Source: an uncultured Lachnospiraceae bacterium
GTDB taxonomy: Bacteria; Bacillota; Clostridia; Lachnospirales; Lachnospiraceae
Assembly: GCA_947630925.1 (NCBI GenBank)
Contig: CANRJM010000017.1
Span: 1 to 46,148, forward strand
DNA: 46,148 bases
Direction of reading: 5' to 3'
In this document: in pieces, positions 1 to 46,148 of the stretch
Position numbering within the stretch: the stretch's first letter is position 1
Layout: the number at the start of each line of letters is the position of its first letter
Translations under genes and position numbers: made by a program
The notes under the pieces: model-generated
Told to the model about the DNA's origin: nothing
What the model saw: the letters and a program-made list of their open reading frames with translations, nothing else
Databases searched by the model: none

Positions 1-230
1 GTGCTGAACTTTTCAAGCGTCAGCGTGTTATATATTACCACTTTTTCTAACGCCTGTCAACACTTTCTTTGAAATTTGTTGCCTAATTTGTTACGTAATT
101 TAATTGTCACCTAATAAACAGTATTTTAAATAAAGCCTACATAGGATCGGCATTGATGGCTTCAGGCTCCGCTACTGGTCTAAAGGGGCAAAAAAATAAG
201 AATCAATATTAAATTTGGTTGCGATTTTAT

Positions 231-267
231 GTGCCACAATTTCAATATTTTTTTTAATTTGTGGCAC
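231..267. repeat. Inverted repeat at the 3' end of the AAA ATPase gene
   Basis: GTGCCACAA (231-239) is the exact reverse complement of TTGTGGCAC (259-267), with a 19-base AT-rich loop. The right arm touches the stop codon of the minus-strand ATPase. The same core occurs in a second, better palindrome at 1523-1557 in front of that gene, so the gene is bracketed by matching palindromes. No T-tract follows on the minus strand, so it does not look like a standard terminator. Confidence 0.55.
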
Positions 268-1490
268 TATAATAAATTGATATCCTGCTTGCCCAAAAGA
301 AAATCAACAATATTAATATGCGCTATTCCATCTCTTGAATAATCAAATCGATCAAGGGAAAATACATATTTCGGTGACGCATCACTAATTGGCTTAAACG
401 CACCAAACTCTCTTTCTATCGTTTCCTTGCTAGCCAAATGATATGCCACCTGAATAAAGCACTTCTTTCTTCCATTTATTGCAACAAAATCAATTTCACT
501 CTTATAGGTTTTTCCTGTAAAGACTTCATAATCTCTCGCTTTTAACTCATTATAGATTATATTTTCAAGAAAGAAAGTATCTTCAAAATTCACCAAATTT
601 GTGTTTATCATTCGAAAACCAGTATCTACCGCATACTGCTTCTCTATATACGACATTGCCTGTTTTCCTACAATATTAAATCTTTTTACACGATCAATAA
701 GACAAGCCTTTTCCATTTTATCAAGGTATCTATATATCGTCTTTTTATCCAGTGTATCTGTATTTTGATGTAGGAAATAATTCTTTATGTTTGTACTAGA
801 AAATTCCTTTCCTGCATTTGCCATAATGTAAGTTGCTACTCTTTCAAAGTTTTGTCTATTAATCTTTGATCTGTCAGTAATAATATCCTTATCTAAGATA
901 CCTTCATATGTCTGCTCCAAATATCTCTTAATATCACTTTCCTTTGCAAACGAAAATCGCAGTGGGAAACCACCCCAATTGATATAATCAATCATAAACT
1001 CATCTGGAGACATATTTCTTCCCAGAGCTGTAGCATATTCATAGCTTTCGGCAAATGAAAATGGCATTATTCTAAATTCCACACACCTTCCAACAAGCAA
1101 TGTTGCCATCTTACCGGATAACAATTTCGAATTACTTCCTGTAATAAAAATAGAGCAATTTAATGTCGCCCGAAAGGAAGCTAAAACCTTTTCAAAGCTT
1201 CTGACATGCTGAATCTCATCCAAAAAAATCAAATATTTGTTATCATCTTTGATTTGCTCATTCACGTAGGAATTCAGCTTTTCTGCAGTTCTTATTTTTT
1301 CAAATTGCAAATCCTCAAAATTAATGGTAATAATATGTGTTCTGTCAAACCCATTTTCAATATATTCTTCTTTAATCTGCTCTAACAAAATAGATTTTCC
1401 ACATCTCCTAACCCCTGTCAGAACCTTAATTAAATCCACATCATAAAATGGTCTTATTTTACTTAAATATCTTTCACGCTTTATATACAT
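267..1490 (-). CDS. AAA ATPase, DUF4143 family
   Basis: This is a 407-aa cytoplasmic ATPase of the AAA_14/DUF4143 type. The P-loop GVRRCGKS lies at residues 26-33 and the Walker B segment LIFLDE at about 87-92. A GSNSKLL sensor-like segment follows, then a winged-helix-like middle, and a C-terminal part with the nuclease-like string EIDFVAINGRKKCFIQVAYHL, which resembles the PD-(D/E)xK-like fold of DUF4143 proteins. The start at 1490 has GGAG 8 bases upstream. A TTGAAA-N16-CATAAT promoter overlaps the upstream palindrome. Members are abundant in anaerobes and archaea, often as lone genes, and their biological role is unsettled. The gene is visibly more AT-rich than the metabolite genes, which suggests separate acquisition. 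Confidence 0.9.
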   Translation of the reverse strand: MYIKRERYLSKIRPFYDVDLIKVLTGVRRCGKSILLEQIKEEYIENGFDRTHIITINFEDLQFEKIRTAEKLNSYVNEQIKDDNKYLIFLDEIQHVRSFEKVLASFRATLNCSIFITGSNSKLLSGKMATLLVGRCVEFRIMPFSFAESYEYATALGRNMSPDEFMIDYINWGGFPLRFSFAKESDIKRYLEQTYEGILDKDIITDRSKINRQNFERVATYIMANAGKEFSSTNIKNYFLHQNTDTLDKKTIYRYLDKMEKACLIDRVKRFNIVGKQAMSYIEKQYAVDTGFRMINTNLVNFEDTFFLENIIYNELKARDYEVFTGKTYKSEIDFVAINGRKKCFIQVAYHLASKETIEREFGAFKPISDASPKYVFSLDRFDYSRDGIAHINIVDFLLGKQDINLL

Positions 1491-1518
1491 AACATCATCT
1501 CCAATTCAGTATATATTG

Positions 1519-1557
1519 ATTATGCCACAAATCAAGAATTTTTCAAGATTTGTGGCA
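1519..1557 (-). promoter_or_regulatory. Promoter overlapped by an 11-bp palindrome (likely operator)
   Basis: On the minus strand TTGAAA (1546-1541), 16 bases, then CATAAT (1524-1519) form a sigma-A-like promoter about 30 bases before the ATPase start. The arms TGCCACAAATC (1523-1533) and GATTTGTGGCA (1547-1557) are perfect reverse complements. They cover the -35/-10 spacer and touch the -10, the geometry expected for a repressor site. Which protein binds is unknown. Confidence 0.6.
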
Positions 1558-1605
1558 CATACTTTGAAAATTATTGAAGATTTATATCGGAGCTTGAGTT
1601 AGCTA

Positions 1606-1992
1606 CTAAATAGCAATCCACCAACACACGCCATACTTATCAATAACAGTAGCGCCGCATGCATTCCATGGATATTCATGAATTTCTTCAATAACAACAC
1701 CGCCGTCACTTAGTATATCAAATGCATTCTTAACTGCATCAACAGTCCCTAACTCAAAAGCGTTAAAAGTCATTGTTTCCAATCTCATTTTGTGAATGGC
1801 TTCTACATCGTAAGGTTTTTTCGCTTCCGCTAATGCCAAAATACCTTCGCCATTCACTGATAAAACACAATGATCATAGGCAGTTCCGCTGCTGTTTTTC
1901 ATCTCCAATGTTATTTCTGCGCCAAATGCCTTACAATATGTTTTCGCCGCCTCAATACTATTCATTACATACACCTGTGCATAGCACTTCAT
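1606..1992 (-). CDS. VOC-superfamily (glyoxalase/PhnB-like) protein
   Basis: A protein of about 128 aa with one pair of beta-alpha-beta-beta-beta modules. The N-terminal half has YVMNSIEAAKTYCKAFGAE and DHCVLSVNGEGILAL; the C-terminal half has VVIEEIHEYPWNACGATVIDKYGVCWWI, ending in the typical 'D.yGv.W.i' motif of PhnB/3-demethylubiquinone-like VOC proteins. I set the start at 1992 because AGGAGG lies just upstream; a longer frame to 2025 would place this Shine-Dalgarno inside the gene. These proteins may bind metal or small molecules or confer resistance. The substrate cannot be told from sequence. It follows the ATPase palindrome and does not appear to belong to the metabolite operon. Confidence 0.82.
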   Translation of the reverse strand: MKCYAQVYVMNSIEAAKTYCKAFGAEITLEMKNSSGTAYDHCVLSVNGEGILALAEAKKPYDVEAIHKMRLETMTFNAFELGTVDAVKNAFDILSDGGVVIEEIHEYPWNACGATVIDKYGVCWWIAI

Positions 1993-2128
1993 ATTGAGCC
2001 TCCTTTTTGATTCAAACTTTAACAATATTTCAAAAACTCCATATCGTGTACGTGCAATTTACCCATGATAGGAGACGCGTCAGATCCGTCCGGTATCTCC
2101 TGCTGAACTCCCTGGCGCAACAAACGTT

Positions 2129-2917
2129 TTATCTGCGGCTATGGACATCCCTGGTATTCTGCCGCCAAAATAATATCAAATGCACTATCCCAAGGCAGAA
2201 TAGCAATACAGCAAACCATTGGATCACCGTCAGGTGATAATACATAGTCGTTCCACGTTTATCCATCAAAAACTCCGATAAAAAAATCAGACAGGAAAAA
2301 CCGCATATTACTCCTCCAAAAACAGCTTTCTTCCGGCAGACGAACCATACCGTGATAAGCAGCAGTAAAACCGTACCGATCATCTCAAATAATTGAGAGG
2401 GAAATACGGAATACGATACGGATGCATAAGGAAACGTCATGGAAAAGATACCATTGCTTGGAATTCCATAGCAGCATCCTCTGGCAAAACAGCCAAGCCT
2501 CCCAAAAATATGCTGTATCAGAATACCCACTGCCAGCGAATTTGTCACTGGCGTCATATCCTTTTTCCAGTCTCTCCGCCCCTGATATAATATTTTATGG
2601 AGCAGCCATATACATGGGACGGCCAATACAGCGGCCACAAGAACTGTCCCTATAAAATGTTTGCCGTAGTTTCCCGTTACATTTTCCCATAACGTCCCTT
2701 CGAAGCTGGTATAAGACAGAACTCTTATCAACGAGCCCGCAAGCCCACCGAGCCAGCTATACAGCCCGTACAGCGGCGCAAACCACAGACTCCGAAAGTT
2801 CCGGAAAGCCCGGTACAGCAACACCATTTGCACTAATACCGAAACAATCGCACCTGCAGTCTGCGCAGCATAATACAGCTCTATCTCTCCCCATGGAGTT
2901 CGAATCATCGGTAACAT
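2129..2917 (-). CDS. Lgt-family (prolipoprotein diacylglyceryl transferase-like) membrane protein
   Basis: A 262-aa polytopic membrane protein with about seven hydrophobic segments. It carries the Lgt family signature as GRLGCFARGCCYG (residues 139-151), preceded by KHFIG (about 87-91, matching the HGG..G region of Lgt) and followed by FPSQLFE (172-178). The cysteine-rich GC..GCCYG version is typical of Lgt paralogues rather than the housekeeping enzyme, so it may modify a dedicated substrate or have another lipid-transfer role. Its start overlaps the end of the protease gene; an internal ATG at 2908 makes a 4-base ATGA overlap with the protease stop. The two are probably translationally coupled. 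The trigger-factor-like lipoprotein of the same operon would be a natural Lgt substrate, but that link is inference. Confidence 0.8.
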   Translation of the reverse strand: MLPMIRTPWGEIELYYAAQTAGAIVSVLVQMVLLYRAFRNFRSLWFAPLYGLYSWLGGLAGSLIRVLSYTSFEGTLWENVTGNYGKHFIGTVLVAAVLAVPCIWLLHKILYQGRRDWKKDMTPVTNSLAVGILIQHIFGRLGCFARGCCYGIPSNGIFSMTFPYASVSYSVFPSQLFEMIGTVLLLLITVWFVCRKKAVFGGVICGFSCLIFLSEFLMDKRGTTMYYHLTVIQWFAVLLFCLGIVHLILFWRQNTRDVHSRR

Positions 2918-5088
2918 ACTACTACCTCACTCTTTTTACTTTTATATTTGTGTCCATTTTGCCGAATAACGACAGCCATACGGTAATATTTCTTTTTCCC
3001 GCCTACCTTTACCATATAAACCGGCTTTTTTACCTTTGCGACCAGACGGTATCTGCCCTTTTTCTTTGCCGCACGGTATACATAATAGCGGTAAATCTGA
3101 AAATCCCCTTTGGCCTTAAAAGTCAGTTTTGCCTTTTTTCTTCCTCTTTTGTACTTTCTTTTTATCTTTGGAACTGTCTTTTGCAGTTTCTTCCGTATTG
3201 TATGCGACAACGCCTTATCGCCCGTGACCGCTGGCGGCGTCTGCACTGCAGGGGCTGTCGCCAATGGAAGTTTTGCCGCAGGCGTTGCAGCCGGCCGAGG
3301 CGATATCGTTGCCGAGGCATCCGGTGTGGGAGCAATGGTGCCAGACGGAGTCGCCGCGTCATACACCGTCAATGTCATCGGTAAATAAGGATTGCCTAAC
3401 TGCGTATGGTATACGCCGTCATAAATATCAAAATAATAGGATATCTCCTGCAAATATTGTCCGCTGCACGGGATGGAAAGTTGATAAAACCCACTTTCCA
3501 ATAATTCCATCTCCCTGCTTATCCAAACTCCTCCATTCTTCATACAGTAGTAAAGCATTACTTTCTGTACGCCAAAATTATCCGATGCATTCAGGCAAAA
3601 CGTATACTCCTCCCCGCTCTGCGGCGACAATGTCGCATCCACAGCCACCGGCGGTTCCCGGTCAACAAGCAGCTCCTCTTTTTGCGCCATAAGCGCTACA
3701 TCCATCAAATCCGCTTTCCGATAAGACAGTTGAAGGGCGTTGTCCCAATTCCAATCCAGATGATGTGTCATCGCCTCCACAAAAAGTTTCTGTAAAGCAG
3801 GCGTCGGATATTCATCCTTGTCTGTAAAGATCCCTCTGCAAACAGCCATCGCTCCGGCCACCAATGCAGTTGCCGGCGAAGTTCCTGAAATTGTCTGATA
3901 GCGGTTATTCAACGCCGTGCTGCTGATTCGCACGCCCGGAGCCGCCAACTCATATTCCGTCCCTGCCCCGACAAGCACATCCCAATTAGAGAAATCGGCG
4001 ATGTTCTCATCTGTATCATACGCCATAACCCCTACGACAGCATCATATCCCGCAGGATATATATTGGCCGCCTCGACTCCCTCCAGAGCCATATCCTCCG
4101 TTGCCAGCCCTTCATTTCCTGCAGCGGCAGCCAAAAGACATTTCTGTGAAGCTTCAGCGATTACACTCTGCAAAAGCAGAGAATCCTCATAAGTTCCAAA
4201 AGACATATTAATGACATCTGCGCCATTGTCTAATGCATACTGAATCCCTTCCACTGCCAGATCCGTACCAAACTCTCCATCAACACTGACCTTGATCGGC
4301 ATGATCCTGGAACCATATGCGATTCCTGCGCCTCCGCCATTTCCCGCCTCCATGGCAATAATCCCTGCCATCATCGTTCCATGGCCATGACTATCCGTCA
4401 TATCCGGCCAAACATTTACCAGATTCACGCCATATATATCATCCACGTAGCCGTTTCCATCATCATCTTTGCCGTCCTCTCCCCGCTTTTCGGTCTCATT
4501 TACCCAAATATTGTCAATCAGGTCGGAATGAGCCAGGGAAACTCCGGTATCAATGACAGCCACAGTAACGCCCTGCCCCGGCGTTTTGCCTTCTCCTTCC
4601 AGTACCGACCAGGCTTTCTTCGCCTGAAGATTGTCCAGATACCACTGATCAGCCGCCAATTCATCCGCCTCAAAAGGATAAGAAGATGCCTCGTCCATAA
4701 TATGGCAGACATAATTGGGCTCTGCCCAAAATATCCCATCCTGCTTCTTTAATTCCTCTACCGCTGTTTCTACCTCGGTGCCTTCTTTCAGTTTTCCAAC
4801 ATAGAAGTCCAATTTTCCGCCAGAAGCCATAGATAAATTCTGTGAAGACAATTTGCTGCCGCTTCTTTTAAAAACAGAAGAACGACCCTTCTGTTCCACC
4901 GTGGTCAGATAGGACGCCTGAGAAATATACGGTTGGCGCAGTTCCTGTGCCAACCGCCCTTTCTGTATACTGCTTCCTTTCCGTCCGGTATTCCCGGACT
5001 CTATAGCGATGATAACTTCCCCCGCTATATAAGCCCGGTCTTCCGAACCCGCCTGTACCTTCTTTGCCGCACATGCAAATACCAGCAT
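2905..5088 (-). CDS. Subtilisin-like serine protease (S8), secreted; signal peptide apparently split by an in-frame TGA
   Basis: A 727-aa S8 protease. The triad is Asp180 (VIDTG), His236 (HGHGT) and Ser404 (SGTSPA), with the oxyanion Asn325 (AAGNEG). Residues about 20-130 look like an inhibitor-type propeptide ending in FWAEPNY. After the catalytic domain come a beta-rich region, a Pro/Thr/Ala linker (about 585-635) and a very basic C-terminal beta domain, probably wall-binding. The first ATG (5088) has no ribosome binding site and lies inside a hydrophobic stretch. Reading upstream in frame gives KKRI, then TGA (5112-5110), then IAACTFLMLVFACAA, which would be a textbook signal peptide without the stop. 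Either the gene is nonsense-mutated, the stop is read through, or translation restarts after the upstream peptide. It lies in an operon with the giant protein and Lgt homologue. Confidence 0.85.
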   Translation of the reverse strand: MLVFACAAKKVQAGSEDRAYIAGEVIIAIESGNTGRKGSSIQKGRLAQELRQPYISQASYLTTVEQKGRSSVFKRSGSKLSSQNLSMASGGKLDFYVGKLKEGTEVETAVEELKKQDGIFWAEPNYVCHIMDEASSYPFEADELAADQWYLDNLQAKKAWSVLEGEGKTPGQGVTVAVIDTGVSLAHSDLIDNIWVNETEKRGEDGKDDDGNGYVDDIYGVNLVNVWPDMTDSHGHGTMMAGIIAMEAGNGGGAGIAYGSRIMPIKVSVDGEFGTDLAVEGIQYALDNGADVINMSFGTYEDSLLLQSVIAEASQKCLLAAAAGNEGLATEDMALEGVEAANIYPAGYDAVVGVMAYDTDENIADFSNWDVLVGAGTEYELAAPGVRISSTALNNRYQTISGTSPATALVAGAMAVCRGIFTDKDEYPTPALQKLFVEAMTHHLDWNWDNALQLSYRKADLMDVALMAQKEELLVDREPPVAVDATLSPQSGEEYTFCLNASDNFGVQKVMLYYCMKNGGVWISREMELLESGFYQLSIPCSGQYLQEISYYFDIYDGVYHTQLGNPYLPMTLTVYDAATPSGTIAPTPDASATISPRPAATPAAKLPLATAPAVQTPPAVTGDKALSHTIRKKLQKTVPKIKRKYKRGRKKAKLTFKAKGDFQIYRYYVYRAAKKKGRYRLVAKVKKPVYMVKVGGKKKYYRMAVVIRQNGHKYKSKKSEVVVCYR

Positions 5089-5109
5089 AAGAAACGTACA
5101 CGCTGCTAT

Positions 5110-5271
5110 TCAAATGCGTTTCTTTACCGATTCAGAGATATCAGACGTCTTATTGATATGGATTCCTGTCATAGCGCCGCCTGTTACCTGATCCAATTCA
5201 TCCTCATCCATCTTCTCATCTGCAACCTTCTCTAATTCCACTTCCTGCTTCTGCTTCTTTTCCTTTTTCAT
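5110..5271 (-). CDS. Small peptide with double-glycine leader (candidate precursor of the C39 exporter)
   Basis: A 53-aa ORF beginning MKKEKKQKQE. Its Shine-Dalgarno AAAGGGG lies 9 bases before the ATG. Residues 25-32 read ELDQVTGG, which fits the double-glycine leader consensus: Glu-8, Leu-7, Val-4, Gly-2, Gly-1. The leader is charged, as in bacteriocin and microcin precursors. Cleavage after GG would leave 21 residues (AMTGIHINK... ending SVKKRI) with no Cys. It sits 30 bases after the giant-protein stop and ends 22 bases before the protease ATG, in the same frame as the protease. It is the only GG-leader peptide I found, and the window encodes a C39 leader peptidase/exporter with an intact triad. 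The alternative is that it is the N-terminal extension of the protease, separated by the TGA. Confidence 0.65.
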   Translation of the reverse strand: MKKEKKQKQEVELEKVADEKMDEDELDQVTGGAMTGIHINKTSDISESVKKRI

Positions 5272-5301
5272 GGTTTTTATCCCCTTTCTAAATCTGATTG
5301 T

Positions 5302-8300
5302 TTACGCTTTGATCTTCATCTTGGCCGTCACGCCGGCCTTTTTCTTCAAAACTTTCCGGTATTTTTTCCTGCTCTTCTTTGGCACTCTGAAGACTGCTTT
5401 AGATGCGACGCCCTTAAATGCTTTGCTGCCAATCTTTGGCGCCTTTGCCGGCTTAAAGAGAATGGTCTTTACCCTCTTGCAGCCGTAGAACGCTTTTGAT
5501 CCGATGCTCTTTACTTTCTTGCCAATCGTCACTTTTGTCAGTTTCGAGCATTTATAAAACGCTTTTGATCCGATGCTTTTTACCTTATTGCCAATCGTAA
5601 TCTTCGTCAGTTTCTTGCAGCCGTAGAATGTGCTCTTTCCAATACTCCGGACATTTTTTCCACCCGAAACTTTCGTCAGTTTTGTACAGCCGTAAAAAGC
5701 ATTCCTGTCAATACTGATAACATTCTTGCCAATCGTCGCCTTTTTCAGTTTCTTGCAGTTCTTAAAAGCATTGGCGGCAATCTTTGTTACCTTATAACTC
5801 TTACCGCCGATTTTGACAGTTGCCGGCACGGAAACCGATGTAATGGTCTTCTTCGCACTGACAGCCGATGCGCTGCTTCCGGATACCCGGTAAGTTACGC
5901 CTGACTTGACAACCGTTTTTCCCCCTGTAGAAGGTGCAGGCGTCTGCTGCTTCGCAGCCTCCGCTTTTACGGTTACCGTAGTCGTGTATTTCCTGATTGC
6001 ATCATTTGGCAGACTGACATAATTGGATTCTTCATTTCCAAAATAGTATCCCTCATGACTCTGCCCCTCATCGACACTTGCAGATACCCGGCTATTCTTC
6101 GGCATGACATAGGCGGTCAGTTTTGTAGAGCCCTCTTTGATGCCGGACACATTGCCCATATCGTCCACCGTGGCGATACTTTCATCATCCATTTTCCAGA
6201 GCACTTGCAATCCCTCTGTTCCTGTCAGACCAAGTTTTTCATCTGCCAGGGAGGATTTGATATTAGCCTGCGCCCTCTCAATATGCCCGAGAGCTACTTT
6301 CATGCCGGAACCGTCTCCAATCATGCCCTTTTGAATGCTGTTTACCTCGTTCATCTGTGCGCCGCTGGCAGTTCTTTCTACCTCTTCGGTCAAAGTCTGA
6401 TCTCTATACTCTACGTAAAAGGTTCCCTTTTCATGGATAAATCCGTTGTCTCCCTCAGACTTGATAAACTGCGTTAACGAATCAACCTTTACCTGTTTCT
6501 CAAGAGTCGTACTCTCACTGCGCGCCAGCGATTTTACCGGTACGGTTGCAAGTTCAATCTTTTTCACCGCCGTCTCGCCATCGGTTGTCTCATCCTTCTT
6601 TTCCGACGGTATCTCTATGCCGATGACTGCCTCGCCCGCCTCAGCAAAACGCGCCTCAGAATTTTGAATGTCAACGGTAACGTCATAGACGTCTCTTTCG
6701 TCTGTCTCCTTTACCTGGAAGTTTTGCAGCAATACATCACTGCTGATTGTGCCGGTATGTCTCTCATCAATCAGCTTCCTGCCGGAAGCATCCGTAAGCT
6801 GAATCGTAACCGCCGCATCTTCCGCGTCTTCGTCCAGCGCAAGCTTTGCACTGGCATCATAGATATTTCCGCCCATCAGCTTATCAATGGTAATCGAATC
6901 TACTGTCTTATATTCCGCAGTAACCGCGCCGTCTTCGCCCGGCTTTGAAACCTTCTGTTCCTGTAAAACACTTTTGCCATTCTCATCTTTTACGGTAAGA
7001 ACCGCATTGGTTAACGTGTCGATTCCATCATTGAGGAGACGGATAGAAATCATGTTATCTTCTCCTGCAATCAGACTGTCCATCGTCACTTCGTCTACCT
7101 TCATGACAGAAACCGGTGTGATATTCATCATCACGAGCGACTTATTTACCTGATCCGGAGCCGCATACTCGACAAAGTCTTTCTCATCCACCTTATCCTG
7201 CTTCTCATCCTTAGAGTGCGTTTGATTGTACTCCTCGATTGTCTCATTAAATTCGTCCGCTGTCACAGTCTTAGACTTCGCTTTCGTTGCCAGCGCCGTC
7301 AGCGTTGCATCACTGTTGACGACAAAGGAGAGATTGTCATAGTTGGCGCCTTCCTCGCTGGTTACCTGTACAGGTTTTGTCATACAGTCCTCTGCCATAT
7401 CGTAACGCGCCATATAAACCTGCGTCTCAACACACTGATTCTCCGCCTGCGCAGCTTCCTCGGAATCTTCTTCCACGCCATCCTTCAATGCGGATTCCTG
7501 CTGCGTCCATGACAGATAGACAAAACCGTCCGTACTGTTTACGTCAAAGCTGGAAATCGCACTGACTGCGTTTTCCTGATCTTCCGCCACTTCGCCTTCC
7601 ACCAGGGTCATCGGCGGAATATATTTCTGATCGTCGGCATTCTCTGCGCGGCTCTTATCAATCATATAATAATCCACGTTGTCTGACGACGTCTTCTTCT
7701 TCAGGCAGCCGTCCTCTCTGACCACGTTAGAAATATTCAATCCGACAATATTGCCGTCAGACAACCACGCCAGATACGTATCTGCCAATTTTCTATCCTC
7801 GGAAGTTACCCGGATAAACCGGACATTTCCATCAGAGACATTGTCGCTGGTTACCATAACCGGATGCGACATAGTCCCCGCCTCAAAATCATAAATCTGG
7901 AAATAAATATCCCTGTCTTCTACGGTGGACATACTCTGATCATAGTCTACCGTATAGGCAAACAACCCCAGATCGTTGTAACTTATCGCATCTTTGTCGA
8001 TAATCTTCGGCGCATATTCCACCGGAACCTTATCGGTATCCCCCGACACTTCGGTCTTTTCTTTCTCCGGAAGCACTCCGGTCTCCTCTTTGCCAGTCAC
8101 ATTGGAACTTACGTTATGTCCCAAATACTCTTCCGGGGCCTTGTTATCTTTCCAATATCCATCTTCGTCCAACTGCTCATCCAGATAGACGTCGGGCGCC
8201 GTTGCGAAGAATACCTGGCCATAATATGTTTTCTGATAGTCTTCATAGGTCGCCGTCCCGCCCTGCAAGCCGTCAACGATACCCTGATACGTAGAATCCT

Positions 8301-11300
8301 CAGGCGATGCCTTGTAGTCCGGAAGTTCCTTATAATCCTCTATCCATGTTCCCTCTGTCCCCTTAGTATCTGTAAACTTATATACGCGGTATACCATCTG
8401 GCTGTCCGCCGGATAGATGACATCTCCAATCACTTCGCCCTCTCCTTCGTCGGAGACCGCATAGTCGCTCTTGGTATAATATACCAGCATATGATCCTTA
8501 TTATAGACAACATTCGGCGAGGTATCGCCATATACATCGCAGCCCAGTTCCTCCTTAAGCTGCTCTGTCTCGTGCGTAATCTGCATGATCTGTCCGAATG
8601 TCTTTGCTTTCTTATCAAAGAAAGCGCCATGGATATCCATCGCATTCATCATGCCCACGCGGGAATCTGCCTCTGTAAACACCTTATTCGCAGCAGCCCA
8701 TGTAACCATAATACCTCTGTCGCCCAGATCAAATACGCTGACGTCCTGGTCCGCCTTTCCATCATTTTCCAGCAGGATTGGCTGGTCGCGCCACCCGGTT
8801 TCATGGTCGTAAACATCATAGTACACCGCCGCACTGTTGATATCATCACGGACCTGCTTGCCGGAAGCATCCGTCTCATCATCAAGAAATACGCCGAGAT
8901 AGTCGCCCTGATCGTTCAAAGCAGTAAGTTTTACATCTGTGCCGCTGTAAATGCCATTGCGGAGCGTCTCCTGCGCCACGCCGTTTTCATTCTCATCGAG
9001 GCTCTTGACAGACACGCCGGCGGTATTCCATTTACTCCGGTTCTTAAAGTAATCCTTTGGCTCGCTTTGCAATACCCTGCTGCTGTCGTGCAGATAATTT
9101 AACTCATCCATCCTCGCCAGTGAAGCGGTACTATTGCCCCCAAACAGAGGGATCTCCTTTGAGAAAAACGGCCAGCTTGCAGATATGAACAATACCTTAA
9201 CGCCGATCGATGCATCCAGGTTGAGAGATCCGACGTCCTCTTCCTCGCTGGTAAAGAATGTCATATTTAACTGCGCCCCACCGTTTACCGACACGCTGAT
9301 CAAATTTGCCAACACGCCTGCGGTTGCCGTTAGTTTGATATACGGGTTGACATGAAAGGTACCCTCGCGGATATACGGATCGATGCCTCCCTTGCGGAGA
9401 TGGAACAGGTCGATCTTGCTGCTTCCATCCGTCTTGTCAATCAGGGAATCCCCTGAACCTGACGTTAGATAGTACCGCGGCCGGTTTCCGAGTTCCTCAT
9501 TCTCTGCGATGACAAATGTCGCGCCGCTATCGTTCACGCCCAATTCAAATCCGAGGGAAATCGTGATCCCAATCGGCGTTGCAAAACCGACGTTGACGTT
9601 TGCTCCGCCCGATACAGTAGCGCCGACCACCATGCTCTTAAAATAATAGGCGCTCTTCTCTTCATCCCGTCCAAATGCAATTTCCAGAGATACAGAAACG
9701 TCTGCGCTGACTCCGGCAGCCACGTTTGTCGTAGTCTTGCGCGGATTTGACGCCTTTTCCATATTCTCATCCAGTTTCTTGCCCGCCTTTTCCATATCGG
9801 ACTTTAACGATTCCAGCTTCTTTTGATCGCTCTCTGTCGGTTTATCTTTCTTGGACACCTTCAAGGTCTCTTTGACATATTTTTCCTGAGCCTCCGCTTT
9901 CGCCTTGGCGGCTGTAGCGACAGAATCATAGCGCTTAATGCCTCCGTAAAGGTTTTTCTGTATCTCGCCTGTATCAAAGCCCATGGACAATACCATCGTG
10001 CCCTCTTCATCAACCACGATATTATCATTTGTCACATCAAAGAAGTCGCCTTCCCATCCCAGGTCAAATGACGAATTGATATTGCCCAGCAGTTTGACAA
10101 TAGTATTTGCGCTTCCAAACTCAAAACTGTTGGCAAAGTCAAGGATACCGACGCTCTCCATCAGAGAAATGCCCGTGCTCCGCTCGTAGTATGCTTTCCC
10201 ATTCTGGTCATACACCTGGAACTTTATCGTCGTCCCGGGCGCCAGGCCTAACTCTTTAGGATTAAAATCCAACTGGAAATTGCCGGAATCCTTTGCAGAA
10301 ATCTCCTGCTTTACTTCTTTATCTGTATATTTCTTTCCATCTTTATGATAGAAATTAAGGCATGCGCTCCTCGGCTGTACGTCGTTATTCCTGCTGTTTA
10401 CCTTAAAACGCATACGGTAGACTTTGTCGCCATTATCCATGCTGTTCCACTTAGCGGCGGTCTCCGTCTGATTTTTCCCCTCGCCCTTGACAACAGAAAT
10501 ATTCGCAGTCGCCACCTGCATAATGGAATCCGACTTAAATACCACGTCCTGGAAATAATTAGGGTTTGATACCACATTCTGCGTCATCACGGAACCGTCC
10601 GGCGCACTATAATTAAAAGACAACAGCATATAATCCTTTTTGTTATAGGTTCCGTCTCCATCCATCTCATAGTATCCATCTCTTGGCTGCGAATATGTGG
10701 TGGCAGTTTCCAGCGTATGCGTTACATCTGTGTCGCCGTCCGCAACAACTGTCACGCCGTTTAACGCTGTTTGGGTTTTCTTTCCGGAGAAAATCTCAGA
10801 ATCTTCGAGAGAAACAGCGCCCGCCAAACTATGTGTGTTACCGCCGGTCGCCTTCTCCCTCATCTCAAAATCGTAGTAAATCTTCGTATAGGCTACGGTA
10901 GGAGCAAACGACAAGACGTTTCCGGAAACCGGCGTAAAGCCCTTGTAGGAACTCTGCTTTTCCTTATCGTCCAGATCGCCGTCTTCATCGGCATCCACCG
11001 TCCCGTCATTCCAAACGGCGCGGTACTGATAGTCTTTCGTATTGTATTGATCATCTGTCAGGCCGATGACAGAATACCTCGCATTCATCACGACGTCCTT
11101 AATCTCTATCGGGTGATCTTTGTCACCTTTGGAGTTCTTCGATGGATCCAGGGGATCTTCATATATGACAGCTCCCTTGTCGGTATTTTTGCCGGCAGGA
11201 TCTGCCATGACCTTGATCTTTGACTCCTGATACTGGAGATCCACATTGATCTGATTTGTCGTGGCCGGCGCTAGCTTAATCTCATTTGCCTGGACAGTTT

Positions 11301-13626
11301 CATACGCCACAGTTTTCTTCAACTTACTGTCAGCGACAGAAAATCCCTTGATGGAATATCCCGCATTAGGAGATGCGACAATATCAATCGTATCGAGAAG
11401 CGTTGCTTTATTAAATGCCTCATTATTGCCGAATCCTCTAAACGAGCCAAGATTCGACTTTTTATACTGTACCGTTGTCGTCTTTCCATCCTTACCCTGT
11501 GTTTCATAATTCATGTTATCGTTATTCAAAAATTTGATTGCCGCCTGTTTGACGGTAAATTTTGGGCGAAGCTGGATTGTATTACTGCTGACATAGTCAG
11601 AACCCATCGACAGCAGGGTTTCCAGAGTGCATTCGCTCACTTTGTTCCAGCTAACCAGCTCGGTCCATGTATTGGACTTAAAGTTGAAAATCTGAAATCC
11701 ATTGAAATCTACTGTCGTTTTACTTACCCTTTTGTCAGTATTATCATAACTAAAAGAAAGATTCAGCTTATCGCCGCAATTTTTGAACGTACCCTTGCTT
11801 TTTTCATCGACATATCCCTCGCCCAGGCGGAATGGGCTGCCAGTTGTTGAGTCGTTCGCCCCTTTCCATATCTTCGGCTGGTAGGCATTGCCTGCGTATT
11901 GTATCTGCTGTTTGCTGATCGGATTGTTGTCCATCTCTACCGTATATTCCCGATAGGTAATCGTAACGCTTTCAACCGTCAGCTTTGCATTTTTATTGGA
12001 ATTTACCGGCTGCACATAGGCATACAACGACATATTGCTATACTTTGCATCATATGACAAATCACAGGTAGCTGTTGTAGAGCTGCCGATTGAGCTGGTT
12101 GCTCCCGAAGAATAAATCTGCTTAGAGAAAGTATCCTTTCCTTTTTCATTCTTGCCAACCAGTACCAATCTCACCTTCCGGTCTCTCTTCTCCACCTTAC
12201 TGCAGCCGTCTTTCACTGTGGTAGATCCCTCGGTGCTGTGAAATGTGACTTTGATCTGTGACGCAGTCCTCAGATCCTCGCCGCTAAATACTCCCCCAGA
12301 CTGCTCTTTAGAGGTATTGGATGCCTTAACGTCACAACCGCCAAGAGTTTTAGTATTTCCGTCGTTTGCTTTCGTACTCATCTTGCCGTCTGACGTTACA
12401 TTGCGGTATACAACTTTTTCCTCCTGCTGCCTGCCTGTGACTGTGACTAAGGCGGCGCTCTTTTTGGTGTTGACCACGCCGTCATCCGACTGCAGACCAA
12501 CGTAGAATGAAACATCCTCCGCAGTATCTGCATCGGCAATCAGCGGAATCGTTACCGTCTTGCTTGTCATGCCCGGCGCAAAGACCAGCGCCTCATTGAC
12601 CGCCTCATAATCCACACCGGGTTTTGCAGTCAACTCTTTTGTTCCTACCGTCAATACGCTGAGCCGGTTGGTGCCTTTGGTCTTGTTCACAGTCAATTCG
12701 ACGGCGCTTTCTCCCCTCTTTACCGTTGCGGACGCCGCCGCCATCTCATATGTATTGACCTCTTCTTTCTCATTATCCCTGATATTAAAATATCCGGTAT
12801 AATTCTCACTCAATTCCGCCCCGGAGGCATCCGACAGGATAAACATGACCTGTTCGTCCCCCTCTGACAGTTTGTCGTCGATTGCGGTAAGATCGACCTC
12901 TTTTTTATACTCGCCATCCTTAAATGTAAACGTGTATTCCACGCCTTCCATCTTCTTTACCGCATTGAGGAGATTGCTTTTCCCCTCCGTCATCAGCGTC
13001 TCTGCGCTCTGGTAATCGGCGTCCTTCTTATCATTCGTCTCTCTCCATGATTTCTGTACAGCGGCCTTGCCGTTTTGGATCGCCGCCGCCTTTGCCGTAT
13101 CGGACAGATCGTCAACTGCAGCCTCGCCGCCCGACTGGGCAGCCACAGCCTTGCTGTCTGCAGCGCCGGCGCCCTCCTGTGCCTGCTTTTCGTCAGCCGC
13201 CTTAACTGACAGGCTGTCGCCGTATTTTTCCATCAAAGTGGACACGTTATCTTTTGCTTCTAAGACCGTTGACTTCTTTCCGTCATGAACGGTCATCAGA
13301 TAATCTTCCCCATATTTGGCGGAAACGCCGATTGCCTTCAGGGTGACCTTCGCCTTGCCTTTGGTTCCTCCGGCTCTCACGACAAGAAGCTGGGAATCCT
13401 CTCCCTCTGCACCTGTCAACTGCGATTCGCCAAAAGCGATCATTCCTTTTGGATACTTTTTGCTGCTCACTGCCGATACCAATTTCTCTTTCAGCGCCTG
13501 TTCCGTCATCGTATCGCTCTTTTTCAGGGACGCATCAGATGCTTCTGCCGGAACAGAGACCAAAGAAACCATCATACTAAAAGAAAGTATCGCAGCCAAT
13601 ACTCGCTTACTCACTTTTCCTCTCAA
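5302..13626 (-). CDS. Giant secreted surface protein with Calx-beta, Ig-like and BspA-type leucine-rich repeats
   Basis: About 2774 aa. I chose a TTG start at 13626 because AAAGGAGG lies 7 bases upstream; in-frame ATGs at 13647 and 13665 lie at or before that site. The N-terminus RGKVSKRVLAAILSFSMM... is a signal peptide ending near AEASDA. Two Calx-beta-like segments follow (about 230-400), then long beta-rich regions, a charged coiled coil (about 1240-1285), a Gly/Val-rich beta region, a CARDB-like segment (about 2165-2280), a Big_2 Ig-like domain (about 2480) and six or so 23-residue BspA/LRR_5 repeats (about 2600-2730) with a Lys-rich tail. I see no LPXTG motif or SLH domain, so retention is probably through the basic tail. 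It follows the foldase lipoprotein and precedes the double-glycine peptide and protease, suggesting a co-exported envelope module. Function is unknown; adhesion or ligand display fits the domains. Confidence 0.88.
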   Translation of the reverse strand: MRGKVSKRVLAAILSFSMMVSLVSVPAEASDASLKKSDTMTEQALKEKLVSAVSSKKYPKGMIAFGESQLTGAEGEDSQLLVVRAGGTKGKAKVTLKAIGVSAKYGEDYLMTVHDGKKSTVLEAKDNVSTLMEKYGDSLSVKAADEKQAQEGAGAADSKAVAAQSGGEAAVDDLSDTAKAAAIQNGKAAVQKSWRETNDKKDADYQSAETLMTEGKSNLLNAVKKMEGVEYTFTFKDGEYKKEVDLTAIDDKLSEGDEQVMFILSDASGAELSENYTGYFNIRDNEKEEVNTYEMAAASATVKRGESAVELTVNKTKGTNRLSVLTVGTKELTAKPGVDYEAVNEALVFAPGMTSKTVTIPLIADADTAEDVSFYVGLQSDDGVVNTKKSAALVTVTGRQQEEKVVYRNVTSDGKMSTKANDGNTKTLGGCDVKASNTSKEQSGGVFSGEDLRTASQIKVTFHSTEGSTTVKDGCSKVEKRDRKVRLVLVGKNEKGKDTFSKQIYSSGATSSIGSSTTATCDLSYDAKYSNMSLYAYVQPVNSNKNAKLTVESVTITYREYTVEMDNNPISKQQIQYAGNAYQPKIWKGANDSTTGSPFRLGEGYVDEKSKGTFKNCGDKLNLSFSYDNTDKRVSKTTVDFNGFQIFNFKSNTWTELVSWNKVSECTLETLLSMGSDYVSSNTIQLRPKFTVKQAAIKFLNNDNMNYETQGKDGKTTTVQYKKSNLGSFRGFGNNEAFNKATLLDTIDIVASPNAGYSIKGFSVADSKLKKTVAYETVQANEIKLAPATTNQINVDLQYQESKIKVMADPAGKNTDKGAVIYEDPLDPSKNSKGDKDHPIEIKDVVMNARYSVIGLTDDQYNTKDYQYRAVWNDGTVDADEDGDLDDKEKQSSYKGFTPVSGNVLSFAPTVAYTKIYYDFEMREKATGGNTHSLAGAVSLEDSEIFSGKKTQTALNGVTVVADGDTDVTHTLETATTYSQPRDGYYEMDGDGTYNKKDYMLLSFNYSAPDGSVMTQNVVSNPNYFQDVVFKSDSIMQVATANISVVKGEGKNQTETAAKWNSMDNGDKVYRMRFKVNSRNNDVQPRSACLNFYHKDGKKYTDKEVKQEISAKDSGNFQLDFNPKELGLAPGTTIKFQVYDQNGKAYYERSTGISLMESVGILDFANSFEFGSANTIVKLLGNINSSFDLGWEGDFFDVTNDNIVVDEEGTMVLSMGFDTGEIQKNLYGGIKRYDSVATAAKAKAEAQEKYVKETLKVSKKDKPTESDQKKLESLKSDMEKAGKKLDENMEKASNPRKTTTNVAAGVSADVSVSLEIAFGRDEEKSAYYFKSMVVGATVSGGANVNVGFATPIGITISLGFELGVNDSGATFVIAENEELGNRPRYYLTSGSGDSLIDKTDGSSKIDLFHLRKGGIDPYIREGTFHVNPYIKLTATAGVLANLISVSVNGGAQLNMTFFTSEEEDVGSLNLDASIGVKVLFISASWPFFSKEIPLFGGNSTASLARMDELNYLHDSSRVLQSEPKDYFKNRSKWNTAGVSVKSLDENENGVAQETLRNGIYSGTDVKLTALNDQGDYLGVFLDDETDASGKQVRDDINSAAVYYDVYDHETGWRDQPILLENDGKADQDVSVFDLGDRGIMVTWAAANKVFTEADSRVGMMNAMDIHGAFFDKKAKTFGQIMQITHETEQLKEELGCDVYGDTSPNVVYNKDHMLVYYTKSDYAVSDEGEGEVIGDVIYPADSQMVYRVYKFTDTKGTEGTWIEDYKELPDYKASPEDSTYQGIVDGLQGGTATYEDYQKTYYGQVFFATAPDVYLDEQLDEDGYWKDNKAPEEYLGHNVSSNVTGKEETGVLPEKEKTEVSGDTDKVPVEYAPKIIDKDAISYNDLGLFAYTVDYDQSMSTVEDRDIYFQIYDFEAGTMSHPVMVTSDNVSDGNVRFIRVTSEDRKLADTYLAWLSDGNIVGLNISNVVREDGCLKKKTSSDNVDYYMIDKSRAENADDQKYIPPMTLVEGEVAEDQENAVSAISSFDVNSTDGFVYLSWTQQESALKDGVEEDSEEAAQAENQCVETQVYMARYDMAEDCMTKPVQVTSEEGANYDNLSFVVNSDATLTALATKAKSKTVTADEFNETIEEYNQTHSKDEKQDKVDEKDFVEYAAPDQVNKSLVMMNITPVSVMKVDEVTMDSLIAGEDNMISIRLLNDGIDTLTNAVLTVKDENGKSVLQEQKVSKPGEDGAVTAEYKTVDSITIDKLMGGNIYDASAKLALDEDAEDAAVTIQLTDASGRKLIDERHTGTISSDVLLQNFQVKETDERDVYDVTVDIQNSEARFAEAGEAVIGIEIPSEKKDETTDGETAVKKIELATVPVKSLARSESTTLEKQVKVDSLTQFIKSEGDNGFIHEKGTFYVEYRDQTLTEEVERTASGAQMNEVNSIQKGMIGDGSGMKVALGHIERAQANIKSSLADEKLGLTGTEGLQVLWKMDDESIATVDDMGNVSGIKEGSTKLTAYVMPKNSRVSASVDEGQSHEGYYFGNEESNYVSLPNDAIRKYTTTVTVKAEAAKQQTPAPSTGGKTVVKSGVTYRVSGSSASAVSAKKTITSVSVPATVKIGGKSYKVTKIAANAFKNCKKLKKATIGKNVISIDRNAFYGCTKLTKVSGGKNVRSIGKSTFYGCKKLTKITIGNKVKSIGSKAFYKCSKLTKVTIGKKVKSIGSKAFYGCKRVKTILFKPAKAPKIGSKAFKGVASKAVFRVPKKSRKKYRKVLKKKAGVTAKMKIKA
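5440..5780 (-). repeat. 69-bp tandem repeats encoding leucine-rich repeats
   Basis: Near-identical 69-base units encode 23-residue repeats of the form AF..C.KL.KVTIG..V.SIG. For example, CGCTTTTGATCCGATGCT begins at 5491 and again at 5560. Divergence rises away from the central copies. Such repeats can expand or contract by recombination. Confidence 0.8.
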
Positions 13627-13661
13627 GATTTTTCCTCCTTTTTTCATAATATCTATCATAA

Positions 13662-14804
13662 TCATGGCAGGAACTTCGCATTCTCATATACCATCTGATA
13701 CGCCTTCCGGTAGAGAATCCTTTGCTCGAGCCGTGTTTTATCCACCTGTTTCTCCACTTCTTCGACGGATGTATAATTTTTTCCGTCGACAAAGCTCTTT
13801 ACCCCTTCCTTGTATTCCTCGTCAGTCAGGGACAGTTTTTCCTTTTTGATAATGGCCTGATATACCATCTCAGATGCCAGCAGTTCCTTTGCCGCCTCAG
13901 TCAACTGCTCCTCATATTCTTCTGGATTTATGCCATACGCAGACAGCATATAATCTTCCAGAGAAAGGTTTGCTCCCAACGCTTCCTGCTCGTAAGTTGA
14001 CTGTGCCTGCTGCTTAAACTCCTCCAATTGTTTTTCAGGATATTCTGATATTACAGCATTTGCCACAGCCTGTTTCCATGCGGCCTGAGCCATAGCGTCC
14101 TCCGCTTCCTCTTTTCGGGCTTTCTCCAACTTCGTGCGGGTTGCCCCGGTTACCTCATCCACAGTATCACAATGAAAATACTGCTTTGCTGTATCTGCCG
14201 TCAGTTTTGGCACGTCTTTCATAAATATATCGGATATTATCACATGATAGATAAGGGTCTTTCCCGCATAGGCAGAGGAATCCTCCTTTGGTACCTTCGC
14301 CTTGATGAGCACTGCCTTTTTACTGGGACGTTTCCCAAGCAGCCCCTGTTCCAAATCCGGGATCAGGGTGCCGGAGCCAATCTGCGTCGTCAATTCGCTG
14401 CAATACGCTCCCTGAACCTTTTTCTTTCCCCGATACCCCTGAAAACTAAGAGTAACATAATCGCCCTTTTCTATTTTTTTGTCTTTTTTCTCTCTCCTGA
14501 CCGCATGGCTTTCTAACGTTTCATCAATCTCTTGTTCCACTTCCCGGTCAGATACAGGGACTGCCTCTATTTTCTTGATTTTAACGCCCTTATATGTCCC
14601 AAGGTCCACATACCCGGACAAGTCGATTACCTGGTTAATGGTCAAGTCCTTCAGACCCGCATCATCCGTTTCCTTCGTTGTTTCCGTCTCTGGTCCGGGA
14701 GTCTTCTGCGGCTTCCCCTGACAGCCGGACATAGTCACAGACACAATAAACGCATATAGGAACAGCCGCCTTACCGCCGTCTGCCGACGCCAAAAAGCAT
14801 ACAT
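13662..14804 (-). CDS. Trigger-factor-like peptidyl-prolyl isomerase lipoprotein (extracytoplasmic foldase)
   Basis: About 380 aa. The start at 14804 is chosen for GGGAGGAG just upstream; in-frame ATGs at 14867 and 14855 have weaker sites. The N-terminus has RR, a hydrophobic run and SGC at 26-28, a plausible lipobox with lipid-bearing Cys28. Next come a trigger-factor-like segment (VEQEIDETLESHA), an FKBP-type PPIase domain (about 105-195, KGDYVTLSFQGYRG ... GSGTLIPDLEQGLLG) and a helical trigger-factor C-terminal chaperone domain. The usual ribosome-binding domain is missing, as in secreted trigger-factor homologues of Clostridia. It lies 35 bases before the giant secreted protein gene, so its likely client is that protein or the protease. 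This is inferred from order. Confidence 0.85.
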   Translation of the reverse strand: MYAFWRRQTAVRRLFLYAFIVSVTMSGCQGKPQKTPGPETETTKETDDAGLKDLTINQVIDLSGYVDLGTYKGVKIKKIEAVPVSDREVEQEIDETLESHAVRREKKDKKIEKGDYVTLSFQGYRGKKKVQGAYCSELTTQIGSGTLIPDLEQGLLGKRPSKKAVLIKAKVPKEDSSAYAGKTLIYHVIISDIFMKDVPKLTADTAKQYFHCDTVDEVTGATRTKLEKARKEEAEDAMAQAAWKQAVANAVISEYPEKQLEEFKQQAQSTYEQEALGANLSLEDYMLSAYGINPEEYEEQLTEAAKELLASEMVYQAIIKKEKLSLTDEEYKEGVKSFVDGKNYTSVEEVEKQVDKTRLEQRILYRKAYQMVYENAKFLP

Positions 14805-14893
14805 TCCGCCCTCTCCTCCCGTATGGATTGTTCCTATCGTATTTTTCCTGTTCATATCAATCTCCATTTCTGAGCGGCTTGTCGCAAAGAGGC

Positions 14894-14979
14894 GATGAGA
14901 AAAAACTGTTTACAAAGTGCGCATATACAGTTTCTCATCTGCCGGCATAGCTATTTGTTTTCGCTCAGAAACAAATAGC
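14894..14979. repeat. Pair of hairpins between the serine NRPS and the foldase gene
   Basis: Two inverted repeats fill this intercistronic gap. GCTATTTGTTT (14950-14960) pairs perfectly with AAACAAATAGC (14969-14979) across 8 bases. GATGAGAAA...CTGT (14894-14909) pairs with ACAGTTTCTCATC (14927-14939) apart from an A-bulge. On the minus strand the second hairpin ends in a short T-run, so it could attenuate transcription between the NRPS and the envelope genes, or be a processing site. A third near-palindrome (14984-14999) overlaps the NRPS stop. Confidence 0.5.
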
Positions 14980-14995
14980 CAACGTGGGCGTACGC

Positions 14996-17900
14996 TCACT
15001 TGTAACTTCTCCAAAATCCCGCCTGCCCGCTTGAAACCATATCCTGCCAGTCACTCCACAGCAGGGAAGCAATCTTTTGCGCATCATCCGGCAAAAAATA
15101 ATGTCCCGCTCCTTTTATCGTCTTCACCCGCATGGAGCCACGAAAATACCGTCTCCATTCCTGATATCTCCTCGGCCATCTCCTGGTCAGGGGATCCCTG
15201 TCTCCAAATAACAGCGTTACCGGATGCGAGGTTCTGCACGCAGGTCTGTATTCCATATAATCAAAAAATTTTGCCGCATCCATCCGGAATTGTGCAATCC
15301 GACTTGTAAATTCCACTTTCCTCCGATTTTTGGGCTGGAGACGTTCCAAAAACAAAACTACCGCCCAATCCGGTAACATATCCCAGACAGAGTATTTCTT
15401 CTTCCCCAGGCGGAAATACCGATCCGGAAGAGAAGCAGCAAGATAAATATTACAGACTGTCCTCTCCTCTGACTCTAACTTCCTCAACAGGGCAACCGCC
15501 AGCGCAGTTCCCACACAATATCCAAATAAAGTATACTCCTGATATCCGCTGAGCTGCACCGCCAGTTCCTCTGCCATTTCCCGCACCGTCCGCCGTCCAA
15601 AATCCGCCGTGCTGACGACGGCGATGTCCCACGGCAAACCCTGAAGTTTCCTAGCAAGGGCGCCATAAATCTCACTTCCCCCGCCGCCATAAGGAATGCA
15701 GAGCAGCAAATGTGCGGCGCCCTTTTGAACCAACCAGTCCATGCCTTTCCTGTCGCTATGGGATACTTCCAGTACCCGCTCCAGCCGGCGGATTGTCGGA
15801 TACTGGTAAAGCAGCCCGTAAGAGCAGTCGTAACCCTGGTCGCGCAAAGCTCCCACAATCTGTATGGCGGTAAGGGAATCCAATCCCGCTTCTAAAATAT
15901 CATCATCCGGCGAAACTGTAATCTGCGGGGCATACTTCTTAAGCAGCGCCAGCAACTGCCGCCCTGCCTTTGTAGCGGGCATCTCTTCCATCTCTCCTGT
16001 ATGCGCCTTCCTTTGCCTGACAGGCAGCGACAATAGTTTTGGAATATCCGGCTTCCCATTTGCCATTCTGGGAAATTGCTCTACCTGACGCCATACAGAC
16101 GGAATATTATACCGCGGCAGTTGCCCCTCCAGGCGTTTGGAAAGTCCCACGATCTCCCTATCGGCCTCATACCATGCCGCCAAATAATTTCCTTCCACGG
16201 CTGCATATGCTGCCCTGATTCCCTCTTGCTGCATCAGGACGTATTCCACCGCCGCTGTATCAATACGCATCCCCCGCAGTTTTGTCTGTGAATCCAGCCG
16301 TCCGCAAAAGACAAGTTCTCCATCCTCCCTCAAAAAACAGCGATCCCCCGTACGATACGCCGGCTGTCCCTGATAGCAAAAATAACCGCCCTGATCTTCT
16401 CCAAGGTATCCCATGCCAACCAGGTCGCCGACAACGCAGAGTTCCCCTTCTGCCCGGATTGGCAAAACCGTTGTGCCGGCAGGAGCCATCACATACAGTT
16501 GGGTATTGGCAACCGCTCTTCCAATCGGTATCTCCGGCTCATATTCCCCGCCACATTCATACCACGAAACGTCTATCGTACACTCCGTCGGTCCATACAG
16601 GTTTATCAACCGCACTCCGGGAAAGATTCTCCTGGTCCGCTCCGCTAACGCCGGCGTCAAAGTTTCGCCGCTGACAAAAAGTTCTGCCAGGCTGACGTCC
16701 CTGCCTGTGTTTTCTTCGCGTTCCCAATAGTCCAGAAAAGCGGACAGCATCCCAGGCACAAAGTGACACCGGGTAATCTTCTCCCGAATCAGCGCCTCCC
16801 CAATTTTATCCGGCAGCCTCTCCTCTCCCTGTTCCATAAGGTATAAGCAGCCGCCATAAGCCGGAACGAGCAGAAGTTCCCACATGGATACGTCAAATGT
16901 GTACGGCGTTTTTTGCAATACAACTTCTCCGCATCCATACTGACAATTCATCCATTCCAGACGGCACATCAAGGAATAAACGCTGATCCTGACCGCTTTC
17001 GGCAGACCGGAGGAGCCGGAAGTATACATCAGATACGCCGTCTGTTTCCTCAAACTGCTCTCGGGATATATCCGCTTTACCTCTCCGGAGGCACGCTGTT
17101 CTACATCCGTCTCCGGCATGAGATCCACCTCGGACAATTCCCGGTCTCCAACTACCATACCAGAGTCAGATAACAACTCCTTCCGCCTGTCCTGTGTCTC
17201 ATTCACGGCGACAGTCAGAACTGCAGCGCCAACGTGTTGGATCGCTAATAATAGCAGGGGCAGCCTGACGGAACGCTCCGCGCACACGCCAACGATCATA
17301 CCCTCTTCGGCGCCATGCGCACGCAGCCAATCCGCCGCCTGATAAAACCAAACCAATGCCTGCCTGCCGTCCCACGCCGCATCATTGTCCCTGAGTACGG
17401 TCCGCCTGTCGCCTGTCTGGATAGCGTGCAGACAGCGCCGGATAAACATCTGGGCCGGCGTCTTTTCCGGCTTCACGCGGCCACAGCTATTTACACGCCG
17501 ATAAGCGGCATGATCCCGCTCTGATAGAAGGGAAAGCTGCTCCCATCGACAGCCATTACAAATCTGGTCTAACAATAAAAAGCAGCGCTCTGCCAGTTCT
17601 GTCGCCCTTTTTGTATCATAATACGCTGTCTGATAATAGATTTCCATGGACGGATGCCCGACGCCATCATTAATCCAAATCCTCAGAGGCGTGTCGATAC
17701 AGTTGGCGGATACCTCATGATATTCCCGTCCCTGCTCCATCTCCATGTCCATCGGATAATAGGATACTAATATATCAAACGCCAAATCCGCCTCCGGCAT
17801 TATCTCCTGTAATTCCTCCAAACTGTAGCAGCCGTACCGAAGGCCGGCCAGAAACTGCCCATCCAATGCGGCGCACTGTTCCAGCAGTTCCCCTGGCTGC

Positions 17901-18775
17901 CTGTCATATGCGATCGGTATTACCCGGCTAAAAAGTCCCACCACATCGCGATACTTTCTTGGACGGTATGCCATCATCCTTCCAATGACGGCATGGGATA
18001 TCCCTCTGCGAAGACAAAGTTCAGCAAATAAAGCCAGATACCATATACTCTCAACAGAGACCTTCCCGCTCTTTGCAAAATCATGGATTTTCCCATGCAG
18101 TTCTACCGGTACCGCAATCCTGATCCTTCCCGCTGCTGCCGATATACCTGCCGGATGCTCGTTCCATTGTCCGGATGCATCCGAAAAATGACGTCTCATC
18201 CAATTTCCTGCCTGTTCAGCCGATGCAGTCTTCTCCTCGCCGCCGGCAAGCAGTTCCAGATATCTGTCATCCGAGGTTATCTGCCGTTTCCACTGGGCAA
18301 AGCCAATCCTCCGAATCGCCCCGACGGAATCTCTCTGCCACTGAACCAAGATCAGCAGTGCGGCCCGATCTATAATAAAATGATGAAATTTCTCACAGCC
18401 GCACCAACTTCCGTCTCCAAAGTGAAATATGGCAAAACTGCAGAGCCGTTCTCCAAAGGGAATCGGTTTCTCGATCCAATCCCGAATACATTGCTCTTTC
18501 ATTGAAATATCTGTCTCGCTGCGCTCATACACAGGGACGTCTGCTTCCCCGGAGGCAATCTCTCCTATCTGATTTTTCCCATAATATCCAAGACGCAGAG
18601 CGCCGTGCGCGGCAGGCATGGCAGACAACATCTGCCTGACAATAGTAAGATCATTTTCTTCAAACTGAAAATACCCTCCAAGCAGACAAAGAGCCGACTC
18701 AGAATAGGAAAGCATCATATTTTCAATATTCTTTTGTGCCGGTAATAGAGGATACCTGACAATATCATGATCCAT
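14996..18775 (-). CDS. EntF-like NRPS, C-A(Ser)-T-TE, with a cysteine thioesterase
   Basis: 1259 aa, close to EntF length. The condensation domain (about 1-420) has HHFIID at 131-136. The adenylation domain (about 430-930) has YTSGSSGLPK, LYGPTE and YRTGD. My hand-read pocket is D-V-W-H-F-S-L-I-D-K, almost identical to EntF (DVWHFSLVDK), so serine is predicted. The carrier motif LEAGLDSLTAIQ lies near 966, and the thioesterase spans about 1010-1259. The TE nucleophile motif is GYCVG, with Cys1087 encoded by TGT at 15517-15515 in place of the usual Ser; Asp (FGDRDP) and His (GAGHYF) are present. AAGGAGG lies 7 bases before the ATG and an extended -10 promoter lies about 68 bases upstream. Its C domain must accept an acyl or peptidyl donor, perhaps from the adjacent ACP or the 3402-aa NRPS. 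Confidence 0.92.
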   Translation of the reverse strand: MDHDIVRYPLLPAQKNIENMMLSYSESALCLLGGYFQFEENDLTIVRQMLSAMPAAHGALRLGYYGKNQIGEIASGEADVPVYERSETDISMKEQCIRDWIEKPIPFGERLCSFAIFHFGDGSWCGCEKFHHFIIDRAALLILVQWQRDSVGAIRRIGFAQWKRQITSDDRYLELLAGGEEKTASAEQAGNWMRRHFSDASGQWNEHPAGISAAAGRIRIAVPVELHGKIHDFAKSGKVSVESIWYLALFAELCLRRGISHAVIGRMMAYRPRKYRDVVGLFSRVIPIAYDRQPGELLEQCAALDGQFLAGLRYGCYSLEELQEIMPEADLAFDILVSYYPMDMEMEQGREYHEVSANCIDTPLRIWINDGVGHPSMEIYYQTAYYDTKRATELAERCFLLLDQICNGCRWEQLSLLSERDHAAYRRVNSCGRVKPEKTPAQMFIRRCLHAIQTGDRRTVLRDNDAAWDGRQALVWFYQAADWLRAHGAEEGMIVGVCAERSVRLPLLLLAIQHVGAAVLTVAVNETQDRRKELLSDSGMVVGDRELSEVDLMPETDVEQRASGEVKRIYPESSLRKQTAYLMYTSGSSGLPKAVRISVYSLMCRLEWMNCQYGCGEVVLQKTPYTFDVSMWELLLVPAYGGCLYLMEQGEERLPDKIGEALIREKITRCHFVPGMLSAFLDYWEREENTGRDVSLAELFVSGETLTPALAERTRRIFPGVRLINLYGPTECTIDVSWYECGGEYEPEIPIGRAVANTQLYVMAPAGTTVLPIRAEGELCVVGDLVGMGYLGEDQGGYFCYQGQPAYRTGDRCFLREDGELVFCGRLDSQTKLRGMRIDTAAVEYVLMQQEGIRAAYAAVEGNYLAAWYEADREIVGLSKRLEGQLPRYNIPSVWRQVEQFPRMANGKPDIPKLLSLPVRQRKAHTGEMEEMPATKAGRQLLALLKKYAPQITVSPDDDILEAGLDSLTAIQIVGALRDQGYDCSYGLLYQYPTIRRLERVLEVSHSDRKGMDWLVQKGAAHLLLCIPYGGGGSEIYGALARKLQGLPWDIAVVSTADFGRRTVREMAEELAVQLSGYQEYTLFGYCVGTALAVALLRKLESEERTVCNIYLAASLPDRYFRLGKKKYSVWDMLPDWAVVLFLERLQPKNRRKVEFTSRIAQFRMDAAKFFDYMEYRPACRTSHPVTLLFGDRDPLTRRWPRRYQEWRRYFRGSMRVKTIKGAGHYFLPDDAQKIASLLWSDWQDMVSSGQAGFWRSYK

Positions 18776-18842
18776 CTGCCTTCCTCCTTCTCTCTGGCTG
18801 GCGGCAAGCAGTACCCGCAGAAAAACTTAATATTTTATATGG

Positions 18843-18851
18843 ATTATAGCA
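18843..18851 (-). promoter_or_regulatory. Extended -10 promoter for the serine NRPS operon
   Basis: On the minus strand TGC-TATAAT (18851-18843) forms an extended -10 element 68 bases before the NRPS start. I see no good -35. The surrounding DNA is very AT-rich. Confidence 0.5.
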
Positions 18852-18932
18852 TATTGTCATTAAATATACTATGTTAAATTTTGACTATTTTGACTGCCCC
18901 AAAAAAATAAGTTGTGTCCAAAAGAAAATAAG

Positions 18933-18961
18933 TTGCGGATTTACGGCAAATCCATTATAAT
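18933..18961 (+). promoter_or_regulatory. Promoter for the ACP-ketosynthase pair, with a palindrome in its spacer
   Basis: TTGCGG (18933-18938), 17 bases, then TATAAT (18956-18961). The spacer holds the palindrome GGATTT-ACGGC-AAATCC (18937-18953), a likely operator. TGCGGATTT (18934-18942) recurs inverted as AAATCCGCA at 19006-19014 in the leader. CCTGT/ACAGG (18963-18979) forms another small hairpin. Just upstream AAAATAAGTTG appears twice (about 18904-18915 and 18925-18935). Together these account for most of the 338-base divergent gap between the NRPS and the ACP gene. Confidence 0.6.
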
Positions 18962-19113
18962 ACCTGTAATACTCACAGGGTTTGTATCGGTGCGCTGCCT
19001 GTCTCAAATCCGCAGGCTGTATGCAGCTTTGATATATGCATATCTTTAACGCAAATATGGTATTATAAAATATGAAAAAATTTAGCAGCGCAGAAACGGA
19101 GAATGTAACTATT

Positions 19114-19401
19114 ATGGCAGAGACTCATTTAGAAAAACAGATTTTTGATATGATTGTAGAAAAGATGGAGCTGAAAGATGTGGTTGCCGAGCTTCCCCAG
19201 GAAAAACTTTCCTATGATACCCCCCTCTTCGAATCAATGGACCCGGAAGGGCTGGCTCTGGATTCCATCGCCGCTCTGGAGTTAGTGGTACTGTTAAAAG
19301 AACATTTTGACGTGACTGTTGGGGATGAGGATATGGCAAAACTTACCACGGTAAACAAAATTGCAGATTTCATCCGCAGTTCAAAACAGGAGGCATCATG
19401 A
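19114..19401 (+). CDS. Acyl carrier protein
   Basis: About 95 aa from the ATG at 19114; an in-frame ATG at 19072 would add 14 residues but has no ribosome binding site. The phosphopantetheine site is LALDSIAALEL (Ser51), the core of a discrete carrier protein, with the usual acidic helices around it. Its stop overlaps the ketosynthase start by 4 bases (ATGA), so the two are translationally coupled and the KS is its probable partner. It should be loaded by the phosphopantetheinyl transferase at 42.8 kb. It may carry the chain that the serine NRPS condensation domain accepts, or a tailoring intermediate. The exact start is uncertain. Confidence 0.87.
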   Translation: MAETHLEKQIFDMIVEKMELKDVVAELPQEKLSYDTPLFESMDPEGLALDSIAALELVVLLKEHFDVTVGDEDMAKLTTVNKIADFIRSSKQEAS

Positions 19402-21641
19402 ATAAAAAACACATCGTTGTGACCGGAATGGGTGCGATTACCTCGAACGGCAGCAATGTAAATGAATTTTTTCAAAACAGCATGGCAGGGCAGAGGGGAA
19501 TCACCGATTCTCCCTGTCCTGTTTTTGATACCGGCAGCCTGCTGACCCAATATTGGGGGACAGCCGACGCCTTTCTGGAAGGATTGCAGGACTCTCCCCG
19601 CATCTATCGCTCTGAGCGGTTGGCAAAGCACGCAATAACCGAAGCGCTCGCTGACGCACATATCACAAAGCAAAACCTTCATGATGCGGGAACACGCTGC
19701 GCCTTAATACTCGCCTCACTCAGTTACGACGACTATTATATCCTGGAGACTTCTAATTTGGACGGAAATGCCAAAGAGATACAAAAAACCTCTTATCTTT
19801 CCAATCTCTCCGGATTTGCGCAAAATATAAAAAATTACTGCGGCGTTACCGGCGCATGCTATGACTTTTCTTCCGCCTGCTCTTCCAGTACGGCCGCAAT
19901 CGGCTTTGCCAGGGATTTAATCCAGTCGGAGCAGTACGATATTGCCATTGTCTGCGGCGCAGATTCCCTGTCGCAGATGGTGGCATATGGTTTCCACAGC
20001 CTAAAAGCGCTCAGTTCTCATCTGTGCCATCCGCTGGACAGCAGCCGGGACGGCATTAATATTGGAGAAGGCTGCGGCGTTCTGGTAATGGAATCCGACC
20101 TGCATGCGCAGAAACGCCGCGCCAAAGCTTACGCAGAATGCGTAGGAGCCTCCACTGGCAATGAAGCTTTTCACATTACCAGCCCGGACACTAACGCAGA
20201 AGGGTTTTTCCGCTCCATGAAAACCGCCTTAGACGACGCCGGTCTCTCGCCGGAATCCATTGATTACGTGAATCTGCATGGAACAGGCACTCCAATCAAC
20301 GATTCCGTAGAACTGGCTGCCCTAAAACGGCTTTATGGAACGGCGGCGCGTCATCCTTACCTTTCGTCACTCAAATCCCTGATTGGCCATTGTATGGGCG
20401 CAGCGGGGGCATTAGAGGCAATCATGACGGTTCTCTGCCTTAACCGGCAGCAGTATCTTCCGATTTCTTATGTAGTAACCCCTATGGAAGAACTAAAAGA
20501 ATTTACCATCCAACCGATGGAACAGAAACATACCATCCGTTACGCTATGTCAAACTCCTTTGCCTTTGCCGGTAATACAGCAAGCGTTATATTTCAACGA
20601 ATCGAAGATAAAATTCCGGAACCGGATACAACGCACGCCGGGAAGTCTCAACAGACAGAGCGCCCCGTATGGATTAACGGAATCGGTATCCTGACGCCGC
20701 AAATGCCGGATGTTTCCCAATGGATACAAATCCTCTATGATAAACTTTCCGTCCCAAAAATGCCACAGCCAATCCCAACGCCAACGCCAGGTATCCCGGC
20801 AGGGAAACTGCGTGGAGTCAATCATTTATCCCGCCTTCTCCTCTCTTCCGCCCTTCAGGCAGAATGCGACGGCGGACTCCATCACGATTCATGGGTTCCG
20901 GAGCAGATAGGAACCTACTACTCTTCCGGGTTTGGCGCAGTGACAGAACGTCTGGAATACGGAAAGATCGTGTCGCAGGAGACGCCGGATCTTTGCAGTC
21001 CAACCGTATTTGCCAATATCTCGCCCAATGCTCCGTTAGGGCATCTTTGCATCAATCTTCATTGCAAAGGTCCAAGCGCAAGTTTCCATGGCGCTTCTCC
21101 ATTGCTGCCATCCCTCCTGTCCATCCAAAAAGGGAACTGCAGTACCGTTTTCAGCAGCATGACGGAAGAATATGAACTATTGATAGAAAAAACTTCCGGA
21201 AATAAATATCAGGAGAGCAGCATTACCTTATTACTGCAAGATCAGCCGACAGAACATTCGTATTGCGCGGCAGAACAGATTGTTACCTTTGACTCAGACA
21301 GCCTAGAAGCTTTCATGCCGGTTTGCACCGTCCCCGATCTCATTTTCGCAGATAGAGAGACGGCATGCAAAAAAGAGCTGCAGAAGATTTTACGGAAATA
21401 CTACAAAAATATCCCACTGCTGTTTACCGATTCCTGCACCGGTCCGCTTGCCGGCAATATTCTGTATGCCAACATCGCACTTGCCGCCGTCTGCCTGAAA
21501 AGACAATCTCTGCCAGACTGTCTGACCACAGAAAACGTACCGGCAAAACCATTTTCTTCTATTTTGGTTACAGGCAGTGATTCCTGTAAAAATTTCCATC
21601 AGGTTCTGCTGACTTCCGTTTCGAAAGGAGACCGGGAATAA
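19398..21641 (+). CDS. Fused ketosynthase / chain-length-factor-like protein
   Basis: 747 aa, roughly two KS halves in one chain. Residues 1-415 are a complete beta-ketoacyl-ACP synthase with Cys161 (SSACSSS), His294 (HGTGT) and His331 (GHCMGAAGA). Residues about 425-740 form a second, degenerate KS-like unit. At the active-site position it reads KGPSASFHGASP without a cysteine, and its C-terminal half ends GPLAGNILYANIALA, so it resembles the Ketoacyl-synt_2/chain-length-factor family of aryl-polyene and type II PKS loci. There it would set chain length, but separate proteins are usual and a single-chain fusion is uncommon. CAGGAGG precedes the ATG, which overlaps the ACP stop. No ketoreductase or acyltransferase gene is seen in the window, so reductive steps must come from elsewhere. 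Confidence 0.87.
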   Translation: MNKKHIVVTGMGAITSNGSNVNEFFQNSMAGQRGITDSPCPVFDTGSLLTQYWGTADAFLEGLQDSPRIYRSERLAKHAITEALADAHITKQNLHDAGTRCALILASLSYDDYYILETSNLDGNAKEIQKTSYLSNLSGFAQNIKNYCGVTGACYDFSSACSSSTAAIGFARDLIQSEQYDIAIVCGADSLSQMVAYGFHSLKALSSHLCHPLDSSRDGINIGEGCGVLVMESDLHAQKRRAKAYAECVGASTGNEAFHITSPDTNAEGFFRSMKTALDDAGLSPESIDYVNLHGTGTPINDSVELAALKRLYGTAARHPYLSSLKSLIGHCMGAAGALEAIMTVLCLNRQQYLPISYVVTPMEELKEFTIQPMEQKHTIRYAMSNSFAFAGNTASVIFQRIEDKIPEPDTTHAGKSQQTERPVWINGIGILTPQMPDVSQWIQILYDKLSVPKMPQPIPTPTPGIPAGKLRGVNHLSRLLLSSALQAECDGGLHHDSWVPEQIGTYYSSGFGAVTERLEYGKIVSQETPDLCSPTVFANISPNAPLGHLCINLHCKGPSASFHGASPLLPSLLSIQKGNCSTVFSSMTEEYELLIEKTSGNKYQESSITLLLQDQPTEHSYCAAEQIVTFDSDSLEAFMPVCTVPDLIFADRETACKKELQKILRKYYKNIPLLFTDSCTGPLAGNILYANIALAAVCLKRQSLPDCLTTENVPAKPFSSILVTGSDSCKNFHQVLLTSVSKGDRE

Positions 21642-21763
21642 ACCATACCACTGCGCATCTCCTTTTTTGGATTCGGACCGTTGGAATCCGATCATTCAAA
21701 ACAGGCGATATCAATGAACCGGCAATCATCGCAGGCGGCGGTCTTTCCTAATATGCAAAACGG

Positions 21764-22216
21764 TCACGCCATAAAAAGGATGAATACGGCGGTCGCTTTT
21801 CTATCATTCGCAGACTCCGACCGGTCTGCTGATACAGACGATCCATGCGGCGGCTTTATATGACTTTCACAGCGCACCTTTGCCAGATTCCCCACTGCCA
21901 ATTCCACAGTCACTTCTGTCATCACAACATCCCCCGGAGCGGGCAGACATGGCACATCTGCCTCTTCCACCCCTGCCAGATATGTCTGCCTGCAGGCTGC
22001 CTGGCTGCGGTAACCAAATAACACGGAAGCAGACTGCGCCATATTTTCCATCATATAACTTGCTGATACGGTAAGCGCATCGCCTTCCGTCACCTTTTTC
22101 CCTGTACAAACCCTTTCCCTTGATAATTCAAGAACCGTATCAATCATCAAAAAAGGGTATCTCTGTGGCATCAACTCCAACATATTGATCCCTGAACCAT
22201 CGAATTCTCCCTGCAC
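21764..22216 (-). CDS. Hotdog-fold dehydratase-like protein (FabZ/ApeI type) lacking the usual catalytic His
   Basis: 150 aa. A GTG start at 22216 with GAGGG 6 bases upstream is most likely; an internal ATG lies at 22183. The fold is marked by LMPQRYPFLMIDTVLEL and by ENMAQSASVLFGY around the hotdog helix. In FabZ the first motif is LPHRYPFLLVD, whose His is catalytic. Here the codon is CAG (Gln), while the Glu of the second motif is kept. It may be non-catalytic, for example a binding or intermediate-shuttling protein, or use an altered mechanism. It follows the 3402-aa NRPS by 63 bases on the same strand and converges on the KS gene. Confidence 0.78.
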   Translation of the reverse strand: MQGEFDGSGINMLELMPQRYPFLMIDTVLELSRERVCTGKKVTEGDALTVSASYMMENMAQSASVLFGYRSQAACRQTYLAGVEEADVPCLPAPGDVVMTEVTVELAVGNLAKVRCESHIKPPHGSSVSADRSESANDRKATAVFILFMA

Positions 22217-22279
22217 TCCTGTCCCTCACTTTCCACAGCGCGCCCGAAAAGTAACGACGCTGTTTCCTTTCCAAAAACG

Positions 22280-25200
22280 TCAGTTTTGAAAACGGCGTTT
22301 CACCCATCCGGCAAGTTCATTCTTATACTTCTGCAAATATATCAGATGTTCCCTCTCTGAACCCTGAATCAGCCAGACGCCGCTATCTCCCGAAGTATAA
22401 GGTTTCCAACAATCTGACGCCGCTTTAACAACACCCCCGCCGCTGCTTTCTGCCTCTGTCCTGCCGGATAAATTGCAGGCATAGATTGGGCACTCTACAA
22501 TTCCATCGCAGGGAAGGGGATCTGCAATATTCTGCCATGCTACCAGATATGCCGTTTCTTCCGCCGGCGTCCATTTCTCACGCTGCTTTTTCTCCAGACC
22601 GGCAATCTGATATGCCTGCCTCCTGTCTGCCTCCTGTCCTGCATCCTGATGCGGCTCAGCCTCCAACATAATGATTGCCCCCGGATGCTTTCCATTTTTC
22701 TCCAGTCTCCGGGCAAGCTGATGCGCCACGCTTCCTCCCTGGGAATACCCAACCAAAATATCCCCATCCTTCCAGATGTTTTGCATTTCCCGCCAGTAAG
22801 CGTCTATCGTTTCTGCCCATTTTGCCGACGGCTCCTTCTCCATCCGGCTGCGCTCCTCTTCGGACAAACCCGAAATCAGACGATACTTCATATCATGCAT
22901 GCCATAAGCCGTTCCCTGCCATTCCAGTTTCTTTAACCATTCCAAATAACAGAATGGCATACCTCCGGATGGCGGCAGGCAGATAAGAGACGGATAACTG
23001 TCTGCCCGGCTTCCCTGCCAGAGAACCTGCGGACGTTCAGCTTCCCTCATTTCCCTGACGCTTTTGCCGAGAAGCTCTTCTCCCAACAGCTTTGGCGTAT
23101 CACAGGCAAAAATCTCATTGACCGTAACCTGATAGCCGCCCAGGGCTGATATCAGGCGCATGACGTCAATCGAATTTCCTCCGAGCGCAAAAAAGGAGTC
23201 GTTTCTCCCCACAGGAGAAGTATTCAAAATCTCCGCAAAAAGCTCTGCTATCTTTTGCTCCATGTCGTTCTCAGGTTCCTCATACTGCCCGTTTTCTTTT
23301 CTCGCCGGCCGCTCCAATGCACTGACGTCTAATTTTCCACTCTGGTTCAACGGAATGGCAGCTATCTGCACAAACGAATCCGGAATCATATAATACGGCA
23401 GCTTTCGATTTAATTCCGCACGCACATTCTCCATCTCTAGTTCCTCATGATGTTCACTGACAAGATATGCCGCCAGAATCTCCTGCCCATCCTCCCGGAA
23501 GCAGACAACTGCAGCTTCTGCAATCTGCGGCATCTCACAGAGGGAATGCTCTATCTCCGTCAGTTCAATACGAAACCCCCGGAGCTTGATCTGACTGTCT
23601 ATCCTGCCGTCGTACAAAAGATTTCCATCCTCCATATATCTCCCAAGATCGCCGGTGCGGTACATCCTTCCTGTTCCAAAAGGATTCCTGACAAAACTCT
23701 TCGCCGTCAGTTCCGGCTGGTTCAGATACTCTCCGGCCAATCCCTCTCCGGCAATGCAAATTTCTCCCCTCATGCCAATACCGCAGAGTTTTTCTCCCTG
23801 CAGAATATATATTTTTTTGTTTGGAAGAGGCCTCCCGATGGGAACGCTTCCCTCTAACCGTCCCCGATAGACATATGCCGCAGCATTGACCGTGGCTTCC
23901 GTCGGTCCATAGGAATTGACCAGAAGGTCTGTTACCGGATACCATTTTTCCATAATTTCCCGTCTGGCAACGTCCCCGCCGCAATCAACAAAACGAAGTC
24001 CATGAAAACGCTCCGGATGAAGAGCGCCCAACATAACAGTCGTAGTCATCAGTACAGTCACATGCTGCCTGCCGCAATACTCTTCCAAAGCCTCTGCAGA
24101 CTGCATCGTCTCCCGGTCGATCAGGCACAGGGTGCCGCCGGTTCCCAATGTATTAAAAATATCCCAAACAGACTGGTCAAAAACATAATTGGCAAGCTGC
24201 AGAACCACGTCTTCCGGACAAAAACCATAAAAATCTGCATTTGCATAAATCATATTACTCAGAGAACCATGCGTAATGACAACGCCTTTGGGATGTCCGG
24301 TGGTACCCGATGTATAAATCATATATGCCGCCCGATTCTCCCATGTCTCTTTTCCGGCAAACAACGCCTCTTCCGGAATAGCGCATTCCATTCCTTCCAT
24401 TGCCTGCAGATTGATATCATAGACCGGAATGCCAAGTTCCTCCGCTATTCCCATCATCTTTTCCCTGTCAGCCGGACAGACGCTCAAAAGGACCGCCTCT
24501 GGTTTACAATCTCCCAGAATATACCGAATCCTGTCCTTTGGATATTGCGGGTCGATTGGTACATAGGCCGCTCCTGCTAACATCGCGCCAACAATAGATA
24601 CTATCATTTCCATTCTGCGCTCTGCAAAGATTGCAACAAAACGTTTTTCATTGCCATTACAGCCAATCTGCGCCGCTGCTTTTTGTCCTGCCTCATAAAG
24701 CTGCCGATATGTCAGCTCCTGTCCAAAAAATCGTATCGCTATGGCATCCGCCCTGGTCTGCGCCTGTTCCCGCAGCATCATCAGAAAACTCTTTTCCGGA
24801 TAGTTTTTTCTCTTTCCGGAAAAGTCCCCCAACATATCCGCTTTCTCCTCCGCCGTAATCACAGAAAGTTCTTCTGCTTTCTTCTCCGGAGCTTCTGCCA
24901 TCTCATGCAGGATTCTTTCAATTCGCCCTGCCAGACGGGCCATCTGGCTCTCACAATACATACTGCCGTCATAGAGCAGATGAAAAGACAATCCTTCCTT
25001 TTCTTCCACAAAAAATGTTACCGGATAATTGGTCTCCTCACGCAATGTCTCTGTTTCAAAACAACTGTCCTCTTGTTCTTCTGCATAATAATTCTCATAT
25101 ACAAATAAAGTCTGCACCAGGGTATCCCCAAGCCCTGTCAGGCTTTGAATCTCCGATAAGGCAGTATCCTCATACGGCATAGAGGCTATGGCTCTCTCCT

Positions 25201-28200
25201 GCTGCTGCAGCAGAAGTTCTCTTACTGACTGCTCTCCGGACATTGTTACCCGCACCGGGATGGTATTAATAAACATGCCCACAGCTTTCTCAATGCCTGC
25301 CAACTCAATATTTCTCCCGGAAACGGTCTTTCCAAAGACAACGTCGTTTATATGATTCTCTCTCTGCAGCAATACGCCCCATACTGTCTCAAACAGAGTA
25401 CTCATCGTGATTCCAAACTGCGCCATCAGCGCCCGCAGTTGTTTTGTAAACTGCGGGGCAAGCGAAACCTTTTGCATCCTTTCGCCATGTCCTTTTCCTC
25501 CTGATGCTGTCGGCTGGACAGAGCCGCCTTCCGTACATTCTCCCAGATAAGATTTCCAATATGTCAGGCTTTCCTCCTGATTGTGTCCCTGTCTCTGCCG
25601 CCATGCAAGATAAGAAGAATACGCGCAGGATTGCCCGCACTCCTTACGGACAAGTTCCCTCATTTCGTCCATGCTTTTTCCCTCACACAACAGGAGATAA
25701 TAGCGTTCCAGCGTCTGCAGCAGGACAGGAAAACTCCAGCCGTCCAGAATAATATGGTGCTGCGTTACCAACAACTGCACTTCTTCCTTTTGAGCCTGAT
25801 TTGGGAAGGCCAGAATACGAATCAGGCTGTCATCCGACAGGGAGAAATGCCTCTCACATTCCCTTTGCCGATATGCTTCCGGCTGTCCCTTTTCAATCAC
25901 TTCAAAATAGATGTTTCTCTCCTTCCAGATTACCTGGTAAGCCTGCGTAAGCCCCCACTGATAAAAAGATGTGCGCAGCGCCTCATACCTCATGGCAAGG
26001 ATTTGCAACGCCCTTTCCATACAGGAAGCATCCCATTTTCCATGTACTGTCAGCAAATCCTGCAGCACATATGATGTGCCGTCAGGCTGCGCCATCCAGT
26101 GGTAGAGCATCCCCTCCTGCAGCGGCGTCAATGTAAAGATCCTCTCACAGTCTTCCGGCCGGAACTGATTGCGGAGAACGTTCCAGTCCTCTATCGGTAT
26201 TGTCCCCGGTTCGCTGACGTCAGACGGCGTCAGCACGGCCTGTTCTCCCTGCTCCGTCTCCCTGCCTTCCTCTGCAAAAAGGCGCAATTCCTCTACAAAA
26301 CCGTCAAGCAGATACGCTACGCGCCTGCAATCCATACGGTTATCATAAGTACAAAGAATCTCCAATCCATCCTGCAGCAGACGAATATTAAAAGATATCG
26401 TATTGGCATCCCCATTATCCGGATGTATCTCCGTCCCAAAGGTTTCACTGCACACCCGCATTCCACGCAATGGAACCGTCTGCTCCTCCCCGTGATAGTT
26501 AAAAACAATCCCGCCGGGAATCAGCCGTTTGCCATTTTTTTGCCGATAAAGACCATATCCTATCCCTTCATTCGGCACGCAGAGCAATGTTTCCTTGCAG
26601 CTTATGATCTGCTCCTCTCTGTCCTCACAATAGGTCAATATCATCGGATATATCGCCGTAAACCAACCAACTGTCCTGTCTGTCCTCAATGTCTCCTGTA
26701 ACACTCCGCGCCCGTGGCTCTCCATATATACCGGACATCTCTCTATCATAAAACGATTCTTTAGGCATCTGCAGAGCGCGGCAAGAAGCACTGCGTCCAG
26801 CCGGCAGTGATAAATATGCTGCGCCATCTGCCGCAGTCTATCCGATGCGCCTTGTTCCAACCTGATACGGTCCGTGGTAAATCCTCTGTTTGATCTGTCC
26901 GACAGGAAACGGTCTTCCGTCAAAGGGAGCGTCTCAATCTGCCTGACAATCCCCCGCCAATAATTTTCTTCGGTTTGAAACATCAGACTGTTTCGATATT
27001 TTTCCTGCCTTTCACTCCATTCCCCAAAGGATATGGTATGCGCAGGCAAGCAGTTCTCCAGCGTTTTTCCCTCTGCAGCCGCCCGGTACAGCGCAGAAAA
27101 ATCCTCCAGCAAAATTCCCCAGGAAACTTCATCCACTGCGATATGATGTATCACAAAAAGCAATCTGTCTTTACCTTCTTTCCAATGAAACAGATGGGCG
27201 CGCAGCACAATCCCATCTTCCATACAGAGAGATGCCTGGCACTCCTCACATCTCTCCACAGAAAAAGGCGATTCTTCCACATCAATCTCCGGCATCTCCT
27301 CCCTGGGACGAATCCGGAGAAAATGCGAAGCCGGCAAATCCGATGCTCCGCTTCCCTTCTCATCTCCTGACGCCACCTTTCCTTCCGTATAGGCGCGCAG
27401 CATGGCATGATGGGCAGCCAAAGCATTTACCGCCTTTTTCACTGCATCCAGCGATGCCGGCTCCTGAAAGGACAGCATGACAGACTGATTGTAATGGTTT
27501 GGGCAGGGAAAATCCGTCCTAAAAAAATCCCACAAAATCGGAGTCAGACGCACTTCCTCCCTCTCTCTATATTCCTGTGATTTTGCCGCTTTGGAAAGAT
27601 ACCCTTCCAGGCGGCGGATTGTACGAGCCTGCAAAAGATAACGTACCTCTGTTTCATATCCCCTTTCGCGAAGATGAGATACCATGCGGATCGCCTTGAT
27701 CGAATCGCCGCCTAATTCAAAGAAATCATCTTCAACCCCTATTCGGGAAATCTTCAGGATTTCCTCCCAGACCTGTACGCACACCTCCTGCGCTTCTGTT
27801 TCCGGCGGCACATATTCCTCCATCCCGCCAAATTCCGGAACCGGCAGATTTTTTCTATCAATCTTACCATTAACCGTCAAAGGCATTTCTTCCAGATGCA
27901 CTAACGCCTGCGGCACCATATAATAGGGCAGCATTTCCTCCAGCATACGTTTTAACTCCGCCGGTTCCAGCGAACAGTCAGCCGTATAATATCCGCACAA
28001 CCGCTTATCGCCATCGCTCGATTCCTTAACAATCACTGCCGCATCACGTACCTGCTCCACTTCAGACATCCGATGTTCAATCTCATCCAGCTCCATGCGG
28101 AAACCACGCACTTTTACCTGATTATCCCTGCGTCCCAAAAATTCTATATTTCCATCCGGCAGATACCGCGCCACATCACCGCTTCGGTACATCTTTCCTC

Positions 28201-31200
28201 CGCCAAAGGGATTTTTTATATATTTTTCTGCTGTCAGATCCTCCCTGTGCAGATATCCCCTGGTCACACCGGCGCCGGCAATACAAAGCTCTCCCGGTAT
28301 CCCAATCCCGCATAACTCCATGCCATGCATGATATACACCTGCGTATTAGGAATCGCCTTCCCAATAGGAACGACAGTTCCCGCCTTCCCCTGATAAAGA
28401 AAACTGGTAGCGTTGACCGTCGTTTCCGTGGGACCGTATGTATTAAATACCATACGTCCCGGAAGCCACCGGCGCAGCAGGGCTTCTGTTGGCGCTTCTC
28501 CTCCCACATCCAGAAGACGCAGTCTCGGAAGTTTTTCCGGGTGGAGTTCCCATAAAAAGCCCGGCGTCAGAGAAGCCACAGTCACGCCCTTCTGCCGGCA
28601 GTATTCTTCCAACTGTTCCGGTTCCCTGACAATTGCCGGCGGAATCAGACACAAAGTCCCGCCCAGATATAAGATATGAAAAATATCCCAGACAGACTGG
28701 TCAAAAACAAAATCAGCAAATTGCAGTACGCAGTCCCGAGCAGTCAATTGATAAATATCCGTATAAGCCTCCAACAGATTGATCAGTTGCCGGTGCTCTA
28801 CCATAACCCCCTTTGGAGCGCCGGTAGTTCCGGAAGTATAGATCATATAAGCAAGCTGCGTTTGGTCTGGTGCAGACGGAGAAAACATTTTTCCTCCGTC
28901 TGCGTCCCGCCCGCCAGCCAGCCTGCTGCACCGAATACCGTCATTGCCCTCCCGCTTTACGCCTAAAACTGTAATCCCATGCTGATTGGCCCATTCCAAA
29001 TGCGTTTCCGCCAGAACAGCCCCACATACAAGGATAACTGACGGCATAGAATCCTCTAAGAGAAAACGGATTCTCTGTTCCGGATATTCCGGCGACACCG
29101 GCACATATGCCATACCCGCTTTGAGGATTCCAAAAATGGACACAATCATTTCCAAACTGCGCTGTGCAAAAACCATCCCCATCTGTCCTGTCTTTCCCCC
29201 CGTTGCGCATAAAATCCTTTCGGAAAGGATGTCAGACAAATGGTTTAATTCTCTATAATTCAATGTATCGCCGCCAAATACTACCGCCTGTTTCTCCGGA
29301 TTCTGCCCTGCATGGCTGCGCAGCGCATCTACCACGGTATGGTTTGGCAGCGCCTTTTTTTCTCCCTGGAATTTTTCCGTCAACAGGCTTCTCTCTTCCT
29401 CCGAAATCATATCCAGTTCTTCCAGACGCGCCCCTTCTTTCGCAATACACTCTGCCAACAGCGTCTGATAATGACGCAGCATCCACCGGACAGAACTTTC
29501 CTCAAAAAGATCCAGATCATATTCCAGACGGAGATGATACTGCCCTTCTATCCATTCCGTCTCCAGAGTCAGGTCATACATAGCGCTTCCCGTCTCCAGA
29601 TAACGCACCTCAACCTTCCTGTCATCTGACAGCATCTGTTCTCTCTCTAATCTCTGCATGACAAAAAGAACATCAAACAGCAGATTCCCCGATAACGTCC
29701 TGTCGGCTTTCAAATCTTCCGCTATGTTCTCTAACGGCCATATCTGATATTCCTGTGCAAATAGGATATGCTCCTTTACCTGTGCCAGCAGCTCCAAAAA
29801 GCGCATTTTTCCGGTTATTTCTGCCATTACCGGGACGGTATTGACAAACATCCCCTGCATTTTCTCACATTCCTGACGCTCACGTCCCGCCATTACCGTA
29901 CCGGTAACCACTCGCTCCTGTCCGGTATATTTGTGAAGCAGGACAAACCAGACCGTATACAAAAATATATATTCTGTCACGCTGTGCTCGCGGCAGAATG
30001 CCGCAAGCTCATCTGAAATCTCTTTCGTCAATACGCTGTGAAGGGTTTTCCCTAAATGACGTTTTTTTGCCGGTCGCACTTTATCCGTCCTTAATTCCAA
30101 TGTCGGAAGCTCTCCGGCAAGCATTTCGTTCCATGCCTTTCTATGAACGGAAAAATCGGCGGTCTCCTCCCATGCTGTAAATTCTTTGTACTGGATTGGC
30201 AGCTCCGGCAATTTCTTTTTCTGATATGCCATGCAAAATTCCTGCACAAATAACTCCATACTGCCGCCGTCACTGATGCAGTGATGCCAATCCATAAAAA
30301 TCCTTGTCTTTCCATTTTCCTCTCTGATATTCCAGTGAAATAACGGCGCATGTTCCATATCGAATGGACAGAGAATCCGGTCTCCCGTTACATAGGAATG
30401 TTCCAGCGCCTGATATACCCACTGTTTCACAGCCTCCTGCTCTGTCATATCACAGTAAGGCGGTTCATCCAGATCCGGCAGAATCTTTTGCCGGAGAACG
30501 CCATCTACCGCCACCAGAGCAGTCCGCAGAATCTCATGCCTCTCAAAGAGACATGCCAACGCTTCCTTTACCCTCTCTGCATCGATCGTCCCCTCGCAGA
30601 TCATCTCCAATGGAAGATGATAACTGTAATCATTTTCTCCACACAATTGCTGTGCGGCATAGATCCTCTTCTGGGCGCTGCCCGCCGCATAATCTTTCCT
30701 ATTTCCGGGAAACGGAAATTTTTCTGCAGCAAAATTTATTTTTTCTGTATTTTCAAGACGTTCTGCCAATTCCCTGACCACCGGATACGCTAATATCTGT
30801 TGAATGGAGACATCCCTTCCAGACCGTTCGCGGAGCAGAAACAACAACTTTACCGCCAGCAGGGAATGGCCTCCCAGCCGCAGAAAATCATCCTCTCTTC
30901 CCACCTGTTCCACATCAAGAAGTTCTGCATAAGATTCGGCAATCATACGCTCCATATCATTTTGCGGCGCCTGATATCCTATGCTTTCCCGCTTCCACTC
31001 CGGCTGCGGCAGCCTTTTTTTGTCCACTTTTCCATTGATATTAAGGGGAATCTCATCAAGCCGGATAAAAAAGGAAGGAACCATATAATATGGGCATTTC
31101 TCCAACATTGTTTCCCGCATCTCTTCCTCGTCCATTTCCTCATCCGACACATAATAGGCTGTCAAATACTTTTCCTCTTTATGCTCTGTGACAGCAACCG

Positions 31201-32488
31201 TGGCGTCAAAGATCCCCCGGCATCTGCGCAAAATGCTCTCCACCTCTGCGGGTTCAATGCGAAAACCACGTATTTTTACCTGCTCATCTGCCCTGCCCAG
31301 ATATTCCAGAAGCCCGTCGCTGCGATAGCATACAATATCTCCGGTGTGATAAATCCTCTCATAGCCCTCCCGATCGTCAAAAGGATTTTCCGTATACACC
31401 TTTGCCGTCTGCGCCGGCTGATGGAGATAGCCGCGCGTAATATGAGGGCCTGCCGCACAGAGTTCCCCGGCTTCCCCCTGACTGACGCGCTCCCCCTGCG
31501 CATTAAGGACGTAGATTTCCACCTCATCTAACGGTCTTCCAATCGGAACCGTTTTATCGTCCGCCTCCGATACCCTGTGGATTGTCAAAAGAATGGTACC
31601 CTCGGTCGGACCATAACCATTGTGGAGCTGATATCCTTCCGGAGGAGCAATAGGCGCCAGCGCCTCGCCTGCCACGGTCAGATGCCGCAGGGAATGATTG
31701 GACGTATGCAGCACAAACTGGCGTCCAAGCTGGGTTGTCATAGAACAGTGGGTAATCCCGTTCTCTTCAAAAAAAGCATTGAGCGCAACCAGATCTGTCC
31801 TGATTTCTTCCGGTATAATATACACGGCGGCGCCAGAGACAAGCGGCATGAACAGTTCCATCATAGACACATCGAACACGAAACTTGCATGCTCTCCCAT
31901 GCGGCAAGTCTCATCCACTTCATAGTAACGCTGATACCACATACAAAAAGAACAAATATTTCCGTGTTCTAACATACAGCCTTTTGGTTTTCCTGAAGAA
32001 CCTGATGTATACAGCAAAACAAACAAATCCTCCGGCGAGATTGCTTCCCTGGCGCAGAGTAATCTTTCCTCCTCAGACTTTTTTACCGGGGGAAGCGAGG
32101 AAATCTCCTCCATCAGAAACGTCTCTCTGTCCATATCTCCGAGCAAACCTTGATATTCCCGTGCTGCAATGACCAGGGAACTGTCCGCATCCTCAACCAT
32201 ATAGCGGATTCTGCCGGCCGGGTATGCGGCATCCAGGGGCTGATAAGCGGCGCCTGTCTTCAGGACGCCCAATGCGCAAATCAGCATATATTCACATCGC
32301 GGCACCAGCACAGACACCACTTTTCCCCTGCCGATCCCCCGCTGCATCAACACATTTGCCAGCCGGTCGGTCAGATCCCATAATTCACGATAAGAAAACT
32401 GCTTCTTTCCAAAAACGAGAGCAGTATGCGTCGGTCTGCGCAATACCTGCATATAAATTTGTTCCATCAATAATTCTCTGTTTCTCAT
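22280..32488 (-). CDS. Three-module NRPS, A-T-C-A-T-E-C-A-T-TE
   Basis: 3402 aa. Approximate landmarks: A1 1-490; T1 GGHSL at 540; C1 HHCISDG at 737; A2 YTSGTTGAPKG at 1219; T2 GGDSI at 1594; E domain HHIAVD at 1781 with SHGRG.L; C2 HHIILDG at 2244, as expected after an epimerase; A3 YTSGTTGHPKG at 2728; T3 GGNSI at 3104; TE GYSQGG at 3249. It starts with an A domain, so it is an initiating enzyme. Three residues are predicted, the second as the D form. My hand-read pockets are A1 D-V-M-M-T-A-G-I-L, A2 D-Q-W-S-D-G-T-V-N and A3 D-Q-W-M-D-G-S-V-N; none matches a code I know. All three carrier serines and condensation His motifs are intact. The TE releases the product or passes it on. GGGGG lies just before the ATG. 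Confidence 0.95.
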   Translation of the reverse strand: MRNRELLMEQIYMQVLRRPTHTALVFGKKQFSYRELWDLTDRLANVLMQRGIGRGKVVSVLVPRCEYMLICALGVLKTGAAYQPLDAAYPAGRIRYMVEDADSSLVIAAREYQGLLGDMDRETFLMEEISSLPPVKKSEEERLLCAREAISPEDLFVLLYTSGSSGKPKGCMLEHGNICSFCMWYQRYYEVDETCRMGEHASFVFDVSMMELFMPLVSGAAVYIIPEEIRTDLVALNAFFEENGITHCSMTTQLGRQFVLHTSNHSLRHLTVAGEALAPIAPPEGYQLHNGYGPTEGTILLTIHRVSEADDKTVPIGRPLDEVEIYVLNAQGERVSQGEAGELCAAGPHITRGYLHQPAQTAKVYTENPFDDREGYERIYHTGDIVCYRSDGLLEYLGRADEQVKIRGFRIEPAEVESILRRCRGIFDATVAVTEHKEEKYLTAYYVSDEEMDEEEMRETMLEKCPYYMVPSFFIRLDEIPLNINGKVDKKRLPQPEWKRESIGYQAPQNDMERMIAESYAELLDVEQVGREDDFLRLGGHSLLAVKLLFLLRERSGRDVSIQQILAYPVVRELAERLENTEKINFAAEKFPFPGNRKDYAAGSAQKRIYAAQQLCGENDYSYHLPLEMICEGTIDAERVKEALACLFERHEILRTALVAVDGVLRQKILPDLDEPPYCDMTEQEAVKQWVYQALEHSYVTGDRILCPFDMEHAPLFHWNIREENGKTRIFMDWHHCISDGGSMELFVQEFCMAYQKKKLPELPIQYKEFTAWEETADFSVHRKAWNEMLAGELPTLELRTDKVRPAKKRHLGKTLHSVLTKEISDELAAFCREHSVTEYIFLYTVWFVLLHKYTGQERVVTGTVMAGRERQECEKMQGMFVNTVPVMAEITGKMRFLELLAQVKEHILFAQEYQIWPLENIAEDLKADRTLSGNLLFDVLFVMQRLEREQMLSDDRKVEVRYLETGSAMYDLTLETEWIEGQYHLRLEYDLDLFEESSVRWMLRHYQTLLAECIAKEGARLEELDMISEEERSLLTEKFQGEKKALPNHTVVDALRSHAGQNPEKQAVVFGGDTLNYRELNHLSDILSERILCATGGKTGQMGMVFAQRSLEMIVSIFGILKAGMAYVPVSPEYPEQRIRFLLEDSMPSVILVCGAVLAETHLEWANQHGITVLGVKREGNDGIRCSRLAGGRDADGGKMFSPSAPDQTQLAYMIYTSGTTGAPKGVMVEHRQLINLLEAYTDIYQLTARDCVLQFADFVFDQSVWDIFHILYLGGTLCLIPPAIVREPEQLEEYCRQKGVTVASLTPGFLWELHPEKLPRLRLLDVGGEAPTEALLRRWLPGRMVFNTYGPTETTVNATSFLYQGKAGTVVPIGKAIPNTQVYIMHGMELCGIGIPGELCIAGAGVTRGYLHREDLTAEKYIKNPFGGGKMYRSGDVARYLPDGNIEFLGRRDNQVKVRGFRMELDEIEHRMSEVEQVRDAAVIVKESSDGDKRLCGYYTADCSLEPAELKRMLEEMLPYYMVPQALVHLEEMPLTVNGKIDRKNLPVPEFGGMEEYVPPETEAQEVCVQVWEEILKISRIGVEDDFFELGGDSIKAIRMVSHLRERGYETEVRYLLQARTIRRLEGYLSKAAKSQEYREREEVRLTPILWDFFRTDFPCPNHYNQSVMLSFQEPASLDAVKKAVNALAAHHAMLRAYTEGKVASGDEKGSGASDLPASHFLRIRPREEMPEIDVEESPFSVERCEECQASLCMEDGIVLRAHLFHWKEGKDRLLFVIHHIAVDEVSWGILLEDFSALYRAAAEGKTLENCLPAHTISFGEWSERQEKYRNSLMFQTEENYWRGIVRQIETLPLTEDRFLSDRSNRGFTTDRIRLEQGASDRLRQMAQHIYHCRLDAVLLAALCRCLKNRFMIERCPVYMESHGRGVLQETLRTDRTVGWFTAIYPMILTYCEDREEQIISCKETLLCVPNEGIGYGLYRQKNGKRLIPGGIVFNYHGEEQTVPLRGMRVCSETFGTEIHPDNGDANTISFNIRLLQDGLEILCTYDNRMDCRRVAYLLDGFVEELRLFAEEGRETEQGEQAVLTPSDVSEPGTIPIEDWNVLRNQFRPEDCERIFTLTPLQEGMLYHWMAQPDGTSYVLQDLLTVHGKWDASCMERALQILAMRYEALRTSFYQWGLTQAYQVIWKERNIYFEVIEKGQPEAYRQRECERHFSLSDDSLIRILAFPNQAQKEEVQLLVTQHHIILDGWSFPVLLQTLERYYLLLCEGKSMDEMRELVRKECGQSCAYSSYLAWRQRQGHNQEESLTYWKSYLGECTEGGSVQPTASGGKGHGERMQKVSLAPQFTKQLRALMAQFGITMSTLFETVWGVLLQRENHINDVVFGKTVSGRNIELAGIEKAVGMFINTIPVRVTMSGEQSVRELLLQQQERAIASMPYEDTALSEIQSLTGLGDTLVQTLFVYENYYAEEQEDSCFETETLREETNYPVTFFVEEKEGLSFHLLYDGSMYCESQMARLAGRIERILHEMAEAPEKKAEELSVITAEEKADMLGDFSGKRKNYPEKSFLMMLREQAQTRADAIAIRFFGQELTYRQLYEAGQKAAAQIGCNGNEKRFVAIFAERRMEMIVSIVGAMLAGAAYVPIDPQYPKDRIRYILGDCKPEAVLLSVCPADREKMMGIAEELGIPVYDINLQAMEGMECAIPEEALFAGKETWENRAAYMIYTSGTTGHPKGVVITHGSLSNMIYANADFYGFCPEDVVLQLANYVFDQSVWDIFNTLGTGGTLCLIDRETMQSAEALEEYCGRQHVTVLMTTTVMLGALHPERFHGLRFVDCGGDVARREIMEKWYPVTDLLVNSYGPTEATVNAAAYVYRGRLEGSVPIGRPLPNKKIYILQGEKLCGIGMRGEICIAGEGLAGEYLNQPELTAKSFVRNPFGTGRMYRTGDLGRYMEDGNLLYDGRIDSQIKLRGFRIELTEIEHSLCEMPQIAEAAVVCFREDGQEILAAYLVSEHHEELEMENVRAELNRKLPYYMIPDSFVQIAAIPLNQSGKLDVSALERPARKENGQYEEPENDMEQKIAELFAEILNTSPVGRNDSFFALGGNSIDVMRLISALGGYQVTVNEIFACDTPKLLGEELLGKSVREMREAERPQVLWQGSRADSYPSLICLPPSGGMPFCYLEWLKKLEWQGTAYGMHDMKYRLISGLSEEERSRMEKEPSAKWAETIDAYWREMQNIWKDGDILVGYSQGGSVAHQLARRLEKNGKHPGAIIMLEAEPHQDAGQEADRRQAYQIAGLEKKQREKWTPAEETAYLVAWQNIADPLPCDGIVECPIYACNLSGRTEAESSGGGVVKAASDCWKPYTSGDSGVWLIQGSEREHLIYLQKYKNELAGWVKRRFQN

Positions 32489-32563
32489 TTTTGCCCCCAG
32501 TCATGCTTCTTCCTACAATCATTGATTAGCATTCATTGCTTTTTTACTCTGAATCCATTCCGC

Positions 32564-33724
32564 CTAGCGGTAAACAGAATCTATAATCTGCAAATCCTCG
32601 AAAGAAACTTGAAATCCTATTTTCTGCGCTGTCTGATAATTCAAAAAAATCTTAGGCGTGCATTCGCAAACCTGATCCAATCTGCGAAATGCAACCCCAT
32701 CTTCATGATAAGATTGCATCTGCCTGATAACGTGTTTTGCCTGCTCGGAATAATCCACCAGAGAGACGCCGAACAGCGCGCCATACTGAACCGGCGCCAC
32801 GTCGTCCTGCGCCAGGGTCGGTATCTTGTGCGGCACAATAAAATCCTCCAGCAATTCCTGCAGTTTATTTTCATAATCAATCGAAGAAACTGTAATATAA
32901 AGGGTATCCATCCCCTCAGCCGCCAACTCCCGGTACGCCTGTTTCAGCTCCCTGTAATAACGGTCTGTATCCTTCTCCGATTTTGGTTCATCCACATGGC
33001 GAACTAAGATTTCAAAACCTAATTTTTGCGATGCTTCCCTGATGGAATCAATGGCGGAATAGAGATAAGCATCTTCTGAATCCTCATAGACAATGCCAAG
33101 TTTCTTAAAATGAAGAAAGAGATAACCGGCCTCGATCTGCCTTCTGTAGCTGGTGTTGTCAATCAGCGCATACGTACGATCGTCCCCTGGTTCCTTCTCG
33201 CTTTCCACGATTTCAGAGGCTATCGGATCTGCCGCCAACAGAACCATATACGGATGCGTCTTTTCGTGTTCCTTAAAATATGTCCCTGCCGCCGTTCCCA
33301 TAACAATCATGAGATCCACATCATCCCGGTTGACCATCTGGGAATAATCTTTTTCATCCATAATTCCCATATCAAAATAAGCTTTTCGCACAAACTCATA
33401 TTTTCTCTGACCAGCCATATTTGTGCAGATCGCATTCCACAGTTTTTCTGTATCTCCCCGTTGATAAGACAGATCAAAATCCGTATCCGGATAATTTGCC
33501 TCGATAAATCCCTTTTCGACGCTTCCCTCATCTTCAAACTCTTTTGCAAGCATCAAAAGCTGTTGGGCAAAGGAGGAATATTCCCGCATCTGTACATAGC
33601 CAATACGTAGCGGCCGCCCGTTAGATTGTTCCCCGGCTGCGTTTCCGGGATTTTTTCCAAAAATAACTGCGATGCCAAAAACGCATATCAGCAATCCAAC
33701 CCTGATAACGTATTTCCCTTTCAT
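32564..33724 (-). CDS. ABC-type substrate-binding protein (ABC_sub_bind family) partnered with the sensor-MFS
   Basis: 386 aa with an N-terminal signal or anchor segment (YVIRVGLLICVFGIAVIF) without a lipobox cysteine. Two Rossmann-like lobes follow (LRIGYVQMREYSS..., DLMIVMGTAAGTYF, KLGIVYEDSEDAYLYS, MDTLYITVSSID), characteristic of the PF04392 ABC_sub_bind group. No permease or ATPase of that transporter type is nearby. Instead its ATG overlaps the stop of the sensor-MFS gene by 4 bases. It probably presents a ligand to that protein, or senses the locus product. The ligand is unknown. It precedes the large NRPS by 75 bases. Confidence 0.8.
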   Translation of the reverse strand: MKGKYVIRVGLLICVFGIAVIFGKNPGNAAGEQSNGRPLRIGYVQMREYSSFAQQLLMLAKEFEDEGSVEKGFIEANYPDTDFDLSYQRGDTEKLWNAICTNMAGQRKYEFVRKAYFDMGIMDEKDYSQMVNRDDVDLMIVMGTAAGTYFKEHEKTHPYMVLLAADPIASEIVESEKEPGDDRTYALIDNTSYRRQIEAGYLFLHFKKLGIVYEDSEDAYLYSAIDSIREASQKLGFEILVRHVDEPKSEKDTDRYYRELKQAYRELAAEGMDTLYITVSSIDYENKLQELLEDFIVPHKIPTLAQDDVAPVQYGALFGVSLVDYSEQAKHVIRQMQSYHEDGVAFRRLDQVCECTPKIFLNYQTAQKIGFQVSFEDLQIIDSVYR

Positions 33725-35937
33725 GTGCGTTGTACCCCCTTTTTATAAAGTATCCATTCCGTCAGGCCGTATACCACCAGTCCGATGAAAAGAGTTACCA
33801 CAATATTTCCTGTCGCCGCAGCCGCTCCAGATGACAACCGCATTGTAACAATCAACGGGCCCGCCGCCATCGCTATCTTGCCAAACAACAGTTGAAGCTG
33901 CGTGCATCGCTCTGTCACAGTTCCCTCAACGTCATCCAGTGCAGAATCCAACACGACCATCCCAAAACTATCCCAGACGCTAGTCAGTACCAGGGCAAGA
34001 ATCGCCGTCCAGAGATTGGGAAATGCGACAAATATCCCAATACTGGACATCTGCAAGATAACATATCCAATCGTTGCCCTCTTCGGATTGAGCCGCCTGG
34101 TAACCCATGCGGAGATCGGATCTGTCAGATAAGCGATAGCCATATAGTTAATCATCAGACAGGCAGAGATTACGGAATTCGATAATCCAATCTCATCCCC
34201 ATACAAAGGAAATGTATATCCCACAAAAAGCGTGGCAATATAGATGGGAACGATTAAAAATAGCATATAAAACAAGACTCTTGGAATCCGCAACTGTTTT
34301 ACCGCATCTGCAAAGGAAGTCTTTTCCGCCCTCTTGTCGTTGGAAAAACCGGCAAAAGATACCATAAACAGGCACAGCACTCCGAGCAGCGCTCCAAGCA
34401 AAAATACCACGCGGTACGACGTGGAGTCCGCCACCAGTCCTCCAATGACAACGCCGCAGCAGACACCAAGATTAATCGCCGCCAGATAGGTAACAAGGAT
34501 CTTGTTATGCATTTCCCGGTCATCCTGCATCGACGCAAGCATACGGATGGCATTAATCACCAGACCATCGCAGAAACCAAAGATAAAACGCGCCACGATC
34601 AAAGCAGGAAGCACTTCTGCCACAGCGCACAGGAGATATCCCAGCGTCCCCATGGACAATCCCAGCATAATCGTCCTCTTCATTCCCAATTTTGAAATCA
34701 AAAAACTGCAGAGAAACAGCCCCAGCACAATCGCAAGAGAATACATAGTATTGGGAAGCCCGCTCAGGAAGGAATGGCTGCCGGCAAGATGCATCTTTTC
34801 ATACAGCCGGCTGCTCAAAATAGAAATAAATCCGCTGTCCAGTGAAAATGCAACACCTGAAACAAAAACAAAGATACGGAATCCGGGCATATAAAGTTTC
34901 CCGACATCCCGTTCCGCTTTCTGCGCATAATGCCCGGTAACGCAATTGATGGTCTCCAGACTGATAAAAAACGTAATCAGTAAGAGGATGATAATATCAA
35001 TGCAATTATTTATGTTCTTTTGCCGAACCGCTTTCTGGTTAATCTCGCACTTGAGATAAAAACTGGTTTGTTCCTTATCATTCAACTGAATCTTATGCAG
35101 CCACTGCGAATCCAATTCGCCTTCCCCTGGATCGGCAATGGACAAATCGGATATCTCCGTAACGTCCTTGATCAGATCTTTCAGATATTGATCGACTCCC
35201 GACAGTTCCCGATAAGATACTCCTTTCCCAAGCACTTCATCCATATCGCTCTGCACAATTCCTGCCAGTCCCTTGCCAATCTCCACAACAGAAGAACGGT
35301 AATCCGATACACTGTGCGCGGTAGAATAACCTCCCTGAGCCGACAGGGCGGCAAAAAGAATGACTGGCCCAACAATTTTCAGGCGTTTTACGGTAACTCC
35401 CGCCCTGCCGGCAGGCAGTATGCATAGCAGGATTACTCCCACCATCGCAATGAGAATCCATAAATCCAGTTGGATAATGCGGAAAAGATACTGTTCTGTC
35501 TTCTTGTCTATCTGCGATCTGTCCAGGCGCAGCACAAGCTGCCCCTTTGTCAATGGCAGAAAGGAATAAATCCCGGTATCCGACTCTGTATATTCCGCAT
35601 CAACCTGTTGGTCCGGCAGCCGTCCAACTGCCTTTCCCACCGTCTCTATCAGATTTCCATCCTGATCTTCGATGGCAATGGTCTCAATGGCAGATGAACT
35701 CCGGAGGGCAGACTCTAAAATATCCTCCAACCCATAAAACTTTTCCAGCGGTTTGCCAAATTCCAATGCATAATCAATCTTACTAACAACTCCCGTCATC
35801 TCGAGATTATTAAGATGCACGTATGTATTCGTCATCATCTGTCTGTATGGCATAATATTTAAAGCTGAGGAAAACACAAGAATCGGTATTCCTATCAATA
35901 AAATGATAATGCATGCGTTTAATCTTGTTACTTTCAT
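33721..35937 (-). CDS. MFS transporter fused to N-terminal extracytoplasmic sensor domains
   Basis: 738 aa. TM1 (about 9-30) and TM2 (about 152-172) bracket an external Cache-like domain with ETIAIEDQDGNLIETVG. TM3 and TM4 (about 190-330) bracket a second external domain with IVQSDMDEVL and ISDLSIADPG. From about 350 to 738 there are 11-12 membrane segments of an MFS permease, including SKLGMKRTIMLGLSMGTLGY and ARFIFGFCDGLV. Sensor-MFS fusions are rare and suggest ligand-gated export or a transceptor. AAAAGGAG precedes the ATG. It is coupled to the binding-protein gene by a 4-base overlap and lies in the exporter/NRPS operon, so efflux or sensing of the product is likely. This is inference. 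Confidence 0.8.
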   Translation of the reverse strand: MKVTRLNACIIILLIGIPILVFSSALNIMPYRQMMTNTYVHLNNLEMTGVVSKIDYALEFGKPLEKFYGLEDILESALRSSSAIETIAIEDQDGNLIETVGKAVGRLPDQQVDAEYTESDTGIYSFLPLTKGQLVLRLDRSQIDKKTEQYLFRIIQLDLWILIAMVGVILLCILPAGRAGVTVKRLKIVGPVILFAALSAQGGYSTAHSVSDYRSSVVEIGKGLAGIVQSDMDEVLGKGVSYRELSGVDQYLKDLIKDVTEISDLSIADPGEGELDSQWLHKIQLNDKEQTSFYLKCEINQKAVRQKNINNCIDIIILLLITFFISLETINCVTGHYAQKAERDVGKLYMPGFRIFVFVSGVAFSLDSGFISILSSRLYEKMHLAGSHSFLSGLPNTMYSLAIVLGLFLCSFLISKLGMKRTIMLGLSMGTLGYLLCAVAEVLPALIVARFIFGFCDGLVINAIRMLASMQDDREMHNKILVTYLAAINLGVCCGVVIGGLVADSTSYRVVFLLGALLGVLCLFMVSFAGFSNDKRAEKTSFADAVKQLRIPRVLFYMLFLIVPIYIATLFVGYTFPLYGDEIGLSNSVISACLMINYMAIAYLTDPISAWVTRRLNPKRATIGYVILQMSSIGIFVAFPNLWTAILALVLTSVWDSFGMVVLDSALDDVEGTVTERCTQLQLLFGKIAMAAGPLIVTMRLSSGAAAATGNIVVTLFIGLVVYGLTEWILYKKGVQRT

Positions 35938-35986
35938 AAACTGACTCCTTTTCTCTTTTTTCTTTTTATGCCATATTCTGCTCGTC

Positions 35987-38176
35987 TTATTCCTTCTCTT
36001 CTAAAAGCTGCCATCTGGCAAGTTCATAAAACTTACCTTTCTTATCCATAAGTTCCTCATAAGTCCCCTGTTCCACAATATGTCCCTTATCCATATAGAC
36101 AATCCTGTCACAATCCATGATTGTTGACAGGCGATGCGCAATCACGACCCTGGTCACTTTCCGCTTAGCAAGCGTTTCCACCACTTTCTTCTGCGTGATA
36201 TTATCCAACGCGCTCGTTGCTTCATCAAATAAAAAAATATCCGGATTCATCGCTAACGCCCTTGCAATCAGAATACGCTGCTTCTGACCTCCCGAAATCC
36301 CTCCGTTGCCATCACTGACCATCGTAAACATACCCATCGGCATATTTCGGATATCCTCCGCGCACCCTGCCATCTCGGCAGCTTCCCACGCCTGATCCAT
36401 GGTCAGCTCCGGCGCGCACAGGGCAATATTCGAAAAGATATCTCCCGAAAAGAGTACTCCGTCCTGCAAAACCGTCCCGATACGCTTTCGCAAACTCTTT
36501 TTATGGAGTTCTGCCATATCTTTTCCATCAAAATAAACAGCGCCTTTATCGGGTCGCTCAAAGCCAAGAAGAAGACGGAAAAGAGTAGACTTCCCACAGC
36601 CGGAAGCCCCGGTCAGGGCAACATACTCTCCCGGCCGGATGGACAACGTTAGGTCATGGAGTACATCCTCCATGTCCGGCTGATAGCGAAAGCAGATATG
36701 CTCCATGTCAATCTGCCCTTCTAACCGTTCCACCCGCTCTGTCCCATCCGAGGTCTCTGGAGATTCCTGCAGGATCGGTTCCATGCTCTTTAAAATTGGA
36801 GCAACAAATGCCAACTGCGCAATAATCCCGGATAACTCCCCCATTGTTCCCGAAAGGAAACCAAATGCCACCTGAAAAGCAATATAAGTCGAAGCGCTCA
36901 ACTCATTGGCAAAAACGACCCGATAGATGAGCAGAGACCCCGCAATAGAGATTGCTGTATTGATTGCATCGGCATATTTCACAATAAAATTGGGAATTGC
37001 CTTCATTTTTTCCCGATATAATTCCGCCCAGCGGGAAAACGCCCTAATTTCCGCCCCATGCACCTTGATTGTCCCTACCGCCATGAACAACTGGTACACC
37101 AGACCGGATAAAGAAGCAGAACACTGATTCTGTTTTCGGTTTAACCGCGCCATGAACCAACTGCTAAGCAGCGAGAAAACAAGCATGACCGCCAAAATCA
37201 GAAGTGTTGGGAAAAGAAGGCTCTTTGCCAGGGAAGCCACCTGGATCAGATAACCAAAGGAAAAAAATGCCGTTAATGCGACAGGAACCACCGAATCGGT
37301 AAGCACATTACAGACATCTTCTACCATCATCAAACGGCTAATCAGTTCGCCGGAATCATATTCCTTAAAAAAGGGAGACGGCAGGGAAAGTATCTTCTCC
37401 CATAATCCCGCCTGCAAGCCATTCTGTACTTTCCCGCCAATCCGGGCAATCCACAGCATCCGAAATAAACGAAACATCGCCGAGGAAATGACGACTCCAA
37501 ACAAAAGCAGGATCACATAGGGCACATCCTGCAGACGTCCGGAAGGAATGACAAAATTAAAAATATATTCATTCACTTCCGGAAGAATCAAGCCCAAAAG
37601 CATCATGAAACAAGAAGTGAATATCAAATATGCATAATCCCGCAGCCCCAACATACCAAACATATAGCGCAGCAGGCCAAAAACGGACATTGGTTTCCTG
37701 GGAAACGGACGATAAAAGCAGATTGCCTTGCGTTCAAACTGCTGTTCATTGTTCCCCCTGACTTTCTCTTTGCTGCCGGTCTGCGTATTATAATAATACA
37801 TCCCTCCAAACACTCCCGGCACAACTGCATGATAGTTCCCGTCCTGACCCATACAAAAAAGCGGCATGGAATCATTTTTCCACCAGCCTTTTCTCAAAGT
37901 GACAGGACGGCTCATAATGCCCGATCTTTCCAATAGTTCCTGCAGCTTCTGCTCTTCCGGCACATGAGGGGGAACTGTGACGGGCGGCATCTTATAGTAC
38001 CGAAAGATAATCTCCATCTCCGATAAAAGCCCCTGGCTGGCATATCCAAAAAATACTTCCCGGTCACTGCCCTCCAAAGCGTCATATAAATGCTGCACCG
38101 ACCTGCGATACAGTTTTTCCTCTCTCTCCTGCTTTTCCCTGAGAAATTTTTTTAATTCTTCATTTTCTCCGCTCAT
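35987..38176 (-). CDS. NHLM-type ABC exporter, permease/ATP-binding subunit 2
   Basis: About 729 aa; the start at 38176 has AGGAGG 8 bases upstream, while the ATG at 38227 has none. A soluble N-terminal domain of about 150 residues lacks a peptidase motif and is followed by six membrane helices (about 190-440) and an ATPase domain with GASGCGKST, ISGGQKQR, IFLFDEATSALD and IAHRLST. This layout matches the NHLM_micro_ABC2 family, which is always found with a C39-bearing partner. It is directly downstream of that partner and probably forms a heteromeric exporter with it. Confidence 0.87.
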   Translation of the reverse strand: MSGENEELKKFLREKQEREEKLYRRSVQHLYDALEGSDREVFFGYASQGLLSEMEIIFRYYKMPPVTVPPHVPEEQKLQELLERSGIMSRPVTLRKGWWKNDSMPLFCMGQDGNYHAVVPGVFGGMYYYNTQTGSKEKVRGNNEQQFERKAICFYRPFPRKPMSVFGLLRYMFGMLGLRDYAYLIFTSCFMMLLGLILPEVNEYIFNFVIPSGRLQDVPYVILLLFGVVISSAMFRLFRMLWIARIGGKVQNGLQAGLWEKILSLPSPFFKEYDSGELISRLMMVEDVCNVLTDSVVPVALTAFFSFGYLIQVASLAKSLLFPTLLILAVMLVFSLLSSWFMARLNRKQNQCSASLSGLVYQLFMAVGTIKVHGAEIRAFSRWAELYREKMKAIPNFIVKYADAINTAISIAGSLLIYRVVFANELSASTYIAFQVAFGFLSGTMGELSGIIAQLAFVAPILKSMEPILQESPETSDGTERVERLEGQIDMEHICFRYQPDMEDVLHDLTLSIRPGEYVALTGASGCGKSTLFRLLLGFERPDKGAVYFDGKDMAELHKKSLRKRIGTVLQDGVLFSGDIFSNIALCAPELTMDQAWEAAEMAGCAEDIRNMPMGMFTMVSDGNGGISGGQKQRILIARALAMNPDIFLFDEATSALDNITQKKVVETLAKRKVTRVVIAHRLSTIMDCDRIVYMDKGHIVEQGTYEELMDKKGKFYELARWQLLEEKE

Positions 38177-38241
38177 CTCTCTGCCCTCCTCTATGTCCTG
38201 ACAATACTGCGCGGATTTCTCCGGCATATAACAAAAGCGGC

Positions 38242-40401
38242 CTACATTCCTTCGCTCCCCGTCAGTTTTGCATATACGCCGTTTTTCTCCAACAAGGTTT
38301 CGTGTGTTCCCCGTTCAACGACTTTTCCATACTCCAGGACAATAATCTGGTCGGCATTACGTATGGTTGACAGCCGATGGGCAATAACCACACATGTCAT
38401 TTTTCTTCTCTTCACAGAATCCATAACCTTTTTCTCCGTTGGCGGGTCCAACGCGCTGGTTGCCTCGTCTAAGATCAAGAGCGTCGGTTTTTTTATAAAG
38501 GCCCTGGCGATTTCCATCCTCTGCCGCTGGCCGCCCGAAAAATTCTTCCCGCCTTCCGTCAGCATAAAATCCAGACCACTGGATCGTTGCATGATATCAT
38601 TATAGATTCCAGCGTCCTTACAGGCTTCTATAATCGTCTGTTCGTCTACGCTGTCGTCCCATAACGTCAGATTCTCCCGTATCGTTCCGCGAAATAACGC
38701 TGCGTTCTGATTGACAATGCTGACGCTCTGCGTGAAAAGGCAGCGTTCGATATCTGTACGTTCCTTACCGTCAAAGAGAATTCTTCCGCAGCGGATCGGA
38801 TAGAGTCCGGTAATCAGACTGGCCAAAGTTGATTTACCACTGCCGCTGCCGCCTACAAATGCTACCATCTGTCCCGCCTCAACGATAAGTGAAAAATCTT
38901 CAATAAAAGCAGGTTCCAGTTTCCCATAGGAAAAACTGACATTTTCAAAAACCAACCGTCCGCTCAGGCGGCTCTCCGAACCACCGTCCGCAGACGTCCC
39001 GCCCACTGTCTCCGGCACATCCGCCGGATAATTCAACACATCATCCAAGCGTTCCATCTGGGCAAACACGGTTTCCATTTCACTGGCAGACTCCAACGCC
39101 GTATTGACCGGCGACAAAAACTGTGACAAAAATCCCTGAAACGCCAAAAGAAATCCAATTGTTGACTCCCCATTCAGAATCTGGATGACGCCTGCCAACA
39201 AAACTGCGGCATTACAGAGATCCATCATCAGCTCCGGCAAAAATCTTGTAAGCATCATACTGCCCTGCAACCGGAGCTTTGAATTTTGATACTTGGCAAG
39301 ATAGCCCGTAATCTTTTCAAAATAACCGTTTTCTGCTCCGCTTGCCTTAATCGTTTCAATCATGGACACACCCGCCATCGCTGAACCCGTATACTTTCCC
39401 TCATCCCGGGAAATATTTCTGCTCGCATCCCTGTTTTTTGCAGACAGGATATACCATGTCACAATTTCAACCGCCAGAGAAACGAATGCAATCAGCGCCA
39501 TCCAAGGATTCAGTATAAGCAGCGTTACAAAATACATTACCGCCATAACAATGTTGATCAGCGTGGGAATCAGTTGATCAAACAACGTATTTGCGACCGT
39601 GTCATTGTCCATCTGCCTTCCACTGATATCCCCCGGAAGCCTTTGCTGAAAAAAATCTACCGGCAGGCGAAGCGCATGCCACATATAATTCATATTCATC
39701 TCCATGCCCATCATCCGCTTTGAGCGCAACAGGAGCGCTGAAAACAATACACGCAGCAGAAATGTTACCCCCAGCAGCAGGAGCATGGCAAAGGTCAGAT
39801 TCCTCATCCATTCTTCCGCATAGGAAAGCACGACATAATCCATAAAGATTCTCTCCAGCGCCGGCGTAAACAATCCCGCCAGTGCGATCAAAAGCCCGCA
39901 AAGGCAAACAGCCGCCATCGCCGTTTTATATTTTCCCGCATAACGCCCCAAAAAGTGCATAGAACTTTTGGGTCTGCCCTGGGGCTGAAAGTCTTTCCCG
40001 GGTTTCATGACCAGCGTAATCCCCGTGTAAGATCTGTCAAATTCTTCCATAGAAACAGAAACTGTCCCGCTGGCAGGATCGTTAATAATCGCCCTGTCCT
40101 TTTTAAACCCCGTCAATACCACAAAATGGTTAAAATTCCAGTGAATGATCACAGGAAACCGGTTTAATGTCCTAAGACGTTCTGTTGTATATTTGTAACC
40201 AGCCGCCTCCATCCCATGAAACCTTGCAGCCTTTATAATATTCCCCGCCTTGCTTCCATCGCGTGAAACACCACAGTCATTGCGCAACTCCTCCAAAGGA
40301 ATATATCGTTTGTAATATGCGAGAATCATTGCCAGGGAAGCCGCGCCGCACTCCAAAGCCTCCATCTGCAGGATGACAGGAACCCGTATCCGTCTACTCA
40401 T
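38242..40401 (-). CDS. NHLM-type ABC exporter with C39 leader peptidase (subunit 1)
   Basis: About 719 aa from the ATG at 40401 (AAAAGGAG upstream); 40428 is an alternative. The N-terminal C39 domain has Gln12, Cys18 (ALECGAAS), His92 (NFNHFVVL) and Asp108 (INDPASG), so the catalytic set is intact and should cut after double-glycine leaders. Six membrane helices follow (about 160-430), then an ATPase domain with GGSGSGKST, FSGGQRQR, LILDEATSALD and IAHRLST. Architecture and partners match NHLM_micro_ABC1, which matures and exports ribosomal peptides with NHLP/Nif11-type leaders. No classical precursor of those types is seen in the window; the 53-aa peptide at 5.1 kb is the one candidate. Confidence 0.92.
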   Translation of the reverse strand: MSRRIRVPVILQMEALECGAASLAMILAYYKRYIPLEELRNDCGVSRDGSKAGNIIKAARFHGMEAAGYKYTTERLRTLNRFPVIIHWNFNHFVVLTGFKKDRAIINDPASGTVSVSMEEFDRSYTGITLVMKPGKDFQPQGRPKSSMHFLGRYAGKYKTAMAAVCLCGLLIALAGLFTPALERIFMDYVVLSYAEEWMRNLTFAMLLLLGVTFLLRVLFSALLLRSKRMMGMEMNMNYMWHALRLPVDFFQQRLPGDISGRQMDNDTVANTLFDQLIPTLINIVMAVMYFVTLLILNPWMALIAFVSLAVEIVTWYILSAKNRDASRNISRDEGKYTGSAMAGVSMIETIKASGAENGYFEKITGYLAKYQNSKLRLQGSMMLTRFLPELMMDLCNAAVLLAGVIQILNGESTIGFLLAFQGFLSQFLSPVNTALESASEMETVFAQMERLDDVLNYPADVPETVGGTSADGGSESRLSGRLVFENVSFSYGKLEPAFIEDFSLIVEAGQMVAFVGGSGSGKSTLASLITGLYPIRCGRILFDGKERTDIERCLFTQSVSIVNQNAALFRGTIRENLTLWDDSVDEQTIIEACKDAGIYNDIMQRSSGLDFMLTEGGKNFSGGQRQRMEIARAFIKKPTLLILDEATSALDPPTEKKVMDSVKRRKMTCVVIAHRLSTIRNADQIIVLEYGKVVERGTHETLLEKNGVYAKLTGSEGM

Positions 40402-40491
40402 TCTCTCTATCTCCTTTTCCCTTTCCATCGGTATCCGCCCTTATCTCCGGCACTGCAGCCTTTGCACGCATGAAGCAGCAGCTTTCTTCCG

Positions 40492-41403
40492 CTAGAAAAT
40501 CAGGCTGATCGGACTGTTATTTTCCACGATCACGCGAATGTCGCATACGGTTCCTACATCGACAGAAAGGGTATTCCCTTTCGCATTTGACCATAGAAAA
40601 AGATTATCTGAATTTTCATCCACCTGAACGCTGATACATACTTCTACCGAACTTTCCGCCGGAAGCACGTCGGCAACATACTCCAGATTGCCATAATATT
40701 TTTCTAAACTTTCCTCCGTTACCGGAATGGAACCAATAGAGGTAATATACCCCTGCATATATCCATATTCCTCTCGGGATGCATACGTCGGAGAAATCTG
40801 AGCCTCCATTCCCACTTCCAGCCGCTTTGCCGTTTTGAGCGGCACATATGTAACAATCTGCCGGTTATTCATATACTGATTATTGATTACAATATCGGCA
40901 ATCTCATCACCGGCCGAAAGTATCTGCCCCACAGAGACTATGTTCTGAACCATCCCGTCATTGGATGCACGGATGACAGAATTTTCGGTATACTGTCCAT
41001 AAAGATTTTGCAATTCCGCCTCATACTCTTTTTGCTCTTTTTTCCCGGCGCCTTCCATTTTCTGCCTTAGCAACTGAATCCGTCCCAACGTTTCATCATC
41101 CGACACTGTTGCAATGATATCGCCTTTTTGAACGCTATCCCCCGTTTGATACAGAACGTCCTGCACGATTCCCTGCCGCTCCGCAAGAATAGAAGAAATA
41201 CCGGATTTGGGAAACACAATTCCCTCCAAAGAAACTGTGCTGCTGATATTTCCCCTGATTCCCCATACCAGCAGGGAAATAAATAAAAAGACAAATGCTA
41301 ACAGCCCCAGCCATGCGCCAGGCTTCACAATTTTTACCTGCTGATCCAACTGTTCCGGAGTCGCCATACTGTTTAACGCAGACTCCTGAAATAGCTTACT
41401 CAT
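40492..41403 (-). CDS. HlyD-like membrane-fusion/adaptor protein of the NHLM exporter
   Basis: About 303 aa. The start at 41403 has AGGAGGT 8 bases upstream and overlaps the preceding gene's end by 8 bases; the longer frame to 41529 lacks such a site. A short cytoplasmic tail is followed by one membrane helix (31-48), a lipoyl/barrel-sandwich hybrid half (LAERQGIVQDVLYQTGDSVQ), a short coiled-coil hairpin (about 110-140) and the second half (VIRASNDGMVQNIVSVGQIL). This is the NHLM_micro_HlyD layout. It would link the two ABC proteins to the outside and is transcribed just before them. Confidence 0.88.
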   Translation of the reverse strand: MSKLFQESALNSMATPEQLDQQVKIVKPGAWLGLLAFVFLFISLLVWGIRGNISSTVSLEGIVFPKSGISSILAERQGIVQDVLYQTGDSVQKGDIIATVSDDETLGRIQLLRQKMEGAGKKEQKEYEAELQNLYGQYTENSVIRASNDGMVQNIVSVGQILSAGDEIADIVINNQYMNNRQIVTYVPLKTAKRLEVGMEAQISPTYASREEYGYMQGYITSIGSIPVTEESLEKYYGNLEYVADVLPAESSVEVCISVQVDENSDNLFLWSNAKGNTLSVDVGTVCDIRVIVENNSPISLIF

Positions 41404-42535
41404 CTCCTGCCACCTCCTCAAGCTGAAAGGCATTACCCGAAAAAACTCTGTATTGGATCCGGGACTGTAATTTATTTTCTTTAGAATAACCTGCGCCGCT
41501 GACCCATTGATAATGATTACCGCCAACAATCCAGTCCCGAATCTCTTTTCCCGTCTTTGCCCCGGCTTCCAACGCTGAAATCAATACGGACGCCATATCA
41601 TATCCCTGGAAAGCTGCGGCTGTAACCTGCCCTTTCTCCAGTTGATAGTTCCGGCAAAACCGCGAGACAAACGCCTCCTGCATATCTGTATCTTCCACCG
41701 AATACGGTTCCGGATATGCTGTCCCGTCCATCCACATACCATACTTTTCAAGATAGGAACCGGAATCAAGGGAATAATCCCCAATGATCAAAAAATCTTT
41801 ATCTTTTTGCTTGATATATCGAATCATCTTGTATATCCATTCTTTTTGTTCCAATGTCTCAATATACCGGCATATATATAACGTATCCACGCCAAGGGTC
41901 TTCCATTTCTCATAGGTGGTCTGCAAATCGCTAAGCATCTCCGGCCCATTCATCATATCCACGATTGAAAGATCTTCCTGCTCTGCCTGATTGCAAAATC
42001 CAATCACTTCTTCCGTCTCAAACGTGGTCCGCGTATGGCTGCAGACGATTCGTTTATGTCCTGTCCGTTTACAATATTTTGCCATCGCCTCTCCCATATC
42101 CTTTGAACTCAGATACCCCGAAAAGAGATAACCCGATTTCTTTTCCAAGGTTTCCTCATAACATCCCTGTACCGCAAATACCGGCTTACAGGCATTTTTA
42201 AAATATGGGAGTTCCGCATCAAGCACTTCATAATCCTGAAAACTTAATACGCCTGCGACCCTCGCATCCTTTGCCAAACGCTTTGCCAATGCCAGCCCGG
42301 TTTCATAATCCCCTTTATCATCATAATATTTCCAGGAAACATCAACCTTCTCTGATTGATCCTGAAATGCCATCTTTATTCCCCGGACAAAATTTTCATC
42401 CGCATTTACATAATCCTCTTTACCCAACAGCGCAATCTCATATGATACTTTCTCTTCCTGCCTGTCGCTCTTTGTACAGCCGCACAAAGTTATGAGCGTA
42501 AGAAGCACGATTCCTTCCCATAATTTTATTTTCAT
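41396..42535 (-). CDS. Substrate-binding lipoprotein (Peripla_BP_6-like)
   Basis: About 379 aa from the ATG at 42535 (GGAG 5 bases upstream). The signal sequence ends in LCGC, a lipobox, so it is a membrane-anchored lipoprotein. The mature part has the two-lobe amino-acid-binding type I fold: YEIALLGKEDYVNADENFVRGIKMA, RVAGVLSFQDYE, GEAMAKYCKRTGHKRIV and AAFQGYDMASVLISALEAG. No branched-chain amino acid permease or ATPase is adjacent. It is the first gene of the exporter/NRPS operon, so it more likely senses or captures a ligand linked to the product than feeds a nutrient transporter. Confidence 0.82.
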   Translation of the reverse strand: MKIKLWEGIVLLTLITLCGCTKSDRQEEKVSYEIALLGKEDYVNADENFVRGIKMAFQDQSEKVDVSWKYYDDKGDYETGLALAKRLAKDARVAGVLSFQDYEVLDAELPYFKNACKPVFAVQGCYEETLEKKSGYLFSGYLSSKDMGEAMAKYCKRTGHKRIVCSHTRTTFETEEVIGFCNQAEQEDLSIVDMMNGPEMLSDLQTTYEKWKTLGVDTLYICRYIETLEQKEWIYKMIRYIKQKDKDFLIIGDYSLDSGSYLEKYGMWMDGTAYPEPYSVEDTDMQEAFVSRFCRNYQLEKGQVTAAAFQGYDMASVLISALEAGAKTGKEIRDWIVGGNHYQWVSGAGYSKENKLQSRIQYRVFSGNAFQLEEVAGDE

Positions 42536-42627
42536 TTTCTCTCCTTCCTGTTCCATCCGATCTGCTCTTGGATATCCAAAACAGGTCTCTCGCACGGCTT
42601 CCCGTCCTGATTCCTTCATCTTACACA

Positions 42628-42656
42628 AGTATACAAGATAATATGTAAAATATCAA
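42628..42656 (-). promoter_or_regulatory. Sigma-A promoter for the exporter/NRPS operon
   Basis: Minus strand TTGATA (42656-42651), exactly 17 bases, then TATACT (42633-42628). The leader to the ATG at 42535 is about 86 bases. It is the only strong minus-strand promoter I see ahead of the exporter, sensor and NRPS genes down to 21.8 kb, where gene gaps are small. Confidence 0.7.
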
Positions 42657-42747
42657 TTTAGTATTTTAATATATGCCAGATGGATGAAATTGGCATCCAA
42701 TCGTTATCGGAAAACTGCGACTGCCTGTTTCTCTCAGGAAAGTTTAC

Positions 42748-42756
42748 TGCTATAAT
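42748..42756 (+). promoter_or_regulatory. Extended -10 promoter for the phosphopantetheinyl transferase
   Basis: TGC-TATAAT (42748-42756) about 44 bases before the ATG at 42800, with a weak -35. A small palindrome TGGATG/CATCCA (42679-42697) lies between this and the divergent operon promoter and might be a shared control site. Confidence 0.5.
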
Positions 42757-42799
42757 AAAACCAACAAGAAGAACCGGTCGCTTAGAAAGGGAGAAAAGT

Positions 42800-43462
42800 A
42801 TGAAATTATGGTATATCAATATTTTTCAGAAAGAAGAGCAGGATTTGCTGCAGGACGCAGCATATTTGAAATTGTCTGTCCCTGTACAATATATAACAGA
42901 TATCAAAAAATACCGCCAGAAAAAGGATCGAATCCGAAGCCTTGCCGCGAGAATACTGACAGAATACGGCTTTCGGGAATATGGCTGTCGGACGGTCGAG
43001 CCTGCGACAGGCGCCAGCCTGATTTGCCGGAGCCAAAAGGGGAAACCTTATCTGCCAGGCGCAGGGGTGCATTTTAGCCTTTCCCACGCCGGCGATTATG
43101 TTGCCGCCGTATTTGATACAGAACCATGCGGAATCGATCTTCAGGATAATCTGGAAGACCCCTTTTTTCTTCGGGATTATTTTACAAATAGAGAATGGGA
43201 ATGGTGCCGGAGCAATCCGGTAAACAGATGCACCCGGCTATGGACAATCAAAGAAAGTTATGGAAAATGGACAGGGAATGGTCTTTCAGAACCAAAATGG
43301 GAAATATCTTTTCATGGAGATGTCCCCATTCTGGAACACACGAGCCAAACAGGAGTCCATCTGTTTTTTAAAGAATACGACCTTATCAGAGGATATGCCA
43401 TGACGGTCTGCAGCGCCCGAACTGATGCCTGCCCATCAGATACCGTTCGCTGCCTCATGTGA
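42800..43462 (+). CDS. Sfp-type 4'-phosphopantetheinyl transferase
   Basis: 220 aa from the ATG at 42800 (AAAGGGAG upstream). Family motifs are HFSLSHAGDYV (91-101), CGIDLQ (110-115; the usual E after GID-x is Q here) and LWTIKESYGKWTG (147-159) with Lys151 and Glu152. The Asp of GID and the Glu of KES are the expected magnesium ligands. The enzyme moves phosphopantetheine from CoA to carrier-domain serines. It is divergent from the exporter/NRPS operon and should activate the four NRPS carrier domains and the ACP. Confidence 0.92.
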   Translation: MKLWYINIFQKEEQDLLQDAAYLKLSVPVQYITDIKKYRQKKDRIRSLAARILTEYGFREYGCRTVEPATGASLICRSQKGKPYLPGAGVHFSLSHAGDYVAAVFDTEPCGIDLQDNLEDPFFLRDYFTNREWEWCRSNPVNRCTRLWTIKESYGKWTGNGLSEPKWEISFHGDVPILEHTSQTGVHLFFKEYDLIRGYAMTVCSARTDACPSDTVRCLM

Positions 43463-43486
43463 GAACAACCGCCTGGTCAACGTAAT

Positions 43487-43678
43487 TTATGATCTGTATA
43501 TGTGGCAGATTGTTTTCCGTGATATCCAACTCCATGGTAAAAACGATATGTTCTTCTCCACCGCCGTTTCACTCACGCCCAGTATGGTATGAAGTTCCGC
43601 AGTTGTCATGTTCGGATTGTTCCTCATTTCCAAAATGATTTTTTGCCTTTGAGAAAACTCACTTGCAAAAGAGGGCAA
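43487..43678 (-). pseudogene. Fragment of a winged-helix / RecG-like regulator
   Basis: The frame holds RQKIILEMRNNPNMTTAELHTILGVSETAVEKNISFL, the winged-helix end common in AAA_4/RecG-like transcriptional regulators; I split it here as QRQKIILEMRNN followed by TTAELHTILGVSETAVEKNI. The start is TTG without a ribosome binding site. After ISFL the frame loses similarity, while a second frame from the ATG near 43535 reads MELDITENNLPHIQII, as expected after a small deletion. No N-terminal ATP-binding part is present. It is a remnant. Confidence 0.6.
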
Positions 43679-43738
43679 TATGCCCTAACAATAAGAATTT
43701 ATTGATAAAATAGTATGGTATTCAGAAACCGCAGGGTA

Positions 43739-43744
43739 TATAAT
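43739..43744 (+). promoter_or_regulatory. Possible -10 box for the M1 peptidase gene
   Basis: TATAAT at 43739-43744, about 70 bases before the ATG at 43814; the -35 (TGGTAT at 43716) is poor. Weak evidence. Confidence 0.3.
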
Positions 43745-43813
43745 AGATGTCGATGTCAAGCAGTAATTTGCCTTTTGATCTCAAAAAATTTCCCGAGAAA
43801 GGATGAAACAAAA

Positions 43814-45331
43814 ATGAAAAATTTTTCCAAAACACATTTTATAGCAATAATTTCTGCGGTAATCATTTTTACAGCTGTGATTCTTGCCGTGGCAAAGACC
43901 AGCGTTTTTTCCGATGATTCGGATCTGTCTGACCAGCCCGCGACAGAGAAAAACTCCTCGGGCGATTCTGTAGACTCCCCATCCGTGGATCAGCAGCTGT
44001 TGGCGGAACACTACGATATGAAGCTGAAACTGGACACAGAGAAAAATGTCCTGAGCGGCACGGTCACGATTGATCTGAACAATCAGACGGAGGACACTCT
44101 TACGCAGATCTGCCTGAAAAATCCCTCGGTCTCCTTCTTAAAACTGGAGCAGCCCCTCGCGCCTCGCTCTCAAACCCAGGTACAGGTTCCCTGCAGCATT
44201 AAGATTCCCCGGAAAAATGACCGCTTCGGTTACCACAAAGAGGGAGGCCGCAAGACATATCAGCTGACTTTCTGCCTGCCCACCCTCTCCATGTATGAGC
44301 AGGGAAAATGGGACACCCATCCCAATAAGCCGGGCAGAGAGGCCAATTTCAGCCGGATCTCCGACTACGATATAGAACTGGACGCCCCCGCGGACTACAC
44401 AGTCGTCGCCAGCGGAACCGAGAACCGGTCTGTACAGGGAGACCGCGCCGTCACCTGCATCTCGGCCCGGAGCATGAGAGATATGGCAATCATCGCATCC
44501 AATTACATAGCGCCGGAAACTATACAGACAGAGGACGGCGTTTCCATCCGCTGCTGGAATCTGGACTACAAGGGATTTGAGGAATATGACCAGTTCTCCT
44601 TAGAGGCCGCCAGGGATTCCATGCACCTGTTCAGTGAAACCTTTGGAAAATATCCCTATGAAGAACTGGATGTTGTTCAGGGCTTTTTGCCGGATGGCAT
44701 CAACGGAATGGAATATCCGGGACTTGTCATAATTTCTCTTCCTGATGTGAAAAATCTCCAAAAGATGTCCGCAAAAAAAATTCGAAAACAAGCCTTTTTT
44801 TCAGACTTGTGCTGTACCGTCGCCCATGAAGCGGCTCACCAGTGGTTCTGCGTTACTGTAGGAAACGATCCCTTTCAGGAACCCTGGCTGGATGAGGGGC
44901 TGGCGGAGTACTGCGAAGACGTTCTGTATCCACAAGCCCAGACAGACAGCCTGAAAAAGGCCATAAAGACAGATAAGAAAAACAACCCGTATTTTTCATT
45001 CCCCTCCGGGTGGAACAAAAAAGAATTCCAGAACTACATGGAGCAGATGGTCCAAAGCTACGCGAACCAGCTAACCGAAGGAGATTCTAATTACATCAGC
45101 AAGCCCTGCTCTGAATACGGAGAAGAAGCCTATAGCTTTTATGTATATGAAGGCGGAAAATACTTTTTCTATGAGTTGGAACAGGCACTTGGCAGCAAGG
45201 CCTTTCTGTCCCTGCTGAAAGAGTACTATCAGAAGTTTTACCTCAAAGAAGCCACCGGACAGGAATTCGTGGCTCTCATGAAGCAGCATGGCGCGCCGGA
45301 TTCCCTGATAGAACGATATATTGGGGGATGA
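43814..45331 (+). CDS. Membrane-anchored M1-family (gluzincin) metallopeptidase
   Basis: 505 aa from the ATG at 43814 (AAAGGA upstream). Residues 8-28 form a signal anchor, followed by a Ser/Asp-rich linker. The N-terminal beta domain (about 60-235, YDMKLKLDTEKNVLSGTVTIDL) is that of M1 aminopeptidases. The catalytic domain has GMEYPG (298-303), close to the M1 GxMEN exopeptidase motif but altered, and HEAAHQWF (338-345) with zinc ligands His338 and His342, catalytic Glu339 and distal Glu361 in WLDEGLAEY. It ends without the long ERAP-like tail. It probably trims peptides at the cell surface. The altered GAMEN motif suggests relaxed or changed N-terminal recognition. It may be independent of the metabolite locus. 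Confidence 0.88.
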   Translation: MKNFSKTHFIAIISAVIIFTAVILAVAKTSVFSDDSDLSDQPATEKNSSGDSVDSPSVDQQLLAEHYDMKLKLDTEKNVLSGTVTIDLNNQTEDTLTQICLKNPSVSFLKLEQPLAPRSQTQVQVPCSIKIPRKNDRFGYHKEGGRKTYQLTFCLPTLSMYEQGKWDTHPNKPGREANFSRISDYDIELDAPADYTVVASGTENRSVQGDRAVTCISARSMRDMAIIASNYIAPETIQTEDGVSIRCWNLDYKGFEEYDQFSLEAARDSMHLFSETFGKYPYEELDVVQGFLPDGINGMEYPGLVIISLPDVKNLQKMSAKKIRKQAFFSDLCCTVAHEAAHQWFCVTVGNDPFQEPWLDEGLAEYCEDVLYPQAQTDSLKKAIKTDKKNNPYFSFPSGWNKKEFQNYMEQMVQSYANQLTEGDSNYISKPCSEYGEEAYSFYVYEGGKYFFYELEQALGSKAFLSLLKEYYQKFYLKEATGQEFVALMKQHGAPDSLIERYIGG

Positions 45332-45401
45332 TTTTCGGCGTGATACGCTAGAAAACAGCTTTTTTGCGCATTACAAACCGTAAAAATGGAATATTAGAAA
45401 A

Positions 45402-45481
45402 CATATGAAAAGAGACGTTGCTCGCAACGCCCCTCAGACTGTAGACAAACCCCGGGGCATCAGTCCTGGGGTTTTCATATG
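45402..45481. mobile_element. 80-bp element with 10-bp inverted ends (IS-end or MITE-like)
   Basis: CATATGAAAA (45402-45411) and TTTTCATATG (45472-45481) are perfect inverted ends. Inside are two hairpins: CGTTG-CTCG-CAACG (45416-45429) and AACCCC...GGGGTT (45448-45473, longer with wobble pairs). The second hairpin plus TTTT could end plus-strand transcription from the peptidase gene. The pattern suggests a non-autonomous element or the remnant end of an insertion sequence. No transposase is nearby. Confidence 0.45.
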
Positions 45482-45730
45482 CAGTCGATCTGCATTGTCA
45501 TTTAAATGCTGCCAAATATACATATTACTTGAGATAGCAAGCATTTTCTTTGTTTTCTGTGTAAGATTGTTAAATTCGCTCGCCACCAATAATTTAACAT
45601 CTTCTTCATTTAATTTATCAATTTCAATTTTTTTCCATTCAAATTCTTTTTGTTCTGATTTAGTTTTTGCATTTACAGTTCCATATGTCCATTTAGCTTC
45701 ACTGCCATAACGCCCTTTACATTGTTGTCC
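45476..45730 (-). pseudogene. Fragment resembling a STAND/AAA-type NTPase
   Basis: The minus frame reads GEAKWTYGTVNAKTKSEQKE-like sequence, then IEIDKLNEEDVKLLV and KMLAISSNMYIWQHLNDN. Segments of the form 'L..L..issNLYIWQHL' occur in the helical part behind the ATPase core of some STAND/NACHT-like NTPases. No Walker motifs are left, there is no start site, and the frame runs directly into the 80-bp inverted-repeat element. I read it as a decayed internal piece. The family assignment is from memory of the motif and is weak. Confidence 0.35.
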
Positions 45731-45768
45731 CTCTCTACTGCCATCTAGATTACCATGTAAAAAGATTA

Positions 45769-45959
45769 AAGATTGTTGCAGCGGATGGAGCGACAAACTA
45801 TATGCGAGAATGTGTTGATGCAAGGATGATACAACTTTTGATATGTGGATGAAGCGTGTATTAAAAAGCAACATTCCGTCTTTTAAAGCTATCAATAGTA
45901 ATGGCGCATACATAGCAGGTGAGGATGAGACACATTATTTCATGAGAGTAAAAAAGTAA
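45769..45959 (+). pseudogene. Frameshifted C-terminal gene fragment
   Basis: One frame reads KIVAADGATNYMRECVDA (45769-45822). After a one-base loss the next frame continues KDDTTFDMWMKRVL ... ETHYFMRVKK and stops at 45957-45959. Joined, they look like the C-terminal 60 or so residues of a real protein. I do not recognise the family. Confidence 0.4.
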
Positions 45960-45970
45960 TTGATGTGTTA

Positions 45971-46024
45971 CATTGAAAAAAGAAAATAAAAAATTGTCCC
46001 AAACCATTGAAAAATGTCCCATTG
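45971..46024. repeat. Short direct repeats ahead of the last gene
   Basis: CATTGAAAAA occurs at 45971-45980 and 46005-46014. TGTCCCA occurs at 45995-46001 and 46015-46021. They lie just upstream of the start at 46060 and may be protein-binding sites for its control. Confidence 0.35.
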
Positions 46025-46059
46025 TATGATAGTCTATATATGGTTGGAGGTGTTATATT

Positions 46060-46148
46060 ATGAAAAAACAAAATGTGTTGAATTTAATAAAATATCATGT
46101 AGAAAAAAACGAGAATGGTTTTAGAAACGAGGCAATAAGTATTGCAAG
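46060..46148 (+). CDS. N-terminus of an AAA-ATPase-like protein (runs off the window)
   Basis: An ATG at 46060 with GGAGGT 8 bases upstream opens a frame to the window end: MKKQNVLNLIKYHVEKNENG, then FRNEAISIA. This opening (VL.LI..H.EKN...FR.EA..IA) resembles the start of AAA ATPases found beside S8 peptidases in many Firmicutes, but only 29 residues are visible, so the family call is tentative. Confidence 0.55.
   Translation, partial: MKKQNVLNLIKYHVEKNENGFRNEAISIA

Follow-up and report, generated by a model that had tools for sequence, protein, structure and literature searches.

A conserved double-glycine peptide encoded beside a giant surface protein gene as probable cargo of an NHLM-type C39 exporter in an uncultured Lachnospiraceae bacterium

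What does the C39 exporter of this locus carry? The window, the whole stretch of 46,148 nucleotides from an uncultured Lachnospiraceae bacterium that was analysed here, was originally predicted to have its own C39 leader peptidase and exporter, and this holds: an NHLM-type ABC1 protein (38242..40428, minus strand) exceeds the cut-off of TIGR03796 NHLM_micro_ABC1 (880.6 bits, cut-off 853.3) and contains a C39 domain. The same strand encodes an NHLM-type ABC2 protein (35987..38227), recognised by Pfam, with 677.3 bits for TIGR03797 (cut-off 709.4) and no C39 domain reported, a HlyD-type adaptor (40492..41529; PF13437), and a Peripla_BP_6 periplasmic-binding-type protein (41396..42628; Pfam), which adjoins the exporter in relatives as well. 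ABC1 is the sole C39 ABC exporter found in the genome assembly of the window (93.5% complete); the second of the two PF03412 matches in this assembly belongs to a protein of 321 aa that has peptidase domains and no others.

The candidate cargo is the product of a small open reading frame, P0001, at 5110..5271. The original prediction did not state its strand. It stands for the minus strand, on which the gene reads from 5271 to 5110, and does not apply to the plus strand, where direct translation gives no ORF. Translation yields 53 residues, MKKEKKQKQEVELEKVADEKMDEDELDQVTGGAMTGIHINKTSDISESVKKRI, terminated by TGA (5112-5110), and reproduces both the Shine-Dalgarno sequence AAAGGGG (5281..5287, minus strand, 9 nt before the ATG) and the leader ending ELDQVTGG that had been reported. 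The 32-aa leader (5176..5271) has Met-12, Glu-8, Leu-7, Val-4, Gly-2 and Gly-1. The predicted mature core (5113..5175), AMTGIHINKTSDISESVKKRI, delimited by translation and alignment with homologues, has the anticipated length of 21 residues and contains no Cys.

Taken by itself, the GG motif is weak evidence for an exported peptide, and suggestive at best. The strict pattern [DE]L..[VIA].GG is present in one window ORF of 30-130 aa, against a mean of 0.11 expected from 100 order-1 Markov shuffles of the window, and a looser GG pattern is present in two such ORFs, against 5.92 expected. P0001 is the sole window ORF of 30-120 aa that combines the loose pattern with a Shine-Dalgarno-like site, in a count made without shuffle control. 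Chance is ruled out as the origin of the motif by conservation and not by these counts. Because homologues are conserved, and motif counts would not have sufficed, the small ORF is accepted as a real gene, and we consider it confirmed.

Full-length homologues of the peptide are rare. The search of related genomes for small ORFs that had been proposed as a check found 11 copies in 10 other genomes, or 12 peptides in 11 genomes with P0001 included. They span at least three families (f1, f6 and f11; genome G447 stands outside this count). A search with the S8 protease encoded next to P0001 led to the first relative, a rabbit Lachnospiraceae MAG (G447, locus L034), which is the nearest named relative and shares the gene order of the window (giant gene, peptide, S8, Lgt-like). 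G020, from the same genus as the window, has a third close copy. With a profile of three sequences, the full length was recovered from G290, from G163 and, as a tandem pair, from G080. With the window's own included, 4 of the family's 397 genomes have such a copy; the other eight of the 12 matching genomes, with matches ending at or before position 37 of 53, were left out. A profile of seven sequences identified G041, G693, G661, G620 and G631 besides the window, hence 6 of 392 genomes of the order, counted in the same way; 21 of 27 matching genomes, mostly with leader matches, were left out. G592 (match to position 50 of 52, E 0.0047) was left out for a core without the family pattern. The 195 genomes related to G447 that were searched contained no new copy, and the four copies in 48 genomes of family f11 were all already in the set. 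The copies in G855 and G865 stand at the same contig positions as those in G163 and G041.

In the alignment of the 12 peptides, M1, L26, V29, G31, G32 and T42 are invariant. Loss of the GG motif at homologous loci, which had been named as a ground for rejection, is not seen: Gly-2 and Gly-1 end the leader in all 12, together with Val-4, Leu-7 and a hydrophobic residue (L or M) at -12. The core has 21 residues in nine peptides and 22 in three, Cys is absent from the homologous cores, and 10 peptides end in RI or KI, the remaining two in RV and RA. An inspection by eye found a Shine-Dalgarno-like sequence upstream of every one of the 12 ORFs. Among peptide pairs from the window's lineage and from f11, pN is lower than pS in 9/9, with dN/dS of 0.13-0.48 in the seven computable pairs. 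These values support a coding sequence under purifying selection.

The leaders can be compared with a published rule. In the passages available from PMC6363468 and PMC7018657, hydrophobic residues at -4, -7, -12 and -15 matter, of which three or four are used; PMC7018657 gives three or four conserved residues, so that all four are not required. All 12 peptides comply at -4, -7 and -12. Position -15 does not comply in P0001, where it is Asp; Val-15 is present in G290 only. The C39 active site described in the same passages (PMC6363468, PMC7018657), Gln/Cys/His/Asp, is conserved in 8/8 aligned domains, one of which comes from G678, a genome without this peptide, and is also readable in G620 and G693.

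The gene order points in the same direction. Six genomes have a C39 exporter gene on the strand of the peptide, at a distance of about 3-14 kb (about 3 kb in G661, G631 and G693; about 12-14 kb in G080, G163 and G620). It is on a different contig in G447, G020 and G290, and the 14.5-kb contig that carries the peptide in G041 shows none. Many of the genomes are fragmented, and an absent neighbour is therefore weak evidence. NHLM_ABC1 has exactly one match over cut-off in each of the six peptide genomes searched (6/6). Against the cargo reading, the ABC1 of G620 is only 36% identical to that of the window. With the GG motif conserved in 12/12 peptides and a same-strand exporter in six genomes, the original suggestion that the peptide is the exporter's cargo appears well supported. 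A simple one-exporter story is opposed by two observations. A second region in G163 (C36:40440-42944) has an NHLM_ABC1 match from position 1, in two pieces and below cut-off, that covers the C39 part, and the exporter gene of G290 (C340:10253-12385, L065) contains one internal TAG.

The constant neighbour of the peptide is a gene for a giant surface protein. In the window it encodes 2787 aa with Calx-beta, Big_2 and LRR_5 domains according to Pfam (5302..13665, minus strand), and a giant Calx-beta gene is next to the peptide in 11/11 genomes. The gap is 16-209 bp in the 10 genomes measured and about 64 bp in G620. The giant gene precedes the peptide in nine genomes and comes after it in G163 and G080. 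In three relatives, Pfam places Calx-beta in all giants and, near the C-terminal end, SLH (G661, G041) or LRR_5 (G163). A search of viral contigs for relatives of the giant gave none.

From these sequence comparisons taken together, we consider it likely that the ORF encodes a dedicated cargo of the C39 exporter of this locus, which probably works outside the cell with the giant protein. The ribosome would make the 53-residue precursor, the leader of which would dock in the C39 groove of ABC1 via Met-12, Leu-7 and Val-4. Judging from the published leader rules and the gene order, ABC1 would then cut after Gly-Gly and export the linear, Cys-free 21-residue peptide. Outside the cell, the peptide may act with the adjoining giant, serving for instance as its ligand or as a partner in assembly, as the strict adjacency and the core pattern shared across families suggest. 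The partner role is favoured because the giant gene adjoins the peptide. It is our best guess, and the presumed link between the two proteins is drawn from gene adjacency alone.

In several relatives the cluster is compact. G661 and G631 have a single same-strand run of a one-module NRPS (NRPS2), giant, peptide, Lgt-like/Peripla_BP_6 fusion, HlyD, ABC1, ABC2, a gene of about 310-330 aa, and MFS; the contig of G693 stops within ABC1. The same-strand order is Peripla_BP_6, HlyD, ABC1, ABC2, NRPS2, giant, peptide, Lgt-like in G620, and peptide, giant, Peripla_BP_6, HlyD, ABC1, ABC2, MFS in G080 and G163. In the window, the same kinds of genes are scattered across about 40 kb. They include, all on the minus strand, genes for an Lgt-like membrane protein (2129..2917; PF01790), NRPS2 with C-A-T-TE architecture (14996..18775; Pfam) and an MFS protein with a long N-terminal part (33721..35937; Pfam). 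The first two have homologues in relatives, and homologues of the third lie near the exporter or the peptide there. A trigger-factor-like PPIase (13662..14867, minus strand; Pfam) has a lipoprotein-like N-terminus by eye. Between the cluster genes stand a three-module NRPS of 3402 aa on the same strand (22280..32488; Pfam) and a ketosynthase gene on the opposite strand, the intervention of which probably accounts for the 33 kb that separate the peptide from the exporter.

Some features of the neighbourhood vary. In three f11 genomes (L103 14784-16622, L107 12877-14736, L110 1752-3590), a single frame encodes the Lgt-like and Peripla_BP_6 proteins as a fusion; elsewhere they are separate. LPG_synthase_C-like genes adjoin the MFS gene of G661 and of G080, and G661 also has a Leu/Phe-tRNA protein transferase gene; these genes lie at L104 1817-2809 and 5827-6483 and at L072 9046-9939. 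At the cluster edge in G661 and G693, the starts of two genes (L103 1497-2627, L110 15714-16850) resemble tyrosine recombinases. No HHxxxD motif was seen in the NRPS2 C domain of the window or of G290. In G678, five other GG peptides with short leaders (L111 16358-17510) lie upstream of a related exporter operon, and no giant gene is present within the 18.5 kb mapped. This operon looks as though the cargo had been exchanged, and because it carries other GG peptides, the peptide described here may be one cargo type within a wider exporter class.

The main rival to the partner role is a signalling function: like ComC or BlpC, the mature peptide would be an autoinducer that leaves through the C39 exporter, is detected by a GHKL histidine kinase and acts through a LytTR regulator. 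We keep this reading alive because LytTR or GHKL genes are present at three loci: a GHKL kinase and a LytTR regulator adjoin the exporter operon in G447, and a LytTR regulator adjoins the peptide in G290 and G163. The peptide is also short, linear and of the GG type, and PF03047 (ComC) weakly matches 10/12 peptides. However, the match of P0001 reaches 16.0 bits, below the cut-off of 20.4, and is confined to the leader, and the window proteins scanned with Pfam include none with a kinase or LytTR domain. Pheromones usually diverge, whereas the core pattern of this peptide is common to several families, and its constant partner is the giant gene. A pheromone seems possible but doubtful.

A class II bacteriocin is improbable, although exporters of such kind often carry bacteriocins. 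TIGR01847 bacteriocin_sig matches the P0001 leader barely over its cut-off (16.1 bits, cut-off 15.7, E 0.013), and eight of the 12 peptides match at E up to 1. Against this, PF10439 remains at 14.5 bits, below its cut-off of 27.1, the core is short, hydrophilic and, in family f11, Ser-rich, and no immunity gene was recognised in the general annotation. A comparison of P0001 with the PDB by phmmer gave a single match at E 0.84.

It is about equally improbable that NRPS2 and the Lgt-like protein modify the peptide, which would then form the ribosomally made half of a hybrid product. Homologues of both are present in the mapped stretches of G020, G290, G661, G631, G693 and G620, and also of G678. 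By eye, the A-domain motifs of NRPS2 resemble a serine code, which we take to be close to that of EntF (full segment for 6/8 copies, not for those of the window and G290). Against this stand G080 and G163, which carry the peptide along with the giant and the exporter and, in the stretches available, give no tblastn match to NRPS2 or to the Lgt-like protein.

The S8 protease gene requires separate consideration. The protease (2905..5088, minus strand) has 727 aa from its first in-frame ATG, matches PF00082 (E 2.5e-44) and contains the D, H and S motifs. Both in the window and in L034, its frame runs on directly past the TGA of the peptide: KKRI is followed by the TGA and then by IAACTFLMLVFACAAKKVQA in the window or TAACVLFLFAAAGMMKKAQA in L034, 20 codons each, with no gap. 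In the window these codons (5050..5109, minus strand) encode, by eye, a hydrophobic segment and an AxA-like signal-peptidase site. They resemble the main part of a Sec signal peptide, for which the C-terminus of the peptide would provide the positive end. The same in-frame TGA is thus present in two species (window 5050-5112; L034 9983-10045). From the stop to the cleavage-like site, no in-frame ATG, GTG or TTG is common to both; the window's S8 ATG at 5088 aligns with CTG in L034, where the first in-frame ATG is near the end of the hydrophobic segment. The remaining nine genomes have no S8 frame after the peptide in the sequence available. In G020, the stop is TAG, the frame downstream is short and not S8, and the tail of S8 turns up at a different contig's edge, while G290 and G163 encode S8 in a gene apart from the peptide, where the protease has a signal-like N-terminus of its own. 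It is thus very improbable that the ORF merely extends the S8 protease at its N-terminus and is cut off from it by a stop, a reading that draws on the S8 frame and the signal-like codons behind the TGA but is largely refuted as the ORF's sole role by these nine genomes, by the separate S8 genes, by stop codons that vary (TGA in 3/12 copies, TAG in 1/12, TAA in 8/12), and by the fact that a continuous protease ORF, the other outcome originally held to speak against the prediction, is seen in 0/10 relatives.

Because S8 is separate in G290 and G163, and the frame downstream in G020 is not S8, the peptide is an independent gene, behind which S8 came to sit in frame in one lineage. A sequencing error at the TGA is unlikely, as the identical TGA is present in the separate assembly of L034. 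Selenocysteine is also unlikely, since no SelB was found over cut-off in 3/3 genomes; the best SelB match in each is a frame of 397-402 aa below cut-off. The RNA fold downstream of the TGA has a z-score of -3.77 in the window versus +1.34 in L034, so that the two share no RNA element. For the 20 post-stop codons, pN/pS values are 0.381/0.736 in frame, 0.388/0.75 in frame 1 and 0.47/0.532 in frame 2. The coding frame is thus indistinct from frame 1, and the selection test on these codons does not support readthrough. We nevertheless mention, as a tentative idea with less than even chances, that the TGA may be leaky in the lineage of the window, so that most ribosomes would finish the 53-aa cargo and a few would read through into S8, with KKRI and the hydrophobic segment as Sec signal peptide. 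If so, a single start codon would determine how much peptide is exported relative to the protease secreted. Initiation at a weak internal start, or an S8 protease without signal, are the alternatives. Among the matches listed (best 8 of 23), no readthrough case of this kind was recognised in the literature.

The reading of the peptide as exported cargo has consequences beyond this locus. It would supply a likely cargo for an NHLM-type exporter that is otherwise without cargo in view, and, for gut bacteria of the Clostridia type, would tie such exporters to giant surface proteins. In the parts of the literature available to us, no description of the peptide/giant/exporter set was recognised. 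The predicted 21-mers are short enough for synthesis, which makes their function directly testable.

The system can finally be placed among known ones. With the NHLP and Nif11 precursors it shares the exporter families, TIGR03796 being over and TIGR03797 just under cut-off, but its peptide has a short leader and a Cys-free core. That no classic NHLP or Nif11 precursor is present was part of the original prediction. It holds for P0001, which the NCBIfam models of both do not match up to E 1 (the Nif11 model matches one of the 12 peptides, at E 0.056); for the rest of the window it extends as far as a motif scan and Pfam for the submitted larger ORFs. The ComC/BlpC pheromones are alike in being short linear GG peptides, and LytTR/GHKL genes are found near three loci here. 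They differ in that the core pattern of the present peptides is common to families, the Pfam match is weak and within the leader, and no two-component system is seen in the window. Similar in layout are the double-glycine peptides of PCAT/AMS systems (LahA/LahT, PCAT1, ComC/ComA), which have a GG leader with hydrophobic residues at -4, -7 and -12 and a C39 ABC exporter in the same cluster. In contrast to these systems, no lanthipeptide maturase is reported among the neighbours scanned here, the core family has no Pfam or NCBIfam model above cut-off, and the constant partner of the peptide is a giant surface protein.
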